DNA of 64,000 nt from Acholoe squamosa. Taxonomy: Eukaryota > Annelida > Polychaeta > Phyllodocida > Polynoidae. Positions 1 to 64,000 of this stretch are shown here, in pieces. How positions within the stretch are numbered: the first letter of the stretch is position 1; every line of letters begins with the position of its first letter. Where the stretch lies: positions 15,987,282 through 16,051,281 of the forward strand of contig OX439039.1 of the NCBI GenBank assembly GCA_949317995.1, written 5' to 3'. The notes under the pieces are model-generated. The model did not search any database. It was given only the letters and a program-made list of their open reading frames with translations, and was not told the DNA's origin. The position numbers and the translations under genes were made by a program.

Positions 1-1304
1 GTTAGATGGCTAAGGCACCTGTTTTCAAAGAGGATGCATGGAAAGACCGAGGCTGTTCCTTCTCACATGTCCTGCCTGTGGTGCTGTGCAAATTCCCATC
101 AGTTTGAGGTTACAACCCTCTAAGTGGTGAGTTTGCATGAGCTGCTAAGCTAGCCTCATTATTTAGGCCTATAGCATTTCCTAGTCTTCCTAGTCCTTGT
201 TAAAATCATTAGAGTGTAGTCTGCATCAGTACACAACCAACCACAAACTGGCTGCACTTCAGTTACAAGCATGAGTGGGCGATCGTATAAACTGCACTAT
301 GAGACAGTATGAGAAAACCCTTTTCCTTGTACCCTTATATTGCTTTCCTTGGCCTACACAATAAGCCGGTCTTTCATTTGGTTTACATTGACAGTCAGGC
401 TGTTGGGGATGATTTAAGTTGATTTACAAATTACCATCTCCAAGAGACTCAGTGATCTAAACAGTGGCCATTCTGGGATGGACTAAGTTGTGTAAGGTCT
501 GGATGACATTTCCCGACATTCTAAGGCTTGTGCTTGAGTTGTATCAGCAGCATACTCTGTAGTTGTACAGTACAAACCAAGATGTCTTGTCATACCTCTA
601 TAGTCTGGAGTGTATCCTCCCAAACCTCCCTGTCCACAGTAAATACACTTTGGCTCAATTAGATATCGCCATAGCACGTTAAGGAAGTTCCTCAAGAGTT
701 CCTGCTCTTACTAATTTCTTTCTTGCCTTCATATAGAAAGCGCTGAATACATTCAACATGTTCCTCTTTCTGATGGAGATAAACTTTAACAGGCATTCAT
801 AATCTTTCCCACCTGACCTTCCACCATCTGTCAAAAAGATTTAACAGTACTGGCCTTGTCAGGAGTGACTAGTTAAATAGAGGTACGACTGCTTTTACTG
901 TTACTGTACATCAAAAGTTCACCGTGAATTTTATGGAGTTTCAGTACTAAACTTAGGCAGATTTATAACAGTGAGGCCATATCTCTCACTGAACTAGCAA
1001 AGCACACCTCAGTGACCTGGATTTATAATAGGTGCATCGTTGAAAGGGAACCAACCTCAGTTGAATGGTAGTACTAGTAGATTGGTATTGGAAATTTGAA
1101 AATATGTCGGGGACATTATGATCTTTCTATAACAACGCCATATTATGCACATGCCATGGCGAACAGGTTCTCAAATCATTTATAACAATTATTTCAGGAA
1201 TTGGCATCAACCTTATTGTACCATACAGTGAAGGTTCTTCATGGTGGTTAAAAGAGTTCTTGTAAATTTCATGAACAAGACAGATTAGGTCAGTGGTCGT
1301 TGTC
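1..1304. other. Non-coding flank, nothing recognised
   Basis: I see no convincing coding region, RNA gene or repeat here. Only a short open frame near 483-695 exists and its translation has no recognisable domain. The stretch ends at the left target-site copy GTTGTC (1299-1304) of the Polinton relic. Confidence 0.5.
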
Positions 1305-1902
1305 AGTAGTATATAGGTGCAAACTCAGCACATAGGAACAGCTTCTGAAATCGGTTTAACCTACTTATGAACCGGAAGTGACCTAGTTTTGAAACTGAAA
1401 GTGACCATATATGGACATGTGACCTAGTTCCTTGAGTTCTGATTGGCTGAAAGATAATCTATGTAAATTTTATTGTTGCCATGACCACGACCATGACCAT
1501 ATATGGGCATGTGACCCAGTTTTTTCTCACTGTAGTATAAACAAATGGTAGGGAGCGTTTATTGTTAACAACAGGGGGTGGGTAGGTAGGTCGGGGTTGG
1601 TTTATATAGGGTGTGCGCGTGTTATACATGCACATGTGTGGGTATGTGGCCCCCCCTTCCCTTTACAAAATACCCCTACCTCATAGCCTACCCTACCCTA
1701 CCTTACACTACTATACTTTCTACCTAACCTATTCTATTCTATCCAGTAACCAGCATGTTTTTTGTCCCCCTACATTATAACCTCACCACAACGTTACAAA
1801 AATAAATGACCCTATCAACATGTTCCAATTAACCTTTTACATGTATGCTGCACCCTACCATAGCACAGGTACCCTTATCCTAACATTTTCCCCCCTACCA
1901 AG
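1305..1902 (+). repeat. Left TIR of Polinton relic C
   Basis: Inverted match to 5540-6191. It carries an ETS-type site ACCGGAAGTG (1371-1380), several GTGACCTAG motifs, an inverted CCAAT box (CTGATTGGC near 1440) and a run of CCCTA pentamers (about 1690-1710). The inner border is approximate. Confidence 0.8.
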
Positions 1903-1918
1903 AGTAGGTAGGTAGGTA

Positions 1919-2193
1919 TGGGTAAAATGTAACGACTGGCATTAATCCTGGAATAGTAGTACCATTGGAAGTGGTGTCCTTTGGTTGTTGTGTCCTATAT
2001 GTGACATTGTGGTGTGTGTATATCAGTTTTGTGTTACACTTTTGGATGTTAATAACATGTTCCTGGTAAAGTAGGTAATATACACACACCACAATGTCAG
2101 ATATAGGACACAACAACCAAAGGATGAAAAGACAATGCCACTTTCAATAGTACTAGTGTTCCAGGATTAATGCCTGTCTTTAGATTTTACCCC
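1919..2193. repeat. Foldback element (MITE-like) inside relic C
   Basis: A near-palindrome of about 275 bp. The left arm runs from GGGTAAAAT through GGCATTAATCCTGG and CCTTTGGTTGTTGTGTCC. The right arm repeats these as the reverse complement, ending TTTTACCCC. The loop is about 50 bp near 2025-2075. No coding capacity. It lies between the left TIR and the PolB remnant. Confidence 0.75.
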
Positions 2194-2338
2194 TAAAGAA
2201 AATGAGCTGCAAAGGAGTAATTCAAAAACAAAACTAATCAACAGCTGAAGACTACAAAAAGGTTTTGCAAACCAAAACAGCACTATGGTGATCAACAAAG
2301 GATTCAGAGTGATAAAGTCAGTCACCTTATCTCCACAA
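2194..2338 (+). pseudogene. PolB 3'-end remnant, part 1
   Basis: The stretch from AAAATGAGCTGCAAAGGAGT through GTGATCAACAAAGGATTCAG closely follows the PolB coding sequence of element A at about 28942-29070, with stops and small indels. It is the C-terminal end of a family B DNA polymerase gene. The gene is interrupted at about 2339 by an insertion and resumes at about 4778. It is not functional. Confidence 0.75.
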
Positions 2339-3609
2339 AGTGATGCAACTCTGAGGGGGAAATCTGACACAGGGCTGATTCTTTTTTCTTGGTAGTAGGA
2401 CATAGATATTTTGCTTGTGCATACTTTGCATTTATGGGGTAAATACTGCATAGTTGTTTTTTTTTCTTAAATAGAGTTGTGAGTTTGCAATGATGACCAA
2501 TGAAAGTCAAGTCAGTTTGTCACACATCATGTCAGTTTGTCGCACATTGTGTCAGTTTGTCGCCCCAAACACTTCTGATAGAATTACAGGTAGTTAAAAA
2601 AATCTTGGGACCATTGGAATTCACCCTAGGGTGATGCACTAGGGGGGGAAAGGCAATATGTAGGTGGTCTAGGATTAAATCTCAGAGGTAGGAGAGAGAG
2701 GGACCGTTTTCTCATTGTGTCAGTTTTTCACCTAGCATGTCAGTTGGTTGCCAGCGTATCAGTTTGTCACCAGTTTTTCACCTTAGAAAAAAAAGTTTTC
2801 ACCCAAAAGAAATTTAGCAAATAAAAATAGTTAAGAACAGTATCTGTGATGTCAGAAGGAGAGAGGGTAAGGTAATATTTTTAACTAGTCAGGGATAGTT
2901 AAATAGGGAGCTTGTTCATGTGAAAATGATTTTCATAAAAAGAGCTTTTTGTGTCAGTATGTCACCAGCATGTCAGCATTTCGCCAGTGTGTACGATTTT
3001 CGCCCTGAACACTTCTGATGGACTTACAGGTAGTAAAAAAAAAATGTTAAGTTGGTATAAATTCACAATAAGCTAATTTACTTGTGGCCAAAGTTAATGT
3101 AAAAGTAGTTTAGAACTAAATCTAAGAGGTAGAAAATAGAGGAAGAATTTTCTCATTGTGTCAGTTTTCACCTAGCGTGTCAGTTTGTCACCAGCATGAT
3201 AGTTTTTCACCTACTGTGTCACTTTTTCGCCCATAGAGTGAGTTTGTCACCCATCATGTCAGTTTGTCGCCTATTGTGTCAGTCTGTCGCCCTGAACATT
3301 TCTGATGGAATTACAGGTCGTTAAAATAATGTTTGGACCATAGGAATTTGCCCTAGGGTGATACACTAGGGGGTAAAGGCAATATGTAGGTAATGTAGGA
3401 TTAAATCTCAGAGGTAGGAGAGAGAGGGACAATTTCCTCATTGTGTCAGTTTTTCTTTTAGTGTGTCAATTTGTCACCTAGGGTGTCAGATTTCGCCTCA
3501 GATAAATGTTTTCACCTAAAACAAAGTGAGCAAAGATAAATATTGAAGAAGAGTATCTGTTATGGCATAAGGAGAGAGGGTAAGGGAATATTTTTAACCA
3601 GTCAGGGAT

Positions 3610-4505
3610 TTTTTTTAATTGAAAACAAAGTTTATTGAGCCTCTCACAATTTACAGAATCGTGGTAATTGAAGCACAACTGGAATTATAGTCAAACAACT
3701 ATCAGTAAGTCAAACACAATCATACAATCAAGAAAAAAAGCTACAGATCATATTCATACGGTAAATTAAGATACCATATCAAATTGTACACCATATCAAT
3801 TATATAAAAATACAAACAATTATAGACACAACAATTAGTCATGAAAAATCTATGTAATAATGATCAATAATAATCAGGCTGGGAAAAATGTAACATGATG
3901 CCAACAGTGGACTTGAGAAAAACGTTGGCCATATCTCCACTAATAACCACGTATGTGGAGGAGCCTTAGCCACTGTTGGACAACTCTCCACTGTTGGACA
4001 ATGGGAGCCTAGGCCACAGTTGGACAACTCCCCACTGGTGGACACTGCCCGCCCCCAGTGAGTGTTCTTATCTCCTGGTTGCCATAGTGATCACTGATAA
4101 GACATTAGTGCAGGTGTTGGACAATCCTCCAACAGTGGGGGTAATGCAGGTGGGGAGGTGTAACAGGGGGTATGGAGTAAACAGAAAATGTATAATTTGA
4201 AATCATTTTGATACAGTAAATGCAGCATATCTCATCATACACAAGTTTGTTTTAAATAGGTTCATACACATACCTGGATAATTACAAAGTCTACCACTAT
4301 AAAGGTCAACCTCTTTGCACAAATCATTATTGCCTTGCACAAATTGCCTTTTCTACACTTAACCTTACAGCATGGCATATTCAACTAAAAAGTGTTGGAG
4401 AATGGGCCAACGTTTTTCACTCCTCCAACGGAGGAGGCTTGCCAATGTTTTCCAAGCCTGATAATAGACAAAACAGGCCCAGACAAACAAGGACCAAAGT
4501 AACAC
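3610..4505. mobile_element. Secondary insertion starting in a poly-T run
   Basis: The surrounding repeat unit (compare about 2871-2960) is broken after AGTCAGGGAT at 3609 and resumes near CAGGGTACTTAAATA at about 4500. The inserted piece starts with a poly-T run, as expected for a minus-strand retroposed sequence. CAGGG at both sides may be the target duplication. It contains the small inverted-repeat element at 3875-4460. Confidence 0.45.
3875..4460. mobile_element. 586-bp MITE with TSD ATAAT
   Basis: The left end CAGGCTGGGAAAAATGT and the right end read on the minus strand (CAGGCTTGGAAAACATT) are imperfect inverted copies of about 60 bp, both reaching GAAAAACGTTGGCC. ATAAT flanks both sides (3870-3874 and 4461-4465). 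The interior holds several copies of CCACTGTTGGACAA (about 3967-4060). No ORF of note. Confidence 0.75.
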
Positions 4506-4777
4506 AGGGTACTTAAATATTAAGATTGTTCATGTGAAGATGATTTTGCTGAAAAGGGCCTTCCGTGTCAGTTTGTTGCCAGTGTGTCAGTTTGTCGCCC
4601 TGATGTCAGGAAAAGGAGGAAAAAGAAAACTTATATAAGTATTAGGATCTTGTTGCTTTGGGAAATAAAGAAGCTCCATAAGCCTCAAGTAATGGGTCAA
4701 CTTTTATTTCATTGCAATTTATTTATATATCAAATTAAGGAGGGTGTCAGTTGGTTGCCTCTCAAAGTTGCATCACT

Positions 4778-4885
4778 TTCAGTAGACAAGGTGCAGTACT
4801 TATTTGCAGAACAAACAGGGATTTAGTTATCAGTATATCAAAAGATGCCTGTGTTAAGACGGTGTAAGCACTTTACCCTAGGACA
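4778..4885 (+). pseudogene. PolB 3'-end remnant, part 2
   Basis: Continues the remnant broken at 2338. CAGTATATCAAAAG and AGACGGTGTAAGCAC match the last codons of PolB in element A (about 29110-29155). The order and strand agree with part 1, which shows that the 2.4 kb between them is an insertion. Confidence 0.7.
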
Positions 4886-5539
4886 TTTAAAAAGAAAAAA
4901 AACCTCTCTTTTCTCTTTTGTCTGTTGCACACAGCAAAAATATAACAGTTTTTTTTATAAAATTTCCATAACATTTTTGTAAATTTGTAAAATTTTATGA
5001 AAATTTTATAACATTTTGGTAAACTGTTACATTTCTTTCATTTTGTGAAAAAAATACATAGATTGAAACCATGTTTCAAGATGAAATCTTGTGTGTAAGA
5101 AGTAGAATTTTTGTAAAATTAGGTACATCTGTAAAGTTTTTGTAACATTTTTGATAAAACAAGGGAAATCTTGTGTGTAAAAAGTGGAAATTTTTGTTAC
5201 ATTGAGTTAAATTTGTAAATTTGTTGCTAAAATGTTAGATTTCTTTCATTTTGTAGAAAGAATACACAGGTTAAAGGTTAACATGTATCCTTTGTGTAAA
5301 AAAGATTGCTAGAACGATATCTGCATTTGACATGTAACTCTTCATGCTTGAGTGTATTAACATATATTAACCTTTTTTCTTCTTAATGTTGTCCCTATTA
5401 ATAGGAGGTGTCAGTCATTGCATGCGTCATTACTGGGGTGTCCCTCACCCCATACCCTACCCTACATAAATTGTTTGTTATTCATCCATGAACCAGTGAG
5501 CAGCAATGGGTGCGCGGCGGCAGTGGTGGTGGTGGTGGT
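4886..5539. other. AT-rich spacer of relic C
   Basis: Low-complexity AT-rich sequence with two diverged copies of a block that includes TTTCTTTCATTTTGT (about 5030 and 5240). It has the same position after PolB as the 81-bp repeats in element A, but a different sequence. No gene seen. Confidence 0.5.
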
Positions 5540-6191
5540 GGTAGGGGGAAAAATGTTATGATAAGGGTATGCGTGTTATGGTAGGGTGTAGCATGTGAAA
5601 GGTTAATTGGAACATGCTGATAGGGTCATTTATTTTTGTAGCGTTGCAGTGGGAGAATGTTATAATGTAGGGGGACAAAAAAACATGCTGGTCACTGGAT
5701 AGAATAGAATAGGTTAGGTAGAAAGTATAGTAGGGTAAAAAGGGTAGGGTAGGGTAGGGTAGGGTAGGCTTTGGGGTGGGGGGCACCCCTTAAGTATTTT
5801 ATAAAGGGAAGGGAGGACCACATACCCACACACGCACGTGTATAACACGGGCACACCCTAAAAAAATCTACTCCCCTACCTCCCTACCTACCTACCTACC
5901 TACCTACCTACCCCTACCTACCTACCCACCCACCCACCCCCCTGTTGTTAATAAAAAACGCTCCCTGTGTTTATACTACAGTGAGAAAAAACTAGGTCAC
6001 ATGTCCATATATGGTCATAAAATTTGCATAAATTATCTCTCAGCCAATCAGAGCTCGAGAAACTAGGTCACATGCCCATATATATATATGGTCACTTCCG
6101 GTTTCAAAACTAAGTCACTTCCGCTATGTAAGTAGGTCAAACCAATTTTAGTTCCTGTTTCTATGCACTGAGATTGCACCTATATACTACT
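5540..6191 (-). repeat. Right TIR of Polinton relic C
   Basis: Inverse of 1305-1902 but longer, because CCTA/CCCA runs are expanded at about 5876-5945 and TAGGG pentamers at about 5740-5766. It contains an inverted ETS-type site (CACTTCCGGT, 6093-6102), a CCAAT box (AGCCAATCAG near 6042) and several TAGGTCA motifs. Confidence 0.8.
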
Positions 6192-7030
6192 ATTGTCTGT
6201 GTTCAGCAGTAGAGATCAGTCAGTTTTTTTTTTATGTCAGTGAGTGATTGAGGAGGAATGTGTGAGATAAATGGAAGCTCATGAATGCCAAGGCAGCAGT
6301 GATCAATATTACTGATTTAAATAGTAAAATTCCAAGATACTGTACCAGAGTTACTCAGAGGCTCTTGTTTTTTACCACAATGAAGGTTAGGCTTACTGTT
6401 CTCATCAATAAAATAAAGAACAATAAAATTCTTCTTTGGTCTATTAACACTGTTGATATGACAACATTATTGTGATGCACTCCAACCATAGAAATCTAGG
6501 GTCTAGGGACACACACACCGGACAAATACCCACGGGCCTGATACAGCTGTGTAAATATACAGAATCTAGCGCTCTGCAGTGGATAAAAGTATTAGATCTA
6601 GGACCTTCCCATTAGGTCCACTGATTTGCACTGTATGGATGCTCTAAGCAAATGGTGGAATACTGGACAAGGCTATGTTTGTACACACTAATGCATGAGA
6701 TGATTTGGAATTTTCATACTGGAAGGGGGTGAAAAAGCAGCATAAATCAATTCAGTGGATGCATATATTAGTCTTTATTTTATGTGAATAACTTCTTCCC
6801 ATAGAGATAGCATTGCAGGGCCGATCCACACACCCCCAGTGGCGTAACGTGTGCTGATCCACCACAGTAGCCGATCCACCACTGCAGCCTCGTTCTGGGT
6901 AAATGTAAACATTCAAAATGGCGATGGGCGCTCGTGCGGTGAACTACGGTAACGGATTTTGCTAATTTTCAGTTAATTAAACACTCTAAAAACATAAAAT
7001 AAATATATAACTAAACTCCCCTGGTGTCCT
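6192..7030. other. Non-coding, nothing recognised
   Basis: Begins with the right target-site copy ATTGTC (6192-6197). No coding, RNA or repeat feature that I can support. The phrase CCGATCCAC recurs around 6823-6880 and again in the hairpin at 7035-7088. Confidence 0.4.
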
Positions 7031-7034
7031 CGGC

Positions 7035-7088
7035 GGCCGATCCACCCCTCGGGGGGGGGGGGGTCTCCCCCGAGGGCGTGGATCGGCC
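7035..7088. repeat. GC-rich hairpin with 13-G run
   Basis: GGCCGATCCAC at 7035-7045 is the inverse of GTGGATCGGCC at 7078-7088. Inside, CCCTCGGGGG pairs with CCCCCGAGGG. A run of 13 G lies at 7051-7063. It is sharply more GC-rich than its surroundings. Confidence 0.7.
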
Positions 7089-7344
7089 ACCTCGCACACC
7101 ACGGTCGTTTAGTTCTATAGATCTATTTATTACATGACTTCTTTGATTTTGGGTGCTTTTTCTGGATATTCCCATGCTGATATTCCTGCATAATTTGCAC
7201 TGTAATGTGAACAGATGTAAGCTGGATATCAGCATGGTTTGGGGTGGATATCGCATGGTTTTGGGTGGATATCGCACGGTTTGTGGTGGATATATGTGGA
7301 TATCAGCACTCCTAACATGTCATATCTTACATGTTAAAACCCAC

Positions 7345-7440
7345 AAAATTTTCATTGCCAGGGTAGGGCTCGAACCTGCAGTCTCAGATCCCATACCCAT
7401 CTTCATATGCATTGCGCCACAGGGACTGACGAGAAGTGGT
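7345..7440 (-). repeat. tRNA-derived SINE fragment
   Basis: On the minus strand the sequence has TGGCGCAATGC, like a tRNA A box, followed about 40 bases later by GGTTCGAGCCC, a near-perfect B box. This is the RNA polymerase III promoter layout of tRNA-derived SINEs. No clean cloverleaf is visible, so I do not call a tRNA gene. Confidence 0.6.
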
Positions 7441-7627
7441 TGGCTAAAACCAGGTCTCTATGATATAAAGCCACCCAGCAGTAGTGTAGTGTGATCACGT
7501 CCAGCACCTTGATATGGTTGTGTCCCCCCACAACAACTCTCACATGCGCAAGGTTAGAATAGCATTCTTATTATAGAGGACTGCTGGACACGTTCAAATC
7601 AAGCAAAGCCCGGCACCAAGGTGTAAG

Positions 7628-7710
7628 ACATTGTGGTCTAGTGGGTAGCGCATTGCACTTAGCTGCTATAAGTAGGCGGGACCGGTCTGGGCGAATCTCT
7701 TTTTCGCATC
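7628..7710 (+). repeat. tRNA-derived SINE fragment
   Basis: TGGTCTAGTGGGTAGCGC resembles a tRNA 5' half with an A box. The B-box region (GGTCTGGGCGAATCTC) is degenerate. Most likely an old SINE head in the opposite direction to the one at 7345-7440. Confidence 0.5.
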
Positions 7711-8225
7711 CAAACCAATCCAACGAGCTGTGTGTACAGATCATCACTATGGCAGGCTTCTAGTCCCGGGGAGGGGGAATTTTTGTTTTCAACTTGTTTT
7801 TATTGATATTCTATTGATTTTTTATTGATTAATCGTGTAATAAACTTAGTAAGGTATGAGCTAAGAGGCACCTCATTCCGTTACAGTAGGATATCGTAAC
7901 TCGTGGCCTACGGCCACTCTTTACTCTAAACTCTATGCTATATAGAGTTTAGACATCTGCAGCTATGCCTCATTGTTTACGAAGCACGTTCAATCATTTT
8001 CAACCCTTAAGCTAAATTGCCCTGGGTTTATTACATGGTCAACGACTCACCACTGTAGTCTGATATATGTGGATATTAGAATATCCATAGGACAGGTGTT
8101 TTACATTCTCCTTCCTTGCTCCTTCAATGATTTACAAACCTATTAGATCTATTTTGTTAATTGATATATCAGGTTGAATCATATAAGCCGTATCATGCCC
8201 ATAGTCACTGAAATCACCATTATTT

Positions 8226-10437
<2,212 letters not shown>

Positions 10438-11133
10438 GTTATGACAATGGATGAATAATAAAAACGAGATATATCATTGGTGCTTACCGCATCTGTCTGG
10501 CTAAACCTGCCCTTTATTCAATACATAAACACCAGTGAAGTTTAAATTCAACTGTGGTGAACCGCCTGGGACGGGAATGGTTACGTCTTTCGAGGAGAAG
10601 CGCTAACGCGGCGCCATTTTCGCTTGTAAAATATGAGCGGTAGACTTTCGCATATTCACCACCGGAACCAGGGAGACACTTCAGATCATACCGTTTCTCC
10701 CCAAAAGGAATCACAGACTGGAATATACAAATGTAACTCCACCTGGAGAGAGAATGAGGGACCAAGCCCTAGCCGGATAACCCTGGGGGTTTGAGACAGT
10801 CACGATCATTTGTATATAAGCATATAAACTCCAGGGATTTTATATAGCTAATATACCTTTACGTTATGACAATCGGGTTTCCCTAGCCAACTTAAAAGGG
10901 TCTATTTCTTCTCTTTCCTATTCCCTCGGATGTGTGTGGTGCACATATGCGGGGGCACTGACACATTCCTCTGTGAAATTGTGTAATGTAGTTCTTGCCA
11001 TAATTATGACCTCAGCTGTCAAAATGGCGTTAAACATCTATTACTCACTCACTCACTCACGTTATGACAATGGATGAATAATACCAATGAGATATATTAT
11101 AGGTGCTTACCGTGTCTGGCTGGCTAAACCTGC
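10438..11133. repeat. 73-bp direct repeat pair
   Basis: 10438-10510 and 11061-11133 share CGTTATGACAATGGATGAAT and then GAGATATAT...GGTGCTTACCG...CTGGCTAAACCTGCC. The pair lies just beside the tyrosine-recombinase remnant at 11157-11372. It could be split direct repeats of that element, but this is only a guess. Confidence 0.55.
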
Positions 11134-11156
11134 CAAAGTCACACACTGACCCACAG

Positions 11157-11372
11157 TCAAGGCATAAAGAAAGCAAAAGCAAAATAAATAATACAAACAG
11201 AACGCCAGTCCCCCCTTTGCTTTATCACATCAATATTCACACCTACTCTAGCCAGGAAGGTTGCCCCTCCACTCCCGAACCTGTGACTGGAGGTACACTC
11301 CTCCTCAATACCGGCCATGTCTGCCAACATCTTCAAAATGTCAGAAACTAGGCTGTAAGAGAGACGAACCAC
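11157..11372 (-). pseudogene. Tyrosine recombinase C-terminal fragment
   Basis: The minus-strand frame reads ...SSHRFGSGGATFLARVGVN...IKQRGDWRS. This matches the C-terminal catalytic region of tyrosine recombinases of DIRS/Ngaro and Crypton elements, whose usual form is HSFRRGGA(T/S)F...G....IK..GDWRS. The catalytic HxxR arginine region is altered here (HRFGSGG) and no active-site Tyr remains downstream, so this is a dead remnant. The DIRS-like RT fragment in this window is 30 kb away; I cannot say whether both come from one family. Confidence 0.65.
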
Positions 11373-11674
11373 ACTGAAAACATGGAAGATCCAAAACTAG
11401 TCAGCAGTGACCACTTTAGGTCCTCAGGTTGACGATACCTAAAACTACAACTTTAGGTAGTCAAATGACAACTTTAGGTCGTCATCCTGATGACCTGAGT
11501 CATCAGGATGACAATACTGACAGTACAGAGTCATCATATTGACAACTCAGGTCATCAGGATGACGACCTAAAGTCCTCATTTTGACTACCTAAAGTTGTA
11601 GTTTTAGGTATCGTCAACTTGAGGACCTAAAGTGGTCACCACTGACTAGTTTTGGATCTTCCATGTTTTCAGTG
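11372..11674. repeat. 303-bp near-perfect palindrome
   Basis: The left arm starts CACTGAAAACATGGAAGATC and the right arm ends with its exact inverse. The arms, about 130 bp each, match almost base for base; the visible differences are near the loop and at CAGCAG versus CAGTGG. The loop (about 11505-11535) itself contains short AGTCATCA inverted units. It looks like a foldback MITE and has no coding capacity. Confidence 0.85.
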
Positions 11675-12889
11675 CACCCCTTCACCGTCAGGGGTCAGGA
11701 AGGCTGGATGGGGAGGTGTACCTTTTATTTAAGAGAAGTGGCATTCAGCCCAAGCAACGGTACACAGATCTTTATTTTGAACCCTGCAAATAGGAATCAA
11801 AAGTTTACGTTCTTTGAATTGTATCATCTTGGTACATGTAACCATCACGCCCCAGTCAAAAAAGGCAAAGTATCCCTAGTCAACATGCTATCTGAATAAG
11901 TATAATGGCATTTCCTCATCAAAGACCTGAATGCAAACACGGCAGCGGCCCAAAAACAGGTATGACCCAAGGAAGCTGGAATACAATCAAACATCAACAA
12001 TAAGTGTTCTGATAATATTGCTAAAGATTGACCAGGGCAATCTCCCAGCACCTAGTAAACGCACTTACGTAATTTGTATGTAATTTGAGAACGTTCTCTG
12101 AATGTGAAAATGTAAGGGTTTTTTCATGTTACTGGACGTAATACAATGCAAATTTATGTTCACAGAACGTTCTCTGAACGTTTTCTAAACGTATTATTTA
12201 CATAAAGTATTTACATCATTTAACATAAAATCATGTCATTTGCCTTTTTGGTTAGGGATTCAGTAAGCATCATTTGAACCTTCATCTACGTAAATTATTT
12301 CTGTGCCTAAATGTAAATTTATGTAATTTGAGTACTATGAGGAACATGATTTGAAGGAAAGGGTTTTTGCCCAAATCATGGGCCCTTGAGGGCCTTGATT
12401 AATGGTCATTTAAGTGAGTGAGTAAGTGAGTGAGTAATTGATGTTTAATGCCATTTCAACAGCTAAGGTCATATTCATGGCTAGAACTAAATTACACAAT
12501 TTCACAGAGGAATGTGTCAGTGCCCGCACATATGTGCACCACACACATAATGGTCATTTAAAGGTAAAATTACAAAATTTGTCTATCTATAAATCAATTT
12601 CCCCCCTGTTAAAAAGACTGATATGCTTCCCTTAAGATAAGCAACATGGGATAGAGAGACAGACAGAGGGACAAGGAGAGACAGAGACAGATAGAGGGAG
12701 GCTGAGAGTGATATTCATTTCCCAAAACAAGGAGTATTTGTTTGACCTAGTCTCTTGACAAGTGAGAATATCAATTTAGTTGATCATAGTTTTTACAGCC
12801 TCTGACCTCCATGCGGTATTGGAATATACCTGCTGGGGCAGCACTTTACTTTTGATCACCATGCCCCACTGATCCCACCCTGCTTACTA
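11675..12889. other. Intergenic with dispersed repeats
   Basis: Around 12040-12210, GTAAACGCACTTACGTAATT through GTTCACAGAACGTT resembles, inverted, a block at about 40825-40985, so both belong to a dispersed family. A GA/CA-rich simple repeat lies at 12655-12700. No gene seen. Confidence 0.5.
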
Positions 12890-12895
12890 CCTGTG
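12890..12895. repeat. Target-site duplication CCTGTG, left copy
   Basis: CCTGTG directly precedes the left end of element A and recurs directly after the right end (31321-31326). Polintons are known to create 6-bp duplications. Confidence 0.92.
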
Positions 12896-13288
12896 AGTAG
12901 TATATACATGCAAACTGAGCGCAATGGATTAGCTACTAACTAGGTCATGACCTACTGGTAGACCGGAAGTGACCTAGTTTTAACCAATCAGAGGGCTGGA
13001 TTTGACAGGAAGTGACGTCATAAGGTTATGACCTAGTTTTTTCGACCAATCAGAGAGCTGGATTCCATTTGACCTAGTGACCTGACCTAGATGCATAAAT
13101 TAAAAGAATTGTGCAATACCTAGAGCTGACCTACTTACAAACCGGAAGTGACCTACTAACCTACTTGCAAAAACGTATGACCTACGTATGAGGGTGTATT
13201 GTGCAATCCTTGAAAGAAATTACACAATAACCATGACTCATTTTCTGATGCAATGTTCCTATGAATTTACGCAATACTTATGACTCAC
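12896..13288 (+). repeat. Left TIR of element A
   Basis: Inverse of 30930-31320. The outer 300 bp are almost identical between the ends; the inner part differs more. It carries AGGTCATGACCT (12942-12953), ACCGGAAGT (12962-12970 and 13141-13149), TGACGTCA (13013-13020), CCAAT boxes (12984-12988, 13046-13050) and many further TGACCT half-sites. Confidence 0.95.
12942..13050. promoter_or_regulatory. Cluster of host transcription-factor-like sites in TIR
   Basis: In about 110 bp there is a palindromic nuclear-receptor element (AGGTCA inverted without spacer), an ETS consensus ACCGGAAGT, a full CRE palindrome TGACGTCA and two CCAAT boxes. The right TIR has the same cluster inverted. Adenovirus end repeats also carry host-factor sites that serve replication and transcription. 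That these sites are bound here is an inference. Confidence 0.5.
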
Positions 13289-13346
13289 TATTTTGATATG
13301 AGATTAAATGCAACAAAGACACAACTCGGTTTTTTAATTCAATCTT

Positions 13347-13352
13347 TTTATT
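13347..13352 (-). terminator. Poly(A) signal for leftward late block
   Basis: AATAAA on the minus strand, about 75 bp past the last stop codon of the leftward genes (13429). It is the first such signal after the block. Confidence 0.5.
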
Positions 13353-13428
13353 TTTTCTTCCTATCAGAGTACATGCTAGGTATGAATCATTATAATCAGA
13401 TATGCTTTGCAAGCAGAGTACATGGATA

Positions 13429-13854
13429 TTATATAGAAAATGAATTCTTGTTGCAGTACCAACTGCACCCGGTCTTGGCTGGAGTAGGACTTTGACTACG
13501 GTCCTCTAAGGCCCGCATTCTCTCCATTAAATCCTTCAAGGCCTTTCTTCCTATGTCGTTCTCCTCCAGGGCTACCACTTTGTCCATTAACTCGGCCATG
13601 ATGATGAGAATCTTGTCTATTACTTCCGCCGTGCTCTGAAGCCCGTCTATCACGTCCAGTTCACGTTTAACTTTTCCTTTCACCAAAAGATTGCTCACGT
13701 CTGCTTTGACTGCTACTTCTTCTGGACTCATCTCGAAATTCATTGCCTCTTCTTCTCTCTTTTTCTCAGGAAGGGCCTGACTATTTTGTCCATTAAGTTG
13801 AAGGGGACCTGAGAAAACCTTTTCACAGTGTGGTGTGGATCCTTGGTTCGACAT
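13429..13854 (-). CDS. Small helical protein, last late gene
   Basis: Open frame of 141 aa whose function I do not recognise. Two starts are possible. The upstream ATG (13852-13854) lies inside the protease gene. The internal ATG (13741-13743) overlaps the protease stop as ATGA and would give 104 aa. The decayed copy in element B has a similar short frame starting MSN inside its protease (53160), which mildly favours the long form, although the overlapping protease codons could also explain that. The body is rich in Glu, Lys and Leu and has heptad-like hydrophobic spacing (about residues 50-120), so it is probably mostly helical, perhaps coiled-coil. No Cys/His metal site and no membrane segment. 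By position it may be a minor virion or late protein. Confidence 0.55.
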   Translation of the reverse strand: MSNQGSTPHCEKVFSGPLQLNGQNSQALPEKKREEEAMNFEMSPEEVAVKADVSNLLVKGKVKRELDVIDGLQSTAEVIDKILIIMAELMDKVVALEENDIGRKALKDLMERMRALEDRSQSPTPAKTGCSWYCNKNSFSI

Positions 13855-14204
13855 GTTTCTATGAGGAAGTTAATGCAGTGGGCTCCACACGTTTTAGCGT
13901 AAAAGTTTTGCACTTGTTTTCTGCTGAACGACCCGTGACCATCTGACGACTTTTGCATGAACCTCTGGTGATATATAGTAAACGGAGGTAAGCCATAGGG
14001 ATCAAAGTAGAATACATTCCCGTTATGAGAAACGTAAAATGCCACCCAGTGCTGACCAGGTTTAGAGCTTGGATCTGTGTTACTGACGAAACATGTAGAG
14101 GGAATTGGTTTTTTAGGACATTGATTACTGGCAAAAGTTCCCAGGTAGAAACGTCTTGTGTGTGGATGGTTTCCCAGTGCACCTGTTATGTCTGAAGTTC
14201 TCAT
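13740..14204 (-). CDS. PRO: Adenovirus-type maturation cysteine protease
   Basis: 154 aa, the size expected for Polinton proteases. The motifs follow the order of the adenain (C5) family: His52 in GQHWVAFYV, Asp68 in YFDPYG, a Gln near residue 97-99, and Cys106 in AKTCGAHC, giving the His-Asp-Gln-Cys catalytic set. Family members cleave capsid and core precursors during virion maturation, and this is the strongest sign, with the capsid genes, that Polintons form or once formed particles. The gene follows the major capsid gene with only 8 bases between, and its stop overlaps the internal ATG of the next gene. The frame is intact. The decayed homologue in element B (52868-53260) retains the Cys region. 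Confidence 0.93.
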   Translation of the reverse strand: MRTSDITGALGNHPHTRRFYLGTFASNQCPKKPIPSTCFVSNTDPSSKPGQHWVAFYVSHNGNVFYFDPYGLPPFTIYHQRFMQKSSDGHGSFSRKQVQNFYAKTCGAHCINFLIETCRTKDPHHTVKRFSQVPFNLMDKIVRPFLRKREKKRQ

Positions 14205-14212
14205 TTTTTTTC

Positions 14213-15529
14213 TCAGTTCATGTGGTAGTCTGTGACAGGAAGACAGTCAGCCGTTAGTTGGATGTTGTTGTCGTAGAAGGAACACAAGACGGCAGATATG
14301 GCGAGAGTAGTCGGGGCGGCAAACCTAAGGGAAATGCCCAGCTTTCCTTGCTTGATGAGATTTATACGACTGTCTTCAGGTGCTCTGTCTGGGGTGAAGT
14401 CGAAAACAAAGAAGGAATATCCATCTTTGAAATCTTCCAAAGTTATGCCACAGTCTTGCCCCAAAGCCGACAGCCCACTGTCTATGAACATTTGACTGTA
14501 GGCTCTGATGCAGTTGCCTGTTTCGAAGTCGGTCTTCAACTCAAACTTTTGATCGTCATATCTCACGCATATTTCCTTCACGTTGAAATGCCTGCAGTTG
14601 AAAGGATTTTCTGTCTTAGTCCCAGCAGCTGCTGTTTCCTTTATCATACACAAGACTATCCTGGTGGGGATCTGAGTAGTGTCAGGTTGAGTCCAACTGT
14701 AGTCTTGTGAGCCACCGTCCAAAGTGTGTTTAGTTACTTTACACCTGGCTATGTGATAGTTGAAAGGGCCCCAATGTGGATTCCTGACACTGCTGACGTG
14801 AGTTTTCACCACCTCGTCGTCGACACATTTTTGGAGAAGTGTCATTTCAGCTTTGGTGATTTTGACCCAGTAGTTTTGATCGGCTGCTTGCATCATGTAG
14901 TAATTGGGCTGATTTTTTTCGAATATGAACTTGATTTCACAGTTCGGAGGCAGCACCTTGCACTGTTTAATTAAATCCAGGTGCGGCTTCATTACTAAGG
15001 CATGCTTGTTGCGGGCACTGAACTCTGCTCTCCGTGCCGTCCATCCAGCATTTTCGCCCGCTCTGGCTTCCATGTGACCACAGGTGTCTTTCATGTACTT
15101 TTGACACCCTTTCAACCGAGTCTTTTTGTCTTCTTTGTTGCAACAAATTGTGTCCAAAATGTAGGCCTTGAGACCATAGTCTTCATTGTTGCCGGTGACT
15201 TTCTCCCCATTTATCAGCAACTGGCAGGAAGCAAAGAGAGCGTGTGCCAAGTTGTTGACTGGAGCAGCTTCTATGCCAACGGCAAGGTGAGTTGTTCCGT
15301 CTGCCGCCACGGCTTCCAGTTCCATGTACAGCTCAGTTTCTGAGAGGTCTGTGTACAGGTTGCTTGGTTCGAAGGTGAAGTCAAATGATTCAGTGTGTGG
15401 AGTCAGGGCATTGTTGGTAGTTTTGGTTATTTTTTGACATTTTGATATGTCCTTTTGAGTGACAGGCAAGGCGTGTAGGTCTAGTTCACCTACTGCACAT
15501 ACCTGACCCTTGGGATGAAGGAGACTCAT
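14213..15529 (-). CDS. MCP: Major capsid protein (double jelly-roll)
   Basis: 438 aa, intact. It resembles the widespread Polinton capsid proteins often annotated as F54H12.2-like. Recognisable landmarks are the N-terminal E-L-D-L-H-A-L-P motif, LYTDLSETELYMELE (about residues 58-72), PVNNLAHALF (about 88-97) followed by a short stretch on an inner strand, and the C-terminal VTDYHMN. Family knowledge says that these proteins fold as a double jelly-roll and build hexon-like trimers of an icosahedral shell. It lies between the core protein gene (2 bases upstream) and the protease. The element B remnant (51629-52799) shares the central PVNNLAH and the final DYHMN, which confirms the frame. It acts in virion assembly. 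Confidence 0.9.
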   Translation of the reverse strand: MSLLHPKGQVCAVGELDLHALPVTQKDISKCQKITKTTNNALTPHTESFDFTFEPSNLYTDLSETELYMELEAVAADGTTHLAVGIEAAPVNNLAHALFASCQLLINGEKVTGNNEDYGLKAYILDTICCNKEDKKTRLKGCQKYMKDTCGHMEARAGENAGWTARRAEFSARNKHALVMKPHLDLIKQCKVLPPNCEIKFIFEKNQPNYYMMQAADQNYWVKITKAEMTLLQKCVDDEVVKTHVSSVRNPHWGPFNYHIARCKVTKHTLDGGSQDYSWTQPDTTQIPTRIVLCMIKETAAAGTKTENPFNCRHFNVKEICVRYDDQKFELKTDFETGNCIRAYSQMFIDSGLSALGQDCGITLEDFKDGYSFFVFDFTPDRAPEDSRINLIKQGKLGISLRFAAPTTLAISAVLCSFYDNNIQLTADCLPVTDYHMN

Positions 15530-15531
15530 GA

Positions 15532-16002
15532 CTAGAACAAGGTCCTTCCTCTAGCTTGTCCTCTGCCTCTGCCGCGTTGCCCCTTACGTCCTCCGCGCTT
15601 GCCGGTTGCTCGTCGTTTGACTGGAGGAGGTTCAGATGTACCTTTTATGTATCCTTGAGCAGAAGAAGCAGCCCTTTTGAGTAAGTTCTTCCCTGTAGCT
15701 TTACTTCTCCTAACTACACTTTTCTTGAAGCCTTTTCCTGTTACCACGTCGGACAAGACTCCAGCTCCTGTAGTAAGCAAGGCTTTGCCTGCAGATTTGG
15801 CAGCTGAGCGTCCTATTTTACTTAAGAGGGGAACAGCTCCTCTCAGTAAACCACCTATTAACGAACCAAGTCCGTGCCCTCTTTGTCTGCCCCTGCCACC
15901 GTACGCTGGTAAAGCACCGTTCCCAAACTGTGATTTTCTGTAGTATTCAGCGTACTGACCCCTAGCGGCCAGGTATGGAGGTGTTCCATAGTAGTGAAGC
16001 AT
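15532..16002 (-). CDS. Basic virion core protein (adenovirus pX/pVI-like)
   Basis: 156 aa, very basic. The N-terminus is Tyr/Gly-rich (HYYGTPPYLAARGQ). The centre has GLGSLIGGLLRGAVPLLSKI (about residues 45-64), a hydrophobic, amphipathic segment, followed by KSAGKALLTTGAGVLSDV. The C-terminus is an Arg/Gly tail (RGGRKGQRGRGRG) suited to binding DNA. Adintoviruses and Polintons usually carry such a pX- or pVI-like core protein beside the capsid genes. The element B homologue (51193-51555) keeps the GLMRSATPLLKTVGK and GGTFKKSV blocks. Likely roles are genome condensation and perhaps membrane lysis; both are inferred from family and composition. Confidence 0.75.
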   Translation of the reverse strand: MLHYYGTPPYLAARGQYAEYYRKSQFGNGALPAYGGRGRQRGHGLGSLIGGLLRGAVPLLSKIGRSAAKSAGKALLTTGAGVLSDVVTGKGFKKSVVRRSKATGKNLLKRAASSAQGYIKGTSEPPPVKRRATGKRGGRKGQRGRGRGQARGRTLF

Positions 16003-16126
16003 GGTAATATACTCCTATCCTTGAAGAGGTCTGAAGGCAAGTACCACCGACACTGATCCGCTTTCAAATGGTATAGGTTCCCCAGTCTTGTCTCTTAAGT
16101 ATATCCCTATCTGTCTGAAGGTGGTT

Positions 16127-17350
16127 TTAGTGACTGGCAGATATATCAAGCTGGAAACTCATGGTTTGCATGTCGCCGTTGTAGCGATTTATGTTGATTT
16201 GCCTCAGAAGGGGTGCTTTAGAATCACCCACAAGACTGTGCTTGACTATGTCAGAGTACACGAAAGCACATCGACTTTTGTACTGAAGGTCTACCACGTA
16301 GGGGCTTTGTGTTTTTCCACTTAGGAAAACACTTCCGTCAAAACCTAATTGTTTCCCTAAGTTTTCTGGGAGTTGCATGACCACACCAGGAGGCAAGGAA
16401 ACTACACTTTTCATTGTGTATTTGTTGTAGTGAAACACGGTGGCTTTGTTGTTTTTCCTGTAGTTTCTTAGTTTTCTCACCAACATGCTTTGTAGTTTAT
16501 TTATGGTCCTGTTCAAGTATCCTATCAACTCTGAGTTGCTTTCCAGGTTCACACCTTCTAAGGCAAACATATTGTAGATACTACCTTCCTTGAAGTAATA
16601 CTTAGACAGGTATCTGCTAATTTCCTTGAAGCGTGTACGTATTTTCACAGCCTGTAACTGACTGGGAGAGAGCGGAGAAACATTAGCAGAGTCTGTGAAG
16701 ACGGCCTTTTCTTCAAAAAAAGAAAGAGACCTTTTTTCCCTGTCATCCATAGACATCACTTCAGCCACAGCCGACGATATTTCCCTTTTCTCTCTGCCTG
16801 CCGTGTCACGCTCCCCCTCATCCTCCTCCTCTTCCTTTTCCTCCTTCTCTGGCGTGGGTTGGTTAGAAGTGAATCCTCCAGATGGCGTCTCAGTCGCAGC
16901 AGCAGGAGTTGGTGGACTTTCACTTGCAGGACCAGCAGGAGGAATGGTTTCAGTCGATCCCACAGGGTTGACATGACGTAGGTTTTTTGTTATTTTTACT
17001 CCTCTCTTCAAAGCAGATTGGGCTGATAAATTTGATGTAGAGCTTGAAGCTCTACTGAAGACACTATGGGCTCCTGGTTTTTCCAGAGGAAAAAATTCTC
17101 TTCTGCGTTTGTTCAATAAAGCTACTACAGAGCGGAGGTTGTTTGTCAGGTCGTTTTCTCCCTGTACCAAGAGAATGGGTTCTTCTTTGACGTTGTACCA
17201 CGTGGTAGGACAGGTTATTTCTTGAAGAGCACACTCTAACTGAGTAGGAGAGTTAATGTATTCTGCCAAAATTGTATTGTAACTAGTTAAAGTGTTGTCA
17301 GGAAAAACGTTCATAGATGAGTTACTAGGTAAAGTTAAGGTAAACGCCAT
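16127..17350 (-). CDS. Penton/minor capsid protein, frame broken near the end
   Basis: Single jelly-roll penton-type protein of Polintons. The start MAFTLTLPSNSSMNVFPDNT matches the usual N-terminal LPSNSSxxxxPDNT of this family, so I prefer ATG 17348-17350 to the ATG 27 bases upstream. CPTTWYNV (about residues 46-53) is a second landmark. The middle (about residues 130-230) is low-complexity, Pro/Ser/Glu-rich. The frame stops at 16127 inside a short AT run, but another frame continues to about 16013 with a translation that matches the C-terminus seen in element B (50965-51192, ending in VTLQLRP). The last 40 or so residues of the jelly-roll are therefore out of frame. This is either a real inactivating indel or a sequencing error. 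It overlaps the integrase end by 16 bases. Confidence 0.85.
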   Translation of the reverse strand: MAFTLTLPSNSSMNVFPDNTLTSYNTILAEYINSPTQLECALQEITCPTTWYNVKEEPILLVQGENDLTNNLRSVVALLNKRRREFFPLEKPGAHSVFSRASSSTSNLSAQSALKRGVKITKNLRHVNPVGSTETIPPAGPASESPPTPAAATETPSGGFTSNQPTPEKEEKEEEEDEGERDTAGREKREISSAVAEVMSMDDREKRSLSFFEEKAVFTDSANVSPLSPSQLQAVKIRTRFKEISRYLSKYYFKEGSIYNMFALEGVNLESNSELIGYLNRTINKLQSMLVRKLRNYRKNNKATVFHYNKYTMKSVVSLPPGVVMQLPENLGKQLGFDGSVFLSGKTQSPYVVDLQYKSRCAFVYSDIVKHSLVGDSKAPLLRQININRYNGDMQTMSFQLDISASH

Positions 17351-18414
17351 TTGTTTATGTTCTTGACAGGTTCCCAAGAGTTAAACTTGTCTCCGTAACC
17401 CTTCCACTTGATCAAGGCTTCTCTTTTCTTGCCTTTTCCTCTGTATTTTACTATTTTTTCTATGTTGTAGCGTCTTCCGTGACGGACTTGCACCTTCTGA
17501 ACTTCAGGTTCGTAAAAGCTTCCTTTTATCTCTTCTCCAAGGAGATCTTTCAGGTGGTACCCTTTGGGCGAAATGTTGTCGACTGTGTATATTTCCTCAG
17601 TCCAGTTAGGTTCGTACCCTCTGTTAAATGTTTTCTTTGTTTTCAACATTCGCACTTGATTTTTTCTCTTCAACTGAAGGACAGGAACTTTTTTCTTTTG
17701 AGGTTGATCGTACAACCTGTAGAACAAGACTTCAGAGTTGCCTTTATTTATGTCTGAAGGGGCAGCTCCTAAGGATTTGTGGTAAGTCAAATTGTAGGAC
17801 TTAACCAAGTCGGGCAGCAAGTCAACCCATTTGTAGTTATTGAAATGAGAGAAACATCTCCACATTTTTCCTTGTAAAGTAGAGTTGAATCTTTCGGCTA
17901 AGGCACACTTCACGTCGTCGTTCTCTCCTGTGAAAAAATTGAATATTTGATCTTCACAGTGTTTTTTGAAAATTTTGTTGACAAACTCTTTGCCCTTGTC
18001 AGTTTGAATTTGTTGAGGTTTTCTTTCTTTGCTCATTTTTTTGAAAGCCTCTGTCACGTCATCAGCTCTCTTACTTTTCACAGGTTGTCCAAAACCATAC
18101 CTTGAAAAAACATCTATTCCCGCTAGAATGTACTGGTATCCTTTGTTTTCCTTTGAAAATTCTCGCATGTCTATGAGGTCAAGTTGCCACTGTTTGTCTA
18201 TCCCCCATGTTTGTGTTTTTCTTCTTGGAAATCTTCTCTTGTAAGGTTTGTGTCTGGTGTAAGCGTCTACATCTTCCAAAGCTTGTTCTATGTTTTTTTT
18301 CTTTGTTTTCTTGAAGTGATGACGTTGAAGTTTAGATACGCTGGTGAAACTTCCAGGTTGTTTAGGATCTGTGTAAAACCTGAGGACATCTTTTTTCAAA
18401 GCCTTGTGCGCCAT
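17335..18414 (-). CDS. INT: Polinton integrase with C-terminal chromodomain
   Basis: 359 aa, intact. The N-terminal part contains the VLRFYTDPKQPGSF and DVDAYTRHKP segments typical of Polinton integrases. The catalytic core has Asp79 (WQLDLID), Asp139 (QTDKGKEF) and Glu174 (ALAERFN), a D,D-35-E triad as in retroviral integrases. The C-terminal 50 residues form a chromodomain (YNIEKIVKYRG...ALIKWKGY...NSWEPV), which could guide insertion to modified chromatin. The enzyme joins element ends to target DNA with 6-bp staggering, consistent with the CCTGTG duplication. The start overlaps the preceding gene by 19 bases. The element B copy has lost the catalytic Glu. Confidence 0.95.
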   Translation of the reverse strand: MAHKALKKDVLRFYTDPKQPGSFTSVSKLQRHHFKKTKKKNIEQALEDVDAYTRHKPYKRRFPRRKTQTWGIDKQWQLDLIDMREFSKENKGYQYILAGIDVFSRYGFGQPVKSKRADDVTEAFKKMSKERKPQQIQTDKGKEFVNKIFKKHCEDQIFNFFTGENDDVKCALAERFNSTLQGKMWRCFSHFNNYKWVDLLPDLVKSYNLTYHKSLGAAPSDINKGNSEVLFYRLYDQPQKKKVPVLQLKRKNQVRMLKTKKTFNRGYEPNWTEEIYTVDNISPKGYHLKDLLGEEIKGSFYEPEVQKVQVRHGRRYNIEKIVKYRGKGKKREALIKWKGYGDKFNSWEPVKNINKWRLP

Positions 18415-19352
18415 ATAAACTTACGTCCAGTTCCTTTTTGACTTACTTTCCTCTTCTTAATAGGGGAAGCTCTTTTCAAGGGACTGGCAGCAAAGGAAGG
18501 ACTGTGCCCTGCAAAAGCCGACTTGTTTTTGACAAATTTTAAGGTGGGGTTCAGCCTTTTAACTGCTCTCATGAAAACCTGGCTTCCTTTAGGTTGGTCC
18601 TTTTTCAAAGACTTTGGTCGGGCAGCAAAAGCTAACAAATCTGTTATGTCAGTTCCAGGCACACGTTCCCCGTTAACATATATTTCTCCGTCTCTGTTCC
18701 AATTCAAAATTTCACTTCCGTGACGAGATAATTCTCTGTAGAGATTTTTAGCAGTCGTTCTGTAACTTGCAGGTATTCTTTCTTTTATGTTGGCGTCCAT
18801 ACCCTCTGTGTTGTCTCTTGCACGAGGTTTAAAGCCTTCCTCCCCTTTGAACTCGTCTACACTGTCTCCGTCTGAATCGTCAGGAAGTGGTGGATCGTCT
18901 CTAGTCTCTGTGAAAGTGTGGTCATCATCGTCGTCGCCGTCGTCGGTGTCTTCTAAAGAATTGTTTACACCCCCAGCTGCTGCTGCTGCTGCTCCTGCAG
19001 GGCCTTGTCCTACTGCTCGACCAGGATAGGGACCTTCCCTACGTTGTCCTAAGGCCTTGGCTTTTTTAGTTAAAATTCCCGACTTTATCATAAGTTGATT
19101 GTACTGCCTTAACTTTTCCTTCAGTTTGAGGTTAGGAGAGTTAAGCACCTCATGTGCTTTACTTTGAAGGTGGTTCAGGACTTGAACCAGGCTGGAATCA
19201 GGAGTTAAACCTTCTCTTAAAAGTTGAGTGCTGTAGTACTGGTCTTGAACACTAGGTCCAGGCTGGGGAGGAGAGGAAGGACTAACAAAAGAAGGTTTTT
19301 TTTCTCGGGGAACAAGATCCGCCCTTACGAGGGCCATCCTTGAATAAGACAT
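18396..19352 (-). CDS. Conserved acidic Polinton protein of unknown function
   Basis: 318 aa. The N-terminal 60 residues are Pro/Ser-rich. Residues 60-100 are helical (HLQSKAHEVLNSPN...LKEKLRQYNQLM). An Ala run and an Asp-rich stretch (TDDGDDDDDHTFTETRDD) follow at about 120-160. The best-structured part is about residues 195-250 (IPASYRTTAKNLYREL...ILNWNRDGEIYVNGE...TDITDLL), a block I believe recurs beside integrase genes in other Polintons. The C-terminus is basic. The function is not known to me. Position between the small hydrophobic-tail protein and integrase suggests a virion or late role. It has no recognisable counterpart left in element B, where a deletion removed it. Confidence 0.7.
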   Translation of the reverse strand: MSYSRMALVRADLVPREKKPSFVSPSSPPQPGPSVQDQYYSTQLLREGLTPDSSLVQVLNHLQSKAHEVLNSPNLKLKEKLRQYNQLMIKSGILTKKAKALGQRREGPYPGRAVGQGPAGAAAAAAGGVNNSLEDTDDGDDDDDHTFTETRDDPPLPDDSDGDSVDEFKGEEGFKPRARDNTEGMDANIKERIPASYRTTAKNLYRELSRHGSEILNWNRDGEIYVNGERVPGTDITDLLAFAARPKSLKKDQPKGSQVFMRAVKRLNPTLKFVKNKSAFAGHSPSFAASPLKRASPIKKRKVSQKGTGRKFIWRTRL

Positions 19353-19358
19353 GATTTT

Positions 19359-19724
19359 TTATCGACGTGCTCCTATGAGACCTGTTATCAGGGGTAAGGC
19401 AAGGCCCAAAATGGTTCCCAAAAATCCACCCTTTTGCTCAAAGGGTTTCCTCTTCTGCTTAACGGTAGCCTTGTGCCTTGTGACTGACTTGAGTTCTTTC
19501 TTGTAGGGTGATAAACGTTTGACTGCGTCGGACTCGTTACGCAACAGGTTTTTGTTCATTACGTTGACGCAAATTTGACTCATCAACCTAATGACCTCAT
19601 CGCTGAGACCTTTGATAATGTGGGAACACTCTGCCGAGGAACACTTGGATATGTGTTTCAACAAGTGGTAATGTTTCCTTATTGTTTTAAATTTTCCTCC
19701 AGAAGGAGATCTTTTGGTCACCAT
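19359..19724 (-). CDS. Small basic protein with Gly-rich hydrophobic tail
   Basis: 121 aa. The N-terminal half is basic and helical, with HLLKHISKCSSAECSHII. The middle is Lys/Arg-rich. The C-terminus, QKGGFLGTILGLALPLITGL, is a Gly-rich hydrophobic helix that could enter a membrane. From memory, proteins of this kind, ending in QRGGFL plus a hydrophobic stretch, are common next to the ATPase in metazoan Polintons; no function is established that I know of. In element B the same N-terminal helix (LAKCSPEDCEHLI) is joined directly to integrase by a deletion. Spacing to the neighbours is tight: 1 base to the ATPase stop and 6 bases to the next start. Confidence 0.75.
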   Translation of the reverse strand: MVTKRSPSGGKFKTIRKHYHLLKHISKCSSAECSHIIKGLSDEVIRLMSQICVNVMNKNLLRNESDAVKRLSPYKKELKSVTRHKATVKQKRKPFEQKGGFLGTILGLALPLITGLIGARR

Positions 19725-19725
19725 T

Positions 19726-20415
19726 CTATCTTTTTCTTTTCGAAGCTGAAGCTTGAGGAATGAAAACCAAGGTGTTCCAAGGAGTTGTTATGCTGTTTCT
19801 TACCCTAAGCTCGTTAGGTGTGCTCTGCTTAAAGTCCAATAGGATGTATGAATGTTTCTCTTTGGTTTCTGAGTTATATACCTCCGTCAAAAAGGATTTC
19901 TGTCCTGGAAAGGCCTGTTTGCTTATGTGCCCTATCTGACTCATGTCTCTAGGGTTTTTAAAAACAACTAGGTAGTGTGCATTTAAGCTCAAGGTTCTGA
20001 AGGCAGGATTGTTGAAAAACAAGTTTTGAGTAACAAAAATTACACTTAAACTGCGATGGTGAGAGCCCACAGTGAAAAGTTTCATTATGGTGGGAACGTA
20101 CTCGGGATCCATGAGATCGTCTATTACGACCAGTCCATGTTTAGTCACGTCTCTTTCATCCTCGAACAAAAAGTTTTCTGAAAGAAGACCTTTGTTAAAC
20201 TTAACCCCCAACTTCGCCATTTCGTCGAATCCATCTTGCCATTGACTGTAGCAGTAGTATATGTCGTGTATTTTTGGAGTAACAAGCTCGTCTACACCTT
20301 TAATCAACTTGAAAACAAGTTGACTTTTCCCACAAGAAGTTGGTCCAGCTATGATCATTGTGAAGGGGCTTTGTAGACGTGGGTCAAAAATGATCTCCTT
20401 TTCCTTGTGATCCAT
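19726..20415 (-). CDS. ATP: FtsK/HerA-type genome-packaging ATPase
   Basis: 229 aa from the ATG at 20413-20415; an ATG 39 bases upstream would overlap the preceding gene and adds no conserved residue. Walker A is GPTSCGKS (residues 24-31) and Walker B is LVVIDDLM (about 94-102). FVTQNLF and NAHYLVVFKNPRD follow, typical of the A32-like packaging ATPases of Polintons and large DNA viruses. It drives the genome into the preformed capsid. The C-terminus is basic (SASKRKR). The element B copy has lost the segment with the P-loop. The gene starts 13 bases after the Death-domain gene stops, so the two are probably co-transcribed. Confidence 0.93.
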   Translation of the reverse strand: MDHKEKEIIFDPRLQSPFTMIIAGPTSCGKSQLVFKLIKGVDELVTPKIHDIYYCYSQWQDGFDEMAKLGVKFNKGLLSENFLFEDERDVTKHGLVVIDDLMDPEYVPTIMKLFTVGSHHRSLSVIFVTQNLFFNNPAFRTLSLNAHYLVVFKNPRDMSQIGHISKQAFPGQKSFLTEVYNSETKEKHSYILLDFKQSTPNELRVRNSITTPWNTLVFIPQASASKRKR

Positions 20416-20428
20416 GTTGGACGATATC

Positions 20429-21058
20429 TTAAACCAAAGTGACCAAAGGAGCAACCTCGGCCTCTTTTAAACCAGTAGAACCCTTGTTCAAACCTTCCAC
20501 GTAAAGAGCTACATCAGAAAGTCCCATGTTGTATAGACTGGCTATTAGGCAGCTTGGATGAGATATTTCTCTATATTTCCAAACCATCAGAACTTCGAAT
20601 ACAGGATTTGTGACACCTTTTTTCCCTGGAACAGGGGTGGATATCAGGTTAAGCTCGTGGTCGCTCAATCCAAGTTGAGTTCCCAGTTTCCTCCAGTCAA
20701 GCATTTCGAACTTGTCTGCCAGGTTGACGAACAAAGTATCAACTTTCCACTGTTCTGGAGGAATTTCACAATGGTCCACTACGTTGTAATATCCCATGTA
20801 CCATCTACAATAATCAGTTAGATCGTAACGACCTATGTCACTTAATGCATGTCTCAATACCATCCACTTGCAACGTACGTTCTTTCTGCTCCATGAAATA
20901 AGCATTTCTCTCCCCATAGAACGAAGAGACGGTATTTTTTCCATGTAATCCATTAAACTTAGTCTAAGTCCTAAGTAAACCCCTAATCTAGGGTAGTCTT
21001 TTTCAGATATTTTTTCACTGACCTTGAATAACAACTCGTCCGAAAGGTGAAACTCCAT
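20429..21058 (-). CDS. Tandem Death-domain protein
   Basis: 209 aa from the ATG at 21056-21058 (an upstream ATG adds 9 residues). Two Death-fold domains lie in a row. Domain 1 (about residues 4-85) reads LSDELLFKVSEKI...YPRLGVYLGL...MLISWSRKN...ALSDIGRYDLTDY, following the six-helix Death-domain pattern with LG.xLGL, the mid W and the final GRxDL. Domain 2 (about 105-190) reads TLFVNLADKF..LDWRKLGTQLGLSDHEL...VLMVWKYRE...SLYNMGLSDVALYV, with the hallmark DW..LG..LGL. Death domains mediate homotypic assembly in apoptosis and innate immune signalling. A virus-derived protein made only of two such domains recalls viral FLIPs, which have two death-effector domains, so interference with host cell death is a reasonable inference. 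A TATAAG-type box lies about 90 bp upstream. Confidence 0.88.
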   Translation of the reverse strand: MEFHLSDELLFKVSEKISEKDYPRLGVYLGLRLSLMDYMEKIPSLRSMGREMLISWSRKNVRCKWMVLRHALSDIGRYDLTDYCRWYMGYYNVVDHCEIPPEQWKVDTLFVNLADKFEMLDWRKLGTQLGLSDHELNLISTPVPGKKGVTNPVFEVLMVWKYREISHPSCLIASLYNMGLSDVALYVEGLNKGSTGLKEAEVAPLVTLV

Positions 21059-21144
21059 AGCGTCCAAATAAAAGGTGTTGAGCAAGTAAGGTAGGCAGGT
21101 AGGAAGGCAGGTAGGTTATGACAGGCTAGAAAGCATACAGTTGA

Positions 21145-21152
21145 CTTATATA
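21145..21152 (-). promoter_or_regulatory. TATA box for the Death-domain/late block
   Basis: TATATAAG on the minus strand, 87 bp upstream of the ATG at 21058, with no ATG in the right place to compete. It is the only good TATA element before the leftward block of tightly spaced genes. The overlapping late genes may also use internal promoters or spliced mRNAs. Confidence 0.6.
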
Positions 21153-21400
21153 TGGTAGGGTAGGGTAGGGTAGGGTAGGGTAGGGTAGGGTAGGTGGGTA
21201 GGTGGTTTAGGTGGGTGGGTGGGTGGGTGGGTTAGGTGGGTTATTTTGGGCGGCCAGCCTGGGCCAACAAGCCCCAAACCCCCCATACTTGAGGGGTGCC
21301 CCCACCCCCCCACCCCATAGTTTTTTAAACCCAACCCCACCCTTTCCTACCCTACCCTACCCTACCCTACCCTACCCTACCCTATATTATCCTACCCTAT
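21150..21400. repeat. (TAGGG)n / (CCCTA)n inverted array
   Basis: About eight TAGGG units at 21154-21193, a GGTGGGTGGG run to about 21240, and after a short spacer eight CCCTA units at 21345-21387. The arms can pair, and the G-rich strand could form G-quadruplexes. It lies directly upstream of the late TATA box, between two leftward genes. The same pentamer occurs in the TIRs of relic C. Confidence 0.8.
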
Positions 21401-21484
21401 TCTATCCTAATCTATATATCTCTCCCATTCCCTTCCCCCTGTTTAGGTAAGCATGTTACATCGTTCTTCGTTCGTTTAAATTTG

Positions 21485-22108
21485 TTATGACGTTGAGTGT
21501 AAAGCGAGCTGATTGTGGTGAAAACAGTGAGTAAGGGAGATAAGCTGGGTGCACCACATAGCCAGATAAAACCAAACTTTTTCTTTCTCCTCTACACTGA
21601 AACGATCCAGGGACGATGATGGGATGTGAAATATGGGGCAGGAGGAAAACAAAGTTTTGGTTTCTAAGCACTCAGCTAGAAGTTCCAAAATAGACATGAA
21701 GAAATGAAGACGCTGGTTAAGTAGGCGGGGATTTTCTTTGGCGTGATGCTCTTCTGCCGCTTTCAATGCTTCCAAATGGAAGGGGTTTTTCAGTGGGCCC
21801 TTTCCCTTTCTTCCATGCTTCAGGGCATAACCCAAGGTTTCCACCGCTGAAAATTTCGACAAGTTATGACTCAAAACCATTTTCCTCAAGGTTTTTCGGT
21901 CTTTGGATGTAAAACTTGATTGCACTGAAGAAAAAACTAAGTATAATTTTTTCCGGTGAAGAACACATTCTTTCAAGTATTTGCACACGTACCTGAAACA
22001 AATTGAAGAGCAACATATAATTTCATTTCTTTCCCTCACGTATGTCAGAACTTGAGTGTCGTCGGGGTGACGTTGTTCTAATACACGCTGCAGGGAGTAA
22101 CGCGACAT
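21485..22108 (-). CDS. Unknown helical protein of element A
   Basis: 207 aa, function not recognised. It is Leu/Lys/His/Cys-rich and predicted helical by eye. The first 60 residues include RYVCKYLKECVLHRKKLYLV; the middle has FTSKDRKTLRKMVLSHNLSK; about residues 125-150 are RLLNQRLHFFMSILELLAECL, an amphipathic helix. I looked for BH motifs of Bcl-2 proteins and for death-fold signatures and found none that convince. A good TATA box (TATAAAG, 22161-22167) lies 53 bp upstream of the ATG, which supports a real, separately expressed gene. Together with the next gene and the Death-domain gene it forms an accessory zone between capsid genes and the early block, where viruses often keep host-interaction genes. 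Confidence 0.65.
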   Translation of the reverse strand: MSRYSLQRVLEQRHPDDTQVLTYVRERNEIICCSSICFRYVCKYLKECVLHRKKLYLVFSSVQSSFTSKDRKTLRKMVLSHNLSKFSAVETLGYALKHGRKGKGPLKNPFHLEALKAAEEHHAKENPRLLNQRLHFFMSILELLAECLETKTLFSSCPIFHIPSSSLDRFSVEEKEKVWFYLAMWCTQLISLTHCFHHNQLALHSTS

Positions 22109-22160
22109 AGTAGGTCGAAGGTTGTCGTGTCAAATAACGATGGTTTAGTCCCCGTTTAAC

Positions 22161-22167
22161 CTTTATA
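22161..22167 (-). promoter_or_regulatory. TATA box for the 207-aa gene
   Basis: TATAAAG on the minus strand, 53 bp upstream of the ATG at 22108, suitable spacing for initiation about 25-30 bp downstream. No other TATA element is visible in this intergenic stretch. Confidence 0.6.
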
Positions 22168-22343
22168 GGAAACCTGTCAGTCTTTCCTTATCGCACTTTC
22201 CTGAAATGATTTATTGCTCAAGGACGAAACAAACGTCAGGGTCAGTGCCTGAGCGTTCTGAAAAGAGGGGAAAACATGTGGAAGGGTGGGTTTGGCCCAG
22301 GGGCCTTACCCGGAGGATCATCGTTTATTTTTGTTCAGTTTTA

Positions 22344-23000
22344 TTAGGAGGACCAAAAATTAGATACGGGGTAGGCTGTTACCACCTTCAGCTGACCTTT
22401 TTCATGGGAGGTAGTTATTTCAGTTATAACTCTCACAACATGACAGCATCCATGGTAATTGTGTCCAATTTCTGTCCTGAATCCTCTTTCATAGAAAATT
22501 TTTGAACCTAAAGAGTGTGTAATTTTGTCTGGGTGAAGTAAAGTGGCTTTAATTAAAGCCTTCACCATAGTAGAATCGATGAAAACTGAATTACCCGGCC
22601 CTCCCCCCAAAGGTTGAACCCTTAGAAAAAAGGGTTTTTGTCTGTCTGAAATGAATTTCTTTGAACTTCCAGAGGAAATGGAATGTCTAGACATCAAGTG
22701 TACCATGGCACCATGTCCCAAAAGAACACCTGAAAAAAAACTTTCCCCATTTTCTGAGATAAGTTTTTTCACAGAGGGTCCACCAGGAACCAATGCAGTG
22801 GTTTGGTTGTGCAGAAAGCATTGTTTGAAGTTACAGTTAGGAGGGATGTAAAGATCCCTGTTCAAATTTTCAGGACAGAATTTCCACACAGACCACACCT
22901 TACCTTCTTCTACGCCCCTCCTGATGTCTGAAATAAACACCTCCTGACGCCTTTTGTGACCTACGGTCAAAGACAAAGGCAAAGGACAAAAGTTAGCCAT
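22344..23000 (-). CDS. Unknown protein, possibly a nuclease-like C-terminus
   Basis: 218 aa, function not recognised. The N-terminal half includes NLNRDLYIPPNCNFKQCFLH and SGVLLGHGAMVHLMSRHSIS. The C-terminal 50 residues (FRTEIGHNYHGCCHVVRV...GQLKVVTAYPVSNF) recall the ending of BECR-fold RNase domains (phage Barnase/EndoU/ColicinE5/RelE-like), which commonly finish with a His/Arg strand and a TAYPx motif. This is a resemblance by eye only. The gene is leftward and shares the divergent intergenic region 23001-23397 with the rightward early gene, so it may be expressed early. The frame is intact, without repeats or low complexity, which supports a real gene. Confidence 0.6.
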   Translation of the reverse strand: MANFCPLPLSLTVGHKRRQEVFISDIRRGVEEGKVWSVWKFCPENLNRDLYIPPNCNFKQCFLHNQTTALVPGGPSVKKLISENGESFFSGVLLGHGAMVHLMSRHSISSGSSKKFISDRQKPFFLRVQPLGGGPGNSVFIDSTMVKALIKATLLHPDKITHSLGSKIFYERGFRTEIGHNYHGCCHVVRVITEITTSHEKGQLKVVTAYPVSNFWSS

Positions 23001-23397
23001 GTCTGCTTGAGAGAAGCTAGTTCTGATAAATGACGAATGGTCTGCGTTAATTACAGAATGGTAACAACAAGATTCGTTTTACAAGCCTCACCCTGAACGT
23101 TGACTGAACGTTATCACGTTTTTTATTTGAGTTAAGCTTTTTACTTTTTTCCAAAACAACACTGACTAAGTGTAAAACATACTATGAATGGAAAAGCACG
23201 GTTATCTACGACTCATGGACGTGGTTGTACGTTATCTGAACGACAAGGGAACGTCCCAGCATCGTATCAGGATAGTTACTATAAAGTAGACTTGAGCTGC
23301 TCGATCTTCATCAAACCTTTTCTGACGTTTGTCTGCTGTTCGCCGTCCTGCTCCTGCACCTTCCAGCCCTGCCACCCTTTCATCTTCAAGGAGAACA
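23001..23397. promoter_or_regulatory. Divergent intergenic region
   Basis: Separates leftward from rightward genes of element A, so it should hold two promoters. GAACGTT occurs twice close together (23096-23117) and ACGTTATC twice (about 23111 and 23230). No clear TATA box. The open frame of the early gene extends upstream into it without an ATG until 23398. Confidence 0.45.
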
Positions 23398-24414
23398 ATG
23401 CCTGGTCGCATGAAGACGGGACTTAGTGTCAGGAGAGGAGGAGCTAAAAAACTGGCTCCACTAACTTTTACTACTTCTAAACAGACAGAGGAAAAGGCGT
23501 CGGGCATCGCCCCTCCTCCTACCTCTCCAGCCTCACCTGATAAACCACCTGCAACTCCTGCTCGGCTTCCAACTGAAGTGCCTGATGCAGGAGAACAGGA
23601 AGCCGCTCTTGCAGCTCTTCATGGCGAAATCACTGATTTCCTGGATCGCGTCCGGGATCGCTCTCCTCAGGAAGCTGGCGACGGCGATTTTGACATCAGG
23701 GAATACATCAATCCCCCGGCACCTTTGAACTACCAACCCCCCACTGAAGCACCTACGTCCGCCTCTTACTCACCCGTGACTCCGGAGGAACCTTCTCCCC
23801 AGGTCAGTCCAATAAAGGTTATAGACCTTACAACCTCATCACCGGCAGTTAAACCCATAGAAGTGGTGGGCTTAACACAAGGGACACCTTCACCTGCTCA
23901 CCGCGGGGGGTATTCGCAGGTAGAGGTTATAGATTTAACCGGCCCTTCTCCTCTGTACTCTCTCCCGGTTCCGGTAGAGGAGCTGCTTCTTAAAAGCCCG
24001 CCGGAAAAAAGAAACTGTTCCAGTGAGAGAGAAGGGGAGCCTAAGAAAAAAAGACAGAAGCGCGCCTACCACAAGAAAACCCCTGTCTCTACCCCTGCTT
24101 CAGTTTCCTCAGCGACTTCATCCTATGGTGCCGAGCCAATTGGTTCTGTCCCAGGTGTTCCTTCTCCTAAAGACAAGTCACACAGGCAAAAGTTTGGGGA
24201 GGGCACTGCCCCCAGTTCTTCCAGCAAGCTTGTGGGCTTTAGGTCAGTGCCTTTGGTGGTAAAAAAGTGGCCTGCTCGATTTGGTTTCCAAGAAAAGTCA
24301 CCTGCCCCCAACCAAGTTTTTTATCCGGAAGGGGATAACAACGCCTGCATAGAAATATACAGGGAACCTAGCATCAGGGGAGTATGCTTGAGAACCTACC
24401 TGGACAAACCTTAG
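23398..24414 (+). CDS. Pro/Ser-rich early protein with SUMO-interacting motifs
   Basis: 339 aa from the first ATG (23398); the frame is open further upstream but without ATG. Three copies of a SUMO-interacting-motif pattern occur in its middle: KVIDLTTSS, EVVGLTQGT and EVIDLTGPS, each preceded by a hydrophobic residue. V-I-D-L-T is the classic core bound by SUMO. A nuclear localisation signal (KKKRQKRAYHKK) follows. The rest is disordered, Pro/Ser/Thr-rich. Such proteins are typical of nuclear viral regulators that visit PML bodies or SUMO-modified repressors; that role is inferred. The frame continues past the TAG at 24412-24414 without shift for another 129 codons, see the next entry. Confidence 0.75.
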   Translation: MPGRMKTGLSVRRGGAKKLAPLTFTTSKQTEEKASGIAPPPTSPASPDKPPATPARLPTEVPDAGEQEAALAALHGEITDFLDRVRDRSPQEAGDGDFDIREYINPPAPLNYQPPTEAPTSASYSPVTPEEPSPQVSPIKVIDLTTSSPAVKPIEVVGLTQGTPSPAHRGGYSQVEVIDLTGPSPLYSLPVPVEELLLKSPPEKRNCSSEREGEPKKKRQKRAYHKKTPVSTPASVSSATSSYGAEPIGSVPGVPSPKDKSHRQKFGEGTAPSSSSKLVGFRSVPLVVKKWPARFGFQEKSPAPNQVFYPEGDNNACIEIYREPSIRGVCLRTYLDKP

Positions 24415-24801
24415 GAGCGGTGCTTGAACCTAGAGGCGCGTGAATTCAGGAACTTAGTGGACCAGATAGAGTGCATCCTAGGAAAGTACAAGGAGTTACA
24501 CCGCCTAGCTGCCCTTGGAGAGAGGAAGGTGGATAATCTTTTGTTGTCCTTGAACCAAGACTGCACCGACCCCAGTGGAGGCCGGGCTATGGTCCTGGTA
24601 AACTTGTACAAGGGAACTCCTAAAGTTCACATAGGAACAACCAGCTACGTGGAGGAAATGAATGCCTCGGTGTCTTCCAGCTTCAGAATGCCCCCCTCAG
24701 CCACACACTGCGGACACACTGTGTCCCCCTTCATTCTGGAGGACATAAAATCACGAGTTGGTCCCTTCCTAGACGAAACGACCGATTTCTACTCTGGGTA
24801 A
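24415..24801 (+). CDS. In-frame continuation of the early protein after TAG
   Basis: Same reading frame as the preceding gene, separated only by one TAG, with no ATG until well inside. About 128 codons: the first half is helical (REFRNLVDQIECILGKYKEL), and the second half (RAMVLVNLYKGTPKVHIGTT) looks like a folded domain. It is probably the C-terminal part of one protein, cut off by a nonsense mutation, or reached by stop-codon readthrough or splicing. The frame ends at TAA 24799-24801, which lies inside GTAAGT (24798-24803), a perfect 5' splice-site sequence after TGG. So the reading could also leave by an intron here. I cannot decide between these. Confidence 0.55.
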   Translation, partial: ERCLNLEAREFRNLVDQIECILGKYKELHRLAALGERKVDNLLLSLNQDCTDPSGGRAMVLVNLYKGTPKVHIGTTSYVEEMNASVSSSFRMPPSATHCGHTVSPFILEDIKSRVGPFLDETTDFYSG

Positions 24802-24984
24802 GTGGTCAACTTTGTATAGTGTCTGGTCAACAGCTCCTTGTTCAGTGCTTTTACATTATCATGTATATCAGCTAATTTGTAGTTAGATTTAGATGTACTC
24901 CGTTTTTAGTCAACATAGCCCAGCGTAGGTTTAAGTTCCATATGTACTCCATGTATACTTAGGTTAGGTTTTAGTTATAAGTTT

Positions 24985-24991
24985 GTATATA
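24985..24991 (+). promoter_or_regulatory. Possible TATA box for zinc-ribbon/PolB
   Basis: TGTATATAG lies 43-50 bp upstream of the ATG at 25034. TTATAAG about ten bases earlier (24975-24981) is an alternative. Both fit a promoter for the zinc-ribbon/polymerase unit. Confidence 0.4.
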
Positions 24992-25033
24992 GAACATAAA
25001 GTGAAACAAGAAAAAGAAACCTTAAAAAAAAAA

Positions 25034-25201
25034 ATGCCGCCCAAAAAGGTAAAACAACTTTACACCGTCAACTGTCCAATGTGTAACACCCCTAGACCTC
25101 CACGTTTGGTTACTGTAGAAAACAGTGGAAAAACTTTATGTAACTCAGATTCTTGTAGAAGAGAAACTTTTTCCGACAGCTTAGAACTTCCAAAAAAATA
25201 G
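25034..25201 (+). CDS. Small zinc-ribbon protein, probable PolB leader
   Basis: 55 aa. It starts MPPKKVKQ, a short basic head, then has CPMC and, 25 residues on, CNSDSC, two Cys pairs that form a zinc ribbon. The stop TAG (25199-25201) directly follows seven A. Those A form the heptamer A_AAA_AAA in phase with this frame, and the polymerase frame is open and exactly -1 across it. A -1 ribosomal frameshift would fuse this domain to PolB, which has no ATG of its own at its 5' end. Alternatively it is a separate small protein followed by internal initiation, or one base in the A run is a mutation. Nothing else is known about it. Confidence 0.6.
   Translation: MPPKKVKQLYTVNCPMCNTPRPPRLVTVENSGKTLCNSDSCRRETFSDSLELPKK
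25192..25201 (+). promoter_or_regulatory. Putative -1 frameshift site
   Basis: A_AAA_AAA followed at once by TAG. The heptamer phasing (X XXY YYZ) is right for the upstream zinc-ribbon frame, and the -1 frame is PolB. I cannot fold the downstream RNA reliably, so the stimulatory structure is unproven. Confidence 0.5.
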
Positions 25202-25212
25202 AAAAAAATTCT

Positions 25213-28200
25213 TTGCATAAAAGCAGTTACCGTGACAACTTCAAGTCCATAGCTTCAGGTTTGGCTGTGCTTGGTAAGCTTCAGTCCATTTTCAACGTCA
25301 GAATGACAAGTTTCAACTTGGGAGCCAAACAGGTAATAGAGGCGCTTACCTCTATTCATAGAAATCAAGTTATGGCTTACAAAGTGGCTGTCTCTTTTGG
25401 AAGGTTGTTGTCTTCCTCTAAGGAGGAAGAAGAAGAAGAGAAAGTCATGTACTTTCATGCTTCTGCCAACAACTCGTCTTTGTTCTATGACAGTGAAAGC
25501 CATAGAGACCCTTACATTTTTATAAGGGACGACAAAGACTTTGCAGAGTGTTTAGATTTAATAGAAAACAACATTAAAGAAGACACTCAAAGACCCTCTA
25601 CTAAATGGAGTGTAATAGGCAACGTGAACGCCAACATCACACTGATAAGGGCTACGGGAGGAGAATATCTTTTAGGTAAAATGAAAACTGTTCCACCAGG
25701 TTTAAGACAAAGAGGAATGCAACACTTTCACAGAGACCCTAAAACCAAAAGGGCGTACAAGGACAACTTGTGTTTCTTTAGATGTCTGTCTTTCTTCCTG
25801 TATGAATCTTTAGAAAAAACTCAAGAGCTTTTCCTTGAAGCCTATCCAGGGGTGAACAAGGAGACTTTTGAGGGTGTTAACATAAGAGATTTAGACAGGT
25901 TAGAAAAAATGTTTGAAGTTAACATAAGAATCTTTTACCTTCCCTCTTTTGGTAAAAGAAAGGGGCGACCTAAAATTATAAGGTCAAACATGTGTTCATC
26001 CAAAAAAATCATGAACTTGAACTTACACAGAAACCATGTAAGTTTAATAACTAACATGGGACTGTATGGTAAAATGTACCCCTGTGAAAAGTGTCATAAA
26101 GTTTTCACTCGTAGCTTCCTTTTGAAACAACACAATGGGGTGAAAAAAGATTGCACCAAAGTCAGCTTCAGGTACAAAGGTGGAGCATACAATCCATCCA
26201 AAACAGTTTTTCAAGTTTTAGAGGAACTGGGAATAGTTTGTTCACCTGAGAAAAAAATATACCCCTATAAAATTTTTTTTGACTTTGAAAGCTATTTCGT
26301 CCAACCTGAAAATTCGGCCCCAGAAAATGCTAACACTGTGATAGAAAAAACTCACATACCCCTTTCTGCCAGTGTAGCTTCTGATTTTCCTGGGCATACA
26401 GAACCAGTGTGTTTTGTCAGAAATTCCAACAGGGACGACAATCCTTTGGTTAAAAATGTGTTGGAACACATAAACAACTTGGGGCAGTTGATAGGAGAAC
26501 AGGTGAAAGAGAATTTTAGAGATGTTTTAGACGAACTAGACTCTCTAGAAGAAAAACAAAAGGAACTAGAACATAAAGCTAGCAAAGTTTTTCCAGCAAA
26601 GAACAAAAAAAATCCCCAAAAAAAAATCTCCCATGTTCTTGAAGTGAAGGAAAAACTTCTTACCTACATAGAAAGAGTCCCTGTTCTAGGTTTCAACTCT
26701 GGAAAGTATGACATTAATTTGATAAAAAAGGAATTTCATTCTTTTTTTAATGACACAGACAAAACAGAAATGAAAACCATAAAAAAATGCAACAAGTACA
26801 TAGCAGTGTACACAGACCATCTTCTTTTCCTTGACATGTTTAACTATTTGGCACCAGGTTATTCCTACGCAAACTACCTGAAAGCCTTTCTAAAAGGGAA
26901 AGCTGAAAAAGGTTTTTTTCCCTACGAGTGGATGGACAACATAAGAAATCTGAACAACAAAGCTCTTCCTCCACGCCACTGCTTCTACAGTTCTTTGTCG
27001 GGTGGTGGAATAAGCAAAGAAGATTATCTTGAATGTAAAAAGGTCTGGAAAGAAAACAAAATGAAAACTATGAAGGACTACTTGATATATTACAACAACC
27101 TGGATGTTAAACCCTTTGTTTTAGCCATAAACGAGCACACAAAATTTTTTATAGATCGTGGGGTAGACATGTTCAAAGACGGTTTAACTTTGCCAGGTTT
27201 AACCTTGAAGTTTCTTTTCAACAACACTGCACTTAATGCCACTCCTTACATTCTTTTTGGTGAGAAAGAAAAGGATGTTCACTCCTTGCTCAGACGCAAC
27301 TTAGTAGGGGGTCCCTCTATTATTTTTCACAGACATCACAAAAGTGGAGAAACAAGAATAAGACAAAAAAAATACGGGTCACAAAGCAAAGTATGCAGAC
27401 ACATAGTAGGGGTAGATGCTAACAGCTTGTACCTCAAGTGCATGGGTGAAGAGCACTGCACAGGTTATTATGTGGTGCGCAGGAAAGAAAACGATTTTCA
27501 AGCTGTTTGCAGTCAACAAATTAGCTACTCAGCCACAGAATGGTTGCGATACAAAACTGTGACAGACAAAGTCAAGATATTACACCAATACAACTACGGG
27601 GAAGTAGTATTGGGTTCAAGGAAAATAAAAGTGGACGGTTATAATCCAGCTTCAAAAAAAGTATACCAGTTTCACGGGTGCTACTGGCATGGTCACATAT
27701 GTCACCTCACTAAATCAGTTTTGAAAGACCCCAATGGAAAGGCATGGTTAAAAGAAAAAAACCAAAATACCATTTTGACTACCCTATATCTTCAATCGTT
27801 AGGTTACCAAGTAGAGGAAAAGTATGAGTGTATGTGGTTGAAAGAAAAAACTGAAAACTTGTGCAGAGAAACAAAAAGTGAATGGGAAATTAAAAGACCG
27901 TTGTGCCAAGGCAGAAAAAGTCAGGATGAAATACTGAGAGGGGTTTCTAAAGGAACAACTTTTGGACTTATCCAGGTAGACATAGAAACACCTGAATACT
28001 TGAAAGAAAAATTCAGTGAAATGACACCTATTTTCAAAAACTGTTTAGTAGGAAAAAAAGACGTAGGTGAACATATGAAACGTTACCTGGAAGCAGCAGG
28101 TAAGCTAAAACAACCGCAACGCCAACTTATAGGCAGCTACCACGCAGAGGGAATTTTGTTGGGAACTCCTCTCTTGAAGTGGTACCTGGAGAAAGGTTTG

Positions 28201-29169
28201 GTAGTTACGACAGTACACCTTCTCGTAGAATACACTCCAGAACAGACTTTTTTACCCTTCATGGACGAAGTAACCAAAGCTAGGAGGAAGGGCGACGAAA
28301 ATATAGACTGTAAGATTTTGTCAGATCTGTACAAACTTTTGGGAAATGGTTCATACGGAAAAACCATATGCAACAAACAAAACTTTGTTCAAACAAAGTA
28401 TCTTCACCCCTCTAAGGCAAGACGTTTGGCCATGCACTGGTCAGTGCAAGATGTGCAAGACATAAGTGACAACACGGTAGAACTGTCCTGTTTGCCCACC
28501 TCCATCACCTACAACCTCCCAGTTCAAATAGGGTTCATGGTATACCAATATGCCAAACTTAAAATGTTGGCTTTCTATTACGACTTTCTCCTTGAATACA
28601 TAGACGAGAAAGATTTTGAAATGTGTGAAATGGACACTGACAGTTTTTACTTTGCTTTAAGTGCAGAGAAAATAGAAGACGTAATTATTCCTGAAAAACG
28701 TGAAGCTTTCTTCAGAGAACGTCACAAATGGTTGCCCTCTGAATCATGTGACAACAGTCACCACAGAGAGACCTATGTTCAGACCAAAGTATTGGGTGAG
28801 CTGTGGCTGCCTCAACCATGTTGTAAGAGCCGTCTGGCGTTTGACAAGAGAACCCCCGGGTTATTCAAAGTGGAGTGGGAAGGTGACGAAATGACTGCCT
28901 TGAACTCCAAATGTTACATAGGCACAGGAGTAAATGTGCCCGTTAAAATGAGTTGCAAAGGTGTAATTCAAAAACAAAACCCCCTGACCACTGACAAGTA
29001 CAAAGAAGTACTGGACAGTGAAAATGTTGTCACGGTAGTCAACAAAGGATTTAAAGTAGTTAACCACAGCGTTACGACTTACTCTCAAAGGAAACAAGGT
29101 CTAACCTATCAGTACATAAAGAGACAAGTATGTGAAGACGGTGTAAGCACCCTACCCCTTTCTATATGA
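25213..29169 (+). CDS. POLB: Protein-primed family B DNA polymerase
   Basis: 1318 codons counted from a TTG at 25213; the first in-frame ATG is 25303 (codon 31). Order of parts: an OTU-like block with Asp184/Cys187 (DNLCFFRCL) and His275 (NHVSLI); a zinc finger from Cys291 (CEKC...H...C); exonuclease motifs with Asp357/Glu359 (FFDFES), Asp500 (FNSGKYD) and Asp631 (YNNLD); polymerase motif A with Asp735 (VDANSLY), motif B KLLGNGSYG (1041-1049) and motif C Asp1141/Asp1143 (MDTDS). This is the protein-primed B polymerase of Polintons and adintoviruses, which copies the linear element from its ends. All catalytic residues are present and the frame is unbroken. The missing start is best explained by frameshifting from the zinc-ribbon gene or by splicing. 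Confidence 0.95.
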   Translation: MHKSSYRDNFKSIASGLAVLGKLQSIFNVRMTSFNLGAKQVIEALTSIHRNQVMAYKVAVSFGRLLSSSKEEEEEEKVMYFHASANNSSLFYDSESHRDPYIFIRDDKDFAECLDLIENNIKEDTQRPSTKWSVIGNVNANITLIRATGGEYLLGKMKTVPPGLRQRGMQHFHRDPKTKRAYKDNLCFFRCLSFFLYESLEKTQELFLEAYPGVNKETFEGVNIRDLDRLEKMFEVNIRIFYLPSFGKRKGRPKIIRSNMCSSKKIMNLNLHRNHVSLITNMGLYGKMYPCEKCHKVFTRSFLLKQHNGVKKDCTKVSFRYKGGAYNPSKTVFQVLEELGIVCSPEKKIYPYKIFFDFESYFVQPENSAPENANTVIEKTHIPLSASVASDFPGHTEPVCFVRNSNRDDNPLVKNVLEHINNLGQLIGEQVKENFRDVLDELDSLEEKQKELEHKASKVFPAKNKKNPQKKISHVLEVKEKLLTYIERVPVLGFNSGKYDINLIKKEFHSFFNDTDKTEMKTIKKCNKYIAVYTDHLLFLDMFNYLAPGYSYANYLKAFLKGKAEKGFFPYEWMDNIRNLNNKALPPRHCFYSSLSGGGISKEDYLECKKVWKENKMKTMKDYLIYYNNLDVKPFVLAINEHTKFFIDRGVDMFKDGLTLPGLTLKFLFNNTALNATPYILFGEKEKDVHSLLRRNLVGGPSIIFHRHHKSGETRIRQKKYGSQSKVCRHIVGVDANSLYLKCMGEEHCTGYYVVRRKENDFQAVCSQQISYSATEWLRYKTVTDKVKILHQYNYGEVVLGSRKIKVDGYNPASKKVYQFHGCYWHGHICHLTKSVLKDPNGKAWLKEKNQNTILTTLYLQSLGYQVEEKYECMWLKEKTENLCRETKSEWEIKRPLCQGRKSQDEILRGVSKGTTFGLIQVDIETPEYLKEKFSEMTPIFKNCLVGKKDVGEHMKRYLEAAGKLKQPQRQLIGSYHAEGILLGTPLLKWYLEKGLVVTTVHLLVEYTPEQTFLPFMDEVTKARRKGDENIDCKILSDLYKLLGNGSYGKTICNKQNFVQTKYLHPSKARRLAMHWSVQDVQDISDNTVELSCLPTSITYNLPVQIGFMVYQYAKLKMLAFYYDFLLEYIDEKDFEMCEMDTDSFYFALSAEKIEDVIIPEKREAFFRERHKWLPSESCDNSHHRETYVQTKVLGELWLPQPCCKSRLAFDKRTPGLFKVEWEGDEMTALNSKCYIGTGVNVPVKMSCKGVIQKQNPLTTDKYKEVLDSENVVTVVNKGFKVVNHSVTTYSQRKQGLTYQYIKRQVCEDGVSTLPLSI

Positions 29170-29224
29170 AAAATGTTTTCTTTTTCTAGTTTCACTTCCA
29201 GTTGTACATTTCGTTGAAAGAAAA

Positions 29225-29712
29225 AAATTTTAAACAAATTGTTCAAATGAACAAATTTCCTTCATAGAAAACAGTGTTAAAATGGAAAATGTTCATTTGA
29301 AAAAATGTTCAAACGAACATTTGTTCAAATGAACATTTTTCCCCATAGAAAACAGTGTTAAAATGGAAAATGTTCATTTAAACAATTGTTCAAACGAACA
29401 TTTGTTCAAATGAACATTTTTCCCCATAGAAAACAGTGTTAAAATGGAAAATGTTCATTTGAACAATTGTTCAAACGAACATTTGTTCAAATGAACATTT
29501 TTTCCCATAGAAAACAGTGTTAAAATGGAAAATGTTCAGTTGAACAATTGTTCAAACGAACATTTGTTCAAATGAACATTTTTTTCCATAGAAAACAGTG
29601 TTAAACTGGAAAATGTTCATTTGAACAATTGTTCAAACGAACATTTGTTCAAATGAACATTTTTTTCCATAGAAAACAGTGTTAAACTGGAAAATATTTT
29701 TTGTTCAAATGA
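29225..29712. repeat. Six 81-bp tandem repeats with palindromes
   Basis: Markers GTGTTAAA recur at 29274, 29355, 29436, 29517, 29598 and 29679, exactly 81 bp apart. Each unit holds GTTCATTTGAAC and GTTCAAATGAAC palindromes around GTTCAAACGAAC, then a spacer CCATAGAAAACA. Later copies differ by single bases. The array fills the gap between PolB and the Cys-rich gene. It could act as an origin-like or regulatory array, or as a double hairpin at the 3' ends of transcripts. Confidence 0.9.
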
Positions 29713-29990
29713 ACATTTTTCAAATAAAAAACAAAGGTAAAAAAAATGTGTACTGTATCATGAAAAAAAACTAATAAAAAGTAAGAAAAGTGAACTGTAT
29801 CACCCAAAAAATAAAAAAAAAACTTTTCACAAAAGTGAACGCTGTACATGTTCACGACAAAAAATAAAAAATCCGGCGCTGAAGAAATTAAGTTGGAACA
29901 GAAAAAAAAAGTAGTACCAGATTTCTTAACTCATAGCGTCACGTTCACCAGATTATTAGTATCTGGTTAGATTTAAGCATCCATTTTAAC
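29713..29990 (+). promoter_or_regulatory. AT-rich leader of the Cys-rich gene
   Basis: Contains several AATAAA-type signals (about 29724, 29773, 29808) that could end PolB transcripts. The direct repeat CCAGAT(T)... near 29920 and 29950 is followed by the ATG at 29991. No clear TATA box. Confidence 0.35.
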
Positions 29991-30863
29991 ATGGAAAGTT
30001 TAGAAGCTATGCTTGTGGAGCAAACCACAGAAACTCCACCTTATGACTATTACATGCGTCCAGTTTTACAAAGTGTTGCTTCATATAATCAAGCTTCTTC
30101 TATAACACCTGACAATGATATAAGTTCTGTAGCATGTGGATGTTCAGAGAATTTCTTTTGGGAAATAATACCTGCAGAAAACATTGGTTATTTTAGAGGA
30201 GCTGAACCAGACACTGTTGACCACTGTATAACTAGTGTTAAAATGTACAAATATTTCTCTTCAGCTTTTTGGGACGCCTACAGAAACTGCATGTACTATT
30301 GTCGAGTGAAAAAAGTTAACTTGATAATGCATGATTGGTGTATAGGAGTATATCAATTGCACACTGAACCTGGCTGCCCAAGACACTACACAAGGTACAC
30401 TTTAGGAAGTGTAAGAAAGTTTGCTCTTACTCTCCAAGAGTTAGAATGTAATCCCATAGTAGGAGTGTTTTGTCAGTGTAATTGTAAACTGGAAGTATCT
30501 GCTATTGCTAAAACTATTTGTTTCACATGTCTGCAGGTCTCACTGGAACTTCATGCCTTAAGTATACCTGGAGTGAAAAATCATTTCTCCTTTGAGGTAA
30601 ACTTTAAGGATGGTTTTTTATCTGGTCTTTTACCTGGACCCAAAAACAGTCAAACTTACTTCCTGGCCCAGGCTTTGTTCGAGCATGCTATATCTAACAT
30701 AGCCAAACTTAACAGTTATTGTTTCCACAACACATGGAAAACTAGTCTCACTGGCCAAAGCTGGTATCAAGCAAGTAAATTCACACACAACAAATGCTTT
30801 TGTAGTATATGTGCACGCCCCGGAAATGGAAAATCTGTCTTCATCTGTAAATATTGTGTCTAA
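29991..30863 (+). CDS. Cys-rich protein conserved between two Polintons
   Basis: 290 aa. Clusters of Cys suggest several zinc sites: CGC near residue 50, CMYYC (about 102-106), WCIGVYQL...GCP..YTRYTLG (about 117-140), FCQCNC with FTC downstream (about 160-182), and a C-terminal ribbon CFCSIC...FICKYC. No known family comes to mind. Element B has a shorter homologue at the same end (45467-45766) sharing CIGV.Q....CP...RYTL and the Cys pairs after it, so the gene is a stable part of this lineage and not a chance ORF. Being next to the TIR and rightward with PolB suggests early expression; a regulator or nucleic-acid binder is only a guess. AATAAA overlaps its stop codon (30862-30867). Confidence 0.75.
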   Translation: MESLEAMLVEQTTETPPYDYYMRPVLQSVASYNQASSITPDNDISSVACGCSENFFWEIIPAENIGYFRGAEPDTVDHCITSVKMYKYFSSAFWDAYRNCMYYCRVKKVNLIMHDWCIGVYQLHTEPGCPRHYTRYTLGSVRKFALTLQELECNPIVGVFCQCNCKLEVSAIAKTICFTCLQVSLELHALSIPGVKNHFSFEVNFKDGFLSGLLPGPKNSQTYFLAQALFEHAISNIAKLNSYCFHNTWKTSLTGQSWYQASKFTHNKCFCSICARPGNGKSVFICKYCV

Positions 30864-30929
30864 TAAAAAAATATAATCTGTTATGTGAAATAAATGAGTT
30901 GTGTTTTATTTTAATGTATGAAATGAAGA

Positions 30930-31320
30930 GACATAACAAAATGAGTCATAAGTATTGCGTAAATCCATAAAAGTATTGCATCAGAACATTGTGTAAATTC
31001 TTACAAGCTTTGCGCAATGCACCCTCATACGTAGGTCATACGTTTTTGCAAGTAGGTTAGTAGGTCACTTCCGGTTTGCAAGTAGGTCAGCTCTAGGTAT
31101 TGCACAATTCTTTTAATTTATGCATCTATGTCAGGTCACTAGGTCAAATGGAATCCAGCTCTCTGATTGGCCAAAAAAACTAGGTCATGACCTTATGACG
31201 TCACTTCCTGTCAAATCCAGCCCTCTGATTGGCTGAAACTAGGTCACTTCCGGTCTACCAGTAGGTCATGACCTAGTTAGTAGCTAATCCATTGCGCTCA
31301 GTTTGCATGTATATACTACT
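30930..31320 (-). repeat. Right TIR of element A
   Basis: Inverse of 12896-13288 with the same ETS, CRE, CCAAT and AGGTCATGACCT motifs. It ends GCATGTATATACTACT at 31320, followed by the target copy CCTGTG (31321-31326). Confidence 0.95.
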
Positions 31321-33657
31321 CCTGTGCCATGTGGTGTTCTTAACATGTGGTTCCATGCTTAACTTGCTATCGACTATCACTCCTAGGTATTTGTAATTGT
31401 CGGGGTTACCCAATGCTGTATTATTGACTATAATTTCATGCTCCTGGCATTTCTGTATATGGGACTTGTTGCCATGCCACACTACTTTTGTTTTACTAGC
31501 ATTAATGGTTAACCCGTTTACCTTACACCAGTTAGCAACTTTAGTCACATCGGATTGCAGCTTTAAAGCTGTTCTCCTGGGGTCTTCATCTTTTGCAACC
31601 AGTGCAATATCATCAGCGTACAGTTGAATAGAGTATTCATCTATACATTCCTTAATGTCATTTATAAACATTATAAAAAGTAGGGGCCCCAGGATTGATC
31701 CTTGGGGCACCCCAAATTTGACTGTTTTGGCTTTTGACTTATGATTGTTAAGCAGTGTGACCTGGCATCGGCCCTGGAGATAACCACCTAGCCATCTGGC
31801 AAAGCCAGTGCCAAAACCGTATGAGTGAATTTTACGTACCAATAACGTCTGGTGGATGGAATCAAACGCCTTGCTGAAATCGACATAGCACACACCTGCT
31901 ACTTTCCCTTCGTCACGTGTAGTGTATAATTCTTCAGTGAGATTAAGAACCGCCTCTGCGGTGCCCCTCCCTTTTCTGAAACCATATTGCCTGTCAGATA
32001 GCAAGCCTCTATTATCAAGGCTGTTTGTAACGAAGCTATGGACCAGTTTTTCTAACAGCTTGCCCGGTATAGGCAGCAGGCTGACTGGGCGCCAATTAGA
32101 AACCTCCGAGAGGGAGCCAGATTTGGGTATCGGGATGACCATGGCTTTTGACCATTCGTCTGGGAAAATTCCCGTACTTATACTACAATTGAATAGATTT
32201 CTCAGTTGAGGGGTGATAACAGTGAAAGCATCTTTACAGACCCTGGCTGATATGAACTCCAGTCCTGATGATTTATCAATGCAGATGTTATTAACAACTT
32301 TGGCCACCTCTTCATGAGAGAAGACTGGCTTACCCTGGGGCCAGCCATTCTCCCCCCTGTCTAGTGCGGCCTTTTCAAGTTGCTCTAGTAGCTTGTCTAG
32401 GTTCAGCTCTTCATCTGCCGGTCTGGTATAGCTAGACTCATTAGCTTCAAACAGCTTTTGACCAATTCCAGCGAAGTAGCTGTTGCAGTAACTGGATGCA
32501 TCAGCTTCTACATGCCTTTTGCCCTGTTGGTCAACAAAGGTGGCCATTGTACACTTCTCTTTTGGGTTTAGGAACCCATTTATTACCCTCCAGAAGGCTT
32601 TAGGGTCATGTCTGTGCTCCCTGAGATCACCCTTAACTTTAGAACCCTTAGCTTTTTTACAATTCTTGGCAATGGTACGTCTTTGTCGCTTGGCTTCTTC
32701 AAAATTGACTTTATTTTTATTTGCTAAATAAAACCTAACAGCTTCATCCCTATCCCTCATTAGCTCTCTAATCTCATTGGTCATCCAGTCGTTGGCGTGG
32801 TCTTTGCATGTGATGTCCTTTATGGGGCAGTATACATCCAGATATTCTAACATGTTTGACCTCCAAATATTCCATTTGACATTCGGGTTATTACTGATAT
32901 AAAGGTCCTCCCATGAACAGTATGACAAATGGTCCTTAAAATCATCTGCATTATAAGATTTGTAACTGCGCCCCTTAAATGACATATCCCTGACAAATGA
33001 TTTGGCTTTCTTCCTAGCAGCTATCACAGGAAAATGGTCGCTAACAAGTTCTATCATAATATGGCTTTGCTCAACACAGTGACAGTTCGAAAAAATTAAG
33101 TCAATGCATGTGCCTTTATCATCTTTGGGTCTTGTGATACCTTTGATGTATTGCTTTAAACCTTTGGATTTGGCTAGACCATCTAACGCAATACTGCTGG
33201 GTTCATTCTCCTTTAACACATTTATATTAAAGTCCCCAAGAACCCATATCTCAGCTCTACCATTGATTATTTTATCCAAGATTTTTCCCAATTCTTTTAT
33301 GAAATTGGCCATAAATGTATTAGTCGGTGGCCTGTATACATTAACTATGTATTTAGTCTTTACCTGGGGTTTGGCTATTTTGACAGTTAAAACCTCTATA
33401 TCATCATCCATGATACAACATTCCTCGATTCTGTCTGAAAACAAGGCGATATCATTTCTGAGATATGTCAGTAATCCACCAGCCAAGCTATTTCTATCTA
33501 AGCGGTAAAACTGTGTGCCCAGCCAGAAAAGCTCAGCATTGCCCCTTGTATCATCCAGCCATGTCTCTGTTAAACAGCATACATCAAGGCCATTTAATGT
33601 ATTATGAACCACCAGCTGTGTTTCCGTATTATAACTTCTACAATTCACAGAGCCCAC
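31273..33657 (-). CDS. LINE endonuclease/reverse transcriptase, truncated
   Basis: Open frame of 794 codons starting at a GTG; reading upstream it is open to a TGA near 33711 (ARGFKVGSVNCRS), so the real start is lost or farther up. The AP-type endonuclease covers about residues 1-230: CLTETWL, GGLLTYLRND, NVYRPPTN, VLGDFNIN, SDHFPV. The reverse transcriptase follows: WRPVSLLP, QYGFRKGRG, YVDFSKAFDS, FGVPQGSILGPLLF and the catalytic YADD (QLYADDIAL). The thumb region begins (NYKYLGVIVDSKLS), then the reading passes into the Polinton TIR and the last 15 residues are TIR-encoded. The family resembles CR1/L2-like or related LINEs. The usual C-terminal 100-200 residues are missing, so it is a dead copy. 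Confidence 0.9.
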   Translation of the reverse strand: MGSVNCRSYNTETQLVVHNTLNGLDVCCLTETWLDDTRGNAELFWLGTQFYRLDRNSLAGGLLTYLRNDIALFSDRIEECCIMDDDIEVLTVKIAKPQVKTKYIVNVYRPPTNTFMANFIKELGKILDKIINGRAEIWVLGDFNINVLKENEPSSIALDGLAKSKGLKQYIKGITRPKDDKGTCIDLIFSNCHCVEQSHIMIELVSDHFPVIAARKKAKSFVRDMSFKGRSYKSYNADDFKDHLSYCSWEDLYISNNPNVKWNIWRSNMLEYLDVYCPIKDITCKDHANDWMTNEIRELMRDRDEAVRFYLANKNKVNFEEAKRQRRTIAKNCKKAKGSKVKGDLREHRHDPKAFWRVINGFLNPKEKCTMATFVDQQGKRHVEADASSYCNSYFAGIGQKLFEANESSYTRPADEELNLDKLLEQLEKAALDRGENGWPQGKPVFSHEEVAKVVNNICIDKSSGLEFISARVCKDAFTVITPQLRNLFNCSISTGIFPDEWSKAMVIPIPKSGSLSEVSNWRPVSLLPIPGKLLEKLVHSFVTNSLDNRGLLSDRQYGFRKGRGTAEAVLNLTEELYTTRDEGKVAGVCYVDFSKAFDSIHQTLLVRKIHSYGFGTGFARWLGGYLQGRCQVTLLNNHKSKAKTVKFGVPQGSILGPLLFIMFINDIKECIDEYSIQLYADDIALVAKDEDPRRTALKLQSDVTKVANWCKVNGLTINASKTKVVWHGNKSHIQKCQEHEIIVNNTALGNPDNYKYLGVIVDSKLSMEPHVKNTTWHRSSIYMQTERNGLATN

Positions 33658-33711
33658 CTTAAAGCCCCTTGCAGCCTCTAGACTATGTCTATCTATGGTT
33701 ATAGATCAGAG

Positions 33712-34339
33712 GGGGTGGGGAGGGGGGAGTCAAACCACACTGCACAACCAATATCATTCCCATGTACTTAATTCTAGAAACATACAAACCATATGTGGAG
33801 ATCCAAATCACATACATGCATACCAAGTAATTATTCATAGTGACGAGAATATGTGTTTCTGGGCATAGCATATGTCCAGGAGAATGGTGTTAGCCCTCCC
33901 TAGCTAGCCTCTAAGCCATATAATCTAACACTCTATATTATCAAATGACTTTATAATAGCTCACACTATCATACTAGACCATACTATATAATGCTTATAT
34001 AATCTAAACTATGCCTAAAGAAAAGGAAATTCAAATTCAAATGGCTTATAATGGCTCACACTAGCTGCCTGCAGACTTAGTGTGTCCTAGTAGTAAATAT
34101 AATACAATACCACCACCATAATCATTCAGGGCAAATAATAATTCAAGGAGCCAATCATCATATGGTACGCTTATTATAAATAAACCAGGTGGTTGTGGAG
34201 TGGTGATTGCAACTCAAAACACCTCCTCACACAACATTCCATTATATAAATATGATCTGGGTGCCGAGCGATTGCATCTCAAAGCGCTGGCAACGACCAG
34301 TATATAATTATATATGAGGGTTGACTAGGTCTAGACCAC
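33712..34339. other. Spacer inside the LINE
   Basis: About 630 bp between the SGNH ORF and the RT ORF, without a supported gene. A G-rich simple stretch lies at 33710-33728 on the plus strand. A repeat of ACTATATAATG/CTCACACTA phrases is visible around 33930-34080. Confidence 0.4.
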
Positions 34340-35017
34340 CTAAGACATTCTGTATCGACGTTTGATGGCATTTTCTTCCATTGCATAAAATAGCTCGTCT
34401 GCTATTTGTTCATAATGACACTGCCGGGGGTGCAGGCCATCCTTCATTTTCCCGAATTGATGTACCCATCTGCGCTTTCCCGACTGCCAGTGGTGAACAG
34501 TTGAGTCTATCTTAGGTGTGGACCAGCCCCCACTGTTATTGAGGGTATGTATGTTCTTGTTGAGCAATAGGATGGTGTCATCCATTACAGGTTGGAGGGG
34601 ATGGGGAGTTTCTAAGCCATTAAACATACCTATCGACATCCCAATCACAGGGCAGATAATTACCACTGTGTCTGGGGCTATAAGTGATGCCTGCCAAATG
34701 ATATATTGGTACTCAGCCAGTAGTGACATTGCTGCTTTACCTGGGTCGAGACAGGCGACCTTCACCTTCTTCTCTCTGCCATGGTTCAGTAGGGTGGTAA
34801 AGTTATTTATGCCAGAGTTAATATATACAAAATCAACTGTGTGGTACTGTAAGTAGTGCAATAGGCGCTTACCAGTATGCTCCAGTTTCTCACCTCCTTT
34901 GCCTTTCACTGAGTATATGTTGATAACATTCACCTCTCTTTCCCTTGCTATACTATGCAGGTGGGGTTCTAGTGCACCCACCCTGCTGTCCCTGTTGTGG
35001 AGGTAGTAACACTGCAC
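34340..35017 (-). CDS. SGNH-hydrolase-like ORF of the LINE
   Basis: 225 codons from a non-ATG start; the frame opens a few codons earlier after a TAG. Blocks resembling SGNH/GDSL esterases are visible: DFVYINSGINN (block III, with Gly and Asn), a central VVIICPVIGMS segment, and the C-terminal DGLHPRQCHYEQIAD, the Asp-x-x-His catalytic block. The N-terminal Gly-Asp-Ser block is not clear, so the nucleophile may be lost with the N-terminus. Esterase domains are known in ORF1 proteins of CR1-type LINEs, and SGNH-type ORFs in Ngaro elements. Their role in retrotransposition is thought to involve membranes or RNA, but is unsettled. It lies between the NADAR ORF and the RT ORF in the same direction. 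Confidence 0.65.
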   Translation of the reverse strand: MQCYYLHNRDSRVGALEPHLHSIAREREVNVINIYSVKGKGGEKLEHTGKRLLHYLQYHTVDFVYINSGINNFTTLLNHGREKKVKVACLDPGKAAMSLLAEYQYIIWQASLIAPDTVVIICPVIGMSIGMFNGLETPHPLQPVMDDTILLLNKNIHTLNNSGGWSTPKIDSTVHHWQSGKRRWVHQFGKMKDGLHPRQCHYEQIADELFYAMEENAIKRRYRMS

Positions 35018-35092
35018 ACCCCTTGCAATGTTATGGGGTCCCTACTCCTAGGTTGCCATTTAGGCAGCTGTGGGTCTGTACTGGCGACCTTT

Positions 35093-37021
35093 TTACTCCT
35101 TCTCCTGGTCCTTTTTCTCTTCTGCTGCCCCCCCATTTTCATCCAGTAGAGATGTGTCTTGGTCTTTCTCCTCTGTCTGTGTGTCTGTGTCTGTAACTGG
35201 CTGTATAGGCACAGCTACTGGGGGCTGGGGGCGTTCGAGAACTAACTTGTGACATAACCTCTCTAGGATTTTCCCTAGATTATTCTCACCTAGGATCACT
35301 CCACTTTCATAGCAAGCATGTCCCAACATATTTGCTCCTGCCCAATAGGAATCCTTGGTCGCTTCTATTAAGGGGGTGGGGTGTGTTTGGCAGAGCTGGT
35401 CTGCTAATGCATCTGACTGTCTATATTTACACTCCTCCAGCTTCTCCATAAGCGCTAGCCTCTCTTCATCCATCCATTTTTTGGTCATAACTACCTCATC
35501 TCCATAGCTTTTAGCTGTAGGTGCATCTTTAGCCCCCATTATTCTTGTGGCAGCTCCTTCGTCTTTATGAATCTTGGCTTTCTGGCGTTGAAATGCCTGC
35601 TCAACTGATTTGTAAATATTTTCAGTGCCAGTATCGTCTTTGTATTTCACTGTAGTGGGATAAAAGTTAGACAGGAAGGCACTAGCACCTTGGAAGGTTA
35701 ACCCTGCAGCTGTTTTCCGAATGCCCCCACTGCGTTTCACCTTCTGTTTGTGACCTACTGCTGACTGCCACCCACAGCCTGCATGGGGCCCCACACCACC
35801 CTGTCTCCTGCTGCCCTTTGCAGTAGACTGGCCCCGGTCTCCCTGAATATTGTTTAATTGCTCATCTTCAGCTGGGGTTAGCTCTGGCGGAATTTTATCT
35901 ACATCATTTAGCCCATATTCAACCCCATCAACAACAATGCTATTAGGCAATGTTTTAACAGTTTTACCTAGTGCTTTGCTTTTGAGAGCCACCCTTCTGA
36001 GCAGTCTTCTATTCACCCTGGTTCCCTCATCCTCATCAGGATTTAGGAACACATTGTAGCCATCTTCTGATTTACGGAGCCAATGTTTCCTCGATAGAAC
36101 TAGCTTGTATATATTCAGATTAGAGAATGCGATCTTGATTAGAGGTTTGCTCTTTGGCTCTTCCTTAGTAGTTTGGGGGGGTTTGCCTTGGGGCTGCACT
36201 TCAGATCTCGTGACTGATATTACATCTGATCTAGTTAGCATCACCTTTAAGTCATTACAGATACGCCTTGGGTAACTGGATAAATCTTCATTTGGCCTCT
36301 CAGGGATACCTGTCACAACTATTGTACGTGACCTGTCAGCGTGTGTGTATACTGTGAAATCATTTTCAGCTTCCTGTCCATTTACAACTGCTGCTGAATA
36401 AGAGCCCCTCTTACTCTTAAGCTTCTCTATAGCTTCATCTCTAACCCTCAGCTCCTTCTGGTAGTCCTCCTTGTCCTTCTTCCTCTCATTATCCCACCTA
36501 TCTTGCACCTCTTTTATCAGTTTATTGTAATCTTCCTTACAATCTTCAACCTCCTTCTTCCTAGCCCTACTGCTCTCTCTGGCTTCCTTCTCAATGGTAT
36601 CCATTCTGGAGTTAGCCTTCTTCTCAAACTCATTGAACTTATCCTGTAATTTAGTTATCTTCTTGTTACCCTTCGTCACCTTGCTATCTAACTCTTTGAA
36701 CATTTTCCTGCTGGGCAGTTTTTTTTCTAACTTTATGAAGTAGTTGTCTAGCAACATGATTAGCTGATTGTTGCCTATGGTTGGGGTTTCTAGAGTTAAT
36801 TCATCTAAGGGGCCCTCATCTTCACTATCACTCTCTTCTAGTGAATTGTAGTTAGAGCTACCACTTTTATTGACCTCGTTTTCCTCAATGTCAGACCCAA
36901 CATTGTTTATATTGCTATTGTCAATATTGTCATCATCAGTCTCATTTGCCCTGCTCCTAAGATTCCTTTTACCAGCTTTATTTCCCTCATCAGAGTCTTT
37001 CTTCCCTCTGTCGCCAGCCAT
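35093..37021 (-). CDS. LINE ORF1 protein fused to a NADAR domain
   Basis: 642 aa. The N-terminal 80 residues are acidic and Asn/Ser-rich. About residues 85-205 form a coiled coil (LDSKVTKGNKKITKLQDKFN...). An L1-ORF1p-like RRM follows (RTIVVTGIPERPNEDL... to about 385). About residues 430-590 form a NADAR (YbiA-like) domain: AFLSNFYP, SVEQAFQRQKA, KKWMDEERLALM, a KYRQSDALADQL helix, then PLIEATKDSYWAGANMLG and ENNLGKILERL. NADAR proteins act on ADP-ribose N-glycosidic links, and some remove ADP-ribose from guanine in DNA. Coiled coil plus RRM is the normal RNA-chaperone layout of LINE ORF1; the NADAR fusion is the unusual part. The frame is intact from ATG 37019-37021. Confidence 0.82.
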   Translation of the reverse strand: MAGDRGKKDSDEGNKAGKRNLRSRANETDDDNIDNSNINNVGSDIEENEVNKSGSSNYNSLEESDSEDEGPLDELTLETPTIGNNQLIMLLDNYFIKLEKKLPSRKMFKELDSKVTKGNKKITKLQDKFNEFEKKANSRMDTIEKEARESSRARKKEVEDCKEDYNKLIKEVQDRWDNERKKDKEDYQKELRVRDEAIEKLKSKRGSYSAAVVNGQEAENDFTVYTHADRSRTIVVTGIPERPNEDLSSYPRRICNDLKVMLTRSDVISVTRSEVQPQGKPPQTTKEEPKSKPLIKIAFSNLNIYKLVLSRKHWLRKSEDGYNVFLNPDEDEGTRVNRRLLRRVALKSKALGKTVKTLPNSIVVDGVEYGLNDVDKIPPELTPAEDEQLNNIQGDRGQSTAKGSRRQGGVGPHAGCGWQSAVGHKQKVKRSGGIRKTAAGLTFQGASAFLSNFYPTTVKYKDDTGTENIYKSVEQAFQRQKAKIHKDEGAATRIMGAKDAPTAKSYGDEVVMTKKWMDEERLALMEKLEECKYRQSDALADQLCQTHPTPLIEATKDSYWAGANMLGHACYESGVILGENNLGKILERLCHKLVLERPQPPVAVPIQPVTDTDTQTEEKDQDTSLLDENGGAAEEKKDQEKE

Positions 37022-37092
37022 AGTGAAATAGGTGTTGGGGGTAGTGCAAGTCTATGTATACCAGTAGGGCTTGACAATGGAGTCCCTGACAA

Positions 37093-37410
37093 CCAGCCTC
37101 CAGTCTGTGTACACTGAGAAGAACTACTGGGAAATACAGACTAACCTTGGGTTTCCCCTCGTGGAAAACTTAACCTATAGTGTCCTGTTTCCTTTCTACA
37201 CTGACCCTGCTTGTGATTCCTCCCTATGTCTTCCTAAATACACCATAATCCCTTCCAAATTGCCAGAGCTCTCACGTTCAGCTACTGGCCATAACGATGA
37301 CGTCACCATGTGTTCCCACCTATATAGGGGACACAATGGTAGGGTCATGGCTACAGTGTACAAATCCTCTAGAGATACTGCAACAGACTATGGGATATAT
37401 GAGTTGAGGC
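37093..37410. other. Upstream of the LINE, nothing certain
   Basis: Includes an open frame of about 130 codons on the plus strand that has no recognisable domain and runs into the minisatellite. I do not support it as a gene. Part of it may be LINE 5' UTR. Confidence 0.35.
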
Positions 37411-37419
37411 GGCAGTCAG

Positions 37420-38700
37420 CTTTTTATTTCAGCAGTCAGCAAGACATACGGGGTACGGAAGCAGTCCTCCAATGGGTACTGTGACAGTCTGTGAGACATA
37501 TTTCGGTTACAGCAGCAGGCATCTAATGGGTACTGTGGCAGTCTGCGAGACATAAAGTGGTTACAGCAGCCTAGGGGACGTATAGGGGTTACAGTGGCAG
37601 CATCTAAGATATAAGGTGGTTATGGTGGCAGTTTACAAATCCTCTAGAGGTAATGCAGCAGTCTGTCCAACACATAGGGATTACAGTGGCCGTCTGCAAG
37701 ACATGATTATATATATAGGGGGACTTGTAAACTGCCAAAGCACCCATAAGAGAATATGCAGACCTCCGTTGTAACCTGTATATGTCTGGCAGACTGCAAC
37801 AGTACCCATTAGAGGATTGAAGACTGCCAATGTAACCCCTATATTTCTCGCAGACTGCCACAGTACCTATTAAAGGTTTCACACACTGGTGCCGTAACTC
37901 GTATATGTCTCATAGACTGCTGTAGTACCCATTAGAGGACTCACAGTCTGTCACCATAACCCATACATGTCTCACAGACTGCTGCTGTAACCCATACATA
38001 TGTCTGGCAGACTGTCACAGTACCTATTAGAGGACTCGCTGACCTCTGCCATAACTCAAATTTTTCTACAAGACTTCTGCAGTACCCATTAGAGGATTGA
38101 GGACTGCTGTAACCCATATATGTCTTCCATAGTGCGGCAATACCTCCTATAGGACTCATAAATTGCCACCAAAACCCCTATGTGTCTCACAGACTGCTAC
38201 TGTAACCCTCTGTATGGCTCGCAAACTGCCATAAGTTCACTCGCGGACTGCCATTTTAACCTGTATATGTCTCGCAGACTGTGACCATAAATCCTATATA
38301 TGTCTCGCAGACTGCTGCAGTAACCTCGATATGTCTTAGTGCTCTATATTTCTTGCAAACTGCTACAATACCCATTACAGGACTTGCAGTCTGCCGTCAT
38401 AACCAGTGTATGTCTAGCAGACCACCGCCGTAACCCCTTTAATGTCTGGAAGACTGCCACCATACCCCTATGTCACTCACACACTACTGCCAGATCCCCT
38501 ATGTCACAGGCACACTGTCACCATACCCCCTAGGTCACTCGCATACTATTGCCGTACCCCGTAGGTCATTGGCACACTGCTGCTAGATCCCCTAGGTCAC
38601 TAACACATTGTGATCATACCCTCTAGGTCATTTGCACACTGTCTCTCCTAGTTCACTGGCACACTGCTGCCAGATCCCCTAAGTCACTTGCACACTGCCA
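37420..38700. repeat. Degenerate minisatellite with internal inversion
   Basis: About 1.25 kb built from a phrase like CGCAGACTGCTGCAGTAACC...TATATGTCT. Up to about 37700 it appears as the complement (GTGGCAGTCTGCGAGACATA); from about 37730 the orientation flips (TGGCAGACTGCAACAGTACC). From about 38460 it drifts to ATGTCACTCACACACTACTGCC. Open frames in this region come from the repeat. Confidence 0.75.
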
Positions 38701-41350
38701 CTGATTACAGTGGAATCGTGTTTATATGCAAAACCATGTAATAATTTGAGGAATTTGAGGACTCTTGTGGACATGATAAAAATTTACTGAGCACTTAGGA
38801 TTCTGCAGATGACATAAAAAAAATAAAAAGTTTTGCACAAACTCCCCCACCCATGATAGGTACCTGTGTGTTACCAAAGCCACACCTATAACATAAGGAA
38901 AAGAATTGAACATGATAGTTGTTTATTGCTAAGGGGGTACCCAAGAGCTCAATTATTCTGACTTGGCCCTGGGCCTCCCTCTTGTGACAGAGGTGATTGA
39001 GGTGCCAAGTTGGTCAGCAAAATTGAGTACATTGGGTGCAGGCAAATAACAAGCCATTTTGTGATATGGAGAGGCTACAGCAATTTGGCTGTGGCTATTA
39101 GATCTATCTGTAAAGGAGTACAAAAATTAATCATAACAAAGAGATACATATTGTAATGAGTGTATCAGGATTGTGCACAAGTTTGCCCGTGATAAGGGAA
39201 GTGGTTTTGCTGAATTCTGCTCACTGATAAGGGTGCAACTTTTGGAACAGTGTTTTGGAAACTATATAAAAGAAAAAGGGAGTCACCCCCAGTACATCAT
39301 GACACCTCTTCAAAGCTGTGACTTGATAGTTGGCCTTTTCACCCTCCTTGATAAATATGGCAGGTTCTGCATCTAACTTCCTCAAATGTGGCAACCCCTA
39401 AATGAGATAGGGGCCTGTTCAGTGCCTTTATATGCAAGCAGCAGTTTTGAAACTCCATCACTGTTTACCTGACAAAACCTGGATAGTTGACAAACTGTGC
39501 TAGTCCTAGCTGATGTAGATATGCAATGTTGGTAAATGTAACTTACAGTCACAGTATGAGATAGATGTCAAGCAAATGGAAACACACCCCCACCATCCCC
39601 ATACATAATGACCACTCAAAGCACCAATACTACCAGGTTGGACAACACTGCCCACACCTAACAGCCACCTGCATATACCAGACTGCTATACCAACCACTA
39701 CAGTGTAAGTATATATCTGCTCTTTTTCACCTTTCCCTCATCATTGTATGATAGGTTCTGCATTTTAATGGTGCATTGTTAACAAAGGCTGTCACAAACA
39801 TATACAAGGTATTAAGCTAGTATTTCATGACTTGTGTTGTTATATCTCATGTTGGTATCTCTGCTACCAGTATACCCTGTTGGCTTCAATATTGAACAAT
39901 CCTTTTGAATAGTACTTCTTCCACAAGCCCTATTACATTTATCCATGAGGAATAATGCCATTCACTGGATCATTATTTCCACTGTACATTATCACAATTC
40001 TCCATTCCTTTCCATTGACTATCATGGTATATACACCTGAAGATATACTAAGAACCCTATACTTGTGTGGTCACTGTGTTTAAAAATAGCCCTCCCACTG
40101 TAGTTGCATACTTCTACCAGGGTGAGCCCATGTCAAGTTGTCTGTCCAGTTTAGGTTAACTCTGTAAGTGTATTAACCCTTGTACAACCACTATCTGTAT
40201 CAATGGCCGCTAACTGTAGTACTGCAGATAATGTTAAACCATCCAACCACTATATATGTGACCAGATGGTGAAAAACCTGCATTCAGGTGGAAAAGGCTT
40301 ATTAAAGTTCAGGTCACAGGCTTTAAAATGAGATATCTTGAGCTACAATATTCCAGGTATTTTTTCTGTAATTGCTTGTCAAACCTATGTTGGTGTGAGC
40401 AATTGAATAATGCAAATAATCTCTTAATGCATTATATCCTAGCATAATTAAGTTTAATACTGATAATACAAAAAAATACAGTTTTGTGGAAAAATAAAGA
40501 AAGTAATGCGATGTTTTATCATAAAAAATGGTTCTAGAGGGAATTTTTAGGTTCTGTTTTCTGTTCTGAGTTCCTTATCTAAATATCCAACAAATTTGTT
40601 GCAAAAATGTCCATTCAGAATAATGCAGTGGTTTCCATGGCAACCAGAAATTGCCATATCTTCTGATTTTCCATGTTTCCATGGCAACGGATGTTAATTT
40701 TGCATAAATGGAATATTTTAGGTAGAGATGGAATAATTCTGAGCATAACACTGGATTCCCTGTTAAAAAATGATCTAAGGCATTTTTGGTATATTTTTCA
40801 GTGTTTTACTCATACATTGCCCCCCGGTGCCCAGAAAGTTCTGTGGACGTAAATCTATGTTACATTATGTTCAGTTACCTAAAAAAAAACTTAAATTTTA
40901 ACGTTCAGAGAACATACAGAAATTACGTTATTTGACCCCTAAAATTATGTTCCCTGAATGTTGATAAACGTGTGTTTACTGGGCAAGCGTCTAGCGCCTC
41001 TGAAAGCCCTAGTAACTAGAGGGTCCCCATAAGGTACCCCCGGAAGCTAGGTAATAATTCATCCCTGACACATAACTCTTAATAACCACATATTTGTAAG
41101 TATTAGACAGATGGGCGATGTAGAAGGCAATGCCTTGGAAACCAGGGCGTAATAAATCAATGCCATACACAGCACAGAACTCCAGGTATTTTTTAACAGT
41201 GAGGCTCTGGTCCTGTGTTTTCCGACAAATCGTTGTCCAGCAAGAGCTGCAGCCCTGACACCAGCTTAGAACAGGCTCCTGTAATTACAAACAATCATAA
41301 CAACATAAAGAGTCTGATGAGTCAACATAGAGCAACCTATTCCTAGCATC
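38701..41350. other. Non-coding, one dispersed repeat
   Basis: No supported gene. About 40825-40985 is related, in inverse orientation, to 12040-12210 (shared AGTAAAC.CACG, GAACGTT/GTTCTCTGAACG blocks). The rest, about 2 kb, shows nothing I recognise. Confidence 0.45.
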
Positions 41351-41367
41351 TGTTTCCCCCCACCTAC

Positions 41368-42565
41368 TCAGTGAATCGCAGATAACATCCCCCTTATCCA
41401 AGACATGCACTGCTTGTTTGTGCTGCGGCCAGAATTAGGCATGTGCATGACCTGGGTGTTATCAGTCACAAAGATCAGTTTAGCATATTCCCACAAGTGA
41501 CCCCAGCGCTTTGCTGCTAAGAGCACCGGCCAGAATTCCAATTCATTGATATTCTTATTATAGCCAGCAGGGAGAGGGACCCAATGATGATCAGCTCCAA
41601 GTGGGAGGGGGCTGCAACCCCCAGCATCCCATATGGCCATTAACCAGTCACTGCCATGTAAGGCAGCATAGCCTGAGAATGATGAGTCACTGTATACGGC
41701 TAAGTGAGCGTCAATGGGTTTTATAACACAGGCTGTCCGATAAAACCTTTTAGCAAATTCCAACCACCATACTATGTCGTCCCTGGCTTCTCCAGATAAG
41801 CGCACTTTATGATGTGGCTTTTTAGCCACATTGCATAAATCATACATACAATGTGAAAAATACCTGCCCCCACAAATCACCTTGTTGTCATGGGCAAGAC
41901 TACTCGCTAGTGATTGGATTTCAGGTTTGGTCAGTTTCAATTTCCCTCCTGCATGTTTTAGTTTCCATAATAAACTAGTCAACTTATCATTAGGCAAGGT
42001 CAATGTCATATTTACACTGTCTACTTAAATGCAGAAATGTCACTTTTCTAGACACTGGGGAGATTTTTTTGAATGAGATATCGAAGCCTAGATGTCTAAT
42101 CAGCCAGAACAAAGCATGTTGAGCAATAGTACAAACATTCTTATCAGCATAAACATTGGCAAAATCATCCAGGTAATTAATTATGTTATCATATCCCCTG
42201 CGTGACATACAACGAACCATGAAGTCAGAAATACTGTTAAAAACAAAGGGGACCGATGCCATACCAAAAACACAACCTAGCGTCAGTATATATCACTACA
42301 CCATTGCCGTCACCAAAGTCAGATTTTGGAGATCTTCTATCTCCATATCATATAGATGTGGAACCCATGGTATGCATCAGAAATGTCAGTGGTATTTAGC
42401 CAAGCATTCTCTGTTAACAAGTCGCAAACATCATCTAGTGAGTGGTATACAAATTTACTGGCCACTTCATTACAGAATTCCTTCACAGAGTGAGCACCTC
42501 CCCCTCCATGCGAGCAGTCAGTGATGGGCCTGATACTAACACCTTTATCACCAGCCTCTTTATTA
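41368..42565 (-). pseudogene. DIRS-like reverse transcriptase/RNase H remnant
   Basis: Read on the minus strand with at least two frame changes. From the 5' side: VSIRPITDCSHGGG, then VYHSLDDVCDLL and TDISDAYHGF (finger/palm motif A region), then ASVPFVFNSISD, INYLDDFANV (catalytic YLDD), LGFDISFKKISPVSRKVTFL, then an RNase H part with AVYSDSSFSGYAA, NINELEFWPVLLAAKRWG and FVTDNTQV. These are typical of DIRS/Ngaro-type tyrosine-recombinase retrotransposons. No methyltransferase or recombinase follows downstream. The copy is truncated and frame-shifted. Confidence 0.8.
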
Positions 42566-42569
42566 GCGC

Positions 42570-44997
42570 AGCGACTAGTGAGTACTACTCGTGAGATGAG
42601 TAGACTAGTGTATGGTTCACAGTTGCCACGGTGTAAGGGATAGGGAGGCCTTGCAATCTATTTTTGTTTGTGGCTCCTCTGCTATGGACTATTCCTGCTC
42701 ACTATTCTAATGTAATAACAATAGTGTGTGTACTTTACTTATCAGTGAAGGAATTTTCAGAATATATCTCATACTTTTGATTTTATTCGCAGATAAGACA
42801 TTTCATCATTTGGAGCCCTATGGCAGATTAGCATTAGAGCATTTTAAGATTCAGAAATACATCCCTGTAGCCTTTGTTTTAGAATTGTTCGTTTTGAAAC
42901 TACTATATATATATGTAGTACAGGTGTTATCTCAGTGGGTTATGGTACAATTGGATCATATTTTCTGTATTTGAACAAAGTATTCACTGTCAAAGATCTC
43001 TATGGAGAAATCAGTGCTAAAGTGTGTGTTGCCATATGTGCATTTTTGTAAATCAGAGGAGGTTGAAGTGTAAGGCCACCTTGTGGAACTGCTACATTCT
43101 TTTCTGTTTAAAATTTTTAGTTTACATTGAAATAATGCTATCTCAGAATACGTATCTACTATTGGTGATGAAAGATTAATTTGATTACTCCTTTCATTAT
43201 ATAAACGATTTTGTGGAACACTGAAAACATGTATGACCAATTGTCATGAATCATCCAGAAGTAGGCTGGCAGGGGGGTCCAAAATCAAATCAGGACCAGC
43301 CTAAAAAGTTTTTGGGTACATATAGTATAGGTGTTGGGGCTTAGGCTCCATATATTTGGGTAGGTTAAATATCGTTTTGTGATCCAGGGTAGAACGGCGA
43401 AGTTGCTAGGGTATCTGACGGGTGCCGGGTCTCTGACGGGAGCCGCCAGCGCCACTAGGTGATGTTGGCATAGCTCTGTCCAATGGTGGAGGATGGGGTT
43501 GATCCTTACTGTGTGAAATACCTTGGTAACAAGGTCATTTATCATATATAACACATTAGTTAAATATGTTATATATATTATGGAGAGATGGACTGCTAGT
43601 AGGGTCTCTGACGGGAGCCGTAGGGTCTCTGACGGGTGCCGCAAAGAAACTACCCCAAATGTATCATTGGAGCACCCAAGGTAGGATATTAGAGATAGGC
43701 CCAATTTTTTTTTGTATGCATATAAAGACATGTTAAGGCTTTGCATGGTATATCTCTCTCATACCCCTGCTATATTTAAAATAGAGTAAGGGAGCCATGT
43801 TAGGGTCTCTGACGGGAGCCATGCGAAACTGCCCAAATACATTTCTGGCCCCAATATAAAACATTATTTGGCTACATACACCTTTATGGTCTTAAAATTT
43901 TCCATTTGCTATGGGGGAAATACCAAAACAAATTAGGGGACCCAGTGACCTTTAATTTTGATTTTTTGCAACTTTGCAGTACAGATTTTTATTTTTTCTT
44001 ATTGAAAAACCCTCATTTTGGGCAGTTTTAGGGCCCCAGCTCTCTAAATACGCATCGTAGATAGGCAAAACCCATATACCACTTGTAGCTTTATCACATC
44101 CTGACCAGAATAAATGATAAAGACACATATATAACTTTGTTTGAAGAATTTATCAAAAGGGGAACAAGAACAGCCCACTTCTGGAAGATTCATGACAAAT
44201 GGTCGTATGTACACCGAGGAACTTACACTGTTCTCCCCCTCTACAGAGAGGTGGAGTGATCTGGCAGGTTTGCTGACCACTGGCCCGTGATGAGGTACAG
44301 ACTATTACAAGTGATTGGCAGTTGGGTGTGTGTGTGGGGGAGGGGGGGAGGCAGAGCAGCCTCCTGGCATTCTGAGACAGTGTACACTCATAATGACACT
44401 CCTGTTGACTATGGCATTGAACATTGAATAAGACAGGTCCCTGTGGCAGCTGAGTGAGGTGCATGCAGAATGGACAGTCTACAGACTATTAGTACTTAGC
44501 TGCAGTGGGTAGTTCAGGTTGAATTTGTGCTATATACTACCAAAAGCCCAGATGATAGTATGCCCTATCTGTCTCACCAACTGAAACTAGACACAAGATT
44601 ACAAGTCGCCGCGCCATGTCTCACAGGACTATTCTCTACTATTGTATTAAAATCTACAACACTATGGTTTTATTTTTCAACACAGCACCTATGGAATGAA
44701 TGCATCTAGGGTGCTCACTGGCCCACAATTTTTTACCACCCAAGATTTCTTTTTTCAGCCTTTTATCCATAAAGTCCTTGTTCTCATCTTTTAGAATAGA
44801 TGAATAATTAATGTTATCATATTCACATGGGCATCAGGGATTCACAATCCTAAAACCAAATGCTGCGCCCACTAGCATGTAGGCCCAATTGCAGTCTACC
44901 TGGCCCCACATGAAACATTCAGTCAAAACACGACATGGTTTCAAAGTAATGGCTGAGCCATCCAATATGAATGCATAATTACAATTCCAATCAAAGC
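42570..44997. other. Non-coding with a recurring GGGTCTCTGACGGGAGCC motif
   Basis: No supported gene. TAGGGTCTCTGACGGGAGCC or close variants occur at about 43388, 43425, 43600, 43620 and 43800, which also explains the open frame at 43285-43746. A GTGTGTG/GGGGAGG simple repeat lies near 44324-44350. Confidence 0.5.
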
Positions 44998-45003
44998 AAT
45001 GTT
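44998..45003. repeat. Target-site duplication AATGTT, left copy
   Basis: AATGTT precedes the left end of element B and recurs at 53955-53960 directly after its right end. Confidence 0.9.
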
Positions 45004-45250
45004 AGTAGTATGGTATGTATCGGAACGGGACTATAGTTAAGTACTGTTTATTGCTCACTTGACCTGCAGCCAATCAGAGGGCTCCATTTGGTCATGTGAC
45101 CCGTTGCCATGGTAACATGACCCACTTAGGGGGTCACGTGACCACCTCTCAGCCAATCAGAGGCCAGCATTCTTGGTAACCTTGGTAACGTGACCTAATT
45201 AGGGGATTAGTGGGTGGTCACATGGGCGGGGTTAATTATGCAAATGAGAT
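45004..45250 (+). repeat. Left TIR of element B
   Basis: Inverse of the outer part of 53525-53954. It contains GGTCACGTGACC (45132-45143, an E-box palindrome), CCAAT boxes (AGCCAATCAGAG at 45069 and about 45152) and TGACCTAATTAGGGGATTAG. It has a single copy of a block that is repeated in the right TIR. Confidence 0.9.
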
Positions 45251-45466
45251 ATACCAAAAATCATTTTTTCCATTTTTATATTTTTTTTGATAAAATATAT
45301 TTACAAGTATATACATTGATTTTCAATCATAATTCAGACTGTACATAGTGTAATCTTTGTATACGGTTTTCATGTGAGGATTCTTTTGAAATGTAGGAAT
45401 GGTGTTAGTCATTCTTCCTGCCCACATTTCATCTAAATTACAATAGAAATCTACTGAAGTATAATA

Positions 45467-45766
45467 TCAAGTATTCCATTCACTTTGTGCGGACATGACA
45501 CTTCTTAGCAGAGGGTTCTGTATATTTTCAAAATGAAACTTGCTACAGAGCACACGATCTAAACACTCTTGACAGAAAGTGTTGAATATTTTCTCACAGT
45601 CATGACAACACAGGTGTTGTAAAAGGTCTGAGCTTTTCTCAAGAAGAAATATAAAAGCATTGGTAGATTCTAACGTATAACGTCTTTTCATGAGAGGACA
45701 GGTTTCCTGATTGCAAAATTGAAATACTCCTATACATCTATCTGCAAAGACCTTTCCAGAAAACAT
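45467..45766 (-). pseudogene. Truncated Cys-rich protein homologue
   Basis: 99 codons. It shares CIGV.QF.....CP...RYTLES and a following run of Cys pairs (CCHDCEKIFNTFCQECL) with the 290-aa protein of element A at 29991-30863. It has lost the N-terminal third and the C-terminal ribbon, so I call it a remnant, although a shortened functional form cannot be excluded. Its place next to the TIR, reading toward it, mirrors element A. Confidence 0.65.
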
Positions 45767-45816
45767 CGCTGAAGCACTCTTTCAACGAATCAAATGACTG
45801 ATTAGAAACGAGACCT

Positions 45817-46460
45817 TTAAGTACATGTTGCAGCAGCAGCATTAGCAGCAGCACCAGCTTCAGCAGCTTTCAACCATTCGTATGCATCAATATAAAAGTC
45901 CTCGTTAGCGTGAGCACCAGTAGTACCATCATCACCACCAGTAATGGTACATAAATCAGCAAGATTAAACCATTCAGACAGGTCAATATAATCTTCCGAA
46001 GCATCAGCAGCGTAATCTGTCATCATAATATCGTCCACATCCATTACCATGGGGGGATATGCTGATTATGTAACAGTTGTTGGGTTCTTAAAGTCAACAG
46101 GCTGTAGAGCAACACACCCAGTGGTACCGTCATCACTACCAGCAATAGTACCTATATCAGAAAGATTAAACCATTCAGACGGATCCATATAATCTTCGGC
46201 GGCATCAGCAGCGTAATCTGTCAACAGAAAATCATCCACATCCATTACCATGGAGGGATATAATGATGATGTAACAGTTGTTGGGTTCTCAAAGTTGACA
46301 GTCTGTAGAGTGGTGAAGGAGGTAGTAGCACCACAGTCATCATCATCACCACCACCACCACCAGTATGTTAAACCATAGACACGGGTCGATATGATCTTT
46401 GGCGGTGGCGTGAGCGTCATCTTCGAAGAGAAAAGCATACAAGTCCATTGCCATGGGGGG
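45817..46460 (-). repeat. Three tandem copies of an acidic-peptide unit
   Basis: Unit length about 202 bp: ATG sites in CCATTACCAT/CCATTGCCAT at 46041-46050, 46242-46251 and 46445-46453. The first two units encode related acidic peptides (MVMDVDD..LTDYAADA.EDY.D.SEWFNL); the third is shifted and more diverged. Each unit also carries a Gly/Asp/Thr tail (DDGTTG). Acid-plus-hydrophobic composition with EWFNL resembles transactivation domains. Frame 45817-46050 (77 aa) is the longest. Confidence 0.65.
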
Positions 46461-47509
46461 GTATGGTGATGCTGTAACAGTTCTTGCGTTATCAAAGTTG
46501 TTTCCATGATGAAGGAGGCAGAGAAAGTGTGATTGGGACAAGTGGTCACTCCCCCTTATGTACCCTGTTCGAGATAAACCTCTTTACTGCAGGTTTTAAT
46601 TGATCAAAGACTTAAAAGAGATTTAAGCCAATTTTCACAGAGAGGTTCACTTGGTAGGGTATTTCTCTTTTTTTTTATTTTTTCACCTGCCGGTTGCTGT
46701 AAGCATGGGTCCCTTAGATCATTAAGCGTGGTTGGTCCCAGAGGGAAAAGATAAAAGACTTGAAGGATCTGATCGCAGAGTCACAAAGGGTACCTGTTGT
46801 TTATGCTCCCCCACCTTTCACTGCAGGAGTCTTAGAACATCAAAGTGTTGTCACAGACAAAGAGGCTCACCAACACTCCAGGTTGGCGACAAGAGGAGGT
46901 TTAAACTTTGATTTGTTAGACTTAAGCCGCTTACCTCACGCGCATGTTTTGTAGTCAGAGAGAGAGAGAGGCAGACAGACAAGGCACCCTGGGGTATCCC
47001 TGTACTCTAATATACATTGAGATGAAATTTGCGGTGCACCGACACCTTTTGGTTGGGAGAAATCCAATTAAATCACCCTACCTTTTGTTGACCACCCCCA
47101 GTAGTTTTTGTATGTAGACTTTGAACACCTTAACCATAATCCTCTTAGACATGTAGGACACAATAAGGTAATTATCACAGTAATTACACCCGTTATCCCA
47201 CCTGATACGCTTATCCCCAAAAGGGTGGGAGGATTCAGGTGAAAATAAGATTAGAGTGTTATCTCCACTATATAAGGACCCATCTTTTTTCTTGGAAGGG
47301 TACATTACATCTGCCATCGCCTTTGACACCATGACCACCACCACGACCACCACCGCTGCTACCGCACACGACTGTCGTCACCTGCCGCTGTGTCGCCCGT
47401 TCACCACTTACACCCACTTTTCCCTCGAGTCCATCATCATCATCATCATCACCACCATTTTTTTTATTCTTTGAGCTTTTTTATTTTATTTCACGCTATT
47501 CCACTCAAG
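46461..47509. other. Interior of element B, nothing certain
   Basis: No protein domain recognised. A short plus-strand frame at 46760-46954 (64 aa, ends LLDLSRLPHAHVL) is open but unsupported. (CAC/ACC)n and (ATC)n triplet runs lie at 47335-47460. Confidence 0.35.
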
Positions 47510-48040
47510 ATGGATCGAGATTTTAAAAGAATGATCAGGGAAACCCCATCTATTTTTTTATCTGAACGTAGACAGCAGCACATATTTCAGTCTCACGCTT
47601 CTTTTAATTTGATGAGTAATCTCGTGAAAAGCAAAGGTGAGACCTTTTGTAGAAGCTTTAACAACACCACCAGCCGTGATAGAAATAGCGAAAGCAGTAG
47701 TAGGAGCAGTCCAAGTAGTAGAAGGAGAACACGTACCAAGACCAGGGAAAGAAGTAGTAGTAGTCATAGTAGTAGTAGTAGTAGTAGTAGCAGCCATAGT
47801 AGTAGTAGCAGCAACAGCCGTAGTAGTAGTAGTAGTAGTACAAGTAGTAGATCTTCAGCAACAGTAGCAGCAGTAGCAGCTGTACAAGCTGCAGTAGAAG
47901 CAGCAGCAGTTGCAACAGCAAAAGCAGTAGAAGAAGTAGTAAAAAAAGAAAAAGTAGGAATATGGCCAGAAGCTGTTTTTAAAGAAAAGAACTTGCTCCA
48001 TTACTGTTTGATAACCACCCTTAGTGCACCCACTCGTTGA
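47510..48040 (+). CDS. Ser-rich low-complexity ORF of element B
   Basis: 176 aa from ATG 47510. The first 55 residues look like a normal protein (MDRDFKRMIRETPSIFLSER). Residues about 60-115 are Ser/Arg/His repeats encoded by an (AGT)n array, then Ala/Val-rich AAVAAVQAAVEAAAVATAKA. The other frames through the array are also open because the repeat has no stops, so length alone is not evidence. The non-repeat N-terminus and the final GIWPEAVFKEKN hint at a real gene with an expanded triplet. No homologue in element A is recognised. Confidence 0.4.
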   Translation: MDRDFKRMIRETPSIFLSERRQQHIFQSHASFNLMSNLVKSKGETFCRSFNNTTSRDRNSESSSRSSPSSRRRTRTKTRERSSSSHSSSSSSSSSHSSSSSNSRSSSSSSTSSRSSATVAAVAAVQAAVEAAAVATAKAVEEVVKKEKVGIWPEAVFKEKNLLHYCLITTLSAPTR

Positions 48041-48440
48041 TTATGATTAGAATAAGTGCTATGAAAAAATTTGATGAGGACATTTGATTTTTGGGGGTAA
48101 CCACCGCTTCCACTCGGTGGGTGCGCATGGTGGCCGATGTTAACACAATCTGTAATCGATTTTAAGTCATCACCTGTTATCAGGCGTATTACAACGCGGC
48201 CAAACTGAAAAAAAAGGGAACACACTACTTTCAAGATTACATTCCAATTTGTGTTTGTCACCACTGTGCTGTTACCCCTGATAGTTTTTTGAATACGGTT
48301 ATGTTTAAGAGAATAAGTAGGCAAAGCGACAAGCAGCCCCTTTTTTCCCCCTTTTCCCCCCCTTTTTTTTTTAATAAATGATTTTTTTATGGAAAAAATT
48401 GAGTGAAAATAAAATATGTTGCCAAAAAAAGAAAAAAAAT
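48041..48440. other. Spacer in element B
   Basis: Non-coding by eye, with C and T homopolymers (48341-48372). It precedes the broken ATPase; the deletion that removed the P-loop ends near 48445. Confidence 0.35.
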
Positions 48441-48444
48441 ATGA

Positions 48445-49054
48445 GAGACTTGGTTAATCAAAATTTTATTATTTCTGAGCGACGTTAACAACTTGGTCAC
48501 ACCGCCGGTGGAAAAGATCTTTTACCATTACGGCGAGTGGCCACCCCTCTTTGAAAAAATGCAAAAAGACTACGGAGAGGAATTCAGAGAAGGTCTTCCC
48601 AGCAAAGAAGACATAGCGGGACACGAAGAATCATCGTCGATGTCTACCACCACTCCTCGACCGTACACTCTACTGATATTAGACGATCTGATGAGCAGTT
48701 CTAATCAGCAAGTGGTAGCCGACTTCTTCACCAAATATTCCCATCACTGGAACATGAGCGTCATATATATCACTGAGAACCTGTTTCAGAAATCACCCGA
48801 ATTTCGAACTATGAGTCTGAACGCTCACTACATGATCATTTTCAAGAACCCTCACGACATCTTGTTAGGTGTTTCCCTCCAGGGCGACGGCCATCTTGAG
48901 TATGTTTACCCGTGAACTCAAGCGTCCTCACTCAAACCTGCTTCTGGACTTCAAGCAGACAACACTGGATGATCTTAGAATACGCTCCTTCCTTACGTCC
49001 ATAGACAACCAGATCGTGTTCCTTCCGCTAGACAAAAAGAAAAAGAGAAAGTAA
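48445..49054 (+). pseudogene. Packaging ATPase without Walker A
   Basis: From about 48478 the translation matches element A ATPase after its P-loop: LVTPPVEKIFYHYGEW, then Walker B LLILDDLM, YITENLF and NAHYMIIFKNPHD. The segment with the P-loop is absent upstream. At about 48870 the frame shifts, and a second frame carries the C-terminus (NLLLDFKQTTLDDLRIR...KKKRK, to 49054). An ATPase without Walker A cannot bind ATP normally, so this is a pseudogene. Confidence 0.82.
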
Positions 49055-49098
49055 TGGCTACTCATTGCCTCAAAAGACTTTAGGGCACCCTTAAACAC

Positions 49099-49827
49099 TT
49101 GGCAAAGTGTTCGCCGGAGGATTGTGAGCATTTGATAGGCTCTGGAAGCGACGATTTGATCACAACGTTGAGCGAAATCTGTCAGAATTTACTGAAGGGA
49201 AACATTCCGCTCACCGAGGACCAACTAGAAAGTCTTCGGGAATCTGCTGACGCCTACACTAAACATAAACCCACTCAGAGAAAGTTTGCGAGGAACAAAA
49301 CCATCACCTGGAAAATCGATCAACAATGGCAGTTAGATTTGATGGACAAGCAAGCTTTGGCGTCTCACAACGACGGGTTCCACTATGTGGTCACGGCCAT
49401 CGACGTTTTCTCCAGGTACGCGTGGGCTGCTCCCAGCAAAACCAAAGGTGGCGCAGCTGTCACCGAGGCATTCAAAAAGATGACTACCGAGAGACACCTG
49501 CGCTCCATTCAGACGGACAAGGGAAAAGAGTTTCTCAACAAGACCTTCCAAGATCACCTGAAGAGCAAAGACATAGAGTTTTTCACTAGCGAAAACGACG
49601 ACATCAAAGCTAGTCTAGTGAAGCATTTGAATCAAAAGCTGAAGGAGAAGCTGTGGCGCTATTTCACACACAAGCATACATATTGCTACCTAGATGTATT
49701 GGACCAGATGGTGTCTTCTTACAATCGCACTCACCACAAAATAATGAGAATGCCGCCTGCTGACGTCACCTCGGAAAACAGCGAAACTATTTTCTACAGA
49801 CACAACCTCCCTTCTAAGAGGTCATAG
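49099..49827 (+). pseudogene. Deletion fusion: hydrophobic-tail protein plus integrase
   Basis: One open frame of 242 codons. The first 50 residues (AKCSPEDCEHLI...LSEICQNLLKG) match the N-terminal helices of the 121-aa protein of element A. From DAYTKHKP on, it matches integrase. The join removes the tail of the first gene, the acidic conserved gene and the integrase N-terminus. The catalytic Asp residues are present (WQLDLMD, QTDKGKEF), but 35 residues after the second Asp there is Lys (SLVKHLN) where element A has Glu, so the D,D-35-E triad is broken. The C-terminus is lost by frameshift. The first in-frame ATG is well inside; the reading starts at TTG. Confidence 0.85.
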
Positions 49828-50116
49828 CTCCAGGCGACAGAGTGAAAATGTTGAGAGCTAAAGGTGCCTTCGACAGAGGGTACGAGGAAAATTCAAGGGA
49901 GGAAGTGGTCAACGTCGCTAAGGGGAGGAGATAAACGGGTAGTTCTATCCGGAGGAGGTTCAGAAGGTCTACAAGAGTCGTTACGGCAAGAGCAGGTACC
50001 TCATAGACAAGGTGCTGGCCTACAAGACCATCAAGGGTAAACGCTTAGCTTTCGTGTGTCGGAAAGGTTATAGCGACAAGTTCAACGAGTGGATTCCTGT
50101 CAAGCAAATTACGTAG
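49828..50116 (+). pseudogene. Integrase C-terminus with chromodomain remnant
   Basis: Continues the integrase in other frames. Around 49990-50115 the translation reads SRYLIDKVLAYKTIKGKRLA...GYSDKFNEWIPVKQI, the chromodomain as in element A (YNIEKIVKYRG...NSWEPV). It ends just before the penton ATG at 50128. Confidence 0.75.
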
Positions 50117-50127
50117 GAGAAAAAAAA

Positions 50128-51192
50128 ATGATCATCACCCTACCTAGCAACAGTTCTATGGACTATTACCCTGACAACACCTTGGCCACTTTCTGAACGC
50201 GCTTCGACTCACCGCTCCTTCTGTCAGAGGGCCACGAAGCGGCTGTGAAATCATCCTCCCGACAGAATGGAGCAACGTGCGAGACGACGACATGATCATG
50301 GTCATTCCTCTGCGCACAGCGAACTTGCTAGATGAGGTGAGAAAAGTTTTGAAAAGAGACAAAAAGGACGATGTCCCGAACATGAAACCAATGATGGTGG
50401 ACTGAGCCAAGGTGAACAGGCTGATCAACCTGAAGAAAATCCTTGACAGTACTAATCCTCTGAATGAAATGGAGGAGAACTTTTCTGGTGAGAACCCAAC
50501 GACAGAGCTATTAAAAAAAGAGATGGAGGACCAGATATTGAAACCTGGGAAGAAGTAGAAGCATGTCGCGTTGACACATGAAAAAATCGCAGTTCAAAGA
50601 CTACCTGTCAAGGCGGAGAATGAGGAGTCTGCTGGTGCAAAACTTGGTTCTGAAAATGGAGCGAACAATGAAGGTGCGAACGGCGACCAATGCTCAGTTC
50701 TTCGGGTTCTTGAACAGTCTCACAAAAGACCTGCTTGCAGGTGAAAACTTCCTAGTGCGGGGGTTCAAAGAAATCTTCCCTTACAACTCGGTGACGCGGC
50801 GCGTCACCATTAACGTGCCCCGATTCACGGTTGTGATCATCACCGATCATCTAGCGCACATTCTAGGATTCGGGAAGACACTCACCACCGCCCTCTACAT
50901 CATGGACCCGTTCGGAGACTTGTACTCTGGGTACGTGTACACCGACGCCATTTAAGAGAGACCCTTGGGTGACATGCATGTGCCTCTGTTATGGTGCGTC
51001 GCAGTGGACAGAAGCGGAAAGCAAAGAGGGGGAACACAAGCTGTCAGTTTTCCACAATTGGATTATTTTCCCTTGAAATCCAGAAGGTTGGACGAGATCA
51101 GGGTCTACCTAAGAGACAGAACCGGCCGACCCATACTATTCATGAGAGGCGAGGTGACGGTGACACTTCAATTGAGACCCGTCGAGCGTTAA
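50128..51192 (+). pseudogene. Penton pseudogene of element B
   Basis: Starts MIITLPSNSSMDYYPDNTLA, the family N-terminus, and stops at TGA near 50194. Later pieces match in other frames: NLLDEVRKVLKRD (about 50320), the 50578-50955 frame with TINVPRFT...LGFGKTL...YSGYVYTDAI, and the 50965-51192 frame with LDEIRVYLRDRTGRPI...VTLQLRP. At least three frame breaks. Useful because its C-terminus shows what the broken end of the element A penton should look like. Confidence 0.85.
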
Positions 51193-51555
51193 TTGAAGAG
51201 GTGCAGACATGATACGCAAACGAGCGTCATACTTTTCGTTGTCGAAGCGTACTGCCAGAACGGTCATGGTTTCGGAGATGAGCTCTTGGGTCTCATGCGC
51301 TCAGCCACACCGCTTTTGAAGACCGTGGGTAAAACACTGTTCTGCGCTGGTGTGGGTGTGGCCAAGGACATGATGGCGGGAGGGACTTTTAAGAAGAGCG
51401 TGAAAGAAAGAGGGGTAGGTGCTCTGAAGAGTCTGGCTGGTAGAGTGCTCTCTCCGGGAAAAAAAGCGGCGACCAAATGCCGTAGGCACTCTCCTGCTTC
51501 TCAGACGGGTGGAGGTTCCTGTAAAAGATGCCAGAGTGACATTTTCAATCGCTAG
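51193..51555 (+). pseudogene. Basic core-protein homologue
   Basis: 120 codons. GHGFGDELLGLMRSATPLLK and AGGTFKKSVKERGVGALKSL correspond to the element A core protein (GLGSLIGGLLRGAVPLLSK, GKGFKKSVVRRSK). The Arg/Gly tail is missing and the N-terminal Tyr-rich part is out of frame. Possibly still readable but probably decayed. Confidence 0.7.
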
Positions 51556-51628
51556 GCGAGCAACCTATAAATAAAAAGGACTAGCGGTCAAGGGCGTCAG
51601 TCTACCACCGACATGAAGAGAGAGCGCA

Positions 51629-52799
51629 ATGGCCTACGTACACGAGAACAGCAGGAAGTGTGCTCTCTCTGAGCTTGACCTGCACGCCATACCACTGACT
51701 CGGACCACTATCCTGAAGTCGACCTTCGTCAGGTTAGAGATGAAAAACTCTTTGGGAGACTAAAGCAACATAAATTTCACTATCAGTAAGTCGCCAGAGT
51801 ACACAGACCTGAACGAAAACTACCTTCATTTAGAATGTGAGGTCCTGAAACCAAACGGTGAGGCTCTGGACGCCTACGACAAGGTGGCTCCGGTGAACAA
51901 CTTGGCTCACTCGCTCTTCAAGGACATCCAAGTCTCCATCAGCGGTTTCAAATTGTCTGGCAACACCGAAACCTACCCCTACAGAGCTTACCTGGAAGCT
52001 TTATTTAACTATGACAAAGGGGTGAAGGACAACATCATGAGCATCCAAGGCTTGCACCAAGAGGCGGCTGGTAAATTCGACACCTTATCTGACGAGAACC
52101 CAGGGTTCAAGGCACACAAAGAACTCATCTCCAATGGGGGCTTTCCGCTGATGGCGAGACTCCACTTTGACCTGGCTCATCAACCAAAGTTCATAGCTGG
52201 AGAGACGGAAATCAATCTGACTCTGAAACAAGCTTCGCCTAGTTTCTATCTGATGAGCGCCGGCAACATGACGAGCTACGCCATCCCTGCAGGTAACAGA
52301 AATCACACCTACACGCACTCCAACACAGGTCAACTGCCAAAGTCCATGATGATTTGTTTTATGGACCACAACGCCTTCAATGGAAGTTATGCCAAGAATC
52401 CGTTCGAACTGAAACATTGCAACGTCAACTCGCTTCAAGTGATAGTGAACAACCAGAAGGTACCGAACGACACCTACGTGCCAAACTTTGCCAAAAAGAA
52501 GGGGTGAAAGAATTCCTGGCACTACACACGGAAACGGGAATGTATAAGGGTTCGCCCTCCTGCGGCATTTCCTAGAATGATTTCCTGAATGGGTACACGC
52601 TCTTCCCGCTGGATCTAACTCTGGACAGGTCGCACGACGGGTGTAGAGTGAAACTTATAAAGCAGGTCAACTGAGAGTGGAGCTCAGTTTTGGCGTGGCG
52701 CTGGCGGAGACGACAACAGTGCTCCTGTACTTGGTGTACGACAATGTCGTCGAGCTGACCAGAGATCAACATCCCATCACAGACTATCATATGAACTAA
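51629..52799 (+). pseudogene. Major capsid pseudogene of element B
   Basis: Starts MAYVHENSRKCALSELDLHA at 51629, with ELDLHAIPLT as in element A. An early stop lies near 51761. The main open part (51884-52507) has PVNNLAHSLFKD and continues through SFYLMSAGN to NPFELKHCNVNSLQV. After further breaks the end TDYHMN matches element A and stops at 52797-52799. Confidence 0.88.
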
Positions 52800-52867
52800 A
52801 GATGAGAGAGTAGTGCATGAATACAGTTAAAATAAACAAGAGTGTTGAAGGAAAACATTCACACAAA

Positions 52868-53260
52868 ACATAATTTCCTAGGTGTTTTCTCTTGTGACAC
52901 TTTCCCCAAGCACCCTGTCAATGACACTTGTTTCATGAGTAACAGGATCTTCCACGTTTACCAGGTCAACATTGAGTGGCGTTTTACGTGTCGAGGACAG
53001 GAGAGGAGTACTACTTTGATTCATTCGGTTTACCTCTGCTGAGTTCTTATCTTTCCTGAGACGTTCTGCTCCATTCAAGTGGCAAAGAAATCGTATTCAA
53101 CTCCAAGACACTTCTGCTGACACCTGTGGACCTCATTGCGTGCATTTCCTGATCAAAGCATGTCCAACAAAGAGCGTCATGCAAATGAGCAGAAACCCAA
53201 AACTGAGCGATCGGTCGGTGAGTCAAAGGCTCGCGATGATGACGATGATGTGAAAACGGA
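52868..53260 (+). pseudogene. Maturation protease pseudogene
   Basis: FLGVFSCDTFPKHPVNDTCF corresponds to YLGTFASNQCPKKPIPSTCF in element A. Further on, in shifted frames, come the FDSFGLPL block and ADTCGPHCVHFLIKAC with the Cys nucleophile context. The His motif is changed (VNIEWRF where A has GQHWVAF), so it is inactive. Confidence 0.8.
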
Positions 53261-53275
53261 AGATGGGTGCTGGTA
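53160..53275 (+). pseudogene. Remnant of the small last late gene
   Basis: A short frame starting MSNKERHANEQKPK inside the protease remnant and ending after an Asp run. Its position and MSN start equal those of the 141-aa frame in element A (13854). The rest has no clear similarity. Confidence 0.4.
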
Positions 53276-53524
53276 ACGTGTGCAAGTCATGCAGACAAAT
53301 ATCCTATGTCTGGCCGAAATGGTGTTGGTTTTATCCAAACTAGTGAGAGTATGTTGGAAGAGGTCAACTGTGGGAGCACTGACAAAGTGTGACTTTGCGG
53401 TTTGCTGAAAGGTCGTGCAAAAAAGTAAAATGATTGACTGAAATGTTGTTTCATGAAAAATAAAAAAACTAAATTAACTTATTCCGTTTTAGTTTTATGT
53501 TATGACACATAATAATATACAAAA

Positions 53525-53954
53525 CCTTATTTGCATAATTAGCCCTACCCCTTAGGGGTCACGTGACTAATCCCCTAATTAGGTCATAATGGTGGCTACT
53601 AGTCCCCTAAATAGGTCATGTTACCATGGTTACCAAAATACTGGCCTCTAATTGGTTGAGAGATTCCACATGATCCGCTAATCCCCTAATTAGGTCACAA
53701 TACCATGGTTACCAGAATGCTGGCCTCTGATTGGCTGTGTGGTGTTTGCTAATTTCCTAAGTAGGTCACTTTACCATCATTACCAGAATACTGGCCTCTG
53801 ATTGGCTAAAAGGAGGTCATGTGACCCCCTGAGTAGGTCATGTTGCCATGTCAACGGGTCACGTGACCAAGTGGGGGCCTCTGATTGGCTGCAGGTCGAG
53901 TGAGTAATAAACAGTACTTAACTTTAGTCCCGTTCCGATACATACTATACTACT
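53525..53954 (-). repeat. Right TIR of element B with internal tandem copies
   Basis: The outer part is the inverse of 45004-45250. Further in, a block of about 85 bp (CTAATCCCCTAATTAGGTCA...ACCATGGTTACCAGAATACTGGCCTCTGATTGG) is repeated about three times (from about 53570 to 53800), while the left TIR has one. The repeated block contains an inverted CCAAT box. Confidence 0.85.
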
Positions 53955-53960
53955 AATGTT

Positions 53961-56380
53961 TATTGACTTCAAACTCAATGGACCTAGGGCCCAAAGATTC
54001 ATGAACACTATACCGGTTGCATGTCAATAACTCACCAGAGTCCCCCATTCTAGGTTTCTAATTGGGCTTTGATTGGCTTTTCTTGGAATTTCTCTGGTCC
54101 TGACCCTGTCCCCCAGGGCCCTAATTCCTGCCTTTATTTTTACCTGAGCCATGGCCCTGATTTTCTTCAGATTTCGGTTTTTTAAGACATTCAGTATCAA
54201 ATTTCTTTTTTTATTCAAATCATCAGTGCCAAATTTGAACTCATGATTGACTTGCATGAAAACATTCAACTCACTTCTCTGCTAAACTTAGACCTTTAAA
54301 AAGTGTACCATTAAAAAAAATAGAAACAAACCATTATACAAAACATGGCTGTAGTTTCCTTTAGATAACAAAATAACACTTTTATGCAAAACATTTCAAG
54401 AAGGCCACTTCACCGCATTTAATCAATCAATATAGATGTCCGTACTTGGAAATACTGACGTCCATATTTCCTTTTCCATATTTGAACACCACTTGGTCCA
54501 TACCCCCACCGTATTTAAAATGTGGACCCTAAAATTCAAATATGGACCTCCAAGGAAGTTGTTTTTATTGGTAAATTGCATATGATTTGTTCATTCATTG
54601 TTTTGTGAGCACTACATATGTGATGACTGCTGCAACCAGATGTTCTCTAATGCAAAATAACCGAGGTAATAAAAAATATATATTTGTATATATTCAGTCA
54701 CACATTTGCTCATAACTTAATTTTAGCTTCTCAAGGTGATCTAACATTAGTTTTTAAACTCCTCCATGATATTGGCTGGGCATACCTCACAGACTGTAAA
54801 AATATCTGTTGAATCTATGGGGGATCCTTGTAAAACTGAACAGTGAACCACCGTAATTTTACGAGAAATTCCAGGTGGCAGCGTGGTGGTTCAAGCTGTA
54901 GAATCTCTATGAAAATAACGACATGTCTGTAAAAAATAATGAAGGATCTCTGGCAACTTTGAGACGAAAGGTTATTTGTTATTTTGACATTTTTTTTTAA
55001 GGTGAAGGAACAGTTTACTTACACACCACCAGTAGATCCTTGATCATGCCTACTCACCTGCAATGGGAAAAAAAAAAACATTCATTTTAGCAAAGCTTAA
55101 CTGAAAGAGATATTTGGGCCAGTCACCTGAGAACTGTAATATTTTGTGAGAAGAGAATAAATAAAGCCTAGTTAAACCAGCCATGTATGTTCCATATATA
55201 TATAATAATAAAAGTAAGAATAGTGGAATCTGATCTGGCATGAAGAACAGCAGTTTGACTAAACCGGCATGTAATGAGAAAGTGAGGAATCATTCCATCC
55301 GTCCCAAAGAACTAGTCTGGCTGATCCAGATAGGGTTATGTAAGAACCACAATCTCAAACTCTGAATCTTCACTACAACCTCACAATTGTACATTAGAAC
55401 CAACAGGGTTATTTCTTTAGGTACTATGATCAACAACATCCCTAAGATTGAACATGTTAATATTCCTCCTATGGATATATCGGTGGTATTTTGAAATAAC
55501 CCCCAGGGCCTGATGTGTTAGCAGAAGAGGTATAGATACCCTTTCATGCTGGCTACAGGCTACACTGAATATGAGAATATTGGAAGCCAAGGAGAATCAA
55601 ACTTTGATTCATAGATATGGCAACAAACCGTTTCCACATACATCACATAAGGTTTCAATGTTCCAGTGAGCCTAAAGTTTCGAAAATGTTTTTGATATGT
55701 ACTATTTAATTAGCTAGAATCATATTGCAATTTAAGTAAAGCCATTTGACCAAATATCCAGATACATGGAAATCATGGGAAATATATTTTTCTGGTAGTT
55801 GACAGCTAGGGAGAGTGTTTTGCTGGCAAAATCTTACACCATTTCATGTTTAAATTCATCAGCAATTCATCAACATTCTACCACAGTTCAGATACTTAGA
55901 CAGAACTTTTGCTATGCTGAAGGTAAACTTGGCTACATAGTAATCTTACCAAACAACAAAGATGAAAACAGTTTCAAGCGTTAGGGTCTCTGCCAATGTA
56001 TTGCTTGAAATAAAAAAAAAAAATCTGTGGCGGATTTAGACCGCGGGCGTGGGGAAGTTGGCCCCTGTTTGTTTCCACTGAATAACTCGAGCAGTCTGTA
56101 GCTGATCAGTAAATGTATAGCACCTTGTGTAAATGAATAGACATGCATTCATTGCTTTGGTTTATACAAAATGAGTGTTGGTGAGTGTTATAATGGGATG
56201 GGAAGGTTGTTGTCATTTGCACAATACATATGTGTGCAAAGCATATACAGGGATTGATATCCCTGCATTGCGGTCTGACACAACCTATGATAGAATTTCT
56301 GCTGTCTTTGTGCATGCTCTTTTAGGGAGTGTTTATTTAGTCTCTGTCTCGCAAAGTTTATTATGAGGATCATGCTTCAT
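53961..56380. other. Non-coding, nothing recognised
   Basis: No supported gene. An 81-codon minus-strand frame at 54024-54269, rich in Lys/Arg, has no recognisable domain. Poly-A/poly-T runs occur near 55065 and 56015. Confidence 0.4.
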
Positions 56381-56381
56381 A

Positions 56382-56382
<1 letters not shown>

Positions 56383-56434
<52 letters not shown>

Positions 56435-56463
56435 TGTCTCTCTGTCTCTGTCTCTGTCTCTCT
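56383..56463. repeat. (TC)n microsatellite
   Basis: About 80 bp of CT dinucleotides, degenerating to CTGTCTCTGTCTC at the right end. Confidence 0.9.
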
Positions 56464-59400
56464 CCCTTCAAACTAATAACGTCACTTCAAGTGTGATATT
56501 GAAGTCCATTATTTAGTGATCATTTACCGTGTTTGCCAATGACCAGCTATGACTAGAATGCCTAGCAAAGACATGATATGACTAAAAAAACCCTAGCAAC
56601 CCCACAAGGCTTAGCAATGTTGGATATGAAGTGATAGAAGGAAACACATGGCAAATCGCAGCATATTGGACCAAAGTCATATGACACTGTCTGTAATTGA
56701 TTTAGTCCTCAGCCTAATTTCAGGGTTCTGTAGGTACAAGGAATGGTAAACAAGCTGAGACATCCAACATATCCAATATCCAGTAGCAATGTTGAAGCAT
56801 AAATAACAGAAGGAGCTTCAGGGTAGGACATGCCGTGTTGATACACTGAAAAAAGTCTTCCTGACAAAATGAGATGTGTATCCATGTCAACTTGATTTGA
56901 CACATAGAGCACATGTCATTGGGACATGGCACATATGTCACCATGACAACTGTCTTCATTACGCATGTCAAGTGGAGTTGACAAACCAAATGTGAGAGTG
57001 TCAACCTCATGAAACTTGCCTTTCATGCATGTCATGTGGGAGACAATCATGACCTGTGCAGTATGTGTCAGAGAGATCAGTCTTCTTTTCTCTGTGTACA
57101 TAATCATTTGACACTGTCTGGAAAGTTGATCAAATCCTCAGCCCTCTTAAGCTACACAGGTCCTGGCTATTCTTAGGTGTTATGGTTCGAGTTCTTGTAT
57201 AACTTTGGTAAAGTTTGAGATATGTTGATATCAAGTAAAACCAGACAAGATAGCTCGGGTTAGTGCAACCAGCACATGTTTATTCAGAAATTACATATGT
57301 TTGAAGTGGCACTATGGATATAGCTCAGTGCTCAAGAGATTTTGCTCTGGCCTCAGCCAGAAGCCAACTGAACTCCTTAACCCCTAGGTGGCCAAGCGCG
57401 CTTTTAAGCACAGTTTTGCCTTAAATGGGGCTTAAATACAAGTATATTGAATGAAACTAACATCCAGATACTTCTACTTGTCCAATCTGCAAAGTTAGAC
57501 CTTCTATAGAACGGCCATGACCTCCCAATCACAATACAGCCATCAAGTTTTCTTAATCTCCATTATATAAAACACAGGGAGTCAAAACCTGAAAATGAGC
57601 TGTAATACTATGTGATTCATTAGATGGCCACCCTCCACTCGGCCAAGACCAGACATGACACCAATATCATGCTAGATCATATACATGTCCCAAACTCACA
57701 TTAGATTCTACAAGAAATCTTCTTATCCATTAAGATAATCCATGCAGTGTTACTAGCACATTATGTTTCCTGAGTGGTAGTACACATATATGCAGAATCA
57801 GCTTTGAATGAGGCCTCAGAATTATGTATGGGGGAGGCTATACATTACACAAGAAAGACTAAATACTACCAAATTACAAATGGATTTTTTTGGTAACTAT
57901 GGTCGCCAAACCTGACCAATAAATTCCAAGCCTTCACTGAGTTATGACTATTCAGGACATGTAATACAGAGCCAATATCAAAAATGAAGATCAAAATAAC
58001 ACATGGGATTATCAGCTAAGTGATATAATTGTGAAATAATGTAAAATGGTCAAATTATTCTGGGCACCAAAAGGTTAAGCGGTCCCAGGTAGGGACTGGG
58101 ACAGCGGCCAGAGATCTAAGCTGAGATCTCTGACTGACCTGACCTCTCGAATTAGGAGCTAAAACTATATAATATGCTCCATGAGCCCCTATACATGGGA
58201 TGTGTCTTACACAAGAGGTATTACGATATCACCCATTACCTATCTACCGAAACTGGGGATGATGAGCGATTTCTGAATGTACACAGGTATTATGGTAGGC
58301 TTATTTTCGTTCAACCCCATTCTACAGGCATGACCATAATGATTGTACACGGTAAATGAAGGTGGTCTTGCTAATGAGATTTTTCTCACAACTTAAAGAC
58401 CGAATCACAATCTGAAACTTGTATAGATAATTATTTAGAAGCCTGCGGCAAATGCCGATACTGTGCACAGTTATCTATATTTTCTTTATAACTACTAGAT
58501 CGTTTCATGTGGGAGCAAAATTTTATAAATAGCTAGAGAAACTCGGCATTTAGAAAGGAATTAGGTAAGCAGATGTAAGCTCAATGTTGCTACAGAATCC
58601 CATCAGGTGTCAGGCCATAATCCATTAGCCATGACAGGGATCCTATTTGAGGCTTGGTAGCATTTCATCACAGACATGCATCGACCATTATACGAACTGC
58701 ACTGTAATAAGAAACAAAGAAAGGAATCAATAGGTTCTATGTAATGCCTTTTGCCAGAATGTGTCAGGCATGACATCAGAAATTTTCAAAGTCATAGGGG
58801 ATTTTACGTTTTAAAAGGTCAATATTATATCCCTTACTGCATAGAAGTGACCCCTTTTAGGCACTGCCTCTGGAGTATGACCTGTCATCCTGCTCTGCAC
58901 TGGCTAACATTTTATCCTTTAAAATAGCTTTGCAGGCTATGAAATGCATACAATGTGTGTGAATGTGTGTGAATCGTGCCTAGTCATTTCTTTACTATGA
59001 GGAAAGTACAGTACACATTCACTATGCTTCTACAGCACTAATCATTCAATATATAGAAGAGCTCCACTTATTTATGATAGGTGAAACAGTGATAATTGTA
59101 ACTCAATGCTTTCTGATAGTGCCTTTACAGAGGAAGGATTTAATGTATTATGCATCTAAGTTGGCATGAGGCACAGGTGGTTATAAGCTATGATACGTGC
59201 TTGTTGTGACGATGCATTCGGGAATATCTAGTATGAAGGACCTATATCTCTCCATGGAAGCATCATGACACCAAAGGAGTATGCCCCTTCAGGCAGTACA
59301 ATGTCCTCTAGCCATTAGAAGACTAGAATTTAATTGGTGAAAGCTATATTATCCTGTTTTTTATCGATCCTCGAAATGATATGTTGAGTAATACAACACT

Positions 59401-61828
59401 TTTCATGCATCTGCAAGACCCTTCTGCATGTGAATAACATAATAACCAGTGTAGTTAATGCCATTAGATACTTTCTATTGGAAAGAGCTTGCTGAGGCCA
59501 GACAGTTTTATTGGATTTCTAATAAACGATTGCTCAGCTGTCTAACTATCATGGAGTTCCTTTTTTGTTTCAATTCGATATAATCGTAGATAAAACTAGG
59601 TCCATTCCCGATTACAACAGTCATAAATAGAAGAGCTATTGTTGCTCTGTTAGGAAGCCACAGTTGTGGCAAACAGAATACAGCAATTTGATAGGGGGAG
59701 ACGGTTTTATGTTCGAGTCATTTTAAAAGTTGGGGATACTGAAAGGTAATTTTCATGAGGAAAAGTAAAATAGTAGTGGAAAGGGCAGCCATAAATGTAG
59801 CAGCGAGCACAATAATTAGCACTGTTATATTTCCCTTCTTTGTTTTTTTAGGGAAAACGCTATAGCACACTATGTGCACATCATTCATAATAAGATAATT
59901 TTTAATGTTAACAGTGAAGATAATGTATCATAATCTTACTTAAATGAAATGATTTTATATGCTTATGATTGTCAGGTGATTATTTCAGGCTTACTCCCAT
60001 CAGCCTAGTCCCTATCCTTTCATCTCCTTTCTTACATCCAAGACAACTCACTGATTTCCCACAAAGCATTGCCTTAGTTAGCTTCCTAAAATCATCATCA
60101 CTTATACAGGTAAAGGCTGGACCCTGTCATGCATACTGTGCCCAGAAGGTGATGTGTCCCTAACACTGACCAGGCTATTATAGACTCAGGATGTATGTCT
60201 GGCATGCATATGGCTAAAACCGATATCTAAATTCTAGAATATATATTGGCTGATATCATACAATGCACTTTCATGCCTCTTCATAACATAATGAGTGCAC
60301 CTCTGTCCTTACTTCACTCAACCTTGCTTCTTTCACTGCATTAAATTTGTGAGGGGTTGGATCAAGGCATGCTCTCATATTCTTTCTCTATAGATGTATA
60401 GTACATGTATATAACTCCAGCAAAGTCACTTCCCTTTCCCTTTCCCTTTCCCAATAAGACCTGACCTTGGAATATCAAAGACTTCCGCCTACCCTGTACA
60501 ATTAGTAATGCCATGGCATGTAAGTGCTGCGAAAGTCGGAAAACGCCGATACTTTGCGAAAAAATTAAGTATCTTTCCCTTGCTCTGGAAAGCAAACTAC
60601 TGAAGATACAGGAATGGCAAACCACTTTCCAGAATCCTAGACATTTATTTCATGATGAGCTTTTATTTTATGGCCACAAATTGCTGTTTTCCAGGAGACT
60701 ATTTTCAGCCAGTTCTACTTTTGTCCAATATTGTCTTCATGGGTATTTCATAAGGCATACTTTAGGGTGGCCTTGCCAAAAGGCCATAACTCACAGATAG
60801 ACAATATCAGCATATCTGACCAGGAAACAATTCAAGACTTATCATGATACCCGGCACTTTCTAATATATTAAGGATTTATTATCATGGACACATCAAACA
60901 TATGAAAACACCAGTTTGGAAAACACAATATGAGTGAAATTTTAAAAAGTATGGCACCTTTCCAAGATGTCTAAAGGGTTTAGAAATTATATTCTAAATC
61001 AGCTAACCATTCCAATGAAGGGCAAAAATGTGAGATCCCATCCCAACTATCGTATCACAGTCCCAGCTCAGAGAGTTGGCCAGTATGTGGCTCTATTAAT
61101 AGCACCTGCAAGCATAAAAGAAAAATCCCACACCTTAAAGGAAGTTAAAATGGTCACGAATTAATATATATCAAAATATCTAAGGATTAAATTATATGCT
61201 TAAGATATGGCAGGCAATTCAACTGCGGTTGTCAGTCCCTTTAACCATTTCAATAGAAAATGAGTCTACGGCTCCAATGAAAGGAAATTTAAAAAATGGT
61301 TTGAAAAAATGATAAAATAAAAGTCCCACTCCTTCTTATGAAGCTTAACAGGTGTACATATCAAACACTTTAAACATTGCTATGTATGGTAAAAAGGTGT
61401 GAGCTCAAAAGATTGAAAGGTGATTGTGCTTAAACATAGGTCTCTATGGGCACCATGATGGCTAACAATAGAATGAAACAGACGTATAATGATTACATAG
61501 AAAATGGAATGTGCCATCCAAACAATTTAATCCATGTATGACTAGGTATTATGGCCAAGGGAATGGTTTTAACTGTTCTGAAATTTGCCACCAGGGGGGC
61601 CTCTGAGTTTGCACAACAACAACATTTAATGGATGCCGGAAATTATCATGCCAGTCACCTATGTCAAATTTCAAAATGATTGGACATGTAGTTATGATTT
61701 TATAGCCTTATGTGGCAGATCCTGACTTTCTTTATGGACAAAGGCCATAGACAACTGATTTTGTCAATTTTAACCACCAACAGTTCGATAAATACTTTGT
61801 GAAATTATCCCTAAAAAAGTTAGGCTAT
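56464..61828. other. Non-coding, nothing recognised
   Basis: About 5.4 kb without a gene I can support. 57304-57350 (GGATATAGCTCAGTGCTCAAGAG) resembles the 5' half of a tRNA and may be a SINE head, but I see no B box. Tandem CCCTTT units lie at 60432-60450. Scattered frames under 100 codons have no domain. Confidence 0.4.
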
Positions 61829-61834
61829 TATATA

Positions 61835-61891
<57 letters not shown>
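61829..61891. repeat. (TA)n microsatellite
   Basis: About 60 bp of TA repeats directly next to the putative LTR edge at 61892. Confidence 0.9.
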
Positions 61892-61894
<3 letters not shown>

Positions 61895-62457
61895 AGCGTT
61901 TCCCTACTCCGCCCGTAAATAAAGGATTTGGTACAAATAGCCTGGCTGCACCTCCTATAAATCAGAATCTCCAGAACCGCTCCAGAGGTAACATCTCCAG
62001 CCATCTCCTGCTACCTGCTATACCTCTACACTATGGTTAAACTATGCTAGACAGGCATAGGATTCAATCATTAGTGGCCAGAGGCTATCTTCTACAAGAC
62101 ATCCACCAGAGGGTAAAGTTATTCCTTATTACATTATTCCTCTAAGCAGCAGGTCAGGAGCTAGGTGTGGGAACCCACCTAGAACTATGCTGGACATTGT
62201 ATTATTATTACCTCACAGGTGGAGTGGAACAGAACATTATACTCTATGAACTATTGTATATTTACTGTATGTGGAAATTACCTGCATATTAACATATGTG
62301 TGATTGATATTTCTTACATGTTGCCTAAAGCTGAATAAACCAGTGATAACTGGAAATAACACTATTTATAAGAGCTTGTTGGATTTACACTACATACCAC
62401 TAGTCATATGATATTTCTCATATGACAACTTGATCATGCACAAATACTAGTATGACA
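61892..62457 (-). repeat. Possible 3' LTR of a retrotransposon
   Basis: On the minus strand this 566-bp stretch starts TGTCATACTAG and ends CGCTACA, as LTRs start TG and end CA. Just upstream (62458-62474) the minus strand reads GAGGGCGGGGTGG, a good polypurine tract for plus-strand priming. A second LTR is not in the window, so the call rests on these borders only. Confidence 0.4.
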
Positions 62458-62586
62458 CCACCCCGCCCTCACCCATCCACCCTATTGGCAACCCCGTAAC
62501 TACTATCACTCTGTCCTTGTCCAGGGCGGGCAAGGGTTAGTTGCCATCCATATCCCCCACCACCGTGTCTACTCTGGTTGGCACCA
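62458..62586. other. Spacer between LTR candidate and ORF
   Basis: Holds the candidate polypurine tract at 62458-62474 and otherwise nothing recognised. Confidence 0.35.
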
Positions 62587-64000
62587 TCACCATGTCTCCG
62601 CCTTTCCCTCCGCCTCTTCTCCTAGTTCTACCTGGAGGAGAAACTCCCTGCATGGAGAGCAGATGACCAGTCCATCCAGGCCCACCGTTACCGTGCGCGG
62701 ATATTTGTCTAGTTTTGGTAGGGCAAGCACAGTGGGGGTCTTATCTCCCTTCCTGGTGCTTGAGGTAGCCAGGTTGGCGTCCCGTACAGAGGTAGTCTCC
62801 AATTTATCCGCCAGCTGTTCTGGGGTGTCCACTGAGGGGCCGGCCTCCACCGGAGTATGCTTTGTATTGGGTAATGTCTCTGACCAGCTCCCCATGGGCG
62901 AGAAGGCACGTGACTCCACGTCGAATTCCAGTAAGACTGACTCCAGGCTCCTTGACCTGGATGCCTTCCCCTGACCTTTGGATTTCCCTTTTTTCTGTGG
63001 GGTGGCTTTCAGCGGGGTGACCTTCTGCGAATTAGTCTCCTTCGAGCAGCTCCTCTCCGCCTGGCTCTTTTGTTCTCTAGACTTCTCCTCCACCTCTTTC
63101 TTCTCCTCCGCCTGCCTCTTTTGTTCTTCCAACCTCTTCTCCTCCACCTCATTTTGTCTCTTTTCCTCTCTCAGCCTCTTTTTCTCTGCCTCCTCCTTTT
63201 CTTCCGTCTTTCTCTGCTCCTCTTTGAGGCGTTCTTCCTCCTACTCTGCCTCTTTGCGTTCTTGTTCTTCCTATTCCCATTTCTCTTTCTCCATTTTCTC
63301 CATTCTCTCTCTCTGGCCTAACTTCTTAGCATCCTCCAGCACAGCCAGAAACTTTGCCTTCAACATAGGGCATCTCTCCACGTATGGCGGGATTGGGACA
63401 GTCCCCTCCGCCTCCTCACTCGTGTCATCTTCCTCCTCCGCCACACTCTCTCCGCTCTGACCTCTGGCCTCCTCCGGCTCGGCACGCTCCGGGCCCCTAT
63501 CCTCCTTCTTGTCGGGGGACTTGGGAGTGACTATGGGACCAGTTTTGACTAAGGCGGGCCTTGGTTTGTTGACCAGCTCGTAGGAATCCAATTTGTCTGG
63601 GCTGGAGTCCAATCCGTCCCCCCCCCAGGCCTAAACTATCTCCGTCATCGACACTGGAGATGTACCCCGGCATCTTGATCGATGCTCTCATGGTAGACTG
63701 CTCCCTCTTCGTCTCTTCATATTCCCTCTCCAGGGCTTGGATGTTTACAGTCCTTGGCAGCAACTCACGTTGCATACGTAACAGTGTCTTGGTGGGACTC
63801 TCCCCCTTCTTGCCATACTTTTCTACCAGTAAGCCGATGACGAATTTAAGTTTTGTCGCCACCTCGTCGTCGATCCGGAGGTCCCCGGCTTCCAAAGCCG
63901 GCGCCAGAGCTAGTAGACTTTGCCCTCCGGGGGGGGTGCTGGGCCCAGCTTGCTCCTCCTGCGGTGCTTCACCCTTGTCCTCCTCCGCCTCCTCTTGCTT
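62587..64000 (-). pseudogene. Broken Lys/Glu-rich coiled-coil ORF at the window edge
   Basis: The minus-strand reading enters from beyond 64000 (KQEEAEEDKGEAPQEEQAG...) and is open to about 63626 with a structured part DEVATKLKFVIGLLVEKYGKK...LLRMQRELL. A C homopolymer (about 63618-63627) shifts the frame. The next part (63612-63271) is Pro/Glu-rich and ends in RERMEKMEKEKWE. After two in-frame stops (about 63270 and 63241) the same frame continues as an ER/K-type single helix (EEKRLEEQKRQAEEKKEVEE) and a Ser/Thr-rich tail to 62587. It may be a Gag-like or accessory ORF of the LTR element at 61892, or a host pseudogene; I do not recognise a family. Confidence 0.5.

Follow-up and report, generated by a model that had tools for sequence, protein, structure and literature searches.

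Does a Polinton of the polynoid annelid Acholoe squamosa carry a gene with which it could interfere with the cell-death signalling of its host? The question is raised by an open reading frame that the first-pass annotation had described as a Polinton-encoded protein made of two Death domains. The window (the whole 64,000-nt stretch analysed, C5:15987282-16051281 of a 1.48-Gb, 63-contig genome) contains a complete Polinton around this frame, at positions 12896-31320, with 333-bp inverted repeats of 96% identity and the 6-bp target duplication CCTGTG on both sides. The features of the element are collected in Table 1. The frame at 14213..15529 is one that we take, by synteny with the other Polintons, to encode the major capsid protein, and that at 25303..29169 presumably encodes a protein-primed DNA polymerase B, judging by its sequence motifs.

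Table 1. Features of the Polinton in the window (window positions; both strands)
Feature	Position	Strand	Evidence
Left terminal inverted repeat (AGTAGTATATAC...)	12896..13228	+	Target duplication CCTGTG at 12890-12895
Adenovirus-type protease	13740..14204	-	Peptidase_C5 19.9 bits, E=6.4e-4, slightly under cut-off
Major capsid protein (assumed)	14213..15529	-	Homologs in the second Polinton of the window and in family D; no Pfam match over cut-off
Integrase, rve and chromodomain	17335..18414	-	rve 39.5 bits, Chromo 35.5 bits
Packaging ATPase (A32-like), starting 13 nt past the Death-domain stop	19726..20415	-	Pox_A32 17.5 bits, under cut-off; homology in 159 of 247 candidates
Tandem Death-domain gene, 209 aa, one open frame	20429..21058	-	ORF list; Pfam Death E=1.4e-13, two stretches
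C-terminal Death domain, residues 112-184	20507..20725	-	Half alone 32.4 bits (Pfam); best PDB match FADD Death domain, weak
N-terminal Death domain, residues 12-82	20813..21025	-	Half alone 22.4 bits (Pfam), cut-off 22.6
TATATAAG, TATA-like element ahead of the Death-domain gene	21145..21152	-	Consensus match only
p207, DUF5662-like	21485..22108	-	20.9 bits, below cut-off; homologs upstream of the tandem Death-domain gene in families B, C and D
Protein-primed DNA polymerase B (presumed), 1288 aa	25303..29169	+	Sequence motifs; no Pfam polymerase match
Right terminal inverted repeat	30988..31320	-	96% to left repeat; target duplication CCTGTG at 31321-31326

Several other structures were seen in and around the element. 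An 81-bp tandem repeat (29182-29779) lies within it, immediately behind the polymerase gene, and the Polinton as a whole sits in or against an ORF (31273-33411), presumably a reverse transcriptase, whose reading stops at the right end of the element. A second Polinton (45002-53956) is decayed and divergent and has 90% inverted repeats; fragments of its ATPase, integrase, capsid and protease genes, among others, survive at 27-65% identity, and tblastn found no Death-domain gene in it. A short element at 1305-6191 looks like a deletion derivative: its inverted repeats are akin to the ends of the Polinton, and remnants of the end of the polymerase lie at 2199-2338 and 4792-4878.

The tandem Death-domain frame runs on the minus strand from an ATG at 21058 to a stop codon at 20431-20429. 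Compared with Pfam Death (PF00531; cut-off 22.6), the whole protein scored 51.2 bits in two stretches. Of the halves taken alone, the C-terminal one reached E=1e-7 and the N-terminal one E=1.4e-4, the latter with a bit score marginally under the cut-off. The scores of the whole protein and of its halves thus place the two-Death-domain identity well above chance, and the description in the first-pass annotation stands. The Pfam scan of the 209-aa protein gave no domain other than Death, with no effector domain attached, and neither half matched the death effector domain (DED) at the Pfam limits used, both being assigned to Death. In sequence searches of the PDB, the C half came nearest to FADD Death domains, weakly (best E=0.0098), and the N half alone gave no Death-domain match, just two unrelated enzymes at E=1.5. 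The motifs that had been listed for both halves were found in part: LGxxLGL and a tryptophan of the helix-4 type (W56 and W160) occur in each, but DW is confined to the C half (DY in the N half) and GRxDL to the N half (GLSDV in the C half). When 5.8 billion proteins were searched with the 209-aa protein as the single query sequence, none of 170 candidates reached E<=10, and a search of viral_contigs gave no relatives of the Death-domain protein, the ATPase or the polymerase.

Within the window element the gene stands directly before the packaging ATPase, as had been noted, with 13 nt between its stop codon and the ATPase ATG. It had also been credited with a TATA box of its own. The octamer TATATAAG at 21152-21145 does match the consensus and is the sole TATAWAAR match from 10.85 to 25.5 kb, but the whole window holds 27 such matches vs. 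15.2 expected, and single matches are expected by chance. It is uncertain whether the gene would open a putative late block, as the same strand carries two more ORFs, p207 and p218, at 21485-23000 upstream of it. We take p207 and its DUF5662 relatives to be HD hydrolases; in an alignment, an HD pair and an HHP stretch are preserved in the DUF5662 homologs of families B-D (see below). In the window p207, HN stands in place of HD and HHP is missing, which suggests that the presumed hydrolase site has been lost. On the strand opposite to the Death-domain gene, a proline-rich ORF of 338 aa (23398-24414) carries repeated V-I-D-L-T motifs that resemble SUMO-interaction motifs.

Copies of the window element (family A) are abundant. 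A genome search with the 209-aa protein returned 2030 candidates, of which the best 150 were all 99-100% identical over 209/209 residues, with no internal stops. Since this set was chosen by protein score, we took 12 extra places next to ATPase copies (best 150 of 2509 candidates), which by eye were absent from the first list. The gene was present in 12/12; seven copies were gap-free and had no premature stop, two had a premature stop and three had indels, and the stop codon was altered in one of the nine gap-free copies. Both element ends were found in nine of 10 copies examined, each with its own, different, perfect 6-bp target duplication; the right end of the tenth lay outside the fetched piece. 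Near-identical copies and distinct perfect duplications indicate that family A spread recently. A one-off capture that has decayed in all relatives is excluded by the at least 150 intact, near-identical copies and by the retention of the gene in every ATPase-chosen copy. In the copies L029-L048, the left and right inverted repeats of one copy differ at 3-14 of 334 bases (nine copies), and most left repeats are nearer to the left arm of the window element than the right repeats are; the arms thus seem to keep fixed differences, and the age of an insertion is not to be read from how far they diverge.

The gene is found beyond family A. A genome search with the Death model (best 150 of 1880 candidates) gave single host exons and three repeated groups, counted by eye as 48 matches over profile positions 6-82, 55 over 4-83 and 27 over 2-82, with membership judged from these ranges. 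Other families of the same genome encode intronless tandem Death-domain proteins that are 20-26% identical to the window protein. Of these we read 21 copies of family B, chosen by score, two of family C and two of family D. Their products have about 200 aa and two Death domains (57-61 bits, one protein of each family), and one frame covers both domains in each family read. They align to the window protein across both halves with 23-26% identity (E 2e-5 to 2e-11) and are 56-75% identical to one another. As in the window, the gene is immediately preceded on its strand by a p207 homolog in 20/21 B loci, 2/2 C loci and 2/2 D loci, those of C and D being DUF5662 at 80-82 bits; downstream of the tandem Death-domain gene there are dUTPase genes, recognized by Pfam in B and D and by look in C. 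In L055, L079 and L081 (families B, C and D), the tandem Death domains gave matches to a second Pfam model, bDLD3 (bacterial Death-like domain 3), of up to 33.9 bits; those of C and D pass the cut-off of this model, 27.1.

In family D, 7 kb of sequence further upstream, read in another copy, contain in order integrase (37-38%), ATPase (32%), capsid (22%), protease (27%) and further genes of Polintons, which identifies D as a divergent Polinton. Here the ATPase is grouped with the integrase and capsid genes and is separated from the tandem Death-domain gene by several others. For the proposed search for the same gene next to the ATPase in related Polintons, this gene order rules out ATPase adjacency as a general feature. 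The same observation bears on the idea that the two Death domains now serve the structure or assembly of the virion, or its packaging machinery, and have ceased to contact the Death-domain proteins of the host. We consider this distinctly improbable: the close spacing to the packaging ATPase in family A, on the strand of the capsid gene, would agree with it, but the neighbours of the gene in family D are DUF5662 and dUTPase, and 18 columns are conserved in at least 14 of the 15 sequences aligned (the host gene described below and one partial piece included).

Relatives were also obtained from protein collections. An alignment of four families, compared with the 5.8 billion proteins, gave four proteins at E<=1 among 3826 candidates (P0121-P0124, E 4e-47 to 2e-41). 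They lie on contigs of 1.0-2.7 kb and were taken as element-type because a single frame spans both domains.

To the extent that the sequences can be compared at the codon level, they point to constraint. NG86 estimates of dN and dS were 0.135/1.66 for the pair B-D, 0.31/2.6 for B-C and 0.32/1.9 for C-D, that is, ratios of 0.08-0.17, which are rough because dS is high and near saturation between families; for pairs with the window protein dS was saturated or undefined. Differences between B and D at codon positions 1, 2 and 3 numbered 32, 20 and 85. By these estimates the proteins of families B, C and D are under purifying selection. Within family A, changes present in more than one copy were synonymous in 7 of 10 cases among 27 score-chosen copies (P=0.001) and in 5 of 7 among the nine gap-free ATPase-chosen copies (P=0.006), vs. 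21% expected, an expectation by sites without transition bias in the model and applied to small counts of shared variants. Single-copy changes in the ATPase-chosen set were synonymous in 7/20 (P=0.11), and the contrast between shared and single-copy changes was non-significant (Fisher p=0.19). The pattern fits constraint before insertion and decay afterwards, the within-family part of it being weak. The supposition that the gene is conserved in active elements is supported by the near-identical copies (at least 150) of family A, by the finding of both ends in 9/10 copies, the relatives in other families and the purifying selection among B, C and D.

That the gene is a functionless passenger, spread by recent amplification, appears hardly credible. 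Decay of single inserted copies would agree with it: 5/12 ATPase-chosen copies have a premature stop or indel, 1/21 family-B copies has a stop, and in L060 and L091 the two domains are in different frames. The low dN/dS between B, C and D and the retention of the gene in several families stand against it, and selection between families already largely excludes this reading.

A cellular gene of the same build is present in the genome. At C17:20733958-20734817, a predicted gene model joins an N-type exon (76 bits) and a C-type exon (62-63 bits), as scored with HMMs of the viral halves. In-phase GT...AG sites flank a 299-bp intron between the two Death-domain exons, and the open product has 187 aa. 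A 245-aa ORF downstream of these exons, with an in-phase acceptor, is a possible third exon, in which Pfam found no domain. In the PDB, the host N exon was weakly nearest to PIDD and CRADD (E 0.007-0.011). The viral profiles are matched by further Death domains of the host too, with L092, L085 and L090 at 34-41 bits against the N profile. A genome search with the host gene (best 150 of 1976 candidates) showed C17 as the only place 98-99% identical to its own product, the other 148 of the best 150 matches being 29-39% identical. Among these was a further group, E (72 matches of 200 aa by eye, one of which was read). Upstream of it, two accessory genes known from the D Polinton have homologs (E=7e-11 and 6e-7), and the 1 kb read there holds no p207. 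The search also gave low-copy places, five of which were read (L107 and L109-L112; the open frame of L109 is partial).

The phylogeny with host Death domains that had been suggested as a check was computed from 31 domains, including eight viral-type N and eight viral-type C domains (four from P0121-P0124), with family E and the low-copy proteins left out. Viral N domains join the N domain of the C17 gene (98/95), and viral C domains join its C domain, the latter weakly (71/80.8). Monophyly of all 16 viral-type domains was rejected (p_AU 0.0069), which rules out duplication of one domain inside the virus. Because the viral domains group with the host domain of like position, the tandem build is older than the element families. 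The simplest reading would be that a cellular tandem Death-domain gene was captured by an element, a direction judged from a single host. The window protein and family E form long branches without resolved placement; given these and the weakly supported C-domain link, family A may owe its gene to a separate capture.

In the reverse flow, the single-copy host gene would be a domesticated Polinton gene, for example a restriction factor against these elements. We hold this to be quite unlikely. The grouping of the host N domain with the viral ones (98/95) and the many element copies vs. one host gene are compatible with it, but the host gene has an intron between its two domains, and the grouping of like with like makes the pair older than the families. 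Moreover, in the 12.2 kb around C17 no Polinton protein other than the Death-domain protein itself (E=9e-6) matched below E=0.07.

As the gene apparently derives from an animal gene with the same two-domain make-up and has been retained by several families, these Polintons probably interfere with death or immune signalling. Our preferred reading, to which we give somewhat better than even confidence, is that the elements captured a cellular tandem Death-domain gene and retain it to decoy or hijack Death-domain signalling. A Polinton ancestor would have captured, in intron-free form, the tandem Death-domain part of a cellular adaptor gene, a single-copy relative of which would remain in the host genome, and the element would have retained just the two Death domains. 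The protein would be made during replication and would most likely join the Death-domain oligomer of the cellular protein or of its partners. Without the rest of the cellular protein, it could cap or rewire this oligomer, and the capped oligomer might damp death or NF-kappaB-type signalling during virion production. Binding of the viral protein to a host Death-domain assembly is thus a predicted step, and a block would be the more likely effect than a trigger. TNF-receptor, FADD, MyD88 or PIDD-like assemblies, which the first-pass annotation had proposed as those blocked or hijacked, would be candidates. Matches of an eight-sequence profile in the PDB spread over FADD (best, E=2.7e-9), followed by ankyrin, THOC1, RIPK1, PIDD and TNFR1, so the partner assembly is not nameable from sequence.

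An activating role has also to be weighed, in which the Death domains would nucleate a host oligomer, leading either to cell killing for virion release or to survival signalling. Tandem domains can nucleate helical assemblies, and the viral FLIP K13 switches on NF-kappaB; late expression would be in keeping with the TATA-like box and with a strand that is also that of the capsid and ATPase genes. Pfam shows no effector domain on the protein, though, and a killer gene would be of little use to an element with hundreds of genomic copies unless it were tightly controlled. We regard activation as unlikely.

The decoy or hijacker reading has parallels among known proteins. FADD consists of a DED and a Death domain. 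The Polinton protein resembles it in having two death-fold domains with a short linker and in the rank of FADD chains as the best PDB matches of the eight-sequence profile. It differs in being Death domain plus Death domain, its N half matching Death (22.4 bits) and not the DED that FADD has at its N-terminus, and its nearest host gene is the separate tandem Death-domain gene on C17, not FADD. Most known viral death-fold mimics are herpes- and poxvirus proteins of the DED, CARD or pyrin type, and viral FLIPs consist of two death effector domains. Like the Polinton protein, the viral FLIPs of gammaherpesviruses and molluscum contagiosum virus are composed of two tandem death-fold domains alone and are kin to a cellular adaptor; in contrast to them, the Polinton protein has two Death domains instead of two DEDs, and the viruses are unrelated. 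Viral FLIPs are reported to resemble short c-FLIP and to block caspase-8 activation (PMC9371342). It is by analogy with them that we consider capping or rewiring of a host oligomer the likeliest action of the Polinton protein.

Apoptosis-related genes have been described for other elements. Adintoviruses, which are Polinton-type animal viruses, are said to carry homologs of anti-apoptotic genes or candidate oncogenes, and the word "death" is absent from the main text of that paper (PMC11071296). The Burro giant retrotransposons of planarians carry BIR and BCL2-like motifs (PMC6431247); they are, like the Polinton here, mobile elements with apoptosis-regulation domains, and differ in element class and in the domains. 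A search of a literature collection, in which Maverick matches were judged by title and the start of the abstract, gave no paper linking Polintons or Mavericks with Death domains, and for adintoviruses and apoptosis the match, judged by its listing, concerns an oyster birnavirus.

A broader claim can be made at just short of even confidence, namely that the pair is a lineage-wide Polinton module, to judge by profile search probably present also in other sources, and would be a stripped copy of a single-copy cellular tandem Death-domain adaptor. If so, the cellular gene would be an antiviral or death-signalling hub long fought over by Polintons, and Polintons of this kind would live as cell-death-controlling viruses, beyond being transposons. 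Whether animal Polintons act as viruses that manipulate their hosts is a long-open question. Since one genome holds both a tandem Death-domain gene across Polinton families and a cellular gene with the matching domain pair, host manipulation by Polintons becomes testable, and the uncharacterised host gene on C17 is a candidate target.
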